Positions 1 through 64,000 of a stretch of DNA of 64,000 nt are shown one piece after another; position 1 is the stretch's first letter; each line of letters starts with the position of its first letter. This stretch comes from Acaryochloris sp. CCMEE 5410. Its GTDB lineage: Bacteria; Cyanobacteriota; Cyanobacteriia; Thermosynechococcales; Thermosynechococcaceae. The DNA is taken from NCBI RefSeq assembly GCF_000238775.2, contig NZ_AFEJ02000001.1, positions 3,100,001-3,164,000 on the forward strand, written 5' to 3'. The position numbers and the translations under genes are program-made. Under the pieces are notes generated by a model. The model worked only from the letters and a program-made list of their open reading frames with translations. It had not been told where the DNA came from and made no database searches.

Positions 1-2720
1 AATGCCCATAGGGCAAAGGCTCCTAAACCAATACTGAGCAGGGCAATCAGAGCAATTAGCCCTGCTAGCAAAAATGAATTAAAAGACAAAACCAGGGTCG
101 CGGTCATCAAAATCACCAATAAGCCGACGGTGGCTAATAAATTCCCCACCGCACTGCCGCGGGCATCCGCTTCACCGCCATAGGTCATGGAATAGCCCGG
201 TGGCAGTTGAAACTCACTTTGATCCAGTCGAGTCTGGAACTGCTTGAGCACCGTATCGGGTAGGGCTCCTGCTTGCAAATAACCTTCCACCGTATTGAAT
301 CGCTGACCATCCCGGCGGGTAATGGTGGCAAGGTTGGGCACTAGATTTATGTCTGCGATCGCACTCAACGGTACCTGCCCATCTTGACTCCCCAGCAACT
401 CTAGAGACGTCACTGAAGATAAATTCGCCCGATCCGTATCGGACAGGCGCACCCGCACGGGCAAATCTTCCGTGGATTCTAAAAGTGAACCGCCTGTATT
501 GCCATCCAAATAGGCATTAAGCTGACGGGCAATGGCTTCATTACTCAAGCCCACTCGTCGAGCCTGGGTTTCATCCACATTTAAGGCCAGCTTCGGCAAG
601 GCTTCATTAATCACCGCCCGCGTTTGCACCACCTCGGGTTCCTGGGCCAAGAGGGTACGGAGTTCATTACCCAACTGCCGCAGGGTCTCCATATCAGGAC
701 CAAACACTTCAATCTCAATAGGCGCGCCAAAGGGGGGACCTTGTTCCAACTGTTTGACCAAAATTTGAGCTTGAGGAAAAGCGGCATCCAGTTCAACTTG
801 TAAGGACTGAATGGTCTGGCTCAGATTTTTAGTGGAGGCCAACTGGACGATGCCCTGGGCAAAATCCGGGACATTGGTACGGATGCTATTGATGTTGTAG
901 AAAAAGCGCGGCGCACTTTCGCCAATAAACCACTGAACTTCCGCCACTTCAGCATGGGCTACCATCCGGTCCCGCAGGTCACGCACGGTTTCCGTAGTTT
1001 GGGTAATGGTGGACGAGGTGGGCATTTCCACCTGAATTTGGATCTGGTCCCGATTAGTCGGTGGGAAAAACTGCTGGGGTAGGGAGGCAAATTGACTAAA
1101 GCCCACCACAGGCAACAGCAAGGATAGGCCAATCCCCAGAATCGGCTTGGCTAAGGTGAGCCGCAGCAGATGTCGAAAGCCCCTGGACAAGGCTGGACTG
1201 GAAACGCCTTTGCGCAACCAGCGAGGCCCTTTCGTTGCAGGCTGACCAACGCCAATAATTGCGGTTAGAGCTGCAATGATAGTCAGGGAAACAGCTAGAG
1301 AACTTAAGAGAGCCAGGATAACCGTTAAACCAATCGTGCCGATAAATTCTCCAGTGCCGCCTTTGGACGTGGCAATGGGGACAAAGGCAAACACGGTGGT
1401 CAGGGTCGAGGCCAGCAGTGGAATGCCCAGATGTTGAACGGTTTCTTGAACTGCTATAGTCCCCCGTAACCCCTCCCGCAATCGATGCTGGACTTCATCC
1501 ACAACGATAATGGCGTTATCAATCAGCAATCCCAGGGCAATAATCAAGCCCGTAATCGACATCTGATGGAGGGGAATCCCCAGTCCCTGCATCCAGCCAA
1601 ACACCGCCAATGTCACTAGGGGTAAGGCCGTGCCCACAATCAGAGCCGCCCGCCAACCCAGCATCACCACGGAAATACCAATTACCAAGACCGAACTCAC
1701 CACCAGATTGGTAATCACGCCGTTCAGCCGCTGGCGAACATACTGGCTCTGTTCTTGGATTACCTCGACGCTCATGCCGTCCGATAGATTGGCCTGAAAG
1801 TCTTGGATCTGCTGACGAGCAAGCTGCGCCCACTGATCGACTCGCTCTTGAGATTCCACCGTAGCGGAGAGGGTAATGCCTGGCTTGCCGTTGATCAGGG
1901 TAAGGCTATCGAGGGGGGTGCGGATGCCTTTGGTGACCTGGGCAATATCCTGCAGTTGGGTCACTTGCCCTGCATCGCCCAATTGAATGGGAATCGTCTT
2001 AATGCGAGCCAGGGTTTCCAGTTGAGTATCCACTTCCAGCAAAAACTCATCTGCCTCACCCCGTAAGGTCCCCGCTGAAACCTTGGCATCACTCGCCTGC
2101 AACTGCCGTGCCACCTCAGCCGGAGTTAACCCCAAATTGGCCAGCTCAGCCTGATTAATCTCCACCAGAATTTCTTCCTGGGGGTCACCAAACACCTCTA
2201 TCTTGTCAGTCCCTGGAATGCCGCGCAGTCGGTCTTCCAGCCCTGCCGCCACCCGCGTCAAAATCGTGTAGTTGGGGTCACCCTCCAAATCCCAGGTCAA
2301 AGCCACAATCAAGGCCGAAGCTTTGAGGTCACTCTGGTCAAACTCTGGCTTTAGGCTATCGGGGGGAAGGTCTGGAATCGTATCTTCCACCTTGCTGCGT
2401 ACCTGAGCCCAGATCGGATTGACATCTGGAACCGCATCACTCAGTTCCACCACCACCACGGACACCCCCAAACTGGAGGTGGAATCAATTTCTTCAATCT
2501 CCTCAATTTCCTGTAGCTCTGTCTCAATCCGTTCTGAGACTAACGACTCTACCCGTTCGGCGCTGGCTCCTGGCCAGAAGGTGGTTACCGTGGCAAATCG
2601 AGGCGTAATTTCTGGGTCTTCCAACCGAGGCAAGGTCAGAAAAGAGGACAAGCCCCAAACTACAATCAGGGCAATCGATAGAATCAGTAACTGGCGGTTG
2701 CGGTAGAACAGGTTCAACAT
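1..2720 (-). CDS. RND-family efflux pump inner-membrane subunit (3' end outside window)
   Basis: An uninterrupted reading frame runs from the ATG at 2720 to the window edge, giving about 906 of an expected 1,000-1,050 residues. It starts MLNLFYRNRQLLILSIAL, a first transmembrane helix, followed by a periplasmic porter region. The TM4 proton-relay motif reads GLLIDNAIIVVDE (rc of about 1515-1555), so the Asp-Asp of AcrB is Asp-Asn here. A second porter half (PQQFFPPTNRDQIQIQVE, near 1050) and a further membrane segment follow. It would export drugs, lipids or metals by proton antiport; the substrate cannot be read from the sequence. The adaptor gene ends 29 bp upstream on the same strand, so the two form an operon, probably repressed by the divergent PadR gene. 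No outer-membrane channel is visible. Confidence 0.93.
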   Translation of the reverse strand, partial: MLNLFYRNRQLLILSIALIVVWGLSSFLTLPRLEDPEITPRFATVTTFWPGASAERVESLVSERIETELQEIEEIEEIDSTSSLGVSVVVVELSDAVPDVNPIWAQVRSKVEDTIPDLPPDSLKPEFDQSDLKASALIVALTWDLEGDPNYTILTRVAAGLEDRLRGIPGTDKIEVFGDPQEEILVEINQAELANLGLTPAEVARQLQASDAKVSAGTLRGEADEFLLEVDTQLETLARIKTIPIQLGDAGQVTQLQDIAQVTKGIRTPLDSLTLINGKPGITLSATVESQERVDQWAQLARQQIQDFQANLSDGMSVEVIQEQSQYVRQRLNGVITNLVVSSVLVIGISVVMLGWRAALIVGTALPLVTLAVFGWMQGLGIPLHQMSITGLIIALGLLIDNAIIVVDEVQHRLREGLRGTIAVQETVQHLGIPLLASTLTTVFAFVPIATSKGGTGEFIGTIGLTVILALLSSLAVSLTIIAALTAIIGVGQPATKGPRWLRKGVSSPALSRGFRHLLRLTLAKPILGIGLSLLLPVVGFSQFASLPQQFFPPTNRDQIQIQVEMPTSSTITQTTETVRDLRDRMVAHAEVAEVQWFIGESAPRFFYNINSIRTNVPDFAQGIVQLASTKNLSQTIQSLQVELDAAFPQAQILVKQLEQGPPFGAPIEIEVFGPDMETLRQLGNELRTLLAQEPEVVQTRAVINEALPKLALNVDETQARRVGLSNEAIARQLNAYLDGNTGGSLLESTEDLPVRVRLSDTDRANLSSVTSLELLGSQDGQVPLSAIADINLVPNLATITRRDGQRFNTVEGYLQAGALPDTVLKQFQTRLDQSEFQLPPGYSMTYGGEADARGSAVGNLLATVGLLVILMTATLVLSFNSFLLAGLIALIALLSIGLGAFALWA

Positions 2721-2749
2721 GGTGGCCCCGGTATCGTTTCGGTATCGCG

Positions 2750-4063
2750 CTAGTTTTTGGCGTTGGCAACTGTGACCAATTGGCCAGGAGCCAGACGGTG
2801 GGTGCCTTTAGCAATCACTTGCTCTTGAGGATTGAGCATGCCGCGAACATAGATGAGATCGCCCGCCGTATGCAGCACTTCTAGATCGCGCCGAGCCACA
2901 CTAAACACCTGATCTTGGTCCGTTGACTTCAACACATAGGCCGACCATAGGCCCCGTTCTCCCGCAATCACCGCCGTTGAGGGCAGCCAAAATCCCGGCT
3001 GAGTTTGCCGTTGAGCCAACACCAGCTTGGCCGTTTGTCCCATCGATACCGCAGCATCCTTGGGTAACGTCAACACTGCCATCACCGTTCGACTTTGGTT
3101 ATCCACCTCCGGCAGCAGGGTTTTCACCTGCCCCTGATAGCGCTGATTGCCTACTTGCACTGGGTAGGTCTGACCGGGCTGCATCCGACTCGCCATCGTC
3201 TGGGGAATGCCAATTCGGGCCTCGATCTTCGAGGTTTCCACCAGCCGCAAAATTGGTTGGCCTCCGTTTAAGACCACCCCTTCATCCATAAGGCGCTGCG
3301 CCACCTGTCCCGTAAAGGGCGCTCGCAACACACTTTTAGAGCGCTGAATATCTAAGGCTTTTAGACGGGCATCAATTTCGGCCAGCTGGGCGGACTGGGA
3401 CTCCACCTGTTCCACCCGCGTTCCCGCCAAGAGTTCTTCTAACCGCTTCCGGGCTTGGTCCTGGCGTTTTTTCAAGGCTTGGGCGGCAAAATATCGTTCT
3501 TCAAACGACTCACGGGAAATAGCCCCTTGCTCATACAGGTCTTGACGACGCTTACTCTGCTTCTCAGCAAGCAACCGCTGTTGGCCTAAATCCTCCACTG
3601 CCGCCCGCGCAGCGCCGATCTCTTCCGTTCTCGGTCCCGTCTTTAGCTCTCGGAACTGGGCTTGGGCCTGAGCTTTTTGGGCCAAAAGCTGCTGACGCTG
3701 GGCAGCAAAGCTGCGTGTATCTAAACGAGCCAGGAGCATCCCTTGCTGCACCCAATCCCCTTCATCCACAGCAATTTCGATCAAGGTTCCGGTTAGTTCA
3801 AACCCCAGTTCACTGGTGCGGTTGGCTTGCACTTCCCCGGCATAGGTGCGCTGAATGTCATAGGAGGTTGAAGGCTGCAGGGACAGGGTGGTGACGGGCA
3901 AGATGGCTTGTTTGGGAGCGGGGCCAGTCTGAGACGTCCCCCACGTTTTGATACCAAAAGTGACTGCTCCAACAGCCAACACGGCTAAACCCAGCATCCG
4001 TAGGGATTTACAAGCAGGCAGTTTAAAGGCCGGTTTAGGCAACAGAGGAGTAGATTGAGCCAT
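2750..4063 (-). CDS. RND efflux periplasmic adaptor (HlyD/AcrA-type membrane fusion protein)
   Basis: The 437-residue protein has an N-terminal membrane anchor (about residues 22-42) and a split biotinyl-lipoyl domain: GELGFELTGTLIEIAVDEG-type first half near residue 85-110, and SVLRAPFTGQVAQRLMDEG as the second half near 240. A long Ala/Gln/Arg-rich coiled-coil hairpin lies between them. A beta-barrel and membrane-proximal domain end in LVTVANAKN. Adaptors of this family bridge the RND pump and an outer-membrane channel. It is the first gene of a two-gene operon with the pump. The ATG at 4063 lies 4 bp from the AACTTGTTG repeat region shared with the divergent PadR gene, which suggests direct repression by that regulator. 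Confidence 0.93.
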   Translation of the reverse strand: MAQSTPLLPKPAFKLPACKSLRMLGLAVLAVGAVTFGIKTWGTSQTGPAPKQAILPVTTLSLQPSTSYDIQRTYAGEVQANRTSELGFELTGTLIEIAVDEGDWVQQGMLLARLDTRSFAAQRQQLLAQKAQAQAQFRELKTGPRTEEIGAARAAVEDLGQQRLLAEKQSKRRQDLYEQGAISRESFEERYFAAQALKKRQDQARKRLEELLAGTRVEQVESQSAQLAEIDARLKALDIQRSKSVLRAPFTGQVAQRLMDEGVVLNGGQPILRLVETSKIEARIGIPQTMASRMQPGQTYPVQVGNQRYQGQVKTLLPEVDNQSRTVMAVLTLPKDAAVSMGQTAKLVLAQRQTQPGFWLPSTAVIAGERGLWSAYVLKSTDQDQVFSVARRDLEVLHTAGDLIYVRGMLNPQEQVIAKGTHRLAPGQLVTVANAKN

Positions 4064-4066
4064 CGT

Positions 4067-4137
4067 TTATATCCAACTTGTTGATATAAAACTTGTTGAG
4101 TATTACTTCGATAGCTTATACTCAACTTGTTGGATAT
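4067..4137. promoter_or_regulatory. Divergent operator region with three AACTTGTTG cores
   Basis: The nonamer AACTTGTTG occurs exactly at 4075-4083, 4090-4098 and 4124-4132. Each copy sits in an imperfect palindrome with flanks of the ATATCCAAC / GTTGATAT / ATACTCAAC type. The region separates the divergent adaptor gene (start 4063) and the PadR gene (start about 4136). The third site overlaps the PadR start codon. By analogy with PadR-family systems I infer autorepression and co-repression of the pump; no binding data are available here. Confidence 0.6.
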
Positions 4138-4726
4138 GTCAACGCCACCTCATCATCAATTCATGACCCTTTCCCACACGATTCTGACAGTTCTATCTGA
4201 GGCTCCCCACAGCGGCTATGACCTCAGTAAACGCTTTGAGGAATCGGTGAGCTGTTTTTGGAAAGCCAGTCAGCAGCAGATTTATCGAGAGTTATCCAAG
4301 ATCGAAACCCAAGGCTGGGTAACCCATGAGCTGGTTCCCCAACAGGGCAAGCCCGATAAAAAGGTCTACCAAATTACCGAGATGGGTAAACAAGAGCTAC
4401 TGGACTGGTATGCAGAGCCTTCCACGCCGACCCCTATCCGAGAAGATTTATTAGTAAAGGTTTTAGCAGGCCCTTACGTTCCCCGTCCACTTTTGATTCA
4501 GCAGGTCAAAGCTCGTCAAGCGCTGCATCAGCAACAGTTGGAACGCTATCTAGAAAAGGAAGCCTGTTTTCAACAGTTAGAAACTGTAGAGCCAGCGATG
4601 CAATTCCGGTATTTGACTCTCAGACGAGGCATTCGATACGAGCAAGAATGGATTGATTGGTGCCAAGAAGTGATTGATACCTTACAGTCAGATATCAACT
4701 TGAGCGGATTACTCAAACGGCGTTAA
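4136..4726 (+). CDS. PadR-family transcriptional regulator
   Basis: About 196 residues from the ATG at 4136; a later ATG at 4163 (MTLSHTILTVLSEAPHSGYD) is an equally plausible start and matches the family's usual N-terminus. The winged helix (SGYDLSKRFEESVSCFWKAS then QIYRELSKIETQGWV) spans about residues 10-85. The C-terminal half, with LLIQQVKARQALHQQQLERY, is the helical dimerisation domain of the Vir_act_alpha_C type. PadR repressors respond to small phenolic or hydrophobic compounds and commonly control adjacent efflux pumps. The gene is divergent from the RND operon, and its start overlaps one of three repeated operator-like palindromes. Its 3' end overlaps the next convergent gene by 18 bp. 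Confidence 0.9.
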   Translation: MSTPPHHQFMTLSHTILTVLSEAPHSGYDLSKRFEESVSCFWKASQQQIYRELSKIETQGWVTHELVPQQGKPDKKVYQITEMGKQELLDWYAEPSTPTPIREDLLVKVLAGPYVPRPLLIQQVKARQALHQQQLERYLEKEACFQQLETVEPAMQFRYLTLRRGIRYEQEWIDWCQEVIDTLQSDINLSGLLKRR

Positions 4727-5494
4727 AGATGGAGGACGGTTCCAGAAAGCATCAATAATGATGACAATCGCTGTTGGAAAACCGCCCAAAATAATCACCA
4801 TAGCGAAAAATAGAAACATGGCAAACGGTAAACCATCAGCCCCCTCGATACCTGCGACCTCATAAAAGAAACGCTGACCCTCCAGATATCGAACAGTCTT
4901 ACCATTCTGCTCAATGGTAAAAATCGCTTCATAAAAGGGGTAATGATCATTCTCAACTTGGCCCCCTCTAATACTCAAAAATGCATGTTGTTGGCCGGAC
5001 GCAGTTCTACCAATCAAAATTGTTCCCCGTAGGTATTGATTGGTGTAACCCTCAGTAGGAGTGGCAATAATCGGAGATTGCATCATCGCACCATACAAAT
5101 CCAGACCTTCTGGTAATGCTTGATCAAACGATGAAGGTAGCTTTCCCGCAGTCTGTAAATGGCGTAGCAGGCGCTCATCAAGGCTATCGTAGTACGGATC
5201 ATAATAAGGGTCCTGCTCAGATTTATTGAGGATTTCTGAGATCGTCTGAGATGTGTCCAAGACAAACTTGCACTCTGCAGGCACATCGCATGTGGATGTG
5301 TCGACTGGAACCAAATGTTCCACTTTTGTAATCGTTTTGGCAGCTTCGAGTAAACCTGGACGCTCCAACAGAAAGCCCCAATATTCATAGGTCATCCACA
5401 GAGAACCCACAAAGCTTAAAGGCACAACACCCAGAAAATAGCACAGCGCAATACGAACGGGCTTACTAATAGAGCTGAATAGTGGTTCTTTCAT
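4709..5494 (-). CDS. Unknown two-helix membrane protein, paralogue 1 of 3
   Basis: I do not recognise the family. The 261-residue product has an N-terminal hydrophobic helix (about 14-36), a roughly 180-residue soluble middle and a C-terminal helix (about 225-250), so the middle should lie outside the cytoplasmic membrane. Features shared with the two genes to its right are AAKTITKVEHLVPV, a Cys pair (CDVPAECKFVLD), QTI, RLLRHLQTAGKLPSSFDQ, a QSPIIATP stretch, ILIGRTASGQQHAFLSI and VRYLEGQRFF. This copy has an extra acidic/Tyr insert, DPYYDPYYDSLDE, before the RLLRHL motif. The 3' end overlaps the convergent PadR gene by 18 bp. Confidence 0.85.
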   Translation of the reverse strand: MKEPLFSSISKPVRIALCYFLGVVPLSFVGSLWMTYEYWGFLLERPGLLEAAKTITKVEHLVPVDTSTCDVPAECKFVLDTSQTISEILNKSEQDPYYDPYYDSLDERLLRHLQTAGKLPSSFDQALPEGLDLYGAMMQSPIIATPTEGYTNQYLRGTILIGRTASGQQHAFLSIRGGQVENDHYPFYEAIFTIEQNGKTVRYLEGQRFFYEVAGIEGADGLPFAMFLFFAMVIILGGFPTAIVIIIDAFWNRPPSLTPFE

Positions 5495-5814
5495 CTGTCT
5501 TTCTCGTTAATAGCACACGCATAACAATGAGCCTGTCATCCCTTCGCATCGACTTAATCTCTTCTGAATCCTCTTTGAAGAAGGAAAGCATCATTAGACC
5601 TTATCGGAAATAGCTGAAAGCCTTACTGGGAAAGCGTTTTATTTTTGGAGAAAAATCGGCCTCAAAGACTTACGACATAGACGTTTGAAGTTATTCTCAC
5701 CCATTTTATTTCCGATAAGGTCTATTGCCTAATTCAAGGGTGTTTTCGAGTTGGTTCTTGCGTCGAGCACCACATCTTTATCAAGGCAACAACGGATCTT
5801 CATTCAAGCGTCGA
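5495..5814. other. Intergenic stretch between paralogues 1 and 2
   Basis: These 320 bp hold the upstream region of paralogue 1 (about 5495-5545, which has a degenerate second copy at 6718-6780) and a 130-bp MITE at 5595-5724. I see no coding sequence. Confidence 0.7.
5595..5724. mobile_element. 130-bp MITE with perfect 18-bp terminal inverted repeats
   Basis: TAGACCTTATCGGAAATA at 5595-5612 is the exact reverse complement of TATTTCCGATAAGGTCTA at 5707-5724. The 94-bp interior has no reading frame. If the outermost TA is read as duplicated target, the element fits a Tc1/mariner/IS630-like TA insertion. No autonomous partner with these ends is in the window. Confidence 0.75.
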
Positions 5815-6552
5815 TCAACGATTTCTTGATCGACGCCAGTACTGAATACCCTTGCTGATAGCCAAGATTATTACAAAGATAATTCCAAAGACCACCATCA
5901 GCAGAATGAAATAGACAATAGGCAACACAGTTTCGTCGAAATCCAAAGAGAAAAATCGCTGGCCGTCTAAATATTGAACCGTTTGGCTACGCGGCTCTAT
6001 CTTGAACATTGCTTCATAGTACGGATAGTAGTCTTCAGCAATCTGGCTCCCTGAGATACTAAGGAAGGCACGTTTTTCTCCAGAGGCTGTTTCACCAATT
6101 AAAATAACCCCCCCTAAGTACTTGTTGCTGAACCCAGGCGAAGGCATAGCAATGATAGGAGACTGCATTAGAGGTGTATGCAAATCTGCAATTCCTTGCA
6201 AATTTTGGTCAAAGGAAGAGGGCAGCTTCCCCATAGCTTGTAGATAAAGTAGAAGACGTTCTTCTTCCCTATGGGGCTGTGGATCGTAGTGAGCCGCGAT
6301 AGTTTGAGATGTATCAACGATAAACTTACATTGTTCGCGCCTATCGCAATCTGATGTCTTGACTGGAATCAATCGATCCAACTTGACAATGGTCTTGGCT
6401 GCATCGAGTACGGCAGGACGCTCAAACAAATACCCTAAAGTTTCATAGCTCAACCACAGTGAGCCTAAACAGGCCAGAAGAAACGTTCCCAGGAAGTAAA
6501 ATGGGGCAACCTTAACCCTATTTTTCTTGGATTTGAAGAACTGTTTAGTCAT
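5815..6552 (-). CDS. Unknown two-helix membrane protein, paralogue 2 of 3
   Basis: The 245-residue product has the same plan as its neighbours: an N-terminal helix (about 16-38), the AAKTIVKLDRLIPV block, a Cys pair in SDCDRREQCKFIVD, RLLLYLQAMGKLPSSFDQ, GIADLHTPLMQSPIIAMP, VILIGETASGEKRAFLSI and VQYLDGQRFF, then a C-terminal helix (about 210-232) and a basic tail (YWRRSRNR). The ATG at 6552 (MTKQFFKSKKN) aligns with the internal Met of paralogue 3. Function is unknown. The conserved Cys pair in a predicted non-cytoplasmic domain suggests a disulfide, but that is inference. A 14-bp motif (CAGTAGTCATACAT) 60 bp upstream is shared with paralogue 3. Confidence 0.85.
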   Translation of the reverse strand: MTKQFFKSKKNRVKVAPFYFLGTFLLACLGSLWLSYETLGYLFERPAVLDAAKTIVKLDRLIPVKTSDCDRREQCKFIVDTSQTIAAHYDPQPHREEERLLLYLQAMGKLPSSFDQNLQGIADLHTPLMQSPIIAMPSPGFSNKYLGGVILIGETASGEKRAFLSISGSQIAEDYYPYYEAMFKIEPRSQTVQYLDGQRFFSLDFDETVLPIVYFILLMVVFGIIFVIILAISKGIQYWRRSRNR

Positions 6553-6611
6553 GAATTTTACATTGCACTAGTCTGAGTAAACGTGCCAAGGCCATCTGTA
6601 AAAAGGCTATG

Positions 6612-6625
6612 CAGTAGTCATACAT
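6612..6625. repeat. Shared upstream motif CAGTAGTCATACAT (copy 1)
   Basis: This 14-mer lies 60 bp upstream of the paralogue 2 start. An identical copy at 7703-7716 lies 72 bp upstream of the inferred paralogue 3 start. It marks a duplicated 5' region of roughly 130 bp and may carry a promoter element. Confidence 0.55.
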
Positions 6626-6717
6626 CCCTTGCATGTGCCTAAGCAGTGACACGGATAAAACGTAAATGTGATCTGGTGATGCCCAAACGATGGATGTAGA
6701 GCGGACGTTTAGGTGAT

Positions 6718-6780
6718 AGTAGTTCTTTCATCTGTCTTGCTCATCAATAGCAAACGCAATTAAGAGTGAACGTTTCATCG
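6718..6780 (-). pseudogene. Relic of a fourth paralogue (5' end only)
   Basis: The sequence around 6718-6780 matches the start region of paralogue 1 (5480-5540). Both have AGTRGTTCTTTCATCTGTCTT across the start codon (6729-6731 here) and a similar upstream flank. The coding part is lost after a few codons. This points to a deleted copy between paralogues 2 and 3. Confidence 0.4.
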
Positions 6781-6911
6781 CCCAGTCCCCACCCAGAATT
6801 TTCCCTATATCTCATTGGGGATAAAGAGTCATGGCTCAAATCAAGGCTAATTTCAAGTTGATATATCAGTCGAATCATCCAACTCTTGAGGCCAAGAGAC
6901 CCGGCAAAGGA

Positions 6912-7631
6912 CTATTTAAAGGGCAATGATGTCGATCTTCCATGCTGCATATCCTCACAAATAGCTAGGATGATGGCAGGAAAACTGCCAAAAACCAGGA
7001 GTATAAAAGTGAAATAGAACACCGTCATCCCTATTTCGTCAAAATCTGCATCAAAGCGAAAACTCTGACCCTCCAGATATTGAACTAATTCATCTTTCGC
7101 CCCTATCTTGAAAATCGCTTGATAGTAAGGTACGCCTCTATCCGTAACGGGGTAACTGTAAGCACTGATAAAGGCTCGTTGCTCTCCACTGGAGGTTTCA
7201 CCTATCAAGAGAATCCCCTGCAGATACCGATTGGTTGCTCCTTCATCCAGAGTGTCGACCATCGAAGACTGCATCATCGGCGTATATAAATCTGCAATCC
7301 CTTGCAAATCACGATCAAAGAAGACCGGTAGCTTTCCTATATGGTGCAAATGCCGCAGGAGGCGTTCCTTCAGACTGCCATCTTGTAGATCGTGATAAGC
7401 GGCAATCGTCTGAGTGGGATCAACAGTAAATTTACAGTTTTCTAGCTGATCGCAATCTACTGTTGTGACTGGAACTAATCGATCAACTTTGGTAATGGTC
7501 TTCGCCGCATCGAGTAGATCTGGATGCTTAATTAAAACGTTCCAGCCTAGGTATGACAGAATCGTCACCCCCACGAAGTAAGCCAGGACAATCTTCTTCT
7601 TACCCATAACTTTGAAAAACTTGTTGGTCAT
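6912..7631 (-). CDS. Unknown two-helix membrane protein, paralogue 3 of 3
   Basis: The frame is open back to 7685, but I place the start at the ATG at 7631 (MTNKFFKVMGKKK) because it aligns with MTKQFFKSKKN of paralogue 2 and shares the surrounding bases. That gives 239 residues. It has an N-terminal helix, AAKTITKVDRLVPV, a Cys pair in VDCDQLENCKFTVD, RLLRHLHHIGKLP, GIADLYTPMMQSSMV, LLIGETSSGEQRAFISA, VQYLEGQSF and a C-terminal helix. The QSP of the other copies is QSS here. Function is unknown. Three tandem copies separated by 300-360 bp, each with its own upstream region, suggest separate promoters rather than one operon. Confidence 0.82.
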   Translation of the reverse strand: MTNKFFKVMGKKKIVLAYFVGVTILSYLGWNVLIKHPDLLDAAKTITKVDRLVPVTTVDCDQLENCKFTVDPTQTIAAYHDLQDGSLKERLLRHLHHIGKLPVFFDRDLQGIADLYTPMMQSSMVDTLDEGATNRYLQGILLIGETSSGEQRAFISAYSYPVTDRGVPYYQAIFKIGAKDELVQYLEGQSFRFDADFDEIGMTVFYFTFILLVFGSFPAIILAICEDMQHGRSTSLPFK

Positions 7632-7702
7632 GAGTTGTACATCACACTGGCCTGATGCAGAGCGGAGCAACGAGGCCAGGTCCATGATTGAAAACGACTA
7701 TT

Positions 7703-7716
7703 CAGTAGTCATACAT
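7703..7716. repeat. Shared upstream motif CAGTAGTCATACAT (copy 2)
   Basis: This is identical to 6612-6625 and lies upstream of paralogue 3. It supports duplication of the gene together with its promoter region. Confidence 0.55.
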
Positions 7717-8113
7717 TGATTGAATGATTCCATGCAGTGATATGGATAAACCGCCACTGTGATTGGTCAGCATTCTCTCAGTGATATCCATCACTAGGTG
7801 ACAATTTAAGCGAATGGGTATGGTTACCAGGGATGGACACTCAACATCCATGATTACAGTACGAAAAGTGAATAGCGAACACCTAGACGACTGCCAATCA
7901 AAAATGGTTACTGCCCAGGCTGAAGCACTGGTCTAACAGGATTGTCAGCAAAAATACTTTTGAGTGCATCCAGTACAGGGATATCTTGCTTTCTCAAAGT
8001 TGAAATATAACCGCGAATGCGGCAGAACTGCTGGGCACCTGCCAAGGAGCGAAAACATCCCGATATCTTCTGCTTCAACTTCATCATGCGGATATCGCGC
8101 TCAGCCTGATTGT

Positions 8114-9279
8114 CAGGGTTGTTTTACGTTACTCCTAGAAAAAATAGGATGGTTCTACTGACCAACAGTAGAGAGACCGATGAGCCATCTAATCGATACT
8201 TTGAAGCAAGTCCCGGATTTCCGCAGTGCCCATGGCCGTATTCATCCGTTATGGCTGCTGTTGCTATTGATGGTGATGGGCATGCTTGCTGGATATCAAG
8301 GGTACCGTCCGTTAGAAACCTTTGTGAGCGATTATCGCCAGCCTTTAAGTGAGCTATTGGGGCTTGAGAGCCTCGAAGTTCCGTCTCACTGTACCTTTCG
8401 TCGAGTGATGAAGGGTCTTGACTTCCAAGCGTTGAGCCACCAATTTGAAGCATGGATGCTCTCGAAAGCCCAGACTCACTCTCCCGATAATTATGCAGCC
8501 TCCATTGATGGCAAACGGATTCGTCAGGGGCTGACAGATGCCAAGGGGAAGCAGCGTTTTGTAGGGTTGGTGAGTTTATTTGCGGTGGAAGCAGGCATCA
8601 CCCTCAAGCTCGAAGCCCTCACTCAGGAGGATAATAGCGAAATCAAAGTCGTCCAGGCTTTGTTGGAAACCCTTCAACTCGATGGCTTGCTGATTACCAT
8701 GGATGCCTTACACGCCCAAAAAACACTTGAGAAGATTGTGGCCTCGGGTAACGACTATCTTGTGGCGGTCAAATCCAATCAGGGAAGACTTTACGACCAC
8801 CTCCAGACTTACTTTGAGTGTCTTAAACCCATGGCTGAGCACATCCACTCCGCCCAAAGTAGAGGACGAGATGAACATCGGTGTATACAGGTTTATGAGC
8901 CTGTCGGCATAGCCTTACAGGAATGGGAGGCAATTCGCTCTGTGCTTTGTGTCCAACGATGGGGCACAAAGCAAAGGAAAGGAGTATCACAATACGGCCT
9001 ATTACATCAGTTCAGCTGCCACCTCACCCCAGCATTGGCAATCTCTGGTCCGAGAACATTGGGGCATTGAAAATCGGTTGCATTGGCCGAAGGATGTTGT
9101 TTTTGGCGAAGATGATTATCGACTCGAAGATGAACAAGCACTGCTCAATTGGTCAGTGCTTAGAACTATTGGGATTAATATCCTGCGGCTAAACGACTAT
9201 CAATCCCTCAAAACCGCGATGACTAAGCTTGCTAATCGGGTCGATATTATTTTTTCGCTGCTAACTTAAAACAGCCCTG
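8114..9279 (+). mobile_element. ISAs1-family insertion sequence, copy 1 (nested in IS66)
   Basis: The ends are CAGGGTTGTTTTACGTT (8114) and AACTTAAAACAGCCCTG (ending 9279), an imperfect 17-bp inverted repeat with two mismatches. The flanks carry a perfect 10-bp target duplication, GCCTGATTGT, at 8104-8113 and 9280-9289. The length is 1,166 bp. The same element recurs at 49573 and 56494. Confidence 0.93.
8180..9269 (+). pseudogene. ISAs1-family transposase, frameshifted
   Basis: The frame starts MSHLIDTLKQVPDFRSAHGR, the DDE_Tnp_1-associated N-terminus, and continues through the catalytic core (YAASIDGKRIRQG; LLITMDALHAQKT; YLVAVKSNQGRLYDHL). At about 8965-8980 a one-base difference from copy 2 (GGCACAAAGCAAAGG against GGTACTCGCAAAGG) shifts the frame. 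The last 100 residues (YYISSAATSPQHW, REHWGIENRLHW with the final catalytic Glu, LRLNDYQSLKTAM) therefore read in another frame. Intact family members have about 360-380 residues. Copy 3 shares this lesion. Confidence 0.88.
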
Positions 9280-10602
9280 GCCTGATTGTTATCAAAAGGC
9301 ACCTGAAAATCATACATAAACGCCAAGACAGCAGCTTGGTGCTTTCGAAGTCGGTCGAGCAAGTTTTTGGGTGTACTCTGCTTCTGCTTGCCTCGTTTCT
9401 TGGGTGCATTTTCATCGACGGTTGGCATTGGATTATGCTTGAATCCATCGGCTAACACTTGGCGATACCGCTGCTCAAACGCCTCGACTTGTCTCGCATC
9501 GAGAACGCTTAAGTGTTCAGCTTTTGCCCGCTCTACCTCAGCTTTGATATCTAGCAGCAGTGAGATCATCTCCTCAGCCCAAGGTTGTTTGTAGCGTTCA
9601 ACAATAAATCGGAGTTCGCGCAAATGATGGGCATTGCATAAGCTATGCGTACAACCATAGCGGGCATAGCTCTTCCAACCATCATGAATACTCGTGCCCG
9701 TAAAGTTTGGCAGAATATCCATTTCGTCCATCGCTGCTGTGCCGCGTTTGGCATGGACAAAGTAGTAGGTTAATCCACTCGTACAAGCGACATGCAGCCA
9801 CCACAACTTGCTGTTGACTCGCAACCCCGTCTCGTCAAAATGTCCCACAGCTGCTTGCTCAATAGCGTCTTTGATCTGGGCTTCAATCGGTTCTAATTGC
9901 TGGGCACAGGTTGTACGGGTGTTGCACAGGGTTCCTTCAGAAACCTGACAACCCAAGAGGTCTTTAAGCAGTTCACGGGTGCGCTCAAACGGCAACAGTT
10001 GAGCCTCCATCAAATACACCATCAAGCCTTTGAGATTACTGCCATACTGAACCACATTGGTGACATCGCTGGGGAATTTACCCCGGTTCAAGGTTTGACA
10101 GTGCTCACAATATTTGACTTCTGCTTGATGCTCGATGACCTGTAATGACAAGGAGGGCAGCTCATGAACCTGGCGCAGTTCATACTCAAGGACGGCGACC
10201 TCTGTTAACGAGGCACCACAGCCTTGACATTGAGTGACTGGATGTAACACTACGGCATCGACGGTTTCACGCCATTCCAAGGTACTACCGGGATGGCCTT
10301 TTTGACCCCCACTTTTACGCTTACTCTTACCCCGTAGACTTTTGGTCCGCTTCCCAAAGCCATCGCTTGAGGGTGGTTTACTACTGTTCCGACTATCTTT
10401 GCCAAGATGCTCTTCTAGTCGCTCTATCCGTTTAATAAGAAGGGTGACCAGCTCAACAACTGCATCCTCTCCTTGATGGTAGATTGCTCGAATATCAGAT
10501 TCACTAATTTTCTGGTCAGAGACTTTCTTGTTCAACGAATGAGTACGGATTGACTGCTGGTGTGCTTAAAACATAGTCTCAGATAGAGTTATACCTTCAT
10601 TC

Positions 10603-11664
10603 TCAACACAATGATTTAAGCCTGGGCAGTAACCAAAAATGTTGTAGGAAATGAACAACATCTAAATGCTGATTTTCTAACGCATAATCTATTGCCGTCT
10701 TCTGTTCCGCATCTTCATGTTTTGGATCTGCACCAGATTCCAGCAAAAGTTTTACAACAGAGAGCGATCCAGATTTAGCAGCTTCCAGTAAAGCAGTTGT
10801 CTTGTTATGAGTCATCGCATTGACATCCGCACCAAAACTGATTAACGTCGCAACAATTTCGGGCTGCTTCGTTCGCATAATAGGGGTCATATCGTCATAG
10901 TCATCCGCTAAATTAGGATCAGCTCCAGACTCCAGTAAAGCAAGAGTCACTGGTAGTCGAAACCCTTCAAATCGCTTAATAACGGCAAGGTTTAATAGTG
11001 TTGATCCACACTGACAAAAATCATTGATGGGGATATCTGCCATTAAGAGTTTTTTGACTCCATCAACATCCCCCTCAAACACCACATCATAAGCAGTTTC
11101 CATCACAGGATTGATATGTTCATCTCTATACTTCTGTCGAATCCCTTTCTGCAAGAAATACGCTGCATCACCTAATAATTCTGGTTGCGTCATGGGAAGT
11201 AAGAGGTCGTAAATATCCTGATGCCCCGACAAGGCAGCATAAATAATGGGCGGTTCTCCCAATACAGTTTGATTGACATTCGCCCCAGCACTGACCAAGA
11301 GCCGAACAAGATCTAAATATCCATTATCAGCCGCAATAAATAATGGAGGATCAACCTCACGATGGATTGGCAGCGAAGGATTCGCACCAGCATTTAGCAG
11401 AGTAGAAACAATTTCATAATGATTGGCATATACTGCAGCAGTAAGTGCCGTTTCTTCCCCTACCGTAAGGTTTATATCTGCACCATACTTGATCAATATC
11501 TTTAATATTTTTAGCCTTCCAGCTTGAGAGGCATGCTGCGCAGCACTGGCCAATTTCAAATCGCTCCATTGGTTATCAGCCAATATAATCTTGAACTGAT
11601 CTAGATGATTATTTTGAATGGCATCTGTTAATTTAAGCCACTCATAATTGATGCTTTCGTACAT
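10603..11664 (-). CDS. Ankyrin-repeat protein with an IS-extended C-terminus
   Basis: The 353-residue product is built of about eight ankyrin units. Examples are AGRLKILKILIKYGADINL, NHYEIVSTLLNAGANPSLP, GYLDLVRLLVSAGANVNQ and SGSLSVVKLLLESGADPKHE. No signal peptide or membrane segment is seen, so it should be a cytoplasmic protein-binding scaffold; the partner is unknown. The IS66 element inserted exactly at its stop codon. The ancestral frame would read HF then TGA (rebuilt by joining 10635 and 7905), while now ten IS-encoded residues (WLLPRLKSLC) follow. Function is probably retained. Confidence 0.88.
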   Translation of the reverse strand: MYESINYEWLKLTDAIQNNHLDQFKIILADNQWSDLKLASAAQHASQAGRLKILKILIKYGADINLTVGEETALTAAVYANHYEIVSTLLNAGANPSLPIHREVDPPLFIAADNGYLDLVRLLVSAGANVNQTVLGEPPIIYAALSGHQDIYDLLLPMTQPELLGDAAYFLQKGIRQKYRDEHINPVMETAYDVVFEGDVDGVKKLLMADIPINDFCQCGSTLLNLAVIKRFEGFRLPVTLALLESGADPNLADDYDDMTPIMRTKQPEIVATLISFGADVNAMTHNKTTALLEAAKSGSLSVVKLLLESGADPKHEDAEQKTAIDYALENQHLDVVHFLQHFWLLPRLKSLC

Positions 11665-11739
11665 GGCAAATCATTATGTTTTTAGCCAGCTAACTTTTTG
11701 AATACCCCATAGCCTGACAAACAATAATTATGAGGCCGC

Positions 11740-12285
11740 TTAATAAGCCAGACCATTCCCCTTGGAGATCAAACCCTGAAGAATCGATCGCAAAGCTATC
11801 TCTGTAGAGGTATCAGTAATTTCCCCCTCTGCATTGATCTTTGCCGATATTGCTGAAATACAGAGAATTGATTCCTCTTGGATATCCGCCATCATCACCC
11901 GTAAGGTCTGCACCAAAGATGCATTGGCTTTCTCTCCACCATCTGGTGATGGAGAAGCACTGATCACTGCGGTAGGTTTATTCATAAACTCACCTGAAGA
12001 CACAATCCAATCCAGGGCATTTTTCAAGGTTCCCGGCACGCCATGAGCATATTCGGGCGTGCAAAACAGGACGCCATCTGCAGCTTGTAATTGTGTACGC
12101 CACCCCTCTACAGCCACCAGATCGCCAGCACCTTCCAACTCAGGATTAAAGTGTGGCAGTCGAGCAATACCGTTATAGATTTCGATCGTGATACCTGGAG
12201 GCGCTAATCCAACAATGGCTTGGACTAAACGTGTGTTTGAGGATTGCGATCGCAAACTCCCTGAAATTGCCAATATCGTTTTCAT
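11740..12285 (-). CDS. NADPH-dependent FMN reductase family protein
   Basis: The 181-residue flavodoxin-like protein starts MKTILAISGSLRSQSSNTRL, the FMN phosphate-binding loop (GSLRxxSxN). CTPEYAHGVPGTLKNALDW (about residues 78-96) is the signature of the ArsH/YieF/azoreductase-like group. Such enzymes reduce FMN or quinones with NAD(P)H, in the cytoplasm. The chosen ATG begins directly at the first beta strand. It lies 40 bp upstream of no obvious partner, and the CIA30-like gene sits on the same strand 39 bp beyond its start. The physiological substrate is not predictable. Confidence 0.9.
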   Translation of the reverse strand: MKTILAISGSLRSQSSNTRLVQAIVGLAPPGITIEIYNGIARLPHFNPELEGAGDLVAVEGWRTQLQAADGVLFCTPEYAHGVPGTLKNALDWIVSSGEFMNKPTAVISASPSPDGGEKANASLVQTLRVMMADIQEESILCISAISAKINAEGEITDTSTEIALRSILQGLISKGNGLAY

Positions 12286-12324
12286 AACGGTTGCAGCTTC
12301 TGGAGCAGATGACTCCCCTCCAAC

Positions 12325-12993
12325 TTAATACACACCAATCGTTTTAATCGTCAGGCGAAACTCCCCCGGACTAAACCGAGGATTCAACGCCCCATCATAT
12401 TCAAACTTACTCAACATAATCTGCATCGCTCGAATTTGATGTGACTCAATTAAAGGGGCATCATTCACCGTTTTGGCCCGAAATACAGGGGTCAACTGAT
12501 TAAAGGGAATCCGAACCGTGATCCATTGTTGGGCCACCGTATCAAACGAATAGGCATAGGCAATACTGTCCCACCGATCTTGATCACGCAGCAAAAACTT
12601 ATAGCGTTGACCATCCCCTTTCACCTGCAACTCAATTCCTTGGTGGGCCGATAGATTGAGGGGCGGATCGAAATTGCGCGTCCGTACCGAGGCAAACCCA
12701 CCCGAATTCGCCGTCGAGACCTTGCCCGTAAATAGAGCAACGCCTGACTCTTGACGCAAGCCACTATTGCTTACCCCTCCCATCACCACATCATCGACCG
12801 CTCCCCAGAGCTGGCTAATATCATTGGCCTGGCTAAAGTCAAAGATGAGATTGGCTTGCACAGGGGGTGGAGCAGGGGGCGTAAATCCAGGCATCATTTT
12901 TTGAAACCAGTTGAGAACAGGAATTTCTTCAAAGTAGGACAGGGTTTGCAGAAAACGGCCTGCATCCCAGGATTGGCGGGTCGGTTCAGCCAT
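12325..12993 (-). CDS. CIA30-domain protein
   Basis: The 222-residue protein has a short N-terminal stretch with WNWFQKMMPGF-type hydrophobic residues and Pro-rich linker (PPAPPPVQAN). A CIA30/NDUFAF1-like beta-sandwich covers about residues 48-220: LWGAVDDVVMGGVSNS, GGFASVRTRNFDPPLNLS, GIELQVKGDGQRYKFLLRD, WITVRIPFNQLTPVFRA. In mitochondria the domain helps assemble complex I. Cyanobacterial members are of uncertain function, possibly NDH-1 assembly or carbohydrate binding. It lies between the flavin reductase and antiporter genes on the same strand, with 39-55 bp gaps. Confidence 0.85.
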   Translation of the reverse strand: MAEPTRQSWDAGRFLQTLSYFEEIPVLNWFQKMMPGFTPPAPPPVQANLIFDFSQANDISQLWGAVDDVVMGGVSNSGLRQESGVALFTGKVSTANSGGFASVRTRNFDPPLNLSAHQGIELQVKGDGQRYKFLLRDQDRWDSIAYAYSFDTVAQQWITVRIPFNQLTPVFRAKTVNDAPLIESHQIRAMQIMLSKFEYDGALNPRFSPGEFRLTIKTIGVY

Positions 12994-13048
12994 AGAATTG
13001 CTACTCAGCCAAAGAGAGGTCCGCCTTAATTGTAAGCATGAACTCCCC

Positions 13049-14269
13049 TTAGCCTTCTATTTGAGTCACCAATTTTTTCCCTGCCCATTCCGACAAAATT
13101 GGCCCTAATAGGCAAGTGACGACAATATAGGCAATCACCGCATTAAAGATATTGTCATCAACTAAGTTGGCTTCTTTGCCAAATAACGTAATCACCAAAA
13201 CTAGGGCTGCACGGGGAATCGTCAAGCTGAACAGAGTCAACACTTCCATCGGTTCATAGTTAAACCAGCGACCAACCATCCAGGCCGACAGCCATTTAGA
13301 GGCGACAGCGCCCCCCACAATCACCCCAGCAATGCCTAAACTACCGGGTGCAGACACAAACACGGTCGGATTAGCCAACACGCCCACCGACACCATAAAC
13401 GCTGGAATAAAGAGACTATTACCAACAAAATCAATCCGGTTCATCAGATCGCTCTCCATGGGAATCGAACGATTCAAGGCCAAACCGGCAATAAAAGCCC
13501 CCACAATCGAATCCACCCCTAATCCCTGAGTGGCAGAGGCAATCACAAATAATGTGGCCACCACAAAAATAAACTGTAGTCCCAAGGGGACCTCTGCTTT
13601 GGGATTAAAAAACCAGCGCCCTAGTTGCGGAACGCCCCAAAAACAGAGGGTCGTTAACAGCGGTAAGCCCACCAGTAATTTTAGCCATAGGACTAACCCG
13701 ATTTGCCCCTCGGCCATCGCCTGGATCAAGGCAAAGCCGACTAACGTGAGCATTGCCGTCAGTACCGTTCCTCCCACCGCCACCCCAATGGATTCTCGCT
13801 GGGCCAACCCTAATCGGGTCATACTCGGATAGGCCAACAGGGTATGAGGTGAATACAAAATTCCCAGCAATGCAGAGGCCAACCCACTCGATCCAGCCAC
13901 TGCGATGATGCCCATACTGATCATCACCTGACCGGACACGACGCCCACTGCGAAAGGCAGGCCAAAGGTGAGCAACCCAAAAATAAGCGCTCGTACCCCC
14001 AACCGCTGTAAGTCGCTCAGATCCATTTGCAGACCTGCCAGCAACATAATATAGAGCAGACCCACTTTTTCTAAAAAAATCAGTTGGGTATCTCGGGTAA
14101 TAATGCCTAGGCCATTACTGCCTAACAAACAGCCTAAAAGGATGAGCACCACCAAAGCCGGCAGCTTTAAAGGCTTGGCAATCAGAGGTGCCAGCAGCAA
14201 AATGACCAGCAGCACACTAAAGGCATAGACCGGATCTTGTAAAGGTAGAATCAACGTCGCCATGGACAT
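13049..14269 (-). CDS. Cation:proton antiporter (CPA2/KefB-like membrane domain)
   Basis: The 406-residue protein has about 11-12 hydrophobic helices, starting PLQDPVYAFSVLLVILLLAP. LVVLILLGCLLGSNGLG and IVGAFIAGLALNRSIP are typical of the Na+/H+ exchanger family, and GAFIAGLAL is the conserved stretch near the ion-binding region. There is no C-terminal TrkA_N or universal-stress domain, so this is the bare membrane unit. It should exchange Na+ or K+ for H+ across the cytoplasmic membrane. MSMATL gives two possible starts (14269 or 14263). It is divergent from the zinc-ribbon/FHA gene across 241 bp. Confidence 0.9.
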   Translation of the reverse strand: MSMATLILPLQDPVYAFSVLLVILLLAPLIAKPLKLPALVVLILLGCLLGSNGLGIITRDTQLIFLEKVGLLYIMLLAGLQMDLSDLQRLGVRALIFGLLTFGLPFAVGVVSGQVMISMGIIAVAGSSGLASALLGILYSPHTLLAYPSMTRLGLAQRESIGVAVGGTVLTAMLTLVGFALIQAMAEGQIGLVLWLKLLVGLPLLTTLCFWGVPQLGRWFFNPKAEVPLGLQFIFVVATLFVIASATQGLGVDSIVGAFIAGLALNRSIPMESDLMNRIDFVGNSLFIPAFMVSVGVLANPTVFVSAPGSLGIAGVIVGGAVASKWLSAWMVGRWFNYEPMEVLTLFSLTIPRAALVLVITLFGKEANLVDDNIFNAVIAYIVVTCLLGPILSEWAGKKLVTQIEG

Positions 14270-14510
14270 GCAAGCAATCTTCCTGAACAGGGTTTAAATT
14301 ATTCTGAACTTCTTAACCTACCCGAATTCTTTTGGGTTAAATCAGCCCGTTCGTTCTACGTTGTCGCCAATTTTACCGAGTTTTGGTAGGCAGGGAGTTT
14401 GGGCTTAAATCCCAGAATTTATGCCAATCTGTCGAACTGTGATCAGTGACATGCTAAGGCTGGGTTGTGCAGTGTATCTTGGATGAAGTGATGACAAGGT
14501 TTGGAGATCT

Positions 14511-15578
14511 ATGATTACCTGCACCAACTGCGGCCACGCTAACCCAGAAGGGGCCATTACTTGTGAAGCTTGCTATGTAGAGCTACCCAAAATGACGTCT
14601 TGCCCCAGTTGCCATGCTCAGGTACCCGAAGACGCCGTTTTTTGCTCCCAATGTGGCGCCTCATTACAGCCAGGGGTTGCAGCCCCCGGTCTAGATATGG
14701 CGACTGCCCCCACTCAAGTCAATGCAGGTAAAGGTATTCCCGCCACCGATGTGGTCAACTTTGAGACCCCATCCGGAATCCCTGCCACTGATGTCGTGGT
14801 GCCCTTACCCGATCCTCCCGCCATGGCGCCTCCTGACCCAGTCGAAATGACAGAATTTCCAGATATGGACTTGGGATACGCCCCCACAGAAGTGACCCCT
14901 CCGGGCAGCCTTCCCCCTCCTTTGGCCGTCGAAATGAGTGAGCAACCTACGGAGAATGTGATACCACCGTCCTCTCTACCTACTCCACCAGAACTCGATT
15001 TTGAAGAGCCGACTCCACCCATGCCGCCTGCTGCATCCCAACCACCCATGCCGCCAGTATCGGAGCCGCCCATGCCGCCTGCTGCATCCCAACCCCCGAT
15101 GCCGCCCATGGAATTTACTCCTCCTTCTCCTGCACCAGAGGCCCCTCCGACTCCTCCAGAACCAGTTGTTTCTGCCGCACCACAGCCCACCACCACTCCG
15201 ATTCCTGAACAGCCCAAACCCATGCCTGTCGGTGCCACGCAACTGCAATTACCCGTGGCACGACTGCTGCATGAACGGTCTAACTCGAATCTAGATTTAC
15301 CGACCAATCTCAACTTGGTCCATATTGGCAAGCCCAATGATCGGATCCCTCCTGACATTGATGTATCGGGCTTTCCCGATAGTGATGTGGTGTCCAGAGT
15401 CCATGCCGATATCCGGGTTGAACCGGACGGCTATTACATCGAAGACACGGGCAGCGCCAACGGTACCTACGTCAATAATCAGCCGTTACGCCCTGGCGAT
15501 CGCTATCGGTTACGGGCGGGCGATCGCATTTCCCTGGGCAAAGAAGATAAGGTCAGTTTTATCTTCCATCCCGGCTAA
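14511..15578 (+). CDS. Double zinc-ribbon, Pro-rich, FHA-domain protein
   Basis: The 355-residue protein begins with two zinc ribbons (CTNCGHANPEGAITCEAC, residues 4-21, and CPSCHAQVPEDAVFCSQC, 31-48). A Pro-rich linker of about 190 residues follows, with repeats of the type PMPPAASQPPMPPVSEP. A C-terminal FHA domain occupies about residues 250-352 (VHIGKPNDRIPPDIDVSGFP; VVSRVHADIRVE; DTGSANGTYVNNQPL). FHA domains bind phosphothreonine peptides, so it is likely a cytoplasmic adaptor in Ser/Thr-kinase signalling. The tandem repeat in the linker is prone to length change. A strong terminator follows directly. Confidence 0.9.
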   Translation: MITCTNCGHANPEGAITCEACYVELPKMTSCPSCHAQVPEDAVFCSQCGASLQPGVAAPGLDMATAPTQVNAGKGIPATDVVNFETPSGIPATDVVVPLPDPPAMAPPDPVEMTEFPDMDLGYAPTEVTPPGSLPPPLAVEMSEQPTENVIPPSSLPTPPELDFEEPTPPMPPAASQPPMPPVSEPPMPPAASQPPMPPMEFTPPSPAPEAPPTPPEPVVSAAPQPTTTPIPEQPKPMPVGATQLQLPVARLLHERSNSNLDLPTNLNLVHIGKPNDRIPPDIDVSGFPDSDVVSRVHADIRVEPDGYYIEDTGSANGTYVNNQPLRPGDRYRLRAGDRISLGKEDKVSFIFHPG

Positions 15579-15600
15579 ATGTCAACGCATCATATCAAGA

Positions 15601-15637
15601 CAAAATATGCCCCCAACTCAACTGGGGGCATATTTTG
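15601..15637. terminator. Bidirectional Rho-independent terminator
   Basis: A perfect 15-bp stem (CAAAATATGCCCCCA at 15601-15615 with TGGGGGCATATTTTG at 15623-15637) encloses a 7-base loop. A- and T-rich arms on both sides serve both convergent genes. The TGA stop of the MFS gene lies in the loop. Confidence 0.9.
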
Positions 15638-16787
15638 TGCGGGTCTGAATCGCCAACAAGAGCACCCCAAACGTACAGGCACCCGCTAAATAGAGGGGAT
15701 AGCCATAGCTGGCCAGGTTGGACTGACGAATCAATACACCAGCAATGACGGGGCCAATACCATTAGAAATGCTGAGATACGAGGAATTTAGGCCCATCGC
15801 CATCCCCTGCTGCTGAGCATTCACATTCAAGGAAATCAGGGTATTGATAATGGGTTGAACCAGGGAGTTAAAGACGGAAAAGAAGATGGTAATCAAGACA
15901 AAATAGGTCACATTGGGCCAGATGGGCATCGCCAAGAAGGCCACACTCCGAATCAGTAAGGCCACAAATAAGATCAACAGCAAATTAAATCTTTTGGTCA
16001 GGTTAGGCACCCCGAAGGTCTGCATTAACACCCCGAGTACCCCGTAAACGATAAATATCAGGGCCAAAGACTGGGGGGTTTGGTTAAGGACGTTGAGGAA
16101 ATAGGGCTGAAATGCATAAGTGAAAATTGTAAAGGTCGTACCAACCAAAAAGTTGATCAACAAGAGAATGCCGACTTTGGGAATCGTCAATCCTGTGACT
16201 AATTTGGCCAACCCTAACTCAAATCGCCGCGGTTGCGATCGCTCTTCTAAGGTTTCCGGTAAGAAGAAGTAGGTCACCCCTAATGCTATCCCAGCGATCC
16301 AGGCAGATACTAAAAAACTAGCCCCCAGGGAAATCTCTTGGGCACCCAAACTAATAAGGGGGCCGAGGACAAAGCCGACGCCAAAGGCAGCCCCAAACAG
16401 ACTAAAGCCCCGCGCCCGATTCTCAGCATCCGTGACATCTGCAATCACGGCCTGAATGACGGAATTGTTGCCTCCGGTAATCCCGTCTAAAAACCGGGCC
16501 AAGAATAACACCCAAGCCGCCGTTGCCAGACCTGCCATTAGGTTGGCAAACATTGTCCCCGCCAAACTCACCAGTAATAAAGGTCGTCGCCCCCAACGGT
16601 CCGAGAACTGTCCAATCACAGGGGTGGCGATAAATTGAGCAATCGAAAATATCGAAAACAGGAAGCTGGTCTCAAAATCATTGAGGCCAAACTGCCGACC
16701 GTAGGGATACAGGGTTGGCAGCAGAACCGTAAAACTAAGGGAGTTGACTAAGGCAATGGCAGAGACGATCCAAACTTCACGCTTCAT
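15618..16787 (-). CDS. Major facilitator superfamily transporter
   Basis: The 389-residue protein has 12 predicted helices. MFS signature A (GQFSDRWGRRPLLL, about residues 60-73) lies between helices 2 and 3, with a conserved cytoplasmic loop pattern FGVPNLTKRFN in the second half. It resembles the tetracycline/multidrug (DHA1) group, but the substrate is unknown. The ATG at 16787 is 2 bp beyond the hisIE stop, so it is probably co-transcribed with hisIE. The TGA stop falls in the loop of the terminator at 15601-15637. Confidence 0.9.
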   Translation of the reverse strand: MKREVWIVSAIALVNSLSFTVLLPTLYPYGRQFGLNDFETSFLFSIFSIAQFIATPVIGQFSDRWGRRPLLLVSLAGTMFANLMAGLATAAWVLFLARFLDGITGGNNSVIQAVIADVTDAENRARGFSLFGAAFGVGFVLGPLISLGAQEISLGASFLVSAWIAGIALGVTYFFLPETLEERSQPRRFELGLAKLVTGLTIPKVGILLLINFLVGTTFTIFTYAFQPYFLNVLNQTPQSLALIFIVYGVLGVLMQTFGVPNLTKRFNLLLILFVALLIRSVAFLAMPIWPNVTYFVLITIFFSVFNSLVQPIINTLISLNVNAQQQGMAMGLNSSYLSISNGIGPVIAGVLIRQSNLASYGYPLYLAGACTFGVLLLAIQTRTKYAPS

Positions 16788-16789
16788 GC

Positions 16790-17419
16790 CTAGCGGCGCC
16801 GCTCTTGCAGTTTGCGGTAGACGTCCTTGATATCGACATCATGATGGGCCAGGGCCACGAGACTGTGGTAAATCAGATCGGCCACTTCTCCCGCAATTTC
16901 ATCAGCGTTGTCGTCCTTACAGGCCATCACCACTTCTGCGGATTCTTCGCCAATCTTTTTGAGAATTTTGTTGTCACCCGCAGCAAATAGCTTACAGGTA
17001 TAGGAGTCCGGAGAGGGATTGTGTTTGCGATCGCAAATCACCTCAAACACCTGAGACAAAGTATCGGCAGGGGGAGCCGCAATCTGCCCTTCAATCTGAT
17101 GGAAACAGCTACGCTCTCCTGTATGGCAGGCAATATCGCCAATTTGCTCCACCCCCACCAGCAAGGCATCACTGTCACAGTCGTACCGTAAGGACTTCAC
17201 CTCTTGCACATGACCCGAGGTTTCGCCCTTGGGCCACAACTCCTGCCGCGACCGGCTCCAAAACCAAGTCCGGCCCGTATCCATGGTCTTCTGCAAAGAT
17301 TCACGATTCATCCAGGCCATCATCAACACCGTGCCATCTAAATAGTCTTGAACGATGGCTGGTACTAACCCTTGAGCGTCATACCGAATTTTGTCTACTG
17401 GAATTGCAGAAGAAGACAT
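16790..17419 (-). CDS. hisIE: Bifunctional phosphoribosyl-AMP cyclohydrolase / phosphoribosyl-ATP pyrophosphatase
   Basis: Histidine biosynthesis steps 2 and 3, in the cytoplasm. The HisI domain (residues 1-120) has [34 protein letters not shown], metal-binding DCDSDALL and CHTGERSCF. The HisE domain (about 125-209) has [28 protein letters not shown] and [16 protein letters not shown]. The frame stays open to 17626, but the upstream 69 residues are not conserved-looking, and I chose the ATG at 17419 ([14 protein letters not shown]), giving 209 residues as usual for fused HisIE. It sits 2 bp from the MFS gene. Confidence 0.95.
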
Positions 17420-17700
17420 CAATGTGAGCAGCAGAAAACGACTCTTTAGATTATCACCTGGGACTGAACGATACGGATATATTAATTGAGATTGGCTTTT
17501 TTGATAAGAAATACTAATGTTTACTTTTGCAAAACCCTCCACATTTAATTTAAAAATGTTATATTTGATACAGAAATTAAATCGTTCATCCCTTAACTCG
17601 CCTTTAACTCTGTTCTTAGTAGTCAAGGGACGGAAGTAGAGCCTTCGCTCGAAGGAACGCGCCTCAAATCTATACCCATCATTATGATCGGAGGCGAATC

Positions 17701-18150
17701 ATGAAACTTACTTATCGCGGTGTTAGCTACGACTACAATCCCCCTGCAGTAGACATGACTTCTAGTGAAGAAGTCGGTCAATATCGTGGATTGGAGTGGA
17801 GATTTAGAAACGCTCAAAAACCCCCGGTGATGCAACCCAGTCTTAACTTGGTTTACCGAGGCGTTGCCTATGAAACAGGCACCCCAGAGCCAGAAGTTGC
17901 ACCCACCTATACCCCAGCACCCACCACACCTGTGGCTGCTCCTGCTGTCTTGACCGTTCAAAATATGGCTCGGTCACTCATGACATCCCACCACCGCTGG
18001 ATCAAAAACCGTCAGCAAGCCCTGCTCAGCCGCTCTGCCGCTGAAGTTGGCTTAAGTGCGGATGCGGCCCATTACTGGAATCATATTCAAGGTAAGGTCC
18101 ATCCCAGCTTTCGCGGTAGCTATGATCGCTCCCATGCAGCCCTGAGCTAA
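17701..18150 (+). CDS. DUF4278 protein
   Basis: The 149-residue protein has two copies of the short DUF4278 motif: MKLTYRGVSYDYNPP at the N-terminus and LNLVYRGVAYETG at about residues 50-62. A Pro/Thr-rich stretch (TYTPAPTTPVAAPA) and a basic helical tail (MARSLMTSHHRWIKNRQQAL) follow. The family is common in cyanobacteria and has no assigned function. A good ribosome-binding site (CGGAGG) precedes the ATG. It is a single-gene unit ending in a clear terminator. Confidence 0.87.
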   Translation: MKLTYRGVSYDYNPPAVDMTSSEEVGQYRGLEWRFRNAQKPPVMQPSLNLVYRGVAYETGTPEPEVAPTYTPAPTTPVAAPAVLTVQNMARSLMTSHHRWIKNRQQALLSRSAAEVGLSADAAHYWNHIQGKVHPSFRGSYDRSHAALS

Positions 18151-18203
18151 GCTCCAAAGCTTGTCCCGTTAGGGATCCATTTTTACAACAATCACTTATC
18201 TCT

Positions 18204-18232
18204 TCACCTCCTCTAGGGAGGTGATTTTTTTT
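18204..18232 (+). terminator. Rho-independent terminator after the DUF4278 gene
   Basis: The 8-bp stem TCACCTCC (18204-18211) with GGAGGTGA (18217-18224) encloses a 5-base loop and is followed by eight T residues. Confidence 0.88.
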
Positions 18233-18391
18233 GACCATTTTGTGCGACACTACCCGATCAAAATGGAGCATGGCATAATTAATTCTCACCCATAAAAAAA
18301 TGACCGCTTTTCCCCTTAGAGCAGTTAAAACTTCTTCGTATTACTGTGTTCCCGATATGTAATCTTCTATTGCAATAATTGCGTTACCATC

Positions 18392-19288
18392 GTGTCTTCA
18401 GCTCCAAAGCCCCAACTGTTTATCCCAGCAACTTCCTGCCTATCTCATCAAGCCCTAACCGAGGGTGGCTTTTGGACTCCATCTGTGTCGATGGCACGGT
18501 TTTCCCCTTATCCTCCCCAAGGATACTACCGGACCTTAGTCGGGCAAGCGTTATGGACATTGGGACGAGAAAAGGCTTGTTCTATCGCCTTTGACGATGT
18601 CACCCTATCGCGCCAACATGCCCTAATTTTTACGACCCCTTTGCAAGAGTATTACTTATCAGACCTGGGCAGCTTGAACGGCTCTTTTATCAATGAGCAA
18701 CGGGTGCTTCACCCCACCTGCCTACAGCATGGCGATCAGGTGAAATTAGGGCGGCTGAGCATGGAATTTCAGTTGGCCTCAGGATTGGAACCATTCCAAC
18801 CGCATCGCAACCAAAAGCTCGTCCTCATGATCCAGCCGTCTGCCACCCAAGGCAAACTCTGGCAAGAGCTGCTGATCTATCAGGGCGTAACCGTCATCTG
18901 GGAAAAGCTATCCACTAGCGAAGAGCTGAAAACCTGTTTAGACAACTATGCCCTAAATGAAAGTCGATTACCGGATCTCTTACTCATTGAGGCTGAGACC
19001 CTAGACCCCAATCCCTATGAGTTCTGTCGCTGGAGCCATGAAGCCTATCCATCGGTGAAAGTAGTTCTCACCTGTCGAGGACGCACTGAGGTTCTGCCCT
19101 CTGAATTGCGATGGGCCAAAGAGCAAGGGGCCACGGATTTACTCCCAGCTTTTCGAGAAGACAATATGCTGACTCGGGTGGTGGATATGGTGGCCCAAGT
19201 CAACATTGTTCTCAAGCTTCTCGGTAGCCAAGAACTTGAACAACAGACTGTAGCGACAGACTTTTTCTCGCTCCTCAAGGATCTCTAA
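18392..19288 (+). CDS. FHA-domain protein with a receiver-like C-terminal half
   Basis: The 298-residue protein starts at GTG 18392. The FHA domain spans about residues 45-130 (WTLGREKACSIAFDDVTLSR QHA split by strands; DLGSLNGSFINEQRVL). The second half (about 145-290) reads like a receiver fold: KLVLMIQPSATQGKLWQ, PDLLLIEAETLDPNPYEFC, VKVVLTCRG, GATDLLPAF. The usual phospho-acceptor Asp appears to be replaced by Glu in LLIEAE, so it is probably a pseudo-receiver. It may link kinase output to a protein complex. It converges on trxA with only 13 bp between stops. Confidence 0.82.
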   Translation: MSSAPKPQLFIPATSCLSHQALTEGGFWTPSVSMARFSPYPPQGYYRTLVGQALWTLGREKACSIAFDDVTLSRQHALIFTTPLQEYYLSDLGSLNGSFINEQRVLHPTCLQHGDQVKLGRLSMEFQLASGLEPFQPHRNQKLVLMIQPSATQGKLWQELLIYQGVTVIWEKLSTSEELKTCLDNYALNESRLPDLLLIEAETLDPNPYEFCRWSHEAYPSVKVVLTCRGRTEVLPSELRWAKEQGATDLLPAFREDNMLTRVVDMVAQVNIVLKLLGSQELEQQTVATDFFSLLKDL

Positions 19289-19301
19289 ACACCGCAAATG
19301 A

Positions 19302-19619
19302 CTAGAGTAAAGGCTGTACACGACTGACAATATCTTCCGGCGGTAAGACCCCTTCAATCCGTTCCACGGGTTGACCATCCTTGAATAACACGAGGGTCGG
19401 CAAGGCATGGATATGGTATTCCGTTGCCAGCTCTGGGTAACGCTCGGTATCAATTTTGACCACTTGGACCTTATCTTTCAACAAGGTGCTGACCTGCTCC
19501 AGGATGGGGACCAACATCCGACAAGGCCCACACCAAATTGCATAGAAATCGACTAGGACGGGTTTATCAGATCCAGCTAAAAGTTCGGCAAAATTTTTGT
19601 ATTGCTTTTTTGTGGCCAT
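19302..19619 (-). CDS. trxA: Thioredoxin
   Basis: The 105-residue protein has the canonical active site WCGPC in VLVDFYAIWCGPCRMLVP (about residues 21-38). It also has VVKIDTERYPELATEY, the cis-Pro loop HALPTLVLFKDGQ (about 70-82), and a full thioredoxin fold with no signal peptide. It reduces disulfides of target enzymes in the cytoplasm. AIWCGPC is unusual in having Ile before Trp, where most family members have Ala-Xaa-Trp with Thr, Ser or Pro at that position. It converges with the FHA gene. Confidence 0.95.
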   Translation of the reverse strand: MATKKQYKNFAELLAGSDKPVLVDFYAIWCGPCRMLVPILEQVSTLLKDKVQVVKIDTERYPELATEYHIHALPTLVLFKDGQPVERIEGVLPPEDIVSRVQPLL

Positions 19620-19752
19620 AGGGAGAGTCTAGATAGGAATCTTTTCAATCCTAGACCCAGAATTTCGTCATCGGCAGGGATGTCGTTATTCATTTCAGGT
19701 TTAGGTGTAACCCTAAGATTTAGAGTTGCATCAGACCTCACATCTCCCCCCT

Positions 19753-21807
19753 TCAGTTCAAATTGAGCTGGGGATTTTCCATCAATTCGCTGAAATCATT
19801 GAGATCAACACAGCGCTGCTGATCTAGCTGTTGCAAGTAGCGCTTTTCTTGGTAATAGAGCCGTTTAATTTCATCCAGCTCTTGCAGACAATAGGATTCT
19901 TCCTCTAGTAAACTCTGGGCTTGCTCCGATTCATCCATCAACATCTGTTGCAGATAAGTGTTGAGGATTTGCCGCTGACCCAGTTCTTTTTTCGCGGATT
20001 TCATCGCCGATTCCCACATTTGCAGCAGATGCCGACAGCGCTTCTCACATGCAATCCGCTCTAGACTGGCTGCTGCTGCTCGAATGGAGAGGTTGGGGCG
20101 GAGGATATCCAGTTCTGTTTTTTCGTTCAGCTGAATCAGGTGGTAAACCTGCTGCATTTCCTGCGAATACTCGGTACAAAGATCCTGGACCACAGCGATT
20201 AGATCAAAGGCAGGGGTGTCCAGTTCAGGATGTAAGGGCTCTAACTTGGCCTGATCATCTTCAATGGCTAAAATTTGCCGCCATAGAAACCGATGGTGGG
20301 AAAAACTGAATTCTATATCCCGCTGTTTCATGGCGTTGTGAATATCTTGCCGAAACTGGGGTCGATGCAGATAAATACGAAGGATTTGGGCTTCCGCTGC
20401 TTCCCGGAGGGTGTAGTCAGCCGGGCGCTGCCATTTTTGCGATCGTCCATGCCAGCGCTGACCGCGCACTTGCTGACGCAGGGCTTCTTCCAGCTGCAGG
20501 GCCAGGCGAGAATCCCCCTGGCTAAGGAGACCCGCACAGCGATGGGTATAGTGGGTGCGCAGGGTGGCGTTGGGCAACTTGCCTAAAATAGCCGCAATGG
20601 CTTCCGTGGCTGCTTGGAACTGTTCAGCCTGCTGCAAATCCCGATCTTGCAAAGCCCGGTGAATTTGCCAGTCTAGCCACAGGGGGGACTCATCGAGCAA
20701 ATCTAAATAGTCTTCTGCCGTATAGTCCTGGAGATATTCATCGGCATCTTTGCCATTGGGCAGATTCAGAACTCGGAGCTGAACTTCCCCTCGATAGGCC
20801 TGGTCTTCGACTTCAGAAATCGCTCGCTCTGCGGCTTTACCCCCAGCAGCATCCGCATCAAAATTAAGGATGACCTGTTTGGATTCGGTATAGCGCAACA
20901 GCTGCCGCATTTGGTCCAAGCTCAGGGCCGTGCCCATGGAGGCAACGGCGTTGGTGATGCCCACGGAATGGAGGGCAATCACGTCAAAATAACCTTCAAC
21001 CACCACCGCCCGGTCGGCCTTGACGATGGTTTGACGGGCTTTATCTAGGCCGAATAAGAGCTTGCCCTTGTTAAACAGTTCCGTCTCTGGGGAGTTGAGG
21101 TACTTGGGTTCCTCTCCCGTCAGAGTACGGCTGCCAAATCCCACCACCCGACTCTGGGCATCATGGATCGGTATCATTAAGCGATCGCGAAACCGATCGT
21201 AAAATCCATCTCCAGACTTGCGGGGCAAAATCAATCCTGCCTGCTGGACTAAGTCAGGCGTAAACCCTTTCTCCTGCACCAACACATCATGGAGGGTACT
21301 CCAGCCCCCCGGAGCATAGCCCAGCTGAAAGGTTTGAATGGTTTCATTACTGAGTCCCCGCTGGTTACGAGCATAGCGGAGGGCATTGTGGCCCTGGGGC
21401 TGGCGGAGGGCATGTTCGTAATACCGACTTGCGATCGCCAAAATTTCATAGAGCTGCTCCCGCAGAGACAGCTTGCGGGCTAGCTTTTTCTCTTCATCCT
21501 TGGCCAGGGTCTGGATAGGGACTTGGCTGCGCTGGGCCAAATCGAGAACAACTTCTGCAAAGGACCGCTGGCCAATTTCCATTAAAAACTTAATGGCATT
21601 ACCGCCTGCCCCACAGCCAAAGCAGTAATAGAACTGCTTCTCAGGACTGACGCTAAAGCTGGGGGTTTTCTCGTCGTGAAACGGGCAGCAGCCCACCAAA
21701 TTCCGCCCCTGCTTACGCAAGCTGACATGCTCGGAAACCACATCGACAATGTCGGTGGCTTGGCGAACCTGCTCAATCGTATCGGGGTGGAGGCGGGGCG
21801 TAGTCAT
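19753..21807 (-). CDS. dnaG: DNA primase
   Basis: The 684-residue protein synthesises RNA primers at replication forks. The N-terminal zinc-binding domain is CCPFHDEKTPSFSVSPEKQFYYCFGC (shown here as C-x2-H, then C-x2-C, residues about 40-65). The RNA polymerase core has the TOPRIM domain with VVVEGYFDVIALHSVG (about 268-283) and FDADAAGGKAA (about 316). A C-terminal helicase-binding domain rich in Gln and Leu follows. The length is normal for a cyanobacterial DnaG. It ends with LMENPQLNLN, and its start MTTPRLHPDTIEQVRQATDI is the usual N-terminus. Confidence 0.96.
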   Translation of the reverse strand: MTTPRLHPDTIEQVRQATDIVDVVSEHVSLRKQGRNLVGCCPFHDEKTPSFSVSPEKQFYYCFGCGAGGNAIKFLMEIGQRSFAEVVLDLAQRSQVPIQTLAKDEEKKLARKLSLREQLYEILAIASRYYEHALRQPQGHNALRYARNQRGLSNETIQTFQLGYAPGGWSTLHDVLVQEKGFTPDLVQQAGLILPRKSGDGFYDRFRDRLMIPIHDAQSRVVGFGSRTLTGEEPKYLNSPETELFNKGKLLFGLDKARQTIVKADRAVVVEGYFDVIALHSVGITNAVASMGTALSLDQMRQLLRYTESKQVILNFDADAAGGKAAERAISEVEDQAYRGEVQLRVLNLPNGKDADEYLQDYTAEDYLDLLDESPLWLDWQIHRALQDRDLQQAEQFQAATEAIAAILGKLPNATLRTHYTHRCAGLLSQGDSRLALQLEEALRQQVRGQRWHGRSQKWQRPADYTLREAAEAQILRIYLHRPQFRQDIHNAMKQRDIEFSFSHHRFLWRQILAIEDDQAKLEPLHPELDTPAFDLIAVVQDLCTEYSQEMQQVYHLIQLNEKTELDILRPNLSIRAAAASLERIACEKRCRHLLQMWESAMKSAKKELGQRQILNTYLQQMLMDESEQAQSLLEEESYCLQELDEIKRLYYQEKRYLQQLDQQRCVDLNDFSELMENPQLNLN

Positions 21808-22978
21808 CCAGGTTGAGAGGGCAATTTGACACCCATTCCGTGGGAGAAGCGGGAGGCTAAGGCAGTGAGGATTTTAAAAGCTGAACACCAATAGGGACGA
21901 TATCTCTACCGCAGGATCAACAGGGATCAACACGACAGGCTGATAGAGATTTCAATAGTGCAAGCATACTACTTTATGGTTCCCTATTTGATCGTTTCGG
22001 TTTAGATTTTAGCAGTTTAATTTCGATGAGCTGAGGATCATTGCAAAGGTTTATTGGCAGATGGGTGTCGAAGAGGGCCAGAAATCCCCGTAGCAAGACT
22101 GTTTTCATTTCGCCAGTTAATTTTCACATCCTGAAACCTCGTGAGTAGCACAAGGATCTATTGATTGATAGACACTCCAGATTTTCTCTCAGAGGTTGAC
22201 CTTGCTCCTCTTAAGACACTCGGCAATCATCACGACTCATCAGTGGATTGCAAGTATGGATCCCTATATATTGCTACAGCAGGAACCAAAGGAAGCTTGA
22301 TTTATCCTACACAATGTTCTGGTTTGTTTTGACCCTTTCTATCTAGATCTATTCAGAAGAAAAACAAGATTATTATTTATTGAATGAATAATTTAGTAGA
22401 TTGAATGAGTTAGTAAAATTAATGAATTTTTGTAAGAATCTGCATAATTTAGCTCAATTGATCAGAAGTTATTATGTGCCTAACCCTCAAAATCTTTAAG
22501 GATAGTTATCTATTACAGACGATCTGTTTTTTAGCGTGTATATTTGAATGAGATACAGCTCATCACGTCTAGATACTCATCTCTTGTGGTAGCTAACTAG
22601 CCTTGTATTGAAAGCTTAATGAACCATCGAGTCTTGAGGCGAAACGACTCAAGAACGTTAAGCCCATTGACCCACTAAAGCGATATAAACCTCTTACAAT
22701 ATTCGTCTCATGATGTGTTATCACTCAATTGATGCTGCGAACTAACTTAGATTTTTGAGTCCTCTACCATACCGTTAGCTGACGGATATCAGACGTCTAA
22801 TCTAAAGATTCTCCACTTTTTAGATAGCCCAGACAATTAGCTATTCTGAACATCCATAAAATAAAGGTTTCTTCGTGAAGCACAATAGTGTCTTCAGCAA
22901 GATTTCAGCACTTGTGCTGGATATTTATATCGCTTTAATTAGCCTCTTTATTAAATATTTAAAACAGGTATCAGGCTT
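21808..22978. other. 1.17-kb intergenic region without a recognisable gene
   Basis: No convincing reading frame, tRNA or IS end is visible. From about 22,320 the sequence becomes AT-rich (poly-A/T runs, ATTTATTGAATGAATAATTTAG). It precedes the seven-gene oxidation cluster and so may hold its promoter and a long leader. It could also hide a small RNA that I cannot identify. Confidence 0.6.
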
Positions 22979-23932
22979 ATGATTATCATTGTTTCAAATC
23001 GTCGGGTGAACGAGGATCAAACCGATCACCGCTTGTTTGGAGAACGGGCGAATGTGAATGGTCTCGATGAAATTCGTTTAGCAACCGCTGACTACGATGA
23101 ACCCTCACAACGGTGGCATCTGTCCCTCGTTCCCGAAGGCGATCTAGAGGATGAAGACAGCCGCCCTAGCCACCAATTATTTCAGCGCGTTATGGCCGGG
23201 ATTCAGACCGGTCAGCATCAGAAAAACTGGGTGTTTTATATTCACGGATTTAATCAATCCATGTTAGACAATCTCAATGCTTGTCGTGAAATCCAAACCC
23301 TCTATGACGTGGATGTCATTACCTTTGCATGGCCCTCGAATCCAGGAGGGTTTGTACTTGGGGAATATCAGCGCGCGCGACAAGCCGCTAGAGCATCCAG
23401 TAATGCCCTCGATCGCACCTTAGAACTGCTCGGGCGCTACCTAGCTAGCCGTTCCCTGGTAGAGATGCGGAACTGCCAGATTAGCCTAAATCTCCTCGTG
23501 CATAGCTTAGGCAATTATTTATTTGAGGATTTTGTCCGGGATCCGGTCTTTAGTGATGAAACTCGCATCTTCGACAACATTATCTTTCACCAAGCAGATG
23601 CCGATAATCGCAACCATGCTCAATGGGTTGATCGGGTTGAGCATGGTCGCCGTATCTACATCACCCTCCATGAGGATGATTCGACCCTCAAAGCGTCCGA
23701 TATTATCAATCCGGGCCGTTTGGGCAATACCCTGGCCGGTTTAAATGCCCAACGAGCGATCTATCTCGACTTTACGAATGGTGAGAATGTCGGTCGGTCC
23801 CATAACTTTTTTGATGGCCAGATTGAGAATGCCACCATCCAAACAATTTTTATCCGTCTGCTCAATGGTCAGCGGGGAGAAACCGTTGCTGGCTTAAGCT
23901 TCGATCCCACCCTGAATGCTTTTCGGCTATAA
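22979..23932 (+). CDS. DUF900-type alpha/beta hydrolase
   Basis: The 317-residue protein has the nucleophile-elbow-like HSLGN (LNLLVHSLGNYLFEDFV, about residues 168-184) with the catalytic Ser, an oxyanion-side strand NWVFYIHGFNQSM (about 84-96), and ITFAWPSNPGG. These match the DUF900 esterase/lipase-like group. No signal peptide is present. First gene of the cluster, 92 bp ahead of the dioxygenase-like gene. In that setting it could release a fatty acid or ester for oxidation; that is inference. The late His of the triad may be in GRSHNFFDGQIEN (about 278-290). Confidence 0.85.
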   Translation: MIIIVSNRRVNEDQTDHRLFGERANVNGLDEIRLATADYDEPSQRWHLSLVPEGDLEDEDSRPSHQLFQRVMAGIQTGQHQKNWVFYIHGFNQSMLDNLNACREIQTLYDVDVITFAWPSNPGGFVLGEYQRARQAARASSNALDRTLELLGRYLASRSLVEMRNCQISLNLLVHSLGNYLFEDFVRDPVFSDETRIFDNIIFHQADADNRNHAQWVDRVEHGRRIYITLHEDDSTLKASDIINPGRLGNTLAGLNAQRAIYLDFTNGENVGRSHNFFDGQIENATIQTIFIRLLNGQRGETVAGLSFDPTLNAFRL

Positions 23933-24024
23933 CCCCATGATGTCGGTTTAGCCTCAGTGGGCTCATGACTCTGAACATTGCTGTGTGAGACCTGCATCGT
24001 TTTTGTCTTCTAGAGGAGGAATAT

Positions 24025-25776
24025 ATGTCTCGTAAACCATGGCACCAGCTCAAAACCCCCCTAGCCCTGATTAAGCTACTCCAATTCCGGAATCGACTGC
24101 GGGAAAATAATCTGCATGATACGGCTGCGATCGCACCCACAGATCACCTCCCCAAACCCAAGCCCAGTCCCGATGGTCGCCATTTTCGTGCCCGGACCGA
24201 TGATGGTAGCTTTAACGACCTAGACCATCCTGAGATGGGAATGGCTGGCACTCGGTTTGGTCGGAATGTGCCCTTACAGGATGCCTATCCCGATGAGAAG
24301 GCCCTCTTGACGCCCAATCCGCGGGAGATTAGCCGTAAGGTGATGACCCGGGATGAGTTTATTCCCGCCACGATTTTGAATGTGCTGGCTGCCGCCTGGA
24401 TCCAGTTTGAAAATCACGATTGGTTTTCCCATGGCGACAATCAAACCAAACAGAAATTTCAGCTGCCCTTGGCGGATGATGATGACTGGCCTGCAGAGCA
24501 TCATCCCTTAGAAGTGGGTAAAACCGCCATTGATGAGACCCGCAAAGGGGATGAAAGCAGTGGTCCTCCCACCTTTATTAACACTGTCACCCACTGGTGG
24601 GATGGGTCTCAAATCTACGGTAGTGACAGCGAAACCGTTGCCAAACTCCGCTCCCATAAAGATGGCAAACTCACCATGGGAGACGATGGCCTATTGCCAT
24701 TAGATGATGGCGGCGTGGATTCCACCGGCTTTAACGATAATTGGTGGGTGGGGCTGTCCTTACTGCATACATTATTTGCCAAAGAGCATAATTTTATTTG
24801 CGATCGCCTCAAAGCGGAGTATCCATCCTGGTCCGATGATCAACTGTTTGACCAAGCCCGCCTGATCAATGCTGCCTTAACCGCAAAAATCCACACGGCA
24901 GAATGGACCCCCGCTATTTTGCCCCTACCTGCCACCGATATCGCCCTCAACGTCAACTGGGCGGGCTTCCTCGGGGAAGATTTTAGATATCTCTTTGGAC
25001 ATATCGGCGAAGGTGAACTGCTGAGCGGCATCCCAGGCTCCTCGACAGACCACCATACGGCTCCTTACTACCTAACGGAAGAATTTGTGTCCGTGTATCG
25101 GATGCATCCCTTAATTCCAGATGACTACCAATACTATGACCTGCAGGGAAAACTGCTGCAGGAGAACGACTTTATGGCCTCTTCCGGCAAGCGGACCCGA
25201 GCCTTGGTGGAGGAGGTGGGGATGGACAATCTGTTCTACTCTTTGGGCATTACCCATCCAGGGGCCGTAACCCTCCATAACTTCCCTCGGTTTTTGCAGC
25301 TTCACAAGCGGGATAACGGTGAAGTCTTCGATCTAGCCGCCGTCGATATCCTCCGAGATCGCGAACGGGGAGTGCCTCGGTATAACCGCTTCCGAGAGTT
25401 AATCGGACGTAGCCGGGTTAAAAGTTTTGAGGAAATTACCAGCAATCCTGTCTGGGCCAAGGAACTACGGGAGGTCTATAACAACGACATCAACGCGGTT
25501 GATCTGATGGTGGGCATGTTTGCCGAAGATCTACCTGACGGCTTTGGCTTTAGCGACACCGCCTTTCGCGTCTTTATCCTGATGGCTTCTCGCCGTCTGA
25601 AAAGCGATCGCTTCCTAAGTAAAGACTACCGAGCTGAAATTTATACCCCCTTCGGCTTGGAATGGATCTATCGCAACAATTTCATTACCCTCCTCAAGCG
25701 TCACTACCCCAAACTGGCTCCTGCCCTAGTCGGCGTCAGCAATGGCTTTGCCCCTTGGCGCAATCTTAGTCATTAG
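24025..25776 (+). CDS. Alpha-dioxygenase/cyclooxygenase-like haem enzyme (animal peroxidase superfamily)
   Basis: The 583-residue protein carries the motifs of fatty-acid dioxygenases. The distal-His region is WIQFENHDWFSHG (His131). Others are WWDGSQIYGSDSET (about 191-204), LLHTLFAKEHNFICDRL (247-263) and AKIHTAEWTPAI (287-298). VYRMHPLIPDD carries Tyr358 and His361, matching the spacing of the radical-forming Tyr and proximal His in plant alpha-DOX and COX. Retention of this Tyr argues for oxygenation of a fatty acid rather than simple peroxidase action. No signal peptide is seen. A strong ribosome-binding site (GAGGAGG) precedes the ATG. The product (hydroperoxide position) cannot be read from the sequence. 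Confidence 0.9.
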   Translation: MSRKPWHQLKTPLALIKLLQFRNRLRENNLHDTAAIAPTDHLPKPKPSPDGRHFRARTDDGSFNDLDHPEMGMAGTRFGRNVPLQDAYPDEKALLTPNPREISRKVMTRDEFIPATILNVLAAAWIQFENHDWFSHGDNQTKQKFQLPLADDDDWPAEHHPLEVGKTAIDETRKGDESSGPPTFINTVTHWWDGSQIYGSDSETVAKLRSHKDGKLTMGDDGLLPLDDGGVDSTGFNDNWWVGLSLLHTLFAKEHNFICDRLKAEYPSWSDDQLFDQARLINAALTAKIHTAEWTPAILPLPATDIALNVNWAGFLGEDFRYLFGHIGEGELLSGIPGSSTDHHTAPYYLTEEFVSVYRMHPLIPDDYQYYDLQGKLLQENDFMASSGKRTRALVEEVGMDNLFYSLGITHPGAVTLHNFPRFLQLHKRDNGEVFDLAAVDILRDRERGVPRYNRFRELIGRSRVKSFEEITSNPVWAKELREVYNNDINAVDLMVGMFAEDLPDGFGFSDTAFRVFILMASRRLKSDRFLSKDYRAEIYTPFGLEWIYRNNFITLLKRHYPKLAPALVGVSNGFAPWRNLSH

Positions 25777-25786
25777 GGCCTGTTCG

Positions 25787-26704
25787 ATGAAACACCAAAC
25801 CGAAATCCAACAATACTGGCCAGCGGCCCAGGACTTTGAGCCGTTGCCCACAGACTATCCCACGTGGTCAGCACAACAGAAGCAAGCCTTTCTCTGGGAT
25901 GAACGCATCCTCCAATCTATCTATGACCAAAATCCACCCATTCCTCGGATCAATATTGTCGGGTTAATCTTGACCCCGCTCATGATCAAAATGGATCGCC
26001 TGGAAGATGAAGCCCCCACCCGTTGGCGCAAAGCCATCCACCCCCACGGCGCCGTGGCCAAAATCAAGTTTGTCCCAGCGGGCGACAGTCCCTATACCGG
26101 ACTATTTAAAGGCGCAGACTACGGATTGCTGAGGGCTTCTCTCACGGGCGATCCGGAAGATCGGGGATTTGCCCCTGGTCTAGCGATTAAATTGCTGGCA
26201 GATGGCCAACCTTCCGGTAACTTTTCTGCCCTCGTGTCCTTATCCGGTCAAGGCCAAAACTATAATTTCCTGGCCCACCGGTTCTCCAATATTGTGCCTG
26301 TGGCTCAAGAATTTGGTCCCCAATTCACGAACCTGATTTTTCGCCGGGTCACCAAACACCCTACCCGTATTGACCTTCAACACTTAGGTTCTGCTACCCA
26401 GCAGGGTCAGGCCGAAGCACAGCCCCATACCCCCACCCAAGTCTTTCTAGTCCCCAATCCAGACCTGCAGTTTGCCGAAAGTCCCCATGACTTTCGAGCA
26501 GATCTGGCCCACATTCCCCCAGGTACCCAGTTGTTTTCTATCTATGCAACAGATGCGGTCGATCCAGACGGGGAAACGATGACGGCTGGCCATCAACCTC
26601 AAGCCCAACTAATCGGACATTTGGAGACCACCTCCGAGTTTGTGGCTTCCTTCTACGGCGATAGTCAGCTCTTCTTTCGGCATCAGCGCTTCCGTAACCA
26701 GTAG
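25787..26704 (+). CDS. Catalase-fold haem protein, possible hydroperoxide-metabolising enzyme
   Basis: 305 residues from the ATG at 25787, 10 bp after the previous stop; an in-frame ATG at 25742 would overlap that gene by 35 bp. The core resembles the minimal catalase fold. IHPHGAVAKIKF (His85 as candidate distal His) lines up with the His-x-x-Gly-x-Val-Ala-Lys of the catalase-related gene at 62663. GLFKGADYGLLRASL and RGFAPGLAIKLLADG follow the catalase pattern of an Arg-containing strand and RGFAxKF. LFSIYATD (Tyr253) is a candidate proximal ligand, although the usual Arg four residues earlier is absent. I infer a relative of allene oxide synthases or hydroperoxide lyases acting on the dioxygenase product. 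Confidence 0.65.
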   Translation: MKHQTEIQQYWPAAQDFEPLPTDYPTWSAQQKQAFLWDERILQSIYDQNPPIPRINIVGLILTPLMIKMDRLEDEAPTRWRKAIHPHGAVAKIKFVPAGDSPYTGLFKGADYGLLRASLTGDPEDRGFAPGLAIKLLADGQPSGNFSALVSLSGQGQNYNFLAHRFSNIVPVAQEFGPQFTNLIFRRVTKHPTRIDLQHLGSATQQGQAEAQPHTPTQVFLVPNPDLQFAESPHDFRADLAHIPPGTQLFSIYATDAVDPDGETMTAGHQPQAQLIGHLETTSEFVASFYGDSQLFFRHQRFRNQ

Positions 26705-26731
26705 TTCGTCACTCTGCCACAAGGAAATCCT

Positions 26732-28240
26732 ATGACCTCAGACATTATCTTTCAGCCCTTAGAGTGGCGCAATCTAACGGTTAAAAATCGCATTTTTCGG
26801 TCCAGCATCTCAGGGCGTTGGGATAACTACGATGGTTCGGGCACCCAAGCCCGGATCAATTGGGAAGAGCAGTTTGCCCAGGGTGGCGTCGGTGCCATTA
26901 TCTCGTCCTATACCCCCATTCATATTGAAGGGCGGATTGTACCAAATGCCGCCATGATTGACTCGGACGACCGCATTCCCTTCTGGAGAAAGGTCGGCGA
27001 GACGGTTCATCAGCACGACTGCAAGTTTATCCTCCAGCTCAGTCATTCGGGACGTCAGCGCGATATTGATGGGGTCGAAAATACGGTTCCCGATTCCTTT
27101 AAGCCCACACCTGCCCTGAGTGCAACGACCCTCTCAGAACAGATTCATGGGTTTCGCTGTCGCCAAATGACCCGGACAGAAATCAAGGAGACGGTGCAAC
27201 GGTTTGCGGATGGGGCTCGGCGGGCTCGGGAGGCCGGGCTAGATGGCGTGGAGTTACATAGCTCCCATGGCTATCTGATTACCCAATTCCTCAGTTCTGG
27301 CATCAATATTCGCAATGATGACTATGGGGGGTCCCTCGAAAATCGCTATCGGTTCCTGCAAGAAATTGTCCAGGCCATTCGCCAAACCGTCGGTGACGAT
27401 TTTCATCTTCAGGCCAAGATTAGTGCCGTGGACTATAACAATGTCTTGCCCTGGGAACGGAGGGGCAACACCTTGTCTGAGTCGATTCAAGTCTGTCAAT
27501 GGCTGGAGCGGGATAGCGTGGATGCTCTCCATATTTCTCGGGGCAGCACCTTTCCCCATCCCCTATTACCCGCAGGTCCGTTTCCCTTTAAGATTGCCAC
27601 CTCCACTTACGACACGATGATTTCTAGTGCCCCGTGGCGGACCCTTCTCAATTACTTTCTGTTTCGCAGTCCCTTACTTCAGCCCTTCTTTAAATGCATT
27701 TGGAATCGCTTGGAGCGGCATTGGCAGGCTCCGGTTAAAGGCGATCGTCTCTCGTCAGATTCTCTGTCCCAATTGATGCAAGAGCATATCTCGGCCCATG
27801 AGTTCCAAGCCCTATTGGCTCGCTACCAAGGCACGGTTATGGAAGATGCCCAGGCCATTAAGGAACAGGTCAATATTCCCGTCATTTGTACCGGCGGCTT
27901 CCAGCAGGCCTCTTTTATTCGGCAAGCGATTGAGCAGGGTTTCTGTGATGGTGTCACCCTTGCCCGCCCCCTGGTCGCCAATAAGGATCTGGCCCACCAG
28001 TTGCAGGCAGGAAACGATATTCCCGAGCGCCCTTGTACCTATTGCAATCAATGTTTAGGAAGTTATCTGGAATATCCCTTGGGCTGCTACGAACGCCGTC
28101 GATATTACCAGCGCTCTATCACTGGCGCAGATCAAACGGAGCAGGATAAAGCAGCGCGCGAAGCCCATGACGCCATGATTCAAGATGCTATGCGGGTGTA
28201 TAGCCCACCGCCCTTTAGCCCGTCCAAGCCAACGGCATAA
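26732..28240 (+). CDS. Old-yellow-enzyme-type NADH:flavin oxidoreductase with Fe-S motif
   Basis: The 502-residue TIM-barrel flavoprotein starts IIFQPLEWRNLTVKNRIFRS. The substrate-binding pair is in ELHSSHGYLITQFLS (about residues 172-186), with NDDYGGSLENRYRFL and, near the end, TGGF and DGVTLARPLV for FMN phosphate. CTYCNQCLGSYLEYPLGC (about 433-450) is a four-Cys cluster as in 2,4-dienoyl-CoA reductases, although the FAD/NAD(P)H domain that follows in those enzymes is absent. About 90 extra residues lie between barrel strands 6 and 7. It should reduce an activated C=C bond; plant OPR3 does this to a cyclopentenone oxylipin. A good ribosome-binding site (AAGGA) is present. Confidence 0.9.
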   Translation: MTSDIIFQPLEWRNLTVKNRIFRSSISGRWDNYDGSGTQARINWEEQFAQGGVGAIISSYTPIHIEGRIVPNAAMIDSDDRIPFWRKVGETVHQHDCKFILQLSHSGRQRDIDGVENTVPDSFKPTPALSATTLSEQIHGFRCRQMTRTEIKETVQRFADGARRAREAGLDGVELHSSHGYLITQFLSSGINIRNDDYGGSLENRYRFLQEIVQAIRQTVGDDFHLQAKISAVDYNNVLPWERRGNTLSESIQVCQWLERDSVDALHISRGSTFPHPLLPAGPFPFKIATSTYDTMISSAPWRTLLNYFLFRSPLLQPFFKCIWNRLERHWQAPVKGDRLSSDSLSQLMQEHISAHEFQALLARYQGTVMEDAQAIKEQVNIPVICTGGFQQASFIRQAIEQGFCDGVTLARPLVANKDLAHQLQAGNDIPERPCTYCNQCLGSYLEYPLGCYERRRYYQRSITGADQTEQDKAAREAHDAMIQDAMRVYSPPPFSPSKPTA

Positions 28241-28272
28241 CCTCGGATGCAAATTGCAAGCGTGATATCCCA

Positions 28273-29769
28273 ATGAGCAGTACACCCTTTTTCCCAAAAG
28301 TCTGTCGTAACTTCAAGCGGTTAGCCCTAGGGCTGGTTAGCCTAGTTTTAGTGATCGTTTTATGTCTGGCATGGCCCCTGTTGACGGCGCGGTCCCCTCA
28401 ATACACGGACATTACCGACCATTTTAAATATGGCTCGATTGGCGGTGCCTCCACCATGGGAATTCCCTATTGGATTTGGCAAGTGATGCCGGTGATGTTC
28501 CCGGAGTACCTACCCACGGAGGACTACGTCACCCCTGGAACTGGCTATACCCAGCTCGGCTTTATTCAAGAACCGGGGCAAGATCTGCCCATTGGGTTTG
28601 CCAAGGATACCCAATTAGGGTTGGAAGTGGTGACCAACAATTGTGCCCTTTGCCATGTGGGTAGTGTTCGCAACACCTCTGATGGCCTACCCCAAGCCAT
28701 TCCGACGATGCCGTCTAACACTGTTAATTTGTCGGCCTATTTTCGCTTTATCACCGGCGTTGCCAATGATCCTCGGTTTAATGCTCGGGAAATGATGCCC
28801 TATATCAAGGATTTGGGAGCCGATCTGAATCCCTTGCAGTCTCTGCTCTATCGCTATATTGCTATTCCCCAAACTCGGGCCTTGCTCAGTATCCAAGCCG
28901 AAAAGCTCAGTTTTTTATCGGATCAGCCCCAGTACGGACCGGGGCGAGTAGACACCTTTACCCCCTATAAAACCCGTACCTTTAATATCAATCTAGACGA
29001 CCTCCCTCCTGAAGAAATTGAGGGAGCGGCCAGCGACTTCCCTAGTGTTTGGCAGCAGCGCCCCCGGGAGGGTATGCAGCTCCATTGGGATGGTGATAAT
29101 ACCTCTGTAGCAGAACGGAATAAGAGTGCTGCCTTAGCCCTGGTCTCCCCCACCAATATTAATTTGGATGCCATTACCCGAGTGGCTGACTGGTTGTTGG
29201 ATCTCCCGGCCCCGCCTTATCCCTATCCGGTAAATGAAGAGCTGGCTGCCCAGGGGCAATCTATCTTTGCCAACACCTGTGCCAGCTGCCATGCTTTTGA
29301 CGGTCCAAGGGTAGGGACCGTGACACCCATTGCAGAAATTGGCACCGATCCAGGCCGCTTAAATTCTTATACCTATGAATTTGCCTCGAATCAGTACACG
29401 CTGTTTGCTGGGATTACCTATAAAGGCGAAGATCAGCGGTTTACCCACTTCCGCAAAACCCACGGCTATGCCAACCATCCCCTCGACGGATTGTGGTTGC
29501 GATCGCCTTATCTCCACAACGGCTCAGTCCCGACCCTAGAGGATCTGCTCGATCCTCCCGAACAGCGCCCAGCTAAGTTTTATCGGGGCAATGATGTCTA
29601 TGATCCAGACAAAGTGGGGTTTGTGGCGGACGTCGCTACAGCTAACGGCAGCAAATTTTTCGAATATGATACGTCGCTGCCGGGGAATGGCAAGGAAGGC
29701 CATCTCTATGGAACCACTCTATCTCAGTCAGACAAAACAGCTCTGATCGAGTATTTAAAGACCCTTTAA
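28273..29769 (+). CDS. Membrane-anchored dihaem cytochrome c, RoxA-like (1)
   Basis: The 498-residue protein has an N-terminal signal anchor (LGLVSLVLVIVLCLAWPLL, about 17-35) and two haem c sites, CALCH (about 117-121) and CASCH (about 336-340). The C-terminal block LDGLWLRSPYLHNGSVPTLE and YDPDKVGF is typical of RoxA/RoxB rubber oxygenases and related dihaem proteins. It should act in the periplasm or thylakoid lumen as an electron carrier, peroxidase or dioxygenase. Its paralogue at 30364 has the same ends (EGHLYGTTLSQSDKTALIEY against QGHLYGTNLPEKDKATLIEY). It is the fifth gene of the cluster. Confidence 0.87.
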   Translation: MSSTPFFPKVCRNFKRLALGLVSLVLVIVLCLAWPLLTARSPQYTDITDHFKYGSIGGASTMGIPYWIWQVMPVMFPEYLPTEDYVTPGTGYTQLGFIQEPGQDLPIGFAKDTQLGLEVVTNNCALCHVGSVRNTSDGLPQAIPTMPSNTVNLSAYFRFITGVANDPRFNAREMMPYIKDLGADLNPLQSLLYRYIAIPQTRALLSIQAEKLSFLSDQPQYGPGRVDTFTPYKTRTFNINLDDLPPEEIEGAASDFPSVWQQRPREGMQLHWDGDNTSVAERNKSAALALVSPTNINLDAITRVADWLLDLPAPPYPYPVNEELAAQGQSIFANTCASCHAFDGPRVGTVTPIAEIGTDPGRLNSYTYEFASNQYTLFAGITYKGEDQRFTHFRKTHGYANHPLDGLWLRSPYLHNGSVPTLEDLLDPPEQRPAKFYRGNDVYDPDKVGFVADVATANGSKFFEYDTSLPGNGKEGHLYGTTLSQSDKTALIEYLKTL

Positions 29770-29821
29770 GGTCCGTATCATACCTATCTATTTTTACCTA
29801 CCTGAAGTTGGAGCCAGTCAA

Positions 29822-30256
29822 GTGAGCACACAAAATCCCTATGCAAAATGGTTTGGCTACGTCGTTTGGCTGGGCATCGCCGTCAATCTTCTATTTATTA
29901 TTCCTACCTGCTTTTTCCCGGAATGGCTGCTCTCTCTCCTCAGGATGACTATCCCTATCCCAATTATTTGGGTGCGAGCAGCAGGGTTATTGCTCTTGGA
30001 AATTAGCATTCTATATATTCCGGGAGCGCTGGATCCGTATCGATATCGAGCGACGGCATGGATGTCAGTTCTGGTCACTCGGGGTGGTGGAGCCTCGTTT
30101 TTCCTAATTGCCGTGTTGTTTTTTGGTCAAGAACTGGGTTTTCTGTCTATTGCCATTGTGGATCTGATTTTTGGGGTCACAGAGGGCATTTTGCTGTATT
30201 TGGCGATGCAAGACAAAGCGGCTCTTGCAAACCAATCCTATTCTGAGTCGGTCTAG
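29822..30256 (+). CDS. Small four-helix membrane protein between the cytochromes
   Basis: The 144-residue protein starts at GTG 29822, with GGAG 9 bp upstream. Four hydrophobic helices lie at about residues 10-32, 44-62, 78-98 and 104-126. Few charged residues are seen apart from DPYRYR in the second loop and the tail KAALANQSYSESV. I do not recognise a named family. Its place between two dihaem cytochromes suggests a membrane partner, perhaps a quinone-facing anchor, but no haem or quinone motif is visible. Confidence 0.75.
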   Translation: MSTQNPYAKWFGYVVWLGIAVNLLFIIPTCFFPEWLLSLLRMTIPIPIIWVRAAGLLLLEISILYIPGALDPYRYRATAWMSVLVTRGGGASFFLIAVLFFGQELGFLSIAIVDLIFGVTEGILLYLAMQDKAALANQSYSESV

Positions 30257-30363
30257 TTGGCCGACAAACGGGGCCAAATTGGGGCCTTAAAAGCCGAGTT
30301 CAAGCAGATTAGCAAGAGGGTCGAATGCCCGATCGTTGCTGACGTTATCAAGGAATGAAGACT

Positions 30364-31797
30364 ATGGGTGCGCTAACCTCAAATCTGGGCAAAAAGATCG
30401 CCACCACCTTACTGATTCTGGGCCTGCTCGTGGGCACGGTGGTCTATATTGGCTGGTACAATCTGCTGCGCGAAGTGGACACCTATATCGAATCGCCAGC
30501 CGAACATTTTAAGTATGGATCAATCGGGACAGAGAATGACCAAGGTGTTCCTTACTGGATTTGGATGGTGCTCCCCCGCCTCTTTCCGGAATATTTACCC
30601 GGACCCAATGGCTATACCTCCTTAGGCTTCACCTGGGAACCCGGTCAGGAAACCCCGGTAGGTGTCTCTAAAAAGACGATTGGCTTTCCTCGCCAAGGGA
30701 TTACCTGTGCCGTCTGCCATTCAGCAACCTATCGCAAAGTACCGGAGGACAATCCCATCATTGTGCCAGCTGGCCCCTCGGTAAAATTTAATTCCTTGGG
30801 CTATGTGCGTTTTCTTCAAGCTTGTGCCCAAGATCCCAGATTTACAGCGGACTACATTCTGCCTGAGATTGAATATAACCATTCCTTATCAGCTTTTGAG
30901 AAGTTACTCTACCGATTTCTGATTATTCCCACGACCCGCAAGGAAATGCTGGAGCAGGGCGAATCCTTTGCCTGGAGCAATTCTCGACCCAATTGGGGAC
31001 CGGGGCGTATCGATCCCTTTAACCCCGTGAAATTTAATATGCTAGACATCCCTATAGATGACACCATTGGCAACTCCGATATGATGTCGCTTTGGAATCA
31101 AAAGCAACATCAAGGATTTGCTCTGCACTGGGATGGTTTGGAAACCTCCCTCACAGAAACGGTGAATACCGGTGCCCTGGGAGATGGAGCCACTCGTAAA
31201 TCCATCAATATTGAAGGGCTACAACGGGTCGAAAAATATATCACGGAGCTGGATCCACCCAAATTTCCCTTTGCCATTGATCAAGCTGCCGCCGATAAGG
31301 GCAAAAAGGTATTTGACCAGCACTGCGCCACTTGCCATGCCTTTGGCGGTGAGCGCACGGGCACCGTTATCTCCCAGCAGGAAGTCGGCACCGATCGCCA
31401 CCGACTGGACATGTGGACCCAAGAAGCAGCGGATAAATACAACGCCTTTGCGGAAGGGTACGACTACGACTTTGATCAGTTACGAAAAACCGATGGCTAT
31501 CTCTCCGTGAGTCTAGATGGGTTGTGGTTACGAGCTCCCTATCTGCACAATGGGTCAGTACCTAGCCTGCAAGATTTACTCAAAACCTCAGATGCCCGGA
31601 CGCCAGTGTTTTATCGAGGCTACGATGTCTATGACCCCGACGCCGTTGGCTTTATTTCGCAAGGTGCGGAAGCTGAAAAGGTTGGATTTAAGTACGACAC
31701 GTCCTTAGTAGCAAATAGTAATCAGGGTCATTTGTACGGAACCAATTTACCTGAAAAAGATAAGGCGACATTAATTGAATATCTCAAAACCCTGTAA
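30364..31797 (+). CDS. Membrane-anchored dihaem cytochrome c, RoxA-like (2)
   Basis: About 477 residues from the ATG at 30364 (MGALTSNLGKKIATTLLILG). An ATG at 30355 is in frame, but the AAGGA sits only 0-2 bp before it and 9 bp before 30364. It has an N-terminal signal anchor and haem sites CAVCH (about residues 116-120) and CATCH (about 318-322), with GLWLRAPYLHNGSVPSLQDL and VYDPDAVGF near the C-terminus. It is paralogous to 28273, but the stretch before the first haem differs (KTIGFPRQGITCAVCH). It probably works with that protein in the periplasm. It is the last gene of the cluster. Confidence 0.87.
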   Translation: MGALTSNLGKKIATTLLILGLLVGTVVYIGWYNLLREVDTYIESPAEHFKYGSIGTENDQGVPYWIWMVLPRLFPEYLPGPNGYTSLGFTWEPGQETPVGVSKKTIGFPRQGITCAVCHSATYRKVPEDNPIIVPAGPSVKFNSLGYVRFLQACAQDPRFTADYILPEIEYNHSLSAFEKLLYRFLIIPTTRKEMLEQGESFAWSNSRPNWGPGRIDPFNPVKFNMLDIPIDDTIGNSDMMSLWNQKQHQGFALHWDGLETSLTETVNTGALGDGATRKSINIEGLQRVEKYITELDPPKFPFAIDQAAADKGKKVFDQHCATCHAFGGERTGTVISQQEVGTDRHRLDMWTQEAADKYNAFAEGYDYDFDQLRKTDGYLSVSLDGLWLRAPYLHNGSVPSLQDLLKTSDARTPVFYRGYDVYDPDAVGFISQGAEAEKVGFKYDTSLVANSNQGHLYGTNLPEKDKATLIEYLKTL

Positions 31798-31910
31798 GTG
31801 ATGAAAAGAGTTCATGCTGATGCTTGCTTGGCTTAACTGACTAGCACATGAAGTCCCTCTGCTGAAGTAGTTTGGCACCAACGTTGGGGACACGCTTACA
31901 TCGTGTCGAC

Positions 31911-34253
31911 TCAAAACAAACCCTGCAATATTTCCTGATGCAAGTTAGTCGCTTTGGCAGAGGCGAGACAAGCGCAGAGCAATGTGCAGCCATAGTAATA
32001 GTGACTGAGGGCCGTTACTGCTTCAGCATCATCATAGGCCAGGGTTGGAAATCGATATTGTTTAGACCCCAGAAACGGATGCTGTTCTTGATCTGGCTGA
32101 GAGATCTCGGCCACAAGTTTGCTTTTTCCGAGAATCGCCTGGATGGGCGATAACTGGGCGATCTGGTCCAGTCGGCTCACTTCACCTTTAAAGTGCTGCT
32201 GACAAGCTTGAGAAAATCGGTCTGGATATTGGAGAACATAGTCAAAAAATAAAGCTCGGACCTGATCAATCGTCTCAAGTTGCTGATTGGTTTGGTGCAG
32301 ATCGGGTTGATGCCAAACATGAACGAGGGCATCGGCAAAATCAAAGTGCTGACCCGCTTTGAGATTTTTTTTCTGGGTTGGATTGAGATTGCATTTGAAG
32401 CAGTGGGCTAAAACTAAGTCATGGTTGAACTGATAGCCCATCTCAAACACACGACTAATTCGACGAGCAGGATCAAATCGGTAATAGTAGTCTGAGCAAA
32501 AGGCACTGATGGTGAGCGCCGATTCCAATGGATGCTGGTCTAAAATGTCGCGAGCGAGAGGGGGACTATCTGCATGGGTCTGATAGAGATAGATGATACG
32601 GGTTGCGATCGCACCTCCCGCTTCCACCTGGGCCAACGCCCTGTCATTCTGCTCTTGCAAGTAACCCATCAGTTTGGCTTTGAACCTCTGTAAAAAAGCC
32701 TCACCTTGCTCAGATCGGAGCATCTGAGCCACAAACAAAAACACCTCATACCAATCCGAATTAAACAGATGATGGTCGCGAAACAGAAGGGCAAAGGCTG
32801 ACTCAGCATCCGCTTCAATCTCGTCTAAGAGCGCTAACGCCACAAAATACTCATGAAAAGACAGATGGGAGAATCGATAATGGTTCCAAGAATCTTGGGT
32901 AATCAGTCCGTAGCTTGCCTCCAGCTCTCGGAAAAACCCAGTCGGCGATAAGCCACCGTGATCTTGTAGATCAATTCCAGCCCGACGGATAAAATCTCTA
33001 GACGCTGGAAAAACCTTGCCCTCATCGGTAAATGCTGTTCTAGCAATAGCCTTGAAGAGGGACAATTTCTCTTGATAGGTTTTGCTGGGGATGACTGCCA
33101 CCTCTGGCAAAATATGGCTATGGTTCAAATCTCCCAGGATATGCTCAAAAGCCATTTCATAGATTTGATGGCGCTGCTGGGGGTGTTCTCGGGCGGTTTC
33201 AAAAGCAATACAGAGCAGGGTGAGCAGTAAAGGCGTACTGGCTAAATCAAACTCATGTCTAAAGTTGGCTTCGTGGGTGGTTAGCCATGTGATAAAAGAT
33301 TCAGCTTGAGTCGGGTTATCGTGAAACCAGTTCCGAGAAAATATTCGAATCTGATGATCGGTAAATTGCTGAATCGTGGCTTGGGTGAACTGTTCATAGA
33401 CCTGACGACTGGCTGCGGTCCGGCAAGTGATCACCACTCGATTTTGATAGAACAGGTCAAATTCTTTTAAAGCCAAGGCTTGAGCTTGAGAAAGGGGAAT
33501 TTCATCTTCGCCATCTAACAACAGCAAAACGGAACCCTGATCAAAGAGCCGCCGGAGCAAAGCCGGATCCAGCCCACAGGTTTGCTGATACATTTCACTG
33601 ATGCAGGCAAAGAGGCTCTGCTGTTTCAACAATTGAGCAATATCTCGCAGGGCGACAAAAATGGGCACCCATTGCGGCAGCAAATATCCCTGTATACATT
33701 GCAGAGCCAAGTACTTTAAAAACGTCGTTTTTCCTGATCCGGGCAGCCCTAAGAGATGGAGGTGGGGATATTTTGCAACTGCCTCTTCCCCGGTCAGCGA
33801 CTCGGACAAGGGGATACTACTCTGCCCCTGACCTCCGGCTAAAGGATAAACATTATTTCCCTGTGACACCCGCACTTGGGTATAGATGGCGTCTACGGGC
33901 CGCGCCTTAACCATACCTAGGATGCGTAATGTTCCACATCGCTGCTCAATATAACGCTGCAATTGTTGTCGCGCTTTGTGTATATCTGATCCTTTCGCAA
34001 CGCTGTGGGGGACAGGAGTAACCCCTTCCGCAATCTCCTGCCAAGGAATCTCCAAAAAATCACAGATCTCTTCAAACTTCTGAGACCAGATTTTTTCCCC
34101 TCGCAGAAACTTACCCACCACAGACCGATCAGTTCCTAAGATTTGAGCTAATTCCTGCCGAGTCAGTCCACGCTGTTTAAAGGTCTGCTGAGCTTGTACT
34201 AAGCCTTTTTCAGAAGTTTGCAAAGAGGGTTTCCCCCGATTGGATGGTGCCAT
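31911..34253 (-). CDS. XRE-type HTH plus NACHT NTPase (STAND protein)
   Basis: The 780-residue protein has an N-terminal helix-turn-helix (GLTRQELAQILGTDRSVVGK, about residues 29-48) and a linker. The NACHT NTPase has a P-loop in HLHLLGLPGSGKTTFLKYLA (about 160-178), Walker B VLLLLDGEDEIP (about 240-251) and sensor VVITCRTAAS. A NACHT-associated helical region and an alpha-helical C-terminal part with SFHEYFVALALLDEIE follow. Bacterial NACHT proteins include antiphage sensors. Others are regulators, and the HTH here fits either. A single transcription unit, convergent with the cytochrome cluster. Confidence 0.88.
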   Translation of the reverse strand: MAPSNRGKPSLQTSEKGLVQAQQTFKQRGLTRQELAQILGTDRSVVGKFLRGEKIWSQKFEEICDFLEIPWQEIAEGVTPVPHSVAKGSDIHKARQQLQRYIEQRCGTLRILGMVKARPVDAIYTQVRVSQGNNVYPLAGGQGQSSIPLSESLTGEEAVAKYPHLHLLGLPGSGKTTFLKYLALQCIQGYLLPQWVPIFVALRDIAQLLKQQSLFACISEMYQQTCGLDPALLRRLFDQGSVLLLLDGEDEIPLSQAQALALKEFDLFYQNRVVITCRTAASRQVYEQFTQATIQQFTDHQIRIFSRNWFHDNPTQAESFITWLTTHEANFRHEFDLASTPLLLTLLCIAFETAREHPQQRHQIYEMAFEHILGDLNHSHILPEVAVIPSKTYQEKLSLFKAIARTAFTDEGKVFPASRDFIRRAGIDLQDHGGLSPTGFFRELEASYGLITQDSWNHYRFSHLSFHEYFVALALLDEIEADAESAFALLFRDHHLFNSDWYEVFLFVAQMLRSEQGEAFLQRFKAKLMGYLQEQNDRALAQVEAGGAIATRIIYLYQTHADSPPLARDILDQHPLESALTISAFCSDYYYRFDPARRISRVFEMGYQFNHDLVLAHCFKCNLNPTQKKNLKAGQHFDFADALVHVWHQPDLHQTNQQLETIDQVRALFFDYVLQYPDRFSQACQQHFKGEVSRLDQIAQLSPIQAILGKSKLVAEISQPDQEQHPFLGSKQYRFPTLAYDDAEAVTALSHYYYGCTLLCACLASAKATNLHQEILQGLF

Positions 34254-34414
34254 GATGATATTTTAGGCTTGACTTGTGGATATTATGATGATTTTATGAG
34301 TATATTCAGATCAAAAGTTCGGTTAAAAGCTCATTATTTAAGCATTTACAAGGCTTAATGCTGATTTTTTGCTGAGATATAGCGGTTGACTTCTATCTTA
34401 CTGAATCCAGGGTC

Positions 34415-34459
34415 GTACTGGCCCTTTTGGTACTGGCCCTTTTGGTACTGGCCCTTTTG
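34415..34459. repeat. Three perfect 15-bp tandem repeats
   Basis: GTACTGGCCCTTTTG is repeated three times at 34415-34429, 34430-34444 and 34445-34459, in the spacer between the NACHT gene and the secreted-protein gene. Slippage would change the leader length in 15-bp steps. Confidence 0.9.
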
Positions 34460-34565
34460 ATAGTTGAGCGTTGCCAAGAGCTAATTTCCCATAACAGCCC
34501 AGAGCGGTTCTTGCCGCACAGTCCACACTACTTTCCTGAAACATCGACTAATGAGGCAGTCATCG

Positions 34566-35090
34566 ATGAGACCCATTGCAAAATTTTGGCGATCTACCTC
34601 CAAGAGCAGAGGTGCCTTGCTGCTGCTTAGCGCTGCACAGGTGATCAGCGCTACTCTAACGGTGCAAGCCTTCCCTACAACTGGCACGCGAGTGTCCAGC
34701 AGGGCAGATCCACAAAATGTCCACATTGCCCAAGTCACTCCTCTGATAGGGCGATGGAAACTACAGTTCAGTGCTGGGGGCATCGTCCATGAGAGCACAT
34801 TGCTCATGCGGGGATACTCAGGCTGGATGCGGACTCGATTCTTTAATCTCGCCACTAGAAAAACCAATACCGTTGTGCAGAGGATGCGGGTGCGTCCATC
34901 AGCAAATGGGTTACTGATTGTGGGATATAACCCTGTTTACGCAGGGACAACCATTAGGCATCCCAGTTATTTACCGGATGCACTCGTGTTTCGAATTAGC
35001 CCAGATGGTTCGACGCTTGCCTTCACCTGCGACACTGCTGGACGCGGTCAGTGTTCTCCCATCACGGTCAAGGCATTGAATTCGAGGTAA
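34566..35090 (+). CDS. Secreted protein of unknown function
   Basis: About 174 residues from the ATG at 34566 (GAGG 10 bp upstream; an ATG at 34551 is also in frame). A Sec-type signal peptide is visible: basic n-region FWRSTSKSR, hydrophobic GALLLLSAAQVISATL, and a likely cleavage at VQA-FP. The mature part is beta-rich (GRWKLQFSAGGIVHESTLLM, GLLIVGYNPVYAG) with a Cys pair in FTCDTAGRGQC. I recognise no family. It lies 6 bp before the NfeD-like gene, so it seems to be the first gene of the flotillin operon. Confidence 0.75.
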   Translation: MRPIAKFWRSTSKSRGALLLLSAAQVISATLTVQAFPTTGTRVSSRADPQNVHIAQVTPLIGRWKLQFSAGGIVHESTLLMRGYSGWMRTRFFNLATRKTNTVVQRMRVRPSANGLLIVGYNPVYAGTTIRHPSYLPDALVFRISPDGSTLAFTCDTAGRGQCSPITVKALNSR

Positions 35091-35096
35091 GCGTTC

Positions 35097-35477
35097 ATGT
35101 TTGTAATGATCGGTCTTTCGATTGCGATTGGCATCAGTTGCGGGGTTGGGGTGATCGGGCTGATTTGGCTTCACCGAGGGAACCAGGGGGTCAATAGTTT
35201 CTTACCCGCAGAACATTTGATTGGTTCCTATGGAGTCGTAGACATTCCGTTTGCAGATCGCCACCCTGGTAAGGTCCGAGTCAATATCGGCGATTCCGTC
35301 CTCAATCTTCGGGCGTTTGCCTATACATCAGAGCAGTTTGAACTGGGTGATGGGGCGTTTGTTGTCGCTGTTGAAGATAACTGTGTTTTCGTCGTTTCCA
35401 GGGATAGTTTACAGAGCTTGGCCCCAATAGATTGCAATGGAGATGACATTGACCCTCTTCTAAGAGACCTTATTTAG
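35097..35477 (+). CDS. NfeD-like membrane protein
   Basis: The 126-residue protein has one N-terminal helix (IGLSIAIGISCGVGVIGLIW) and then an OB-like domain: GSYGVVDIPFADRHPGKVRV, GDSVLNLRAFAY, FVVAVEDNCVFVVS. The short NfeD form usually travels with SPFH/flotillin genes, as here. It probably binds and stabilises the flotillins in a membrane microdomain. It lies 6 bp after the secreted protein and 67 bp before the first flotillin. Confidence 0.78.
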   Translation: MFVMIGLSIAIGISCGVGVIGLIWLHRGNQGVNSFLPAEHLIGSYGVVDIPFADRHPGKVRVNIGDSVLNLRAFAYTSEQFELGDGAFVVAVEDNCVFVVSRDSLQSLAPIDCNGDDIDPLLRDLI

Positions 35478-35544
35478 TCTGCTCCACACAATTTCCCCAT
35501 CAAATTTAGCGTTGTTCGATACAGGCAATGAGAGGTATTTTGCG

Positions 35545-36966
35545 ATGACTCAGAAACTCATTCATACCCGCAAATTAGAGACCAGCTTGGCTCAGTTAGT
35601 GGAACCGACACCTTCTCCCTGGACCATCGAGCGTCCACTCAAAGACGCCTTGCCCCCAATTCTATGGGGTTTAGGATTACCTCTGACTGTCGCTGTTTTG
35701 GGTAGTTTAGTTAGCATCTGGTTTCTAAAGTCTTTTCTGGTCATTTGTAAACCCAACGAGGTCGTGATTCTGGCAGGCCGCAAATGGCAGACGCAGGGAG
35801 GACAGCGCCTAGGCTATCGAGTGCTCACGGGGGGACGGGCGATTCGGATCCCGATTGTAGAAACGGTCAAACGGATGGATGTGACAACGATGGCAGTCCC
35901 CGTAGAAGTCCATAATGCTTACTCTAAGGGCGGTATTCCTCTCCATATTCAGGCGATCGCCAATATCAAAATTTCCAGCGATTCACGGGTGGTGGGTAAT
36001 GCGATTGAACGGTTCCTTGGCCACAAGCGGACCGAAATTATTCGAGTCGCCCAAGAAACTTTGGCTGGATATTTGCGGGGGGTGGTGGCAACCCTGACCC
36101 CCGAACAGGTGAACGAAGATCGGCTTCAGTTTGCTGAGCGAATCGCCTCAGATGTGAGCCGAGAGCTGCGAACCCTAGGACTTCATCTCGATATTCTCAA
36201 AATCCAGAGCGTAGCAGATGATGTGGACTATCTCAGCTCCATCGGACGGCAGCGAATTGCCATGATTCTACGGGATGCCGAGGTGGCTGAGTCCAATGCC
36301 CTCTCCATGGCAGAGCAAATAGAGGCTGAGTGCCAAGAACAGGCAGAAGTAGCTCAGACTCAGGATCGCACCGTAATTCTAGAGCAAGAAAACCAACTCC
36401 GCAAAATCAAAGCCAAGCTAGAGCGACAGGCTCGTTCGGAAGAAGAAATTACTGTGGCCGCCACCCATGAGCGACGGGCTAAAGTAGAGCAAATTTTACA
36501 GAAACTGCGCGCTGAAGTAGAGCGGCTGCGGTTACAGGCTGATCAGATCTTGCCAGCCCAAGCCCAACAGCAGGCAGCAGAACTCCGACGGCACGGAGAC
36601 GCTGCAATTCTGGCGGAAAATGCCCAGGCGGCGGCACAGGTCAACGACATGTTGGCGGCGGTGTGGCAAGAAATTGGCACCGACGCCTCGCAAGTGTTCT
36701 TGATCCAGCAAATTGAAACCGTGTTGCGGGAAGCAGTCCAGATCCCTGAGCGGCTCCATTTGCATCAGGTCAACGTAGTGGACAACGGCGATGGGGAGGC
36801 CGTTGCTAGCTTACTAAAGGTTTACCCCCAGGTGGTGCGCCAGTTTCTAGATAGTCTTCACCACACCTTGGGGATTGATGTTGTGGGCACCTTGACGCAA
36901 GCCCATGAGCCAACGTCTTTTCCCCAACAGTCCTTGACTCACCATTTATCTGAAAAAGGAGCGTAA
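35545..36966 (+). CDS. Flotillin-like SPFH protein (1)
   Basis: 473 residues from the ATG at 35545, chosen because GAGAGG lies 9 bp upstream. Its hydrophobic hairpin is GLPLTVAVLGSLVSIWFL (about residues 42-60). The SPFH/band-7 domain follows with ICKPNEVVILAGRKWQTQGG, MDVTTMAVPVEVHNAYSKGG and GIPLHIQAIANIKI. It then has a long coiled coil rich in Glu/Arg/Ala (EEEITVAATHERRAKVEQIL). Flotillins assemble membrane cages or microdomains. The second flotillin begins 2 bp after this stop, so hetero-oligomers are likely. Confidence 0.9.
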   Translation: MTQKLIHTRKLETSLAQLVEPTPSPWTIERPLKDALPPILWGLGLPLTVAVLGSLVSIWFLKSFLVICKPNEVVILAGRKWQTQGGQRLGYRVLTGGRAIRIPIVETVKRMDVTTMAVPVEVHNAYSKGGIPLHIQAIANIKISSDSRVVGNAIERFLGHKRTEIIRVAQETLAGYLRGVVATLTPEQVNEDRLQFAERIASDVSRELRTLGLHLDILKIQSVADDVDYLSSIGRQRIAMILRDAEVAESNALSMAEQIEAECQEQAEVAQTQDRTVILEQENQLRKIKAKLERQARSEEEITVAATHERRAKVEQILQKLRAEVERLRLQADQILPAQAQQQAAELRRHGDAAILAENAQAAAQVNDMLAAVWQEIGTDASQVFLIQQIETVLREAVQIPERLHLHQVNVVDNGDGEAVASLLKVYPQVVRQFLDSLHHTLGIDVVGTLTQAHEPTSFPQQSLTHHLSEKGA

Positions 36967-36968
36967 TC

Positions 36969-38264
36969 GTGGAACTGATCACTTTACTACTCGGCCTCAG
37001 TGGACTTAGCCTCGTGGCTGGGTGGAGTGTAACGAAGAACTTCTACTGCATTTGCCAACCCAGTGAAGTGCTGATCTTTGCGGGGCCACGCACGCGGCTA
37101 ACCAACGGCCAAACGATGGGCTATCGCCTGGTGAAAGGGGGCAGTAGTTTGCAGATGCCGCTGTTAGAGCAAACCTTTCGCATGGACTTAACTAATATGA
37201 TTATTGATCTCCAGGTGACGGGAGCCTATTCCAAAGGTGGTATTCCGCTGACGGTCACGGGAGTTGCCAATATTAAAATTGCAGGCACCGAACCGACTAT
37301 TCATAATGCCATTGAGCGCCTCTTAGGTAAAAAACGGGCAGAGGTGGAACAGCTTGCCAAAGAAACCTTGGAAGGGAATTTACGAGGTGTTTTAGCGAGT
37401 TTGACCCCTGAACAAGCCAATTCCGATCAGATTGCCTTTGCTAAAAGCCTCCTGGAGGAAGCCGAAGCGGATCTAGAAAAGTTGGGGCTGCTCCTCGATA
37501 GTTTACAGATCCAAACCATTTCCGACGAGGTGAGCTACTTAGACTCTTTGGGGCGTCAACAACAGGCCGAGTTGATCCGGGATGCCCGCATTGCAGAAGC
37601 GAAGGCAAAAGCCGAGTCGCAGATTCAAGATTCTGCCAATCTGCGTCGTACCGCTCTCCGCCAACTTCGACGGGATGAGGAAATTGCGAAGGCTGATGCG
37701 GATAAGCGGGTTAGAGATGCGTTAACTCGGCGAGTGGCCGCCATTGAGGAGGTGGAATCTGTGGTGGGGGTGCAGGTGGCTCGCGTCCAGGCCGAGGCCG
37801 CAGTAGAAACAGAGCGGATTCGTCAGGTGGAACAGCAGCTCCAGGCGGATGTGATTGCCCCAGCAGAAGCAGACTGTCAGGCTGCGATCGCAACCGCCAA
37901 AGGCAAAGCCGCCCAGATTATCGAAGAGGGCAAAGCTCAAGCTACTGGTACGCGCCAGTTGGGTCAATCCTGGCAAGCGGCGGGCGCAGCAGCGCAGGAC
38001 ATTTTCATGTTTCAGCAGCTTCATATTTTGACCAAGCTGATGGCGGCAAGCGTCCCGGATGTGAGTGTTCAGAATGTTACGGTGATTGATGCCCAACGAG
38101 GAGCCACTGCCACCAAACTGGCTGCTTTTCTAGAACAATTCCAGCAGGCCACGGGCATGGACATGCAACAGGTGCTAGGGAAATTGACGTCCCCAGAGAC
38201 CTCTACAGAACCGTCATGGCCCAAGGTTGAGCCGGGATCTGATCTCTTGGAGGCCGCCTCATGA
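36969..38264 (+). CDS. Flotillin-like SPFH protein (2)
   Basis: The 431-residue protein starts at GTG 36969 with AAGGAG upstream. It has a single N-terminal hydrophobic helix (ELITLLLGLSGLSLVAGWS), an SPFH domain (CICQPSEVLIFAGPRTRLTN; GAYSKGGIPLTVTGVANIKI), and a coiled coil (RRDEEIAKADADKRVRDAL). It is about 40-50% alike by eye to the first flotillin in the SPFH region. It overlaps the kinase gene by 4 bp (ATGA), which implies translational coupling and points to the kinase acting on or with the flotillin assembly. Confidence 0.9.
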   Translation: MELITLLLGLSGLSLVAGWSVTKNFYCICQPSEVLIFAGPRTRLTNGQTMGYRLVKGGSSLQMPLLEQTFRMDLTNMIIDLQVTGAYSKGGIPLTVTGVANIKIAGTEPTIHNAIERLLGKKRAEVEQLAKETLEGNLRGVLASLTPEQANSDQIAFAKSLLEEAEADLEKLGLLLDSLQIQTISDEVSYLDSLGRQQQAELIRDARIAEAKAKAESQIQDSANLRRTALRQLRRDEEIAKADADKRVRDALTRRVAAIEEVESVVGVQVARVQAEAAVETERIRQVEQQLQADVIAPAEADCQAAIATAKGKAAQIIEEGKAQATGTRQLGQSWQAAGAAAQDIFMFQQLHILTKLMAASVPDVSVQNVTVIDAQRGATATKLAAFLEQFQQATGMDMQQVLGKLTSPETSTEPSWPKVEPGSDLLEAAS

Positions 38265-39288
38265 GTAATCAGATCGTACGTGATGGTCTCCGACCGGGCT
38301 ACGTCCTACAGACAGTAAGCAACGGCCATCGCTACCAAATCCAACAAAAACTCAGTGACAAAGCAGGTCGACAAACCTATTTGGCACAAGATTCTGAGCA
38401 AAACGAGCAGGTGATCATCAAAATACTCAACTTTGACGATGCTCTGACCTGGGACCATTTCAAATTATTTGAACGGGAAGCCAAAACCTTACAAAATCTC
38501 TCTCATCCAGCTATCCCAAAATACCGAGACTATCTTGACCTGGATTCAGGGGATTTTAAAGGGTTTGCACTAGTCCAAACCTATATCAAAGCCCAATCAT
38601 TGGAGTCTTATCTCCAGGCAGGATGCACCTTCAGTGAAGCAGAAATTAAACAGCTCGCTGAATCCTTGCTAGAAATTTTGACCTATTTGCACAGCCAAAA
38701 TTCCCCTGTCATCCACCGAGATCTGAAACCGAGTAATATTCTCCTGGGTGACCGTTCAGGCAACCACCTCGGTCAAGTCTACCTCGTTGATTTTGGGTCA
38801 GTGCAGACCGTTGCCAGCAAAGAAAGCGGCACTATCACCATTGTTGGCAGTTATGGCTATATTCCCTTCGAGCAATTTTGCGGACAAGCGGTTCCTGCCT
38901 CTGATTTGTACAGCTTGGGGATGACCCTACTCTATCTGGCAACGGGGGTTCATCCGGCTGATTTACCTCAAAAGCAAGGTGAAATTCAAATCAACAATAC
39001 AGGTTTAAGTCGCCCGTTAGAACAATGGCTCAAGCAGATGACGAGTCCTCGGTTGGATCGTCGCTTCCCTGATGCCCAGTCTGCATTGAAGGCACTGATT
39101 CACCATCAAGCCTACCATCAAACTCAATTACAACCTTTATATACTAGAGTGCAATTGCGGCGTATCCATGAAACCTTTGAGGCTGACTGCCTGACAGAAG
39201 TATCTCAAAGCCTTTATTTTCATAGTCTTTGAGAAAAGAGTGGAGCGACATGTGAAGCTAGATTTAAGCACAAATCAGCGTTACTCAA

Positions 39289-40460
39289 ATGTCAGGCTCC
39301 ACCCAAATTTATCGTCAACTGTTCTCCTTTTTACGTCAACACAGCCATTATCGAGATTTGCGTCATCTCATGACCCTGGGATGGATGGTGAGCGCCTTAA
39401 TCTGCAGTGAACGATTATGCTTATCTGCTTGGGAATCCTATGTCCCCTGCCGAGCAAAAAAGCCCAAAGTGTCGAGCGTCGCTGGCAACGCTTTCTGTGC
39501 AATCCGCTCATTGATGTCCACAAACTGTATGTCCCTTTGGTCCTTCTAGCGCTTAAGAACTGGCGAACCCATCGCCTTTACCTAGCGATGGATACCACGG
39601 TTTTATGGAATGAATACTGCATGATTCATGTATCCGTTGTCTGCTGTGGCAGAGCAGTACCGTTGTTATGGAAAGTATTAGAGCACAAGAGTGCGGCGGT
39701 TGCTTTTGAGGAATATCAACCGCTATTGCGTCAGGCCCGTTGGTTATTACGGCAGCATCCAGATGTCATGTTGTTAGCAGATCGTGGGTTCGCGAACCAT
39801 CAACTGATGAGCTGGTTACAGCAGAGCCGTTGGCATTACTGTCTGCGTATCCCATGTGATGTCCTTCTCCATGGCCCCCGTCAATGTCCAAGAGAAGTCC
39901 GTAGGTTATGGCCATCCAAAGGAGAAGCTCTCCTCTACCGTAATGTCGGGCTTTGGGATGATGGCCTCTATCGGTGCAATTTGGTACTGGCGAATATCCG
40001 AGGCGTAAAAGAACCATGGGCAGTGATTACAGATGAATCACCCTCGTTACAAACCTTGTGGCAATACGCCTTGAGGTTTCGGGTGGAAGAATTATTCCTC
40101 GATAGTAAATCTGGTGTGTTTGAGCTTGAAGAGTCGAAAATTCGCTGTGCTGATGCTCTGGAGAGGCTGTACCTGATTGCTGCTGTGGCACTGCTATACA
40201 GCACGGCTCAGGGGATGGCTGTTCATATTAAAGGGCTACGCCAACAGGTTGATCCCCATTGGCACAGAGGCATTAGCTATCTCAAGATTGGATTGCGGTG
40301 GCTCAAGGGGGTGGTCCATAAAGGACGGGAGTTGTTGATGCCAGTCCCCTTATTCACCAAGGATCCGCAACCGTGTTTTGCCTCTAAAAAAGCTCAAAAG
40401 AAACACTACAACAAAATCTGGTTCTCTCGTATCCGCTCTCTACAGTGCAAAGCTTTATGA
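39289..40460 (+). CDS. IS4-family transposase expressed by -1 frameshift
   Basis: Two frames overlap. The first (from ATG 39289, MSGSTQIYRQLFSFLRQ) reads to a heptamer A-AAA-AAG at 39456-39462 in the correct phase. Slipping back one base continues with AQSVERRWQRFLCNPL and runs to 40460. The joint product is about 390 residues. It has DDE motifs MDTTVLW and LLADRGFAN. The IS4 signature Y-x2-R-x3-E-x6-K is complete in YALRFRVEELFLDSK. No single-frame product of this size exists, so frameshifting, or a decayed gene, must be assumed. The heptamer is also kept in copy 2. Confidence 0.8.
39456..39462 (+). promoter_or_regulatory. Probable -1 ribosomal frameshift site A-AAA-AAG
   Basis: The zero frame reads GCA-AAA-AAG. 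After slipping one base, the next codons are GCC-CAA-AGT in the frame of the transposase body. This heptamer is the classic strong slippery sequence in bacteria. I did not identify a downstream stimulatory structure. Confidence 0.7.
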
Positions 40461-41019
40461 GCTATGGAATACAAAGATCTGTCAGGCAGTCAGCCTTTGA
40501 GGTCATCATTCCCAATACTCTGTCTGTAAAGAATGTCATGGGATGGCTTCTTACTAGTTTTATATTATTTTTTTTCCTGTGGTTCATAGTTCCTGTAGGC
40601 ATACTTTACCTTCTTGCTTGTGCATTTACTGGTACATCTCCATTTGCGGGCCATAGTAAATCTGAAAAAATTAAAAAGTTGGTCATTGATGACAAAAAAA
40701 TTGTCTGCTATTCCAATCTTGGTAAGAGAACAAATCTTCGATCCCAAATAAAACGCTTGTGTTATGCCCGGAGTTACGAATTCGATCATTTTTATGACGA
40801 AAGCAACAGAAAAATTCGCCGAGGCAAAGTTAGTGTTGAACCCCAACTCATGATTTATATAGGATCAAATGTAAGGGACGAATATATTATCGAAGGTCTA
40901 ACCAATGCTGAGTGTTGGTGGATAGGCCAAGAACTGAGCGACTTTTTGGATTTAGAACTGCAAGTTATTTATCCCACACCAAAAGTGCCACCGGAACCAT
41001 CCTGTGGAGGAGGGTGTTG

Positions 41020-41556
41020 ATGGTGAGTACCGCGTACCAAAAAGCTATGACGGCGGCAGAGCATCACCTGTTTCAAAAGATCTTGGACTTCCCGCTTGAT
41101 CCGCCCGGTGCGGTTTTTCCGTTCTCCTACAAGTTGGCTTGGGAATATCAGTGGACTAATTTGTATACATTGCGTGCCATTGATGAGTATAAAAAATTCG
41201 TCTTTCTCGCCGTGACAGCCAACCATATGGTTTCCCCCGCTACTCCTGTTGATCGAGTTTGGCACTTACATCTGCTGTATACCCACTCTTACTGGGAGGA
41301 CTTTTGCGGGCAAATATTAGGTAAACCTCTCCACCACATCCCCAGTTTGGGCGGTCGACGAGAAGGCAAAAAGTATCAGCGTGTCTATGAGCAGACCTTG
41401 TTTACGTATCGTCAGTACTTTGGCGATCCACCTACCGATATTTGGCACCCACCCCGACTGAGAAGTGAAAGCGTCAATTTTCAGTGGGTCAACAAACGTC
41501 AATACTGGCTGATTCCTCGCCCTCTGCAATTTTGCAAGAACCTACTGTTTTCCTAG
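41020..41556 (+). CDS. GRDP-like (glycine-rich-domain-protein-like) protein
   Basis: The ATG at 41020 overlaps the kinase stop by one base (TGATG), with GGAGGAGGG upstream, so translation is coupled. The 178-residue protein has VDRVWHLHLLYTHSYWEDFC (about residues 73-92) and PLHHIPSLGGRREGKKY, the His-rich pattern of the DUF1399/GRDP-type family. It has LAWEYQWT and a Trp/Arg-rich C-terminus. No function is established. Its position makes it the last gene of the secreted protein-NfeD-flotillin-flotillin-kinase operon. Since the IS splits the kinase gene upstream, its expression may now be lower. Confidence 0.75.
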   Translation: MVSTAYQKAMTAAEHHLFQKILDFPLDPPGAVFPFSYKLAWEYQWTNLYTLRAIDEYKKFVFLAVTANHMVSPATPVDRVWHLHLLYTHSYWEDFCGQILGKPLHHIPSLGGRREGKKYQRVYEQTLFTYRQYFGDPPTDIWHPPRLRSESVNFQWVNKRQYWLIPRPLQFCKNLLFS

Positions 41557-41689
41557 GCAGAGCAACAGGTCTCCATAAAGTTTTCAACCATTTTCATGAG
41601 TAAACTCAATCTTCAAGCGAAACAACGCTTTGAGAATCTCAGTCTACAATTGAAAAGCTAGCTGATGCTTCATTGACTCAGAGGTATGC

Positions 41690-42874
41690 ATGACGGTCCC
41701 AGGAGCAAAGCGACAAGACGGCAAATGGTTGATAGTCATTCTGGGATCCTCGTTACTGATGAGTGCCTGTGGACTGTTGCAAGCTCAGCCCACTCCTACT
41801 CCCACTCCTATAGCCGTCAAGTCTAACCGAGTAGTGGCTCGGGGCAAAATTATTCCTGAATTTGATGTGATCAAGTTATCGGTCTCGAATGCCGAAGACA
41901 GCCGAGTCAATCGGATTTTGGTCAAAGTAGGCGATCGCGTGCGCGCCAATCAGGTGATTGCAACCCTCCAAGGTGCTGATCGTCGGCTCGCGGATCTGAA
42001 GGCAGCACAAGCTAATGTCAAACTCTTACAAGCGCGCCTGATCAAGGCCAAACAAGGAGATGCCAAACCGGGAGGTATTGCGGCCCAGCAAGCCGTTGTG
42101 GTCCGGTTGGAAACCCAGCTTCCCGTTGAGATTAAGCAAAAAGAGGCCGAAATTGTCAGTGCTCAAGCCTCGTTGCGAGAGGCTGCACTCACTTATCAGC
42201 GTCGTCAACAACTTTTTAAACAGGGCGCGATTAGTCGGGCAGAAGTGGATACTGCTCGCGAAGAATTTGAGACCACTCGCGCCACCTTAGCGACCCAAAT
42301 CGCATCTTTAGAACAAACCGTTACTACTTTAAAAGCACAAATTCTAGAGGAAAAGGCTCGGTTAGCTGAACTTCAACAGGTCCGCCCCATTGACGTTACC
42401 ATTGCCCAAGCCGAGCTAGAACAAGCGTTGATTGAAGTGGAACAACGACGGGCTGACTATGATGATACGCAAGTTCGAGCGCCCATCCCTGGCCAGATTT
42501 TGCGAATCAATACCAAGGTGGGAGAGCAGGTGAATACGCAGCTTGGCATTGTCGATTTGGGACGAACCGAGCAAATGTTTGTCCAGGCGGAAGTCTATGA
42601 AACGGATGTGAGTAAGGTTCGGAAAGGCCAACGAGCCAAGATTCTCAGTGAATATGGTGGATTTGAAGGGGAGATCCAGGGGGTGGTGGATGATGTCGGC
42701 CTCCAGATTGACCCTCGGACCTTATCAACCGGAAATAACAACCCCACGACCGACGAAAATGCTCGGGTCGTCAATGTTTCCATTCGCATCGACAAAGACG
42801 ATAGTCCCATTGTCGCTGGTCTGACGAATATGCAAGTCAGAGTCACCATTGACTTACAGGAGAAGGCCGGATGA
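41690..42874 (+). CDS. devB: DevB-type membrane fusion protein, predicted lipoprotein
   Basis: The 394-residue adaptor starts MTVPGAKRQDGKWLIVILGSS and has a lipobox-like LLMSACG (Cys about residue 27), so it is probably lipid-anchored rather than membrane-spanning. A Pro/Thr linker follows, then a lipoyl half (NRILVKVGDRVRANQVIATL), a long coiled-coil hairpin, the second lipoyl half (QVRAPIPGQILRINTKVGEQV) and a beta barrel. In DevBCA exporters this protein links the ABC transporter to an outer-membrane channel, exporting glycolipids or similar amphiphiles. It overlaps devC by 4 bp (ATGA). Confidence 0.87.
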   Translation: MTVPGAKRQDGKWLIVILGSSLLMSACGLLQAQPTPTPTPIAVKSNRVVARGKIIPEFDVIKLSVSNAEDSRVNRILVKVGDRVRANQVIATLQGADRRLADLKAAQANVKLLQARLIKAKQGDAKPGGIAAQQAVVVRLETQLPVEIKQKEAEIVSAQASLREAALTYQRRQQLFKQGAISRAEVDTAREEFETTRATLATQIASLEQTVTTLKAQILEEKARLAELQQVRPIDVTIAQAELEQALIEVEQRRADYDDTQVRAPIPGQILRINTKVGEQVNTQLGIVDLGRTEQMFVQAEVYETDVSKVRKGQRAKILSEYGGFEGEIQGVVDDVGLQIDPRTLSTGNNNPTTDENARVVNVSIRIDKDDSPIVAGLTNMQVRVTIDLQEKAG

Positions 42875-44124
42875 AATGGGGCCGCCTGCGCAATTTAACG
42901 GCTGAACGCCCCTTGGCTTGGGCGCAGCTTTCCCATCAAAAAGCTCGCTTGGCCGTTGCTCTGACAGGGGTAGCCTTTGCCAATATCCTTATGTTTGCCC
43001 AACTGGGAATTCGGGCGGTGTTGTTTGATGGCATTACCTTAATTCATGAGCATCTCCAAGGTGAGCTGTTCCTGATATCGTCTTACTCTCGGGCCTTGGG
43101 ATTTCAGTCTTTTGCGCGGGTGTATCTGTATCAAGCAAATGCCGTCCCTGGAGTAGATACAGCGAGTCCTCTCTATATCCTGGGACAAGTGGACTGGATC
43201 AACCCGGAGCAACTCCCCGCCGAACATCCGATTCCCCCCGAGTTATTGTCTCCTCCAGGGCAAGATCAGTCGGGCGATCAAGAGATTCAAATTTTTCCAG
43301 ATCGGGTTAAAATTCTGGCCTTTAACCTCACCCAGCCTGCCTTTACCCTGCCCGAGATCAATCAGCAACTGGACAAGTTGAAAGAACCCGATTCGATTCT
43401 CTACGACCGCCTGTCTCAGGACGGGTTGGGACCGATTCCCGATTTAATCACGCAGAAACCGCAGTTAACGACGGTGATGGGAAACCGCCGCACTCAAATT
43501 GCCGGGTTGTTTACCTTAGGGAGCACCCTGTTCACCAAAGGGCATGTGATTATGAGTGACTTGAACTATGCCGCCCGCAATGGACCCGAGAGTTTAGAGA
43601 GTGTCAGTGTGGGATTGGTGAGTTTGGATGCAGGCGCTGACCCCCTGCAAGTTAAAGCGCAAATCCAACAGGCCTTACCGCCTTCGATTCAGGTGTTAAC
43701 CCGAGAAGAACTGATCCAAAAAGAAGTGGCGTTTTGGGAAACGGATCCAAGTGGCACGGTCCTTAATTTCGGGGCGATGATGGGTTTTGTGGTGGGAGTG
43801 ATTGTGGTGTATCAGGTCCTCTACTCGGATGTGCTAGAACATTTGCCAGAATATGCCACCTTGAAAGCGATGGGGTTTGCAGATAATGCTTTGCTACGGG
43901 TTGTCCTACAGGAAGCCATGATTTTGGCGGTGTTGGGTTTTGTGCCTGGATGTGTGGCCTCCGTCGGGGTCTATAGCCTGCTCAGTTCTTTGACCAAAAT
44001 TCCTTTGAGCTTGCGACCCGATGTGATGGTCCAAGTGTTTATCTTAACCATTGTTATGTGTATGGGAGCAGGTGGAATTGCGACTCAGAAGCTACGCCAA
44101 GCCGACCCTGCGGATGTGTTTTAA
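42871..44124 (+). CDS. devC: DevC-type ABC transporter permease
   Basis: The 417-residue protein has an N-terminal helix (LAVALTGVAFANILMFAQLG), a large soluble loop of about 230 residues, and three C-terminal helices (GAMMGFVVGVIVVYQVLY; VVLQEAMILAVLGFVPG; VQVFILTIVMCMGAGGIA). This is the MacB/FtsX topology. It is part of a DevBCA exporter with the adaptor and ATPase genes directly adjacent (4-bp overlap upstream, 3-bp gap downstream). The genus has no heterocysts, so if this is Acaryochloris the cargo would not be the heterocyst glycolipid. Confidence 0.9.
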   Translation: MKWGRLRNLTAERPLAWAQLSHQKARLAVALTGVAFANILMFAQLGIRAVLFDGITLIHEHLQGELFLISSYSRALGFQSFARVYLYQANAVPGVDTASPLYILGQVDWINPEQLPAEHPIPPELLSPPGQDQSGDQEIQIFPDRVKILAFNLTQPAFTLPEINQQLDKLKEPDSILYDRLSQDGLGPIPDLITQKPQLTTVMGNRRTQIAGLFTLGSTLFTKGHVIMSDLNYAARNGPESLESVSVGLVSLDAGADPLQVKAQIQQALPPSIQVLTREELIQKEVAFWETDPSGTVLNFGAMMGFVVGVIVVYQVLYSDVLEHLPEYATLKAMGFADNALLRVVLQEAMILAVLGFVPGCVASVGVYSLLSSLTKIPLSLRPDVMVQVFILTIVMCMGAGGIATQKLRQADPADVF

Positions 44125-44127
44125 CCG

Positions 44128-44808
44128 ATGGAACCCGTTGTTTCGATCCGTCATCTCAATCATGCTTTTGGCAAGGGGCAGTTACGTAAGCCTGTGCTGA
44201 AGGATATTAGCCTAGATCTCAATCCTGGTGAAATTGTGATTCTGATGGGGCCGTCGGGAAGTGGAAAAACGACGTTATTGACGCTGATCGGGGCGTTGCG
44301 ATCGCAACAGGAAGGCAGCCTTAAATTCCTCAACCAAGAACTCCTAGGTGCCCCCAAGAAAAAGCTGGTCAAGCTCCGCCAGCAAATTGGTTTTATTTTC
44401 CAGTCTCATAATTTGCTGGACTGTCTAACGGCCCAAGAGAATGTGCGCATGTCTCTGAAGCTGCATACGCACTTGACGTTGGAGGAACGGACTAGGCGTG
44501 CGATCGCAATCCTGGAATCCGTTGGTTTAGGCGAACATATCCATTACTATCCGGCCAATCTATCGGGGGGACAAAAGCAAAGAGTCGCCATTGCTCGCGC
44601 CCTCGTCAGCTACCCTAAACTCGTCCTCGCCGATGAGCCTACTGCTGCCCTCGATAGCAAAACGGGTCGAGATGCAGTTGAAATCATGCGAAAATTGGCT
44701 CAAGAAGAAGGCTGTACAGTAATGTTAGTAACGCACGACAATCGGATTCTGGATATGGCTGATCGGATCTTGCAAATGGAAGATGGTCAGCTATTACCGA
44801 CTTCCTGA
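44128..44808 (+). CDS. devA: DevA-type ABC transporter ATPase
   Basis: The 226-residue ATP-binding subunit has the Walker A motif GPSGSGKTTLL (about residues 37-47), Q-loop FIFQSHNLLD, ABC signature LSGGQKQRVAIARAL (about 141-155), Walker B LVLADEPTAALD and switch His in VTHDNR. It pairs with the DevC permease. The order B-C-A with minimal spacing makes one transcription unit. No outer-membrane channel gene is next to it, so a TolC-like protein must come from elsewhere. Confidence 0.93.
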   Translation: MEPVVSIRHLNHAFGKGQLRKPVLKDISLDLNPGEIVILMGPSGSGKTTLLTLIGALRSQQEGSLKFLNQELLGAPKKKLVKLRQQIGFIFQSHNLLDCLTAQENVRMSLKLHTHLTLEERTRRAIAILESVGLGEHIHYYPANLSGGQKQRVAIARALVSYPKLVLADEPTAALDSKTGRDAVEIMRKLAQEEGCTVMLVTHDNRILDMADRILQMEDGQLLPTS

Positions 44809-44909
44809 CGCCCGATTTTAATATTGCTCCAACTGGCACAGAAAACGTTATCAGTTGTTGAACGGATAAAGCAATGCGATCATAGTGCTATGACTTGTGC
44901 TGAAACATC

Positions 44910-45131
44910 ATGACAGTAGAGCAAATTCTAGAACTGGCTAGTGAACTATCTCCCTCAGAACAGCAACAGCTTCTCGAGGAGTTGCAATCGCGAGCGATGA
45001 ATCAGGATACAACATCAGTCAAGAGTCCCTACGATACGCTCTTGAACCTGGCAGGTTCTGCCCACTCCGATTACCAAGATGTCTCTATGAATAAGCATCA
45101 ACATCTAGGAGAGACATATACAGCTCAGTGA
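44910..45131 (+). CDS. Small antitoxin of a VapBC-like pair
   Basis: The 73-residue protein starts MTVEQILELASELSPSEQQQ, an N-terminal helix typical of small cyanobacterial antitoxins, and has an acidic/Gln middle and no clear DNA-binding fold. The stop overlaps the PIN-domain gene start (GTGA). I assign it by position and size. Confidence 0.7.
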   Translation: MTVEQILELASELSPSEQQQLLEELQSRAMNQDTTSVKSPYDTLLNLAGSAHSDYQDVSMNKHQHLGETYTAQ

Positions 45132-45538
45132 AGCCAGTATTTTTAGACAGTGGAGCTTTCTTTGCCTTATTAGTGGTCGAGGATGCTTTTCATCAACGCG
45201 CTGCCGACCTATTTCAACAGGCAAATTCTGAAGGCTGGCATCTTATCACTACCAATTTAGTAGTGGTTGAAACCTACGCTCTTATCCTTGCGCGAACTAG
45301 AAAAGGCCGAGATCATGCTGTTGCGTTTCTCAATGGTCTTGATACTTCTGCTTGTCATATAGAAAGGATTACTGAGCAGGATGAAGCGCTTGGTGCAGAG
45401 ATTGTCCGTACTCATCGGGATAAAACTTATTCACTATGTGATGCCATCAGTTTTGCCGTTATGCAGCGTCTGGGTATTGCGGAAACAATCTCGTTTGATA
45501 AGCACTTTCGTGAATTTGGTCAATTTATCGTGTTGTAA
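45128..45538 (+). CDS. PIN-domain toxin (VapC-like ribonuclease)
   Basis: The 136-residue PIN protein starts at GTG 45128, overlapping the antitoxin stop by 4 bp. Acidic metal-binding residues are in VFLDSGAFFAL (Asp), NLVVVETYAL (Glu) and SLCDAISFAVM (Asp), followed by SFDKHFREFG. VapC toxins cleave tRNA or mRNA in the cytoplasm when the labile antitoxin is lost. It lies between the DevBCA operon and the convergent Roco gene. Confidence 0.87.
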   Translation: MKPVFLDSGAFFALLVVEDAFHQRAADLFQQANSEGWHLITTNLVVVETYALILARTRKGRDHAVAFLNGLDTSACHIERITEQDEALGAEIVRTHRDKTYSLCDAISFAVMQRLGIAETISFDKHFREFGQFIVL

Positions 45539-45706
45539 ATCCAATGGTAGGGTGCGCATATCTCTGAAGTGATTCACTCATTTATTAGTGACAAAATTGA
45601 AGTGGTAGCTTGCAAGTCTAGCATCCATAATGAACATCTCAAGTTTAGTGAAGTACCGATTTCTGCATGCTTCATTCCGTCATTGAGAAATCTTGGAAGA
45701 GTCGCT

Positions 45707-48700
45707 CTACCGATCTTGTGGTATTTCGGGCAACTCTGGATTATATATTTCGTGGTACTTCGGGTGGACCCAGAGAAACTGTCGTCGTCTATCTTGAACT
45801 CGCTTCAGTCCCCCAAAATAGGGGTCTTCTTGTCTAATACGTTCCTGCAGTAACCTTAAAGGAATGCCTTCTAACTGTTTAGATTCACCATACAAATTCG
45901 ACAAACCCCCTTGGTTTGATAATCCTTTCTCACCTTGCATTAGCATATTTCCAGCGTCACCACTAGCTTGAAGCAAAGCATTAAATGATTTCTGTCCAAG
46001 ATCGAGATTTTCTTCGATAGCTTTGTAAGATGGGTCATCCAAAGACCACTGAGCAACTGAACGTGCAACGGGGAGGATTAATGAAAGGATTCTAGCAGTA
46101 AATTTAGCATAAGGAGCGACTCGCAAAAGCCATTCACGAGGCTGCTCAAGAAGATATGAACCACATTTGGAGTTGTTAGCTAGCTGAGGTACAGGAAGGC
46201 GCGAATGTGCGCACCAGAGGGTAACTCTAACTTTAATTTTCGCCCAGCCCATTTCAGCCCACTGCTCTGCATTATTAGGGATAATGCTATAAAGTCGAGG
46301 GGCATCTCTAGCATCATCTGCTAATTCAGCCATCAACTTAGAGAATTGCTCATCTGCTTGGCTCATTAGTATTTTCAGATCAGTGTGCAATTCTTGGTAA
46401 TTATTCTGAACAGCGCGATATATAAGTACTTGACCTCGCCTCATTTCAGCTGATTGAGAAGCAAGTTTCTCATCAAGCAGGATTGAAAAATCTTGACTAG
46501 TAGAGGAAGGCGCTTGAGACAAGAGAGTATCAATGTTCTGCCATTCGTCACAATCAGGAATTGGGCAGGGGTATTCAGGACGCCCACGATTGCGACTTTC
46601 AATCAACTTACTAATTTCAAACAGACCTAAGCCTGGTTCATTTTTCCCACAAGGTTGCTGGCACGGCACAGTAATCTGACAGCGCAGTCCTTTCCAAAAG
46701 TTCTCGACTAGCCATTTTACTTCTTCACTGAGATGCTGCAAGAAGTATTGAGGATATGTAGCACGAACAGTAATACGTATATCGTTACCTATAAGTTCGA
46801 GAAAGGCCCTACCGTTATAAGTATCGTCAAGTATGAGACCTCTCTGCCAGTGGCAGTTTCTAGTATTATCTTTGCGACCAAGAGAGTAGCGATGCAAACG
46901 GACAATCAGTTGATATAAAATGCCTTCAGCCATCCCGGGTAATCCAGTATTCGCATCAACAATGCGGCAAACTTGGGCACGTTGGATTTCATTAGAATTA
47001 GGCTCTACTTTCCAATATTCCGAGAGCTGCTGAGGACGATTTCCAGGAACAAGTTGGGCAATTAAACTCGTTGGTTCTGCATGAGTCCCAGATTCGATGA
47101 CACGATAAGTAAGATCAAATCTTTCCATTAATCGTAGAAAGATTGGATGAATAGATGGATCGTACTGTTCAGTCTGCGGACGAGCCAAATCATTCCAAAG
47201 CTGCCCAAGATGACGGTGTGTGACAAGACCACTTTGTTTTTTTACCTGCTCATCTTCAAAGGCAAAGCTGATAGCCTTACTCAACCAGTCAGCTTTGAGA
47301 ATAACGATATCTTTTAAACTCTCATCATTACCATAATGTATAAAATGTCCCAACTCATGTGACATGGAAGCGAAAAGTTTAGTCTGGCTTTGATCCAAGC
47401 CACGATCTAGACAGAATCTGGCAAAATTGCTGTAGGAAAGGTATGGTTCTCGAATATTAGATAAGGCTTCGCGAGTGCGCTTATAACTCGCGGCAACTTT
47501 ACGTCCCATACCTGGAAGAGTTGAAGCAACTCGTGCGATTTCAGCTTTTAATTCATCTATGCCAGCACCCGTCTTACTATCCACATGATGAAAGCTGACA
47601 AGTACCTCACTAAACTGATCACCTAGAGCTATTTCATCAATGTATGCTTGGCGTTCTTTTGGACCACCGTGAGTAGCAACAACTAAAATACGGGGACGTT
47701 CATCTGGTCGATTAATATCATAAGCACGATGTTTAATTAACCGAGACCAATATTCCACAAAACCTTGCTCTGGTCCCTCACGGGGCTTCCAAACTATGAG
47801 ATATATAGCAGGGGAACTGAAGAAGAGCTGGTGAGTAGGGCGATATATGGGTTGTCCACCAAAATCCCAGGCGTTGAGGGTGATTTCTACGTTTGTCACT
47901 GAAGGGTGTTCTAGACAAACAGCACGAGTTTCGATGCCATGGGTTGTATCTCGATTCTCAATCCATGCATCACCACGTAATGCACCAAGTAGACTACTTT
48001 TTCCTACCGCTCCTTCGCCAACAAGAATGAGTTTAGCTTCATATAGTGCTAATGATTCTTTGGCTCGTTCACGAAGATATTGCAAAATAGCATTCTTACC
48101 CTGTGCTTCAAGAGCAGACAGTTCAACGTTAAGAGGATTATCTTGAAGATTAAGAGAATTAAGATTAACCAATCCATCAAAGAAATCAGGTAGGCTAGTC
48201 AGTCGATTACCGGAGAGGTCAAGCCAAGTAAGATTGGTCAGTTGGCCAAATTCTTCAGGTAGGCTAGTCAGTTGATTACCGGAGAGGTCAAGCCTAGTAA
48301 GATTGGTCAGTTGGCCAAATTCCTCAGGTAGGCTAGTCAGTTGATTACCGGAGAGGTCAAGCCTAGTAAGATTGGTCAGTTGGCCAAATTCCTCAGGTAG
48401 GCTAGTAAACCTATTGCGTTCAGAAAAAGTTGAACCAAGTCCTAATTCAGTGAGGTTGATAAGTTGGGAAATGCCCTTTGGCAAGCTGGTCAACCCATTA
48501 CCAGCACAGTTCAGTGAATTAAGCTTAGTTAGTTGAACAAGAATTTCAGGCAGACAAACTAGTTGATTTCCAGCAACATTCAACGAATTAAGATTAACCA
48601 GTTGCCCCAACTCTTTGGGTAGTCTAGTGAGCTTATTAGAATTGAGGTTTAAGTGTGTAAGGTTGATCAGCTGACCGAGTGTCTTAGGTAAGCTGACAAA

Positions 48701-49126
48701 GTGATTGCTTGTTAGATCAAGATAAGTGAGTTTTTTTAGCTGACCAAAATTTTTTGGCAGACTTTTTAGTTCATTTTGCGATAGATAAAGCTGGTTGAGA
48801 CTGCTTAATTGACCAAATCTTTTTGTTAATTCAGTCAAGCTATTGTCACTAAGATCTAAGTAAGTTAGATAGGTTAATTGATCAAGTTCTGCCGGAAGAG
48901 TTCCAAGATTGTTATTGCTGAGATCGAGATAGGTCAGTTTGGTCAACTGACCCAAAGATTTAGGTAAACTTTCCAAATGAGTTCTTCGGAGGTCTAAAGA
49001 ACTAAGGCTGGTTAGTTGACCAAATTCTTCAGGTAGACTATCTAGACGTTCTCCCCCAAGATCGAGTTCTGTATCTCCCCTCTGAGCGGCTTCCCAAATA
49101 ATTTTCAGCAACTGATCTTTTGTCAT
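45707..49126 (-). CDS. Roco protein (LRR, ROC GTPase, COR)
   Basis: The 1,139-residue protein has about 13 leucine-rich repeats of 23 residues (about 20-345) followed by a Roc GTPase. Its P-loop is LVGEGAVGKSSLL (about 365-377), the G3 region is NAWDFGGQPIYRPTH (about 415-429), and the usual NKxD is replaced around VVATHGGP (about 480). A COR dimerisation domain follows. The long C-terminal part (about 780-1139) has two Cys motifs (CQQPCGKNEPG; CPIPDC), perhaps a zinc-binding fold. Roco proteins are GTP-dependent dimer switches; bacterial roles are mostly unknown, and the mixed LRR/STAND-like design suits sensing. The lone gene converges on vapC and lies behind a degenerate attI-like site. 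Confidence 0.92.
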   Translation of the reverse strand: MTKDQLLKIIWEAAQRGDTELDLGGERLDSLPEEFGQLTSLSSLDLRRTHLESLPKSLGQLTKLTYLDLSNNNLGTLPAELDQLTYLTYLDLSDNSLTELTKRFGQLSSLNQLYLSQNELKSLPKNFGQLKKLTYLDLTSNHFVSLPKTLGQLINLTHLNLNSNKLTRLPKELGQLVNLNSLNVAGNQLVCLPEILVQLTKLNSLNCAGNGLTSLPKGISQLINLTELGLGSTFSERNRFTSLPEEFGQLTNLTRLDLSGNQLTSLPEEFGQLTNLTRLDLSGNQLTSLPEEFGQLTNLTWLDLSGNRLTSLPDFFDGLVNLNSLNLQDNPLNVELSALEAQGKNAILQYLRERAKESLALYEAKLILVGEGAVGKSSLLGALRGDAWIENRDTTHGIETRAVCLEHPSVTNVEITLNAWDFGGQPIYRPTHQLFFSSPAIYLIVWKPREGPEQGFVEYWSRLIKHRAYDINRPDERPRILVVATHGGPKERQAYIDEIALGDQFSEVLVSFHHVDSKTGAGIDELKAEIARVASTLPGMGRKVAASYKRTREALSNIREPYLSYSNFARFCLDRGLDQSQTKLFASMSHELGHFIHYGNDESLKDIVILKADWLSKAISFAFEDEQVKKQSGLVTHRHLGQLWNDLARPQTEQYDPSIHPIFLRLMERFDLTYRVIESGTHAEPTSLIAQLVPGNRPQQLSEYWKVEPNSNEIQRAQVCRIVDANTGLPGMAEGILYQLIVRLHRYSLGRKDNTRNCHWQRGLILDDTYNGRAFLELIGNDIRITVRATYPQYFLQHLSEEVKWLVENFWKGLRCQITVPCQQPCGKNEPGLGLFEISKLIESRNRGRPEYPCPIPDCDEWQNIDTLLSQAPSSTSQDFSILLDEKLASQSAEMRRGQVLIYRAVQNNYQELHTDLKILMSQADEQFSKLMAELADDARDAPRLYSIIPNNAEQWAEMGWAKIKVRVTLWCAHSRLPVPQLANNSKCGSYLLEQPREWLLRVAPYAKFTARILSLILPVARSVAQWSLDDPSYKAIEENLDLGQKSFNALLQASGDAGNMLMQGEKGLSNQGGLSNLYGESKQLEGIPLRLLQERIRQEDPYFGGLKRVQDRRRQFLWVHPKYHEIYNPELPEIPQDR
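48188..48394. repeat. Three 69-bp near-identical tandem LRR-coding repeats
   Basis: Units at 48188-48256, 48257-48325 and 48326-48394 each encode one 23-residue LRR. Units 2 and 3 are identical by eye and unit 1 differs at about three or four bases. This level of identity points to recent expansion in the Roco gene. Confidence 0.88.
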
Positions 49127-49572
49127 TATCCTTAATGATCATATTCTGTCAAGAATACATTAGTGAATTCAATCATGCTACTAGTGCTGTTCAAAGAACC
49201 ATTCAAAAATCACTGACCTCTTTAAAAACCACTAGTCCTTGATTATTAGTAATACATGTATTTGAGTGGAGGGTAGAAGACATACTAGCTATGGTTATAT
49301 AACAAACTGACTTATAACTTTTTTCACAGAATACTGACTATCAATTATCATATAGTATTCCTTTAAATGGAATTTCCAGTCAAGTATCCTTGAATACCCT
49401 ATTTTTAGATAGAAATTCGACACATTGTGGAGTGATACGCCAATTCCCAAATCTTCTTTTACAATAAATCTCTAAGCAACTGCAATGCCCACTATTACTG
49501 AGAATCAACTTCCACATCCTCTTGAACAAGTTCATTCACCAGAAAGACTCAGGTATTTTAGCCATAAATACC
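49127..49572. other. Degenerate integron platform fragment (attI-like region and intI start)
   Basis: From about 49283 this stretch aligns with 58201-58480. The corresponding core reads TACTAGC (49283-49289) where the other copy has GCCTAAC, followed by TATGGTTATA and the inverted repeat GTTATA/TATAAC (49294-49320). The stretch 49127-49282 between the Roco start and this site has no recognisable gene. The intI start follows at 49485. Confidence 0.6.
49485..49572 (+). pseudogene. intI: Integron integrase remnant (first ~29 codons)
   Basis: MPTITENQLPHPLEQV, then PERLRYFSHKY, matches the N-terminus of the truncated integrase at 58400 (LLDQVRQSARLRHFSHKT). An ISAs1 element interrupts at 49573. 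What resumes after the target duplication (50747 on) is no longer integrase-like, so the gene was already truncated before or at the insertion. Confidence 0.7.
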
Positions 49573-50736
49573 CAGGGTTGTTTTACGTTCCTCCTAGAAA
49601 AAATAGGATGGTTCTACTGACCAACAGTAGAGAGACCGATGAGCCATCTAATTGATACATTGAAGCAAGTCCCGGATTTCCGCAGTACCCATGGCCGTAT
49701 TCATCCGTTATGGCTGCTGTTGCTATTGATGGTGATGGGCATGCTTGCTGGATACCAGGGATATCGCCCCTTAGAAACCTTTACGAGCGATTATCGCCAG
49801 CCTTTAAGTGAGCTATTGGGACTTGAGAGCCTCGAAGTTCCGTCTCACTGTACCTTTCGTCGAGTGATGAAGGGTCTTGACTTCCAAGCGTTGAGCCACC
49901 AATTTGAAGCATGGATGCTCTCGAAAGCCCAGACTCACTCTCCCGATAATTATGCAGCCTCCATTGATGGCAAACGGATTCGTCAGGGGCTGACAGATGC
50001 CAAGGGGAAGCAGCGTTTTGTGGGCTTGGTGAGTTTATTTGCGGTGGAAGCAGGCATCACCCTCAAGCTCGAAGCCCTCACTCAGGAGGATAATAGCGAA
50101 TCAAAGTCGTGCAGGCACTGTTGGAAACCCTTCAACTCGATGGCTTACTGATTACCATGGATGCCTTACACGCCCAAAAAACACTTGAGAAGATTGTGGC
50201 CTCGGGTAATGACTATCTCGTGGCGGTCAAATCCAACCAGGGAAGACTTTACGACCACCTCCAGACTTACTTTGAGTGTCTTAAACCCATGGCTGAGCAC
50301 ATCCACTCCGCCCAAAGTAGAGGACGAGATGAACATCGGTGTATACAGGTTTATGAGCCTGTCGGCATAGCCCTACAAGAATGGACAGCAATTCGCTCTG
50401 TACTTTGTGTCCAACGATGGGGTACTCGCAAAGGAAAGGAGTATCACAATACCGCCTATTACATCAGTTCAGCTGCCACCTCACCCCAGCATTGGCAATC
50501 TCTGGTCCGAGAACATTGGGGCATTGAAAATCGGTTGCATTGGCCGAAGGATGTTGTTTTTGGCGAAGATGATTATCGACTCGAAGATGAACAAGCACTG
50601 CTCAATTGGTCAGTGCTTAGAACTATTGGGATTAATATCCTGCGGCTAAACGACTATCAATCCCTCAAAACCGCGATGACTAAGCTTGCTAATCGGGTCG
50701 ATATTATTTTTTCGCTGCTAACTTAAAACAGCCCTG
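49573..50736 (+). mobile_element. ISAs1-family insertion sequence, copy 2
   Basis: It begins CAGGGTTGTTTTACGTT and ends AACTTAAAACAGCCCTG. The 10-bp target duplication CATAAATACC is at 49563-49572 and 50737-50746. The length is 1,164 bp, nearly identical to copies 1 and 3. Confidence 0.93.
49639..50726 (+). pseudogene. ISAs1-family transposase, one-base deletion
   Basis: It matches copy 1 (MSHLIDTLKQVPDFRSTHGR) but has GCGAATCAAAG where copies 1 and 3 have GCGAAATCAAAG, a lost A at about 50100 that shifts the frame. The second part (about 50109-50726) runs intact through YYISSAATSPQHW and REHWGIENRLHW to the end, so this copy lacks the lesion found in copy 1. Copies 1 and 2 together define a full-length frame of about 363 residues. 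Confidence 0.88.
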
Positions 50737-51052
50737 CATAAATACCTATCCAACATTAACAACATAATTCTCATCCAAAGCCTTTTAAAAATTTATCAAT
50801 GTACAGACTTAGGCTGGGAAACATGTCGTTTTTGCAAACCAATTAAGCCTAAGATAAGCATACCGATGAGCCAGCCCTTGTAAGACTTTGACCTCATTCC
50901 GCTACACCCCTGAAATTAGTATGTTGGGAGCATATCACCTTAGCAGATTTATAAATTTTGGCACTGAAAAATTGATGTTTAAAAGCAAGGCTAACAAGTC
51001 TTTAGATATGAGTATAAATACTAAATCATAAAGGTGACATGTTCCCGATTTC
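50737..51052. other. Intergenic stretch after ISAs1 copy 2
   Basis: No firm gene. On the minus strand 50796-50897 could encode a 33-residue peptide with one hydrophobic helix (GWLIGMLILGLIGLQKRH), which might be a small membrane protein or a decayed C-terminal sorting tail. No ribosome-binding site supports it. Confidence 0.35.
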
Positions 51053-51451
51053 CTAGATAAAAAGTCCTGCATCAACGCCAAAGTAATCAGCCAAAGATTT
51101 AGCTTGAGCGATACTAATACCTCGCTTACCGTTCACCACTTCAGACACAACCCCTCGCGATCCAATAACACCTACCAAATCCTCTTGAATACATTCTTTG
51201 GCCTCCATCAAGTGCAGCAAAACTTCACGGGGACTACTGACAGGAATCGGATAAGCGGTATCTTCATACTTTTCAATCAGCATCACCAGTAGATCAAGAA
51301 GCGCTTCCTGTTCTGAGGTTTGATTTGGGAGATGTTCTAACTTTTGTGCAAGTGAGATCGCAGCCTCGTTTTCCTGTTCAGACGTGATCACTTTGGGACG
51401 ATACTCCGCCAACAATTGACTGTAGATATCTGCATTAAAAGTAAGGGTCAT
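51053..51451 (-). CDS. higA: HigA-type antitoxin (XRE helix-turn-helix)
   Basis: The 132-residue protein has an N-terminal acidic region (EQENEAAISLAQKLEHLPNQ) and a C-terminal helix-turn-helix (IQEDLVGVIGSRGVVSEVVNGKR written in the order helix 2, turn, helix 3; about residues 93-130). HigA binds HigB and represses the operon. It follows the toxin gene with a 17-bp overlap, in the usual HigBA order. Confidence 0.88.
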   Translation of the reverse strand: MTLTFNADIYSQLLAEYRPKVITSEQENEAAISLAQKLEHLPNQTSEQEALLDLLVMLIEKYEDTAYPIPVSSPREVLLHLMEAKECIQEDLVGVIGSRGVVSEVVNGKRGISIAQAKSLADYFGVDAGLFI

Positions 51452-51734
51452 TTTTCCAGAGGTTTTTATCGTAATCAGCGTGGGTCAAAATATATTTGAT
51501 GTAGATTCGCTGCTTAACATAGTTGATATCCACAATTAAACGATAGGTATTGCCTTTGATATTGAAAACGGTGAAATTACCGACTGCTTCTGCTTGGGGG
51601 TAAACAACTTGAATTTGAGTAAGGTTTTGCCAGTGAGCCTTGGTTGCTACCCTATACCAAGCAAATAGCGCTTCACAAGAATCAGCATGCTTTTGACAAA
51701 AGTCTCGGAGAATCTTGCGACTAATAACATGCAC
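51435..51734 (-). CDS. higB: HigB-type mRNA interferase toxin
   Basis: The 99-residue protein is a RelE-superfamily HigB: MHVISRKILRDFCQKH at the start, LFAWYRVATKAHWQN, FNIKGNTYRLIVDINY (about 61-76) and the C-terminal IYIKYILTHADYDK. Such toxins cleave mRNA on the ribosome. The gene precedes and overlaps its antitoxin. Confidence 0.9.
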   Translation of the reverse strand: MHVISRKILRDFCQKHADSCEALFAWYRVATKAHWQNLTQIQVVYPQAEAVGNFTVFNIKGNTYRLIVDINYVKQRIYIKYILTHADYDKNLWKNDPYF

Positions 51735-51828
51735 AGAGACAACATCAAACTAGATCAACAACACTATGTTCTCGTATCGAGAATATGATGTCAATGATGG
51801 TCTACCGTTTCATAACTCTTTCAGCCCC

Positions 51829-53199
51829 TCAGAACTGCCCACCTAACGCCAATAAGGCTCTTGCTCGGGTGTCGAAATTAGGATCTATCGCTAACGCCTT
51901 TTGAGAATAGGTCTTGGCTTGAGCCTTATTGCCTAGGGCAGCTTCTACTAAACTGGCTCGATAGAACAAACTGGCATCTTGTATGCCGAGTGCGATCGCA
52001 TCTTGCAACACACCCTGAGCCTCACGATATCGGTTCAACCGCGACAGCGCCCAAGCCAAAGTCTTCAAGGTCTCAGGATCCTGGCGAAGGCTGGCTTCTG
52101 TCTGCATTAGGGTCAACGCTTCCGGTAAATCTGCTTGGTGACCTCTCGCCAACAGTAACTTTGCTAAATCCCGACGATGACCAAAATGATCCAGATCCTG
52201 GTGATCGCGAAACTCATGTTCGGCTTTAGCCCAGAGCTGCTTGGCTTCCGTCAACTTTCCTTGGAGGACTTTCAGTTGGGCAAGTCCCTGCAAAGCTACA
52301 TGATCCAGACCATGAGAGGTTTCAGGGTACTGGAGCAGTTGTTGATAGAGGGTTGCGGCAGCGCCATAATTGCCCTGACGGGTTTCCAGTTCCGCCAGTT
52401 TGACTTGGGCAAAAGAAGAATGGGGCTGTAGCTGTAGGGCTTCTTGATAGTACTGTTTTGCTAATGGTAGTTGGCCCCGATGGGCATAATAGCGGCCTAG
52501 CAATGTTCGCGCCCAGGCAGATTGAGACAGTTGATCGGGTTGTTCTAGGGCCAGGGCCTGCTGGAAATCTTGGAGGGCAGCTTGATCCTCGCCTTGGGCT
52601 ACAAGGACCAAAGCCCGAAGAGTATAGCTAACCAAGGTCGGAGCCTGCTCCACCAGTTGATCGGCCACGGGTCGGGCCTGATCAAGCTGCCCTTGAGCTA
52701 GCTTGCTGGTCACAACAATTGAGAGGGCTTGCTGATTTGTGGGATTCTCTTGCAAGACTGTCTCAGCGAACTGTAGGGCTTCCGTAAACTGATGTTCCGC
52801 TTGAGCCACTTTTGCCAGGGCCAGCTGAGCTTCGGGGTTATTGAAGGGTAAGTTGACCAAAGACTGACGGGCGGTTTCTTCGGCCTCGTGATACCAGTGA
52901 GTGTTGCCAGTTGAGGAGGCCAGTTGCAGATAAAGGGTCGCGAGAGCGGCTCGGTCTAAACCATCTGTGGGATTGGCCTGAATTCGATTTTGGTAGAAGG
53001 CAATCTCGTGTTGCAGGGCATCTGTTACCGAATGTTCGACCGCATGGGAATGGGATTCCTCCTTATGAGAATGAGTTTCCCCCCCATGGGAATGAGCTCG
53101 GGCTGGCTGCCCCAGGTCAACGCTAATCCCCAACACTAGGGTGAGCGTAATGCCTGAGAGCAAAGAAGTGCGGGACCATTTCCAGATATTCAAAATCAT
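51829..53199 (-). CDS. Secreted TPR protein with His-rich N-terminus
   Basis: The 456-residue protein has a signal peptide (LLSGITLTLVLGISVDLG, cleavage near ARA-HS). A His-rich stretch HSHGGETHSHKEESHSHAVEH (about 36-56) could bind metal ions. About ten TPR units follow (QAQLALAKVAQAEHQFTEAL-like patterns; ALQLQPHSSFAQVKLAELE). It is likely a periplasmic scaffold. It lies 109 bp after the DUF4331 gene on the same strand, with an intercistronic hairpin at 53227-53276, and may belong to the same ECF-controlled operon. Confidence 0.85.
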   Translation of the reverse strand: MILNIWKWSRTSLLSGITLTLVLGISVDLGQPARAHSHGGETHSHKEESHSHAVEHSVTDALQHEIAFYQNRIQANPTDGLDRAALATLYLQLASSTGNTHWYHEAEETARQSLVNLPFNNPEAQLALAKVAQAEHQFTEALQFAETVLQENPTNQQALSIVVTSKLAQGQLDQARPVADQLVEQAPTLVSYTLRALVLVAQGEDQAALQDFQQALALEQPDQLSQSAWARTLLGRYYAHRGQLPLAKQYYQEALQLQPHSSFAQVKLAELETRQGNYGAAATLYQQLLQYPETSHGLDHVALQGLAQLKVLQGKLTEAKQLWAKAEHEFRDHQDLDHFGHRRDLAKLLLARGHQADLPEALTLMQTEASLRQDPETLKTLAWALSRLNRYREAQGVLQDAIALGIQDASLFYRASLVEAALGNKAQAKTYSQKALAIDPNFDTRARALLALGGQF

Positions 53200-53226
53200 T
53201 GCAAAACCTCATGGTGAATCAGTAAA

Positions 53227-53276
53227 GCTTTCATCCTCTGCAAGCCAGGGCAGGGAGATCCGCAAAGGATGAAAGC
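53227..53276 (-). other. Intercistronic hairpin between DUF4331 and TPR genes
   Basis: GCTTTCATCCT (53227-53237) pairs with AGGATGAAAGC (53266-53276), an 11-bp perfect stem with a 28-base loop. There is no T-run on the minus strand, so it may be a processing or stability element rather than a terminator. Confidence 0.5.
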
Positions 53277-53308
53277 AAGCGGCTTTAGAACAGTTAGAAC
53301 AGGGAGAC

Positions 53309-54559
53309 TTAGTTGGGGAGCGCCAGGTAAGGAAACTGGGTTTGGAGTGGACTGTGGCCCTGAGAGGGATTACCAGGAGTGCCCTCATAGGAGACGTTAT
53401 CCGTGGTGATCGCTCCGTTGGTCAAAACGCTCAGGGTAATATCCACCACATCGTCTTTGAGCAAGCGACCGCGAATGGGGCTGCCTTTGCTATTCAGGGC
53501 ATTGCCATAACCGCTGGCATCCGTGGTATCAATTCGCATCACGTCAGGCAAGAAGGCTTGCAGTAAGGTATTGGTACGCTGGTCATCGTTGCCAATGGCT
53601 TTGAGGGTTTGAGCAGCTTCATTAACGATGGGACCCGCAATTTTGGCCGCAGGCTTTTGCCCGGCTAGGGCAGCGGCTTCAAAGTCAGGACCGACGCTGT
53701 TAAGGGCATTAAGGAAATCATTGGAAACAATCAGCCCTTCATTGACTGCCGGACGGGCCAAACGTTCCACTTGTCGATACTTACCGCCTTTGCCTCGGAC
53801 GGAAATGGTTTGCCAAACATCAAAGGTCGTAGCACCAGAATCATTCTGGAGAAATTTGATGGGAACACGAACTGCGATCGCATTAACGTTATAGCCCGTT
53901 GTAAAGTCTACGGCTTTGTCAGGGTCCCGGAATCCCACGGCTGGTCCTTTGCCTAATGCCCCGGCTCGGACTCGGAAAAACTGCTCCACATCAAAGAAGA
54001 AGGGATCTTCTCGGAGTCCGGCAAAAACGGAGAGGGTCTGGCCGCCCATGGGCACTTGGGTGGTTTTGGGGTCGCTATTGAGGGGAGTGGTGATCGCTTT
54101 GCCCACATGACTACTGCCGTCGCGAATCGTGGTGATTTTGACGGTCTGAGTCTGATTGGGCTTGGGTTTACTAAATTCAAATCGCAACGTCACATCCGGC
54201 TTACCCGTGGAGGTGGCATCGTTATCGGGGGTGCGAGCAATATGAAATTCGTAGCGGGCCTTGTTATTGAAATAGTATTGCTGCCGTGCCACCGACCGAG
54301 GATTGGTATTCATAATCAACACCAAGTCATCGGTGGAGGCGTTGGGATTTTGATCGCCTTCCCGGAACACATATAAGTCCGTCAGGTTGAGATTACGGCT
54401 CTTGGTATTGGTTTCACCATCATCATGATCCGAAGCCAAGGTAGCGGGGGCAATGCTGCCCAACGAGAGGCCAAGTCCTAAAACCACGCCGCTCAATTTC
54501 AACAAAGATTTAGCAGAGAATCGGCGGGTAGCCTGATTTTGACGAGGGTTCGATAGCAT
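53309..54559 (-). CDS. Secreted DUF4331 protein
   Basis: 416 residues from the ATG at 54559 (MLSNPRQNQATRRFS), chosen because AGGAGAT lies 6-8 bp upstream and a signal peptide follows (LLKLSGVVLGLGLSLGSIAPATLA-S). Upstream in-frame Mets exist but lack this. The mature part is typical DUF4331: SDHDDGETNTKSRNLNLTD LYVFRE pattern, AVGFRDPDKAVDFTTGYNVNAI and a C-terminal GTPGNPSQGHSPLQTQFPYL. The family is extracytoplasmic and of unknown function, often near ECF sigma factors. Divergent from the ECF sigma gene here. Confidence 0.88.
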   Translation of the reverse strand: MLSNPRQNQATRRFSAKSLLKLSGVVLGLGLSLGSIAPATLASDHDDGETNTKSRNLNLTDLYVFREGDQNPNASTDDLVLIMNTNPRSVARQQYYFNNKARYEFHIARTPDNDATSTGKPDVTLRFEFSKPKPNQTQTVKITTIRDGSSHVGKAITTPLNSDPKTTQVPMGGQTLSVFAGLREDPFFFDVEQFFRVRAGALGKGPAVGFRDPDKAVDFTTGYNVNAIAVRVPIKFLQNDSGATTFDVWQTISVRGKGGKYRQVERLARPAVNEGLIVSNDFLNALNSVGPDFEAAALAGQKPAAKIAGPIVNEAAQTLKAIGNDDQRTNTLLQAFLPDVMRIDTTDASGYGNALNSKGSPIRGRLLKDDVVDITLSVLTNGAITTDNVSYEGTPGNPSQGHSPLQTQFPYLALPN

Positions 54560-54770
54560 GTCTATCTCCTGCGAGTACATCAATGCGTTGACAGCAACCG
54601 GAAAAGGCTGCAAATTAACTGATAATGGGCAGCAGAAGCTTGTCCGCCCTCGGGCAGACTTCGCCATTAACTTCCTTTCATTCAGCAATCTGTAGGGGTA
54701 TACGCTAGGGGTTGGTGATTGGATCTGTTTCTCGAAAAATTTGTTGGAATCACGTGAGTTTAAATCGGGA

Positions 54771-55337
54771 ATGACCGTCCAAAACACCAGTGAGGACTTG
54801 GTTTTAATCCACCAAGTGGCTGAACAGAATCAAGCCGCACTATCGACGTTGTATGACCGATATGCAGGCATCATTTATGCGATCGCATACAAAATGCTGG
54901 GGTCCGCCGAAGAAGCCGAAGAAGTGGTCTTGGATGTGTTTGATCAAGTCTGGCGCACCGCCGCTAAATATGATCGCAGTCGCAGTCGAGTCGATTCTTG
55001 GCTATTTATGCAGGCCCGCAGCCGCACCTTAGACCGCCTTCGTAAACGTCAGCGCCAAGCCAAAGTCGTCGAAGCTTCCACGGTGAATGCACCTATCGAG
55101 TCCGATACCAAAATGGCCTTGCCCGAAGAACATGCCCTGATTCAAGAACGGCGTGATCTCGTCCAAGTTGCTATGGCCCAAATTCCACCGGAGCAACAGC
55201 AGGTGATTGAGTTAGCCTATTTTCAAGGGTTATCCCAATCAGAAATTGCCAAGCAAACCGGCCTATCTCTCGGCACTGTTAAAACTCGAATTCGGCTGGG
55301 CCTCAGTAAGTTGCGAGGCATTCTCGATCATCCTTAA
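54771..55337 (+). CDS. ECF-type RNA polymerase sigma factor
   Basis: 188 residues from the ATG at 54771; a TTG at 54741 is in frame but less likely. Sigma region 2 is LSTLYDRYAGIIYAIAYKML and EAEEVVLDVFDQVWRTAAKY. Region 4 is QQVIELAYFQGLSQSEIAKQ with TGLSLGTVKTRIRLGLSKLR as the HTH. It directs RNA polymerase to stress promoters. A ChrR-like anti-sigma gene lies 172 bp downstream. The divergent DUF4331/TPR genes are likely targets along with its own gene. Confidence 0.93.
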   Translation: MTVQNTSEDLVLIHQVAEQNQAALSTLYDRYAGIIYAIAYKMLGSAEEAEEVVLDVFDQVWRTAAKYDRSRSRVDSWLFMQARSRTLDRLRKRQRQAKVVEASTVNAPIESDTKMALPEEHALIQERRDLVQVAMAQIPPEQQQVIELAYFQGLSQSEIAKQTGLSLGTVKTRIRLGLSKLRGILDHP

Positions 55338-55509
55338 GGAGTAAATAAATGCGAGAAATCTACCCATAGACAGATCCAAAGTCATTTTGAGGACGTAATA
55401 CTGGTATAGGCTTTTTCATCAACTCATCTCAGCATAACCAGGGTCAGAGATGAACCTGCTTCAGTCTTTCGATTAAACATCCCCACAACCCACAGGCTAA
55501 GATGTAGCT

Positions 55510-56115
55510 ATGAATCACTCAGCCCCACAACCCAAATCTGAAGAGCTTTCCAACTGGGCGGCCTTATCGGCGCTGGGGGCTTTGGATGATGCGGATCAGC
55601 CAGTTGAAACCTTGTCAGCGGAGGAACTGGATGCAGAAATCGCTGGGTTTGAAGATGCGGTTTCTGCGATCGCATATAGCGTTCCCGCCATGCCTATATC
55701 TCCCAAGCTGAAGGAGCGGCTGTTTCAACGGATTGACTCAACAGCCCTCAAAGCACCTGAGTTATATGCCCTGATGTCTACACCGATTAATGAGTTAATT
55801 GAATGGTCTAAGTTGATGGATTGGCAAGCGGTGCCTGATTCTGACGAATTTAGCTACGCCATCTACGAAACTAATGAGCTACACCGCGAATTTGCGATAT
55901 TCGTCAAGTCTGATCAGGCTGGGCTATTTCCCCGACACCATCATGCTGCGGGAGAGGAAATCTTGGTTCTTGCGGGGGATGTTGTGGTGGATGACCAGGT
56001 GTATCAGAAGGGCGATCGCATTGTGTCTGCAACAGATACCATTCATCAACCTGCCACCCGCAACGGCTGTCTTCTGTTCTGCGTTGCCTCAATGGACAAT
56101 CAATTTGTGTCTTAG
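55510..56115 (+). CDS. ChrR-like cupin anti-sigma factor
   Basis: The 201-residue protein has an N-terminal anti-sigma-like helical part (SNWAALSALGALDDAD) and a C-terminal cupin (about residues 105-195) with metal ligands in LFPRHHHAAGEEILVLAGD and TDTIHQPATR. ChrR in Rhodobacter binds zinc and releases its sigma on singlet oxygen. Here the first domain lacks a clear His-x3-Cys-x2-Cys zinc motif, so signal detection may differ. I infer pairing with the adjacent ECF sigma factor. The 172-bp gap suggests separate expression or a leader. Confidence 0.85.
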   Translation: MNHSAPQPKSEELSNWAALSALGALDDADQPVETLSAEELDAEIAGFEDAVSAIAYSVPAMPISPKLKERLFQRIDSTALKAPELYALMSTPINELIEWSKLMDWQAVPDSDEFSYAIYETNELHREFAIFVKSDQAGLFPRHHHAAGEEILVLAGDVVVDDQVYQKGDRIVSATDTIHQPATRNGCLLFCVASMDNQFVS

Positions 56116-56356
56116 ATGTCAAAGTAGACATCAGTCTTTGCGACCATAGACCGTCATCTATTGATTGACTGCTTTGGGTATCTTCTGATTCGACCATCCC
56201 TGCATAGTTCATCCAAGGTTGTGAACCATCAACTGGCGGAACATTCCGCAAAGAGCTTTTCCAAAGCTCTGCTAGGGAAATACCTAACAGTTCAGCTTCT
56301 TGCTTTGCAGCCTGATATTTTTCTTCAGATAAGCTACTCTGGGTGCGAAGCATCAT
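56116..56356 (-). pseudogene. Orphan antitoxin fragment (RHH/VapB-like)
   Basis: The minus-strand frame from ATG 56356 encodes MMLRTQSSLSEEKYQAAKQE, AELLGISLAELWKSSLR, PWMNYAGMVESEDTQSSQ and SIDDG. This matches the ribbon-helix-helix antitoxins that precede VapC genes. The frame then runs on without the normal stop into the antisense of the ChrR gene, and no toxin follows. It is a decayed half of a toxin-antitoxin pair. Confidence 0.6.
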
Positions 56357-56493
56357 AACGGTAAGGCTCACTGGCGTGAGCAAATTGAGAAAAGCACAAA
56401 ATAGTAGCGTTTGCCGAACGTCCAGTGCAGCCAATGGTTAGGTGAAAGAAAATTGCCAAATGACTAGCCATCAAATACTGAATATAACCATAT

Positions 56494-57658
56494 CAGGGCT
56501 GTTTTAAGTTAGCAGCGAAAAAATAATATCGACCCGATTAGCAAGCTTAGTCATCGCGGTTTTGAGGGATTGATAGTCGTTTAGCCGCAGGATATTAATC
56601 CCAATAGTTCTAAGCACTGACCAATTGAGCAGTGCTTGTTCATCTTCGAGTCGATAATCATCTTCGCCAAAACAACATCCTTCGGCCAATGCAACCGATT
56701 TTCAATGCCCCAATGTTCTCGGACCAGAGATTGCCAATGCTGGGGTGAGGTGGCAGCTGAACTGATGTAATAGGCCGTATTGTGATACTCCTTTCCTTTG
56801 CTTTGTGCCCCATCGTTGGACACAAAGCACAGAGCGAATTGCCTCCCATTCCTGTAAGGCTATGCCGACAGGCTCATAAACCTGTATACACCGATGTTCA
56901 TCTCGTCCTCTACTTTGGGCGGAGTGGATGTGCTCAGCCATGGGTTTAAGACACTCAAAGTAAGTCTGGAGGTGGTCGTAAAGTCTTCCCTGATTGGATT
57001 TGACCGCCACAAGATAGTCGTTACCCGAGGCCACAATCTTCTCAAGTGTTTTTTTGGGCGTGTAAGGCATCCATGGTAATCAGCAAGCCATCGAGTTGAA
57101 GGGTTTCCAACAAAGCCTGGACGACTTTGATTTCGCTATTATCCTCCTGAGTGAGGGCTTCGAGCTTGAGGGTGATGCCTGCTTCCACCGCAAATAAACT
57201 CACCAACCCTACAAAACGCTGCTTCCCTTGGCATCTGTCAGCCCCTGACGAATCCGTTTGCCATCAATGGAGGCTGCATAATTATCGGGAGAGTGAGTCT
57301 GGGCTTTCGAGAGCATCCATGCTTCAAATTGGTGGCTCAACGCTTGGAAGTCAAGACCCTTCATCACTCGACGAAAGGTACAGTGAGACGGAACTTCGAG
57401 GCTCTCAAGCCCCAATAGCTCACTTAAAGGCTGGCGATAATCGCTCACAAAGGTTTCTAACGGACGGTACCCTTGATATCCAGCAAGCATGCCCATCACC
57501 ATCAATAGCAACAGCAGCCATAACGGATGAATACGGCCATGGGCACTGCGGAAATCCGGGACTTGCTTCAAAGTATCGATTAGATGGCTCATCGGTCTCT
57601 CTACTGTTGGTCAGTAGAACCATCCTATTTTTTCTAGGAGGAACGTAAAACAACCCTG
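56494..57658 (-). mobile_element. ISAs1-family insertion sequence, copy 3 (inverted)
   Basis: It has both ends (CAGGGCTGTTTTAAGTT from 56494; AACGTAAAACAACCCTG ending 57658) and is 1,165 bp long. The flanks do not match: AATATAACCATAT on the left, AGTCTAACAGC on the right. So there is no target duplication, which suggests recombination or adjacent deletion after insertion. Confidence 0.9.
56504..57592 (-). pseudogene. ISAs1-family transposase, multiply frameshifted
   Basis: Same gene as copies 1 and 2, now with three lesions. One is the GGCACAAAGCAAAGG variant of copy 1 (about 56800-56815). The others are a lost G in the run GCCAAGGGGAAGC (about 57225-57235) and a lost T in TTGTTTTTGGCG (about 56668-56673). 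No complete catalytic frame remains. Confidence 0.88.
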
Positions 57659-58179
57659 AGTCTAACAGCAGCCCAAGCCAGTAGAGCAGTAAAGGGCATT
57701 TTATTTACAGTTCTAATAATGTCATAAAACAACTTATCTGCTAGGTGTCTTTGGATCTTACAAAATTCAAGCTTCCCAGAGTGATCACGATATACAAGAC
57801 CGCCATGTTTAAAGGCGAAATCATGGACAATGGACGCAATTAACATTACTCCCAGTGGTCGTAAGACACCAAAACTAAGAAAGCTGACAAGCCAAGGAAA
57901 TGGGACAGATGCGCCATCAAGATGAGTTTCTGCTTCGCTGAGAGGAACTGATTGGCTTTCATAAGATCTCGGGATAACAACAGTACCACCTATCTCTTTA
58001 GGATATCTGTCGTTAAGTATCCCTATATGTATTTCCCAATCATGTTCTAATCTAAAGTATCGTTTTGCACTAGCACCTCGAAGAGATGCAAGAGGTTCAC
58101 CGATGCTAGTTTTGAGCCTTAAAGGAACGAGACTGGGCCACTCTCCAAACTTAATCTCAACAGATCCAGTGTATTGCAT
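57634..58179 (-). CDS. DUF1353-like protein, 3' end replaced by IS sequence
   Basis: ATG at 58179 (MQYTGSVEIKFGEW). The sequence has LDGASVPFPWLVSFLSFG and MLIASIVHDFAFKHG (about residues 88-125), the Asp-Gly-Ala-Ser-x-Pro and His-Asp pattern of DUF1353, a family known from phages and gene cassettes. The gene is cut by ISAs1 copy 3 at 57658: the last native residues are AWAAVRL and the tail RVVLRSS is IS-encoded. The start lies 22 bp from the attI-like core GTTAGGC (minus strand), in the position of a first integron cassette. Confidence 0.75.
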   Translation of the reverse strand: MQYTGSVEIKFGEWPSLVPLRLKTSIGEPLASLRGASAKRYFRLEHDWEIHIGILNDRYPKEIGGTVVIPRSYESQSVPLSEAETHLDGASVPFPWLVSFLSFGVLRPLGVMLIASIVHDFAFKHGGLVYRDHSGKLEFCKIQRHLADKLFYDIIRTVNKMPFTALLAWAAVRLRVVLRSS

Positions 58180-58200
58180 CAACTCGCACCCATTTATATA

Positions 58201-58316
58201 GCCTAACTATGGTTATACGACAGACTGACGTATAACTCTCCTATATAGAATATTAGATGCCAAGTGTCGTATAACAACTTTCCAACGGGAATTATATATC
58301 AAGTGTCGCCTAATAC
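58201..58316 (-). promoter_or_regulatory. attI-like integron recombination site
   Basis: On the minus strand the order is GTCGTATAAC, four bases, then GTTAGGC (rc of 58201-58221). GTTAGGC is the canonical seven-base core GTTRRRY. Further GTCG-TATAAC-like repeats lie at 58229-58236, 58265-58275 and 58304-58316; these resemble the extra integrase-binding repeats of attI sites. GTTATACG/CGTATAAC (58212-58219, 58229-58236) is a perfect inverted repeat. The truncated intI begins at 58400 in the opposite direction, as expected. Confidence 0.65.
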
Positions 58317-58399
58317 CCCTGATTTGGATAGTATTGCGACATATTGTCGGATAAAACCCCTATTCTCACCCCTATTGAATCAAGCTTCCCATAACTGTA

Positions 58400-58846
58400 A
58401 TGTCTCCTGGTGTCCAGAAACAGCCTCCACGCCTGCTAGATCAAGTTCGTCAATCAGCCAGACTTAGGCATTTTAGTCACAAGACTGAAAAGTCATACAT
58501 CTACTACATTCGATCATTCATCCTGTTCCATCAGAAACGCCACCCTCGTGAAATGGGAATTGACGAGATTCATATCTTTCTCTCTCACCTAGCCATTGAT
58601 AAACAGATAGCAGCCTCAACTCAAAATGTGGCATTGAGCGCTTTACTGTTTCTCTATCAGCACGTTCTGTCAATTGATTTACCTTACATTGACAATATTG
58701 AACGCGCTCTCAAGCCAGCACGGTTACCCACAGTCTTTTCACACTCTGAAGTCGCGAAGATTCTAGACAATATGAGTAGGGGCCACTTGTTGACAGCCAG
58801 CTTTTTAGGCTTTGGCGTTCTCCTGCTTTGTATCTCTAGCCACTGA
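58400..58846 (+). pseudogene. intI: Integron integrase, C-terminal catalytic part missing
   Basis: The N-terminal SAM-like domain is clear: PRLLDQVRQSARLRHFSHKT, FILFHQKRHPREMG, HLAIDKQIAASTQN, ALSALLFLYQHVL, NIERALKPARLPTVFSHSEV. Native similarity stops at about 58,810 (LTASFLGFG). The Arg, His and Tyr catalytic residues of tyrosine recombinases are absent. The frame ends in a tail (LLLCISSH) antisense to the convergent TPR gene. The length is about 140 of 320 residues, so it should be inactive. Confidence 0.82.
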
Positions 58847-60169
58847 TAATCGTTCTTGAGCTTCAGCCACCCATTGATTCACTTCTGGTTGAGTCTCCAG
58901 AACAATCGGATTTTGCTGGGCTTTGGTCAGACACTTCTTCCAATCGGGTAGTGCTTGCTGTTTCTCATTCTTCGCTTCAGAGACTTTAGCCAGCATACAA
59001 AACGGATCAGGGGCATTCGGTTCAATCTGGGCTGCCTGCTGAAGATGGTGTTCAGCCTTCGTGAAAAACTCTTGATTTAGCCGTGCCCACCCTAAATTCT
59101 TGAGGAGGTTGTATTTCAACTGTTTGCCTTCAAGAGTCTTTGTATTGCCCTGTTGTTCTAGCTTCCGTAACCCTGCCTGCAATAGCGGAGCCGCTTTGCC
59201 ATACTCTTCATCGACAATATCCAGCTCAGCTAGATTGTTATGAGCCTGGAGCCAAATCATCAGATCATCACAATGGTCAGCATTAGCAGCATTACAGTTC
59301 ACAAGATCTTTCTGAGTCACCACCAGCTGATACTGTGCTTTCGCTTTTTCAAGCTGCTGCAAATCTTCATGGACCAAGGCCAGATTGAAATGGGCCTTAG
59401 GAAAATCTTGCTTCAGGGCAATTGCTCGATTAAAGTCCTTACGAGCACTGTCTAACTTGCCATTCTGGTAATGAGCTTCGCCATTCTGGTTGGCCGTTTC
59501 CGCAAATCCAGGCAATGCAGCATGGATACCTGCTAAACATATAACTAGAATCAGGGCGAAGGTAAAACTTGCCTCCTGCCAATAGCGCTTATTGATCCGT
59601 ATCCGACTGAGAATACGCTCATAGGCTTGTCGGCCAGCTTGAGTTAAAGCACCTCCACCCGCGAGCAATGCCAATAGGCTTTGGCCGGAGATCATTAATG
59701 TTGAACCCAAGTCGATCCCCCCCGAGAAGAGACGGGTAGCGGTATCGGTAATTAAACTGGCCGAGATGGTCAAAATAACCAGGGTTCCGGCATTAAACAG
59801 CCAATCATATTCGTTCCACCAATGCCTCGGTTCTGGGGCCCTGAGAAACCACCACCAAGAAGTTTGGGGCGGATTAACCAACTGCTGCCAAGCCTCTAAG
59901 TCAAGGTGAGTGGCAATCAAGACCTCATATTTTTTGAGGTAGCAATCTAAATCCGCTAGCCGCAATAACTGCTGAGAACTCAACAATGATCGCTCCGTCA
60001 TAAAGACCTGGATTTGATCCCGACAGGTCAAAAGATTGAGAATTTCTTCGGGCTTAAATTTTGCCTTTGGGCGATCAAAGATTTGCAAGCTAACACGATA
60101 CTGATTCAGCAGCTTGTTGAACTCAGGTGACTGAGCAGGCTCATCAACCGTCAAAGAATGGGTATGCAT
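58805..60169 (-). CDS. Membrane-anchored TPR protein
   Basis: 454 residues from the ATG at 60169 (MHTHSLTVDEPAQSPE); the frame is open 15 codons further. It has an N-terminal soluble part, a Trp-rich segment (SWWWFLRAPEPRHWWNEYDWLF), a helix LVILTISASLITDT, a second GGIDLGSTLMISGQSLLALLAGG and a third ASFTFALILVICLAGIHAAL (about 215-235). At least four TPR units follow (GEAHYQNGKLDSARKDFNRA; LGWARLNQEFFTKAEHHLQ). Likely a protein-interaction scaffold at the membrane. Its stop abuts the truncated integrase. Confidence 0.82.
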   Translation of the reverse strand: MHTHSLTVDEPAQSPEFNKLLNQYRVSLQIFDRPKAKFKPEEILNLLTCRDQIQVFMTERSLLSSQQLLRLADLDCYLKKYEVLIATHLDLEAWQQLVNPPQTSWWWFLRAPEPRHWWNEYDWLFNAGTLVILTISASLITDTATRLFSGGIDLGSTLMISGQSLLALLAGGGALTQAGRQAYERILSRIRINKRYWQEASFTFALILVICLAGIHAALPGFAETANQNGEAHYQNGKLDSARKDFNRAIALKQDFPKAHFNLALVHEDLQQLEKAKAQYQLVVTQKDLVNCNAANADHCDDLMIWLQAHNNLAELDIVDEEYGKAAPLLQAGLRKLEQQGNTKTLEGKQLKYNLLKNLGWARLNQEFFTKAEHHLQQAAQIEPNAPDPFCMLAKVSEAKNEKQQALPDWKKCLTKAQQNPIVLETQPEVNQWVAEAQERLSVARDTKQENAKA

Positions 60170-60313
60170 CTTTACAAGCAGAATTGAATAACAGCAGTCA
60201 AGATTCAGGCGCAACCAATTTATCTAGCAAAAGCTAAAAATTATGCCATCAGCTCTTGAGAGAAAGATTATTTTTATCATAAAAATAAGCAAAAATATCT
60301 ACAGTGAGTCTGG

Positions 60314-61638
60314 CTGACTGCCTGACAGAAGTATCTCAAAGCCTTTATTTTCATAGTCTTTGAGAAAAGAGTGGAGCGACATGTGAAGCTAGATTTAAGC
60401 ACAAATCAGCGTTACTCAAATGTCAGGCTCCACCCAAATTTATCGTCAACTGTTCTCCTTTTACGTCAACACAGCCATTATCGAGATTTGCGTCATCTCA
60501 TGACCCTGGGATGGATGGTGAGCGCCTTAATCTGCAGTGAACGATTATGCTTATCTGCTTGGGAATCCTATGTCCCCTGCCGAGCAAAAAAGCCCAAAGT
60601 GTCGAGCGTCGCTGGCAACGCTTTCTGTGCAATCCGCTCATTGATGTCCACAAACTGTATGTCCCTTTGGTCCTTCTAGCGCTTAAGAACTGGCGAACCC
60701 ATCGCCTTTACCTAGCGATGGATACCACGGTTTTATGGAATGAATACTGCATGATTCATGTATCCGTTGTCTGCTGTGGCAGAGCAGTACCGTTGTTATG
60801 GAAAGTATTAGAGCACAAGAGTGCGGCGGTTGCTTTGAGGAATATCAACCGCTATTGCGTCAGGCCCGTTGGTTATTACGGCAGCATCCAGATGTCATGT
60901 TGTTAGCAGATCGTGGGTTCGCGAACCATCAACTGATGAGCTGGTTACAGCAGAGCCGTTGGCATTACTGTCTGCGTATCCCATGTGATGTCCTTCTCCA
61001 TGGCCCCGTCAATGTCCAAGAGAAGTCCGTAGGTTATGGCCATCCAAAGGAGAAGCTCTCCTCTACCGTAATGTCGGGCTTTGGGATGATGGCCTCTATC
61101 GGTGCAATTTGGTACTGGCGAATATCCGAGGCGTAAAAGAACCATGGGCAGTGATTACAGATGAATCACCCTCGTTACAAACCTTGTGGCAATACGCCTT
61201 GAGGTTTCGGGTGGAAGAATTATTCCTCGATAGTAAATCTGGTGTGTTTGAGCTTGAAGAGTCGAAAATTCGCTGTGCTGATGCTCTGGAGAGGCTGTAC
61301 CTGATTGCTGCTGTGGCACTGCTATACAGCACGACTCAGGGGATGGCTGTTCATATTAAAGGGCTACGCCAACAGGTTGATCCCCATTGGCACAGAGGCA
61401 TTAGCTATCTCAAGATTGGAGCTATCTCAAGATTGGATTGCGGTGGCTCAAGGGGGTGGTCCATAAAGGACGGGAGTTGTTGATGCCAGTCCCCTTATTC
61501 ACCAAGGATCCGCAACCGTATTTTGCCTCTAAAAAAGCTCAAAAGAAACACTACAACAAAATCTGGTTCTCTCGTATCCGCTCTCTACAGTGCAAAGCTT
61601 TATGAGCTATGGAATACAAAGATCTGTCAGGCAGTCAG
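60314..61638 (+). mobile_element. IS4-family insertion sequence, copy 2
   Basis: The same 15-bp ends as copy 1, with a 10-bp target duplication GTGAGTCTGG (60304-60313 and 61639-61648). The length is 1,325 bp: 17 bp longer by a tandem duplication of AGCTATCTCAAGATTGG near 61,410, and 3 bp shorter by single-base losses in homopolymers. Confidence 0.93.
60420..61604 (+). pseudogene. IS4-family transposase, multiply frameshifted
   Basis: Relative to copy 1 it lost one T in CTTTTTACG (about 60468), one T in GCTTTTGAGG (about 60835) and one C in GGCCCCCGTC (about 61005), and gained a 17-bp duplication (about 61410-61430). The A-AAA-AAG heptamer is kept at 60586-60592. The catalytic segments MDTTVLW, LLADRGFAN and YALRFRVEELFLDSK are still readable in different frames. 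It cannot make an active transposase as written. Confidence 0.88.
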
Positions 61639-61648
61639 GTGAGTCTGG

Positions 61649-62126
61649 TCACTATCACTAATAGTTCTAAATAATCTATTGAAAGCTATCAGGCTAGTCA
61701 CTAAAAGTTATGGGATTTATTAGTGCTAGCTCTATTTTTGCATTTAGGCTAAACCAGTCAAAAAAGTAAAAATTCTTCGATTTTACCCATCAATTCATTG
61801 ATATACAGGTCTTTTAGCCTTCAGTGTATCTCAAATAGAAAGAGAGATAGTTACGTTGAGTGAGCATCCTAAATATGCTTTATTGGCTCTCGACAAGAAA
61901 GACTTCAAGAGACATTCTTGGATTTCTAGACAGTGAGCGATCTTAAGATTCTATAAAAAAGGTAAGACTAAAAAATCTGAGTACAAAATAAACAAAATTA
62001 AAGAATGGCGTAAAAATGGCCATTTGAAATGATGTTAGATATTAGAGCCTTGCATGAATTAGACAGCTCAGTTTTAGAACAATCATCTTTTTTATTTCCC
62101 ATTTGTGGAACCTGGAGATCTAGACA
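61649..62126. other. Intergenic stretch before the small conserved gene
   Basis: 478 bp, AT-rich (about 62% A/T by eye), with no gene I can support. It should contain the promoter of 62127. Confidence 0.55.
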
Positions 62127-62471
62127 ATGCCAACTGTAGATTCACTTCCCATCGAACAAAAAGTTGCTTTCCGCCGAAAGTCCGTTCAAGTTATGCGAGA
62201 TCTGTTCGATCTCTCTGCATTGATGGTTTCAGTAGAAGACTATCAAAAAGCAAAAGATAATTTCTTTTCCCCTGCTCAAAAAATCTGGTTTATGTTCGGT
62301 GGTACTATCAAGCGCTTGGAGCCAGGCTTAGGCAACCAAATCGAATCCCACATCAATGCCATCAACCCTCTGTTGGATCAAGCTGCTCCCAATCGTGCTT
62401 TGACCGCTAGTCTAGATGAGCTGAATCGATTGATGGCATCAGCTGTAACGATTAGCGATGCCAAGCTTTAG
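62127..62471 (+). CDS. Small helical protein of unknown function
   Basis: The 114-residue protein starts MPTVDSLPIEQKVAFRRKSV and is predicted all-helical (FDLSALMVSVEDYQKAKDNF; LDELNRLMASAVTIS). It has no signal peptide, Cys or obvious motif. The AGGAGATCTAG-like upstream bases (about 62113) may act as ribosome-binding site. It sits just ahead of the catalase/lipoxygenase gene, separated by a terminator-like hairpin. I do not recognise the family. Confidence 0.72.
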   Translation: MPTVDSLPIEQKVAFRRKSVQVMRDLFDLSALMVSVEDYQKAKDNFFSPAQKIWFMFGGTIKRLEPGLGNQIESHINAINPLLDQAAPNRALTASLDELNRLMASAVTISDAKL

Positions 62472-62572
62472 TACTGCTGTCAAACTAGACTGAAATTCTT
62501 TTCAATCCTAGAGATTAGGAGCAATTTCAGCAGGTGAGGCAATCGATCAGATTTCAAAACTGAATTTCGTAT

Positions 62573-62617
62573 CAACCTATCTCAAATTTATCTTTCTGGC
62601 GGTAGATAGGTTGTTTT
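62573..62617 (+). terminator. Probable terminator or attenuator before the catalase-lipoxygenase gene
   Basis: CAACCTATCT (62573-62582) pairs with AGATAGGTTG (62604-62613), 10 bp with a 21-base loop, and is followed by TTTTG. Confidence 0.6.
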
Positions 62618-62662
62618 GTGCTCTTTAATGATCAAACCATCAAACCCTTAAGGTAATTAACC

Positions 62663-64000
62663 ATGGATAGTCGTGATCCGCGAACTGAACATGTTGATGA
62701 TGAATTTAAAAAACTAATTTCAAATATTGCCCGAGCCTTTGGACGTACCGCACAAATTAAAGGACGGCGAGCGACCCACTCCTACGGCACCGTCGCCAAA
62801 GGGGTTTTGAAAGTTCTAGATACCCTGGATATCCCTCAACATCAAACATTTAGCGCAGGCAAACAATACCCAGTCTTACTACGCCACGCCAATATCAAAG
62901 GGTTCCGCGATGACGCCATCCTCGATGGGCGCGGTGCGACAGTCAGGATCCTAGCGGGCGATGCCCAAGCGCCGCTATCAGATTTAAACCTAGATGAAGG
63001 CATTGTCGATATCCTGATGAGCACTGGACGCTCCTTTATTTTGGCAGAGGCGCTTTCCTTTGCTCGCTGGGCAGCAGGGCCCATGAAATCGCGAGCCGCC
63101 ATGCTGCAGGAATTTCCCAAGATTGCACCCATCTTCCATGAAATTATCCGCGACCCAGACTCCTACACTCAACTCCACTACTATTCTGAGACAACCTACA
63201 GTTTTACTAGCCTCGATCAGCAGTCATTTTTTCTCCGATATCGCTTGGTTAACCGCCAAAACCCATCTGCAGACACGGGATGGCTGAAGCCTGAAGAGGT
63301 GAAACTACCTTTAGATTACTTACCTCGCGTCGCCAGCGATACCCGGCCCGAGACTTATCTACAGGACGATTTTCGCCAACAGGTTCGCAGTACAGGGGTC
63401 AGCTATCTGCTACAGATTCAGCTGCAGCCCGTTTCTGATGATGCTGCAGTGAATGAAACAGCCAAAGACTGCACAATTCCCTGGGAAGAAGAAGACCATC
63501 CGTTCCATGATGTTGCGGTGTTGGACTTGGATAGCATTTTGCCCGATGAACTCGCGGAAGCCCTGGAATTTAATCCCTATAATGCACCACCAGAATTGAG
63601 CTTAATTTTGGCGAAGACAGCGCGTGAAACAGCTTCTGTCAACCATCTTCGCTCTGTTGTCTATCAGATCTCTGCCAATATGCGTAAATATCAAACTCCT
63701 AGCTCCAGCCTAGTGGATTGGGGCAGCGGTCACCAGCCGTCCCTCCATGAACAATACCCTTACGGCACGGGCAAAACTCCGAGCTTTGATAATACAAAGC
63801 CGTTGCCCGCGAGAGTAAAGCCAAAACCACGCTACTGGGCTAACTTTGGCCTCAAGCTGATTCCCAATCAACAGCTAGATCCGGCTTTACCTGAATTAGG
63901 CATTACAGGGGCCTTAGATCTGATGGGTACCAGTGTGGTTTCCTATATGCCGCCCAACCTAACCCGCAACCGATTGGATAAATTTAGCGATGATTTCTTT
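62663..64000 (+). CDS. Catalase-related allene oxide synthase-like domain entering a lipoxygenase domain (3' end outside window)
   Basis: The frame is open from ATG 62663 to the edge, 446 residues so far. The first about 370 residues resemble the catalase-related allene oxide synthases. RATHSYGTVAKGVLK has the distal His39 preceded by Thr38, as in the coral cAOS, where that Thr suppresses catalase activity. YPVLLRHANIKGFRDDA follows, and NHLRSVVYQISANMRKY gives the proximal R-x3-Y. After a linker, NLTRNRLDKFSDDFF looks like the start of a lipoxygenase. Such fusions are known from corals and Acaryochloris marina. The lipoxygenase would make a fatty-acid hydroperoxide and the haem domain convert it. 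The lipoxygenase assignment rests on the last about 30 residues. Confidence 0.8.
   Translation, partial: MDSRDPRTEHVDDEFKKLISNIARAFGRTAQIKGRRATHSYGTVAKGVLKVLDTLDIPQHQTFSAGKQYPVLLRHANIKGFRDDAILDGRGATVRILAGDAQAPLSDLNLDEGIVDILMSTGRSFILAEALSFARWAAGPMKSRAAMLQEFPKIAPIFHEIIRDPDSYTQLHYYSETTYSFTSLDQQSFFLRYRLVNRQNPSADTGWLKPEEVKLPLDYLPRVASDTRPETYLQDDFRQQVRSTGVSYLLQIQLQPVSDDAAVNETAKDCTIPWEEEDHPFHDVAVLDLDSILPDELAEALEFNPYNAPPELSLILAKTARETASVNHLRSVVYQISANMRKYQTPSSSLVDWGSGHQPSLHEQYPYGTGKTPSFDNTKPLPARVKPKPRYWANFGLKLIPNQQLDPALPELGITGALDLMGTSVVSYMPPNLTRNRLDKFSDDFF

Follow-up and report, generated by a model that had tools for sequence, protein, structure and literature searches.

An accessory cluster built on a fatty-acid alpha-dioxygenase in Acaryochloris, a probable modular oxylipin-type system

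Bacterial oxylipins mediate signalling in Pseudomonas aeruginosa. In the cyanobacterium Acaryochloris sp. CCMEE 5410 a run of seven genes, encoding among others a putative lipid hydrolase, a fatty-acid dioxygenase, an old-yellow-enzyme (OYE) reductase and two dihaem cytochromes, raises the question of whether they form a lipid-oxygenation pathway and, if so, of which kind. The initial annotation of the window (the whole stretch of 64,000 nucleotides analysed) had matched the first four genes, in order, to the steps of jasmonate-type synthesis. The best explanation, to which we give a probability of roughly 0.6, is that the cluster is an accessory, modular bacterial system for fatty-acid oxygenation of the oxylipin type.

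The seven-gene cluster

An ORF check confirmed seven open reading frames (A to G), all on the + strand, at 22979-31797, with the boundaries of the initial annotation. The same-strand, short-gap arrangement also held, the intergenic gaps from A to G being 92, 10, 27, 32, 52 and 98 bp. The genes are:

22979..23932, + strand, gene A: DUF900 alpha/beta-hydrolase, 317 aa, VHSLG nucleophile motif at 174; PF05990, E 3.5e-12
24025..25776, + strand, gene B: fatty-acid alpha-dioxygenase, 583 aa; An_peroxidase PF03098, E 3.4e-114
25787..26704, + strand, gene C: probable divergent catalase-related protein, 305 aa, the alpha-dioxygenase partner (alignment A6)
26732..28240, + strand, gene D: OYE family reductase, 502 aa; Oxidored_FMN PF00724, E 2.5e-63
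28273..29769, + strand, gene E: RoxA-like dihaem cytochrome, 498 aa; PF21419
29822..30256, + strand, gene F: membrane protein, 144 aa, about four predicted TM segments by hydropathy (alignment A5)
30355..31797, + strand, gene G: second RoxA-like dihaem cytochrome, 480 aa; PF21419

The family calls made earlier for genes A, B, D, E and G agree with these Pfam matches, and the predicted TM segments of the 144-aa product fit the 4-helix protein described. In a promoter and terminator scan of the cluster, signals were not in excess of those in shuffled sequence.

The surrounding genome is cyanobacterial (8.09 Mb). Among named genomes of the collection searched, the nearest is Acaryochloris sp. IP29b_bin.137, which keeps all seven genes in unchanged order, its alpha-dioxygenase being 98% identical to gene B. 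The cluster is accessory: it is absent from several genomes of the same genus, with an alpha-dioxygenase remnant in one (G002) and interrupted genes in another (G006, a low-coverage MAG). Genes B to G are found together again in divergent cyanobacteria, and the arrangement therefore exceeds chance. Co-conservation, proposed as a check on the initial annotation, was borne out for these six of the seven genes and failed for the DUF900 gene, which was found only in Acaryochloris.

Gene B, the alpha-dioxygenase

By sequence, gene B is a plant-type alpha-dioxygenase (alpha-DOX), nearer alpha-DOX than COX: its best match in the PDB is the rice alpha-DOX 4kvj (E 5.8e-115), and the best COX match reached only E 1.8e-17. 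The distal H131, catalytic Y358 and proximal H361 align with H157, Y379 and H382 of the rice enzyme, so that the annotated Tyr-x-x-His is present, as Tyr358-x-x-His361. H290 and R524 align with rice H311 and R559, which we take to be the carboxylate-binding residues. All five residues of this catalytic set are invariant in alignment A1. Rice numbering is that of the 4kvj alignment minus three residues, which fits H157 and H382 of PMC8720084, and 4kvl carries Phe at the Tyr379 position. Since gene B is an alpha-DOX with the full catalytic set, it is predicted to form a 2-hydroperoxy fatty acid or the Cn-1 aldehyde. Characterised cyanobacterial alpha-DOXs convert fatty acids to fatty aldehydes via the 2-hydroperoxide, according to PMC8720084. 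The terminal motif of cyanobacterial 10S-DOX (GRxxSxIPAxxARxIGxDAFxQA; PMC13049297) is absent from gene B, the corresponding alpha-DOX region reading GFGFSDTAFRVFILMASRRL.

CalDOX, LepDOX and CsDOX are of the same family as gene B and have the same catalytic residues. In the parts of PMC8720084 and PMC9305512 consulted they are treated as single biocatalysts, with partner genes not described there, whereas gene B is clustered. Gene B shares 66-69% identity with homologues in Calothrix sp. PCC 6303 and Leptolyngbya sp. PCC 7375, though these may not be CalDOX and LepDOX themselves.

Gene C, the alpha-DOX partner

Gene C is probably a divergent catalase-related protein. Its start at 25787, as annotated, is the best choice because homologues lack the 15 residues upstream. 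The catalase fold that the initial annotation had assigned found mixed support. Pfam, phmmer and profile searches gave no Pfam family, no PDB sequence match and no catalase (PF00199) match, but hhalign against catalase-related domains gave a probability of 68.7% (E 4.5e-5, 63 columns, distal-haem region; control 0.1%), pairing H85 with the catalase distal His and R116-x-S118 with the catalase R-x-S. This distal His and the following R-x-S (H85, R116, S118) are invariant in 28 sequences, and the invariant residues of alignment A6 further include N158 and N160. A comparison by hhalign with the single catalase-like protein of NGR234 (L208:7883-9181) gave no match.

Structure prediction was divided. 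AF2 model 1, of low confidence (pLDDT 52), has the catalase-related 3e4y as its top Foldseek match (E 0.029), whereas the better model (pLDDT 72) has no Foldseek match; a viral fold library also gave none. As the two models disagree, the fold is uncertain, with moderate support from hhalign and weak support from the pLDDT 52 model. The proximal R-x-x-x-Y haem-ligand helix was not found in gene C, the C-terminus of which is LFFRHQRFRNQ (alignment A6), whereas the catalase-related domains fused to alpha-DOX end with R/K-x-x-x-Y. At the distal haem gene C has Ile84-His85 in place of the Thr-His of fatty-acid-hydroperoxide catalase-related enzymes (cAOS/HPL), a hallmark of these enzymes according to the title of reference 158 in PMC10813956.

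Fusions of alpha-DOX to catalase-related domains, with the catalase part N- or C-terminal, occur in a cyanobacterium of the window's family (G015), in two Mycolicibacter genomes and in Rhizobium phaseoli (L032:163-3228, L097:9938-12802, L106:9812-12838, L177:5918-8746). Their presence in three phyla shows that alpha-DOX and catalase-related proteins do pair up in general, and supports without proving the same identity for gene C.

A separate family of about 300 aa, with no Pfam match, adjoins alpha-DOX (L038:8322-9218, L174:10793-11698) or is fused to it (L079:9851-12697) in filamentous cyanobacteria and alphaproteobacteria, where it may replace gene C.

Hydrolase, reductase and dihaem cytochromes

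Gene A is a putative lipid-releasing hydrolase. A copy 77% identical is present in L027/L050, with no match at the other loci compared. The gene is kept at its cluster position only in Acaryochloris, and several other loci bear another lipase. Gene D is predicted to be an OYE of the Fe-S type, having, besides the PF00724 match, the four-cysteine motif C435-x2-C438-x2-C441-x10-C452 (CxxCxxC at 435), which is invariant in 16 homologues (alignment A3). The nearest PDB families are NADPH dehydrogenase/YqjM and 2,4-dienoyl-CoA reductase; the OPR type is not nearest in the PDB ranking.

Genes E and G encode dihaem cytochromes, as annotated, with two CxxCH motifs each. Gene E has an N-terminal TM/signal anchor, CxxCH at 124 and 336, WDG at 272, PYLHNGSVP at 412 and GHLYG at 476; the corresponding motifs in gene G are at 118 and 324, 259, 395 and 458. 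Both score above the 150-bit cut-off of NF040606 (189 bits for E, 167.5 bits for G), a family that NCBIfam names di-heme cytochrome c peroxidase. Against the NCBIfam models of RoxA/B/C they reach 52-76 bits, with cut-offs of 900-1000, and thus fall short of the rubber-oxygenase threshold. The RoxA core is nevertheless present, namely the haem-1 CxxCH, a Trp aligned with W302, the haem-2 CxxCH, PYLHNGSVP and a C-terminal His aligned with H641, with Leu at the position of RoxA F317 in both proteins. At three loci (L029, L035, L195) the second cytochrome is shortened to about 235-250 aa and keeps the first CxxCH only. Gene F has no Pfam family, and its homologues adjoin homologues of gene C as well as cytochromes.

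The oleate-diol synthase of P. aeruginosa, PA2077/PA2078 (FadCcp; PMC4496055, PMC5155153), consists of tandem exported RoxA-like dihaem proteins acting on fatty acids. Compared by shared motifs only, genes E and G have in common with it the CxxCH pairs, the PYLHNGSV signature and the paired genes (PMC4496055), here parted only by gene F. They differ in being shorter than PA2077/PA2078 and in being set among an OYE, a 4-TM protein and other dioxygenases.

Distribution and modular architecture

Across 291 surveyed genomes of the class, with calls at >700 bits for alpha-DOX and >300 bits for gene C, alpha-DOX was found in 18 genomes and gene C in 12. All 12 gene C-positive genomes also have alpha-DOX, within about 2 kb (Fisher p 3e-17, a value that overstates the number of independent events because the surveyed genomes are related). 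The family of Calothrix sp. PCC 6303 provided 13 further gene C genomes; alpha-DOX adjoins in 12, and in the thirteenth the contig edge intervenes. Genes of the C family are thus present in 25 surveyed cyanobacterial genomes, with alpha-DOX alongside in each one where the flank is present. No alpha-DOX lies near two distant gene C homologues (G110, G483), and a homologue 33% identical stands alone on a Pseudomonas veronii plasmid. Many alpha-DOX genes occur without gene C, OYE or cytochromes.

Of the 291 genomes, 8 have an OYE of the gene D type (>430 bits); the E/G cytochromes (E <= 1e-30) occur in 7, each of which also has the OYE. The cluster joins two modules, one of alpha-DOX and gene C, the other of the Fe-S-type OYE, two RoxA-like cytochromes and the 4-TM protein, and each is found without the other. 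Two genomes of the window's genus (G001, G005) have the OYE-E-F-G block without alpha-DOX, flanked on one side by a lipoxygenase (LOX; PF00305, E 1.7e-58) and on the other by a large cytochrome and a patatin-like phospholipase. On rhizobial plasmids the order is OYE, cytochrome, a protein of ~143 aa, cytochrome, large cytochrome, GMC oxidoreductase and patatin.

LOX, patatin and GMC genes are likewise swapped around the first module. The order alpha-DOX, C, GMC, patatin is seen in Calothrix PCC 6303, in G328 and in ten genomes of one genus, in the same family; within this set patatin was not seen in one genome, and in another alpha-DOX lies past the contig edge. At several other loci gene C is followed by the 4-TM protein and an unknown protein of ~440 aa, and in some by a DyP-like protein. 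In G149 a LOX gene stands directly after alpha-DOX, and a single genome, G083, unites LOX, the 4-TM protein, both cytochromes, OYE, gene C and a divergent alpha-DOX. Among Acidobacteria MAGs the OYE adjoins alpha-DOX, in one case with a RoxA-like protein also (OYE-DOX-RoxA-like). The co-conservation of six genes, and the independent loci with lipoxygenase or patatin and GMC, bear out the earlier view of a functionally coherent lipid-oxygenation cluster.

Proposed pathway and alternatives

The computed evidence covers the gene content, the family and catalytic residues of the alpha-DOX, its link with gene C, the division into two modules, and the exchange of LOX, patatin and GMC; it gives good support to a modular lipid-oxygenation cluster built around alpha-DOX. 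What we propose for the hydrolase, for each catalytic step past the alpha-DOX, for the sequence of steps and for substrate and product would run as follows. The hydrolase (DUF900 here, patatin elsewhere) would release fatty acids out of membrane lipid, and the alpha-DOX would put O2 on C2 to give the 2-hydroperoxy fatty acid. Gene C may keep this 2-hydroperoxide from simply decaying, by converting it in a controlled manner to either the Cn-1 aldehyde or the 2-hydroxy acid. The OYE reductase could saturate an activated C=C or otherwise reduce a carbonyl product, although an alpha-DOX product alone would give it nothing evident to act on, and the fatty acid would need a further oxidation elsewhere. 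The exported pair E and G, with the 4-TM protein, might act in the periplasm, with unsaturated fatty acids or the corresponding hydroperoxides as substrates, by analogy with the 10S-dioxygenase/diol-synthase pair of P. aeruginosa.

A fuller version, which we hold tentatively and at somewhat less than even odds, is that of an undescribed, modular and probably horizontally mobile bacterial oxylipin system. In it, dioxygenases (alpha-DOX, LOX) and lipases (DUF900, patatin, alpha/beta hydrolase) would be exchangeable parts around a standard processing block made up of the Fe-S-type OYE, the 4-TM protein and two RoxA-like dihaem enzymes, and 2-hydroperoxy fatty acids would be handled by an obligate partner lacking the usual catalase proximal ligand. 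The locus gives alpha-DOX defined partners, across phyla it connects a single processing block with three unrelated types of fatty-acid oxygenase (alpha-DOX, LOX, dihaem RoxA-like), and it makes the product testable by lipidomics.

The same genes could instead serve in defence against lipid peroxides, with the cytochromes, gene C and the OYE mainly destroying hydroperoxides and reactive enals, the dioxygenases supplying or marking damaged fatty acids, and no signal or dedicated product being made. OYEs commonly detoxify enones and enals, the family name of genes E and G is that of a peroxidase, and a DyP-like peroxidase is present in some of the loci with alpha-DOX, gene C and the 4-TM protein. 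The committed dioxygenases (alpha-DOX, LOX) and lipases at the same loci, however, make peroxides rather than remove them, and we consider defence unlikely. Less probable again is that two independent modules merely travel together, alpha-DOX and gene C making aldehydes and OYE-E-F-G belonging to another pathway. That either module occurs without the other would fit, but where OYE-E-F-G has other partners these too include a lipoxygenase and patatin, the OYE stands beside alpha-DOX in the Acidobacteria MAGs, and G083 holds the genes of both modules together with LOX.

The jasmonate-type reading (dioxygenation, allene oxide, cyclisation, OPR-type reduction) did not survive and is very improbable. 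A hydrolase, a dioxygenase, a possible catalase-related protein and an OYE do follow one another in the order it requires, but the dioxygenase is of the alpha-DOX type, the 2-hydroperoxide of which cannot enter the allene-oxide route and so is no jasmonate precursor; the cluster has no LOX, where the jasmonate route uses a 13-LOX, and no allene-oxide cyclase, gene C has neither Thr-His nor an identifiable proximal Tyr motif, the DUF900 hydrolase is confined to Acaryochloris among the loci compared, and gene D, with its Fe-S motif, is of the YqjM/dienoyl-CoA reductase type and not OPR-like. Cleavage of isoprenoid or rubber-like polymers driven by genes E and G, suggested by their RoxA core with its Trp and C-terminal His, was rejected as scarcely credible given RoxA/B/C scores far below cut-off, the replacement of F317 by Leu and partner genes at related loci that concern fatty acids.

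Comparison with known systems

Some parts of the oxylipin-type system that we favour have characterised relatives, on which point the initial annotation, which knew of no characterised system of like composition, needs amending: the cyanobacterial alpha-DOXs and PA2077/PA2078 described above, and a tandem in Nostoc punctiforme. In the literature collection searched, no paper combined alpha-dioxygenase, patatin and cyanobacteria, and none combined oleate diol, di-heme, lipoxygenase and cyanobacteria.

The Nostoc punctiforme tandem, as outlined in the citing passages of PMC9579011 and PMC13049297 (Brash 2014), consists of a 10S-DOX and a catalase-related 10S-hydroperoxide lyase. As in the window, a haem dioxygenase gene is followed immediately by that of its catalase-related partner; compared by these descriptions, gene B differs in being of the alpha-DOX type without the 10S-DOX terminal motif, and gene C in being highly divergent. 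The catalase-lipoxygenase fusion of Acaryochloris marina, an allene oxide synthase according to the passage of PMC10813956 that cites it (Gao 2009), likewise couples a dioxygenase with a catalase-related domain, but it uses LOX, carries Thr-His and is a different gene from B and C. Plasmid pNGR234a of Sinorhizobium fredii NGR234 (L208:7016-13936) has RoxA-like, catalase-like, di-haem peroxidase and patatin genes in a row and, unlike the window's cluster, no alpha-DOX or OYE in the stretch examined.

Neighbouring loci

Directly past the cluster end, on the opposite strand, lies a gene for a NACHT-domain protein with an N-terminal helix-turn-helix. It is followed by two adjoining SPFH/Band 7 genes and a protein kinase gene, by a bacterial Roco-family protein and, 31 kb downstream of the cluster, by a second oxylipin-type locus formed by the window end and its flank:

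31911-34253, - strand: NACHT-domain protein
35512-38264, + strand: two SPFH/Band 7 (flotillin-like) genes, then the protein kinase gene
45707-49126, - strand: LRR-Roc-COR protein, 1139 aa
62663-64000, + strand, continuing past the window (L239:2664-5081): start of an 805-aa catalase-related/lipoxygenase fusion, PF00305 and PF00199
L239:5185-6882, just outside the window: animal-haem-peroxidase gene
L239:7123-8838, just outside the window: second LOX-like gene

The catalase-related/lipoxygenase fusion has the Thr-His motif (ATHSYG) and the architecture of the Acaryochloris marina fusion.
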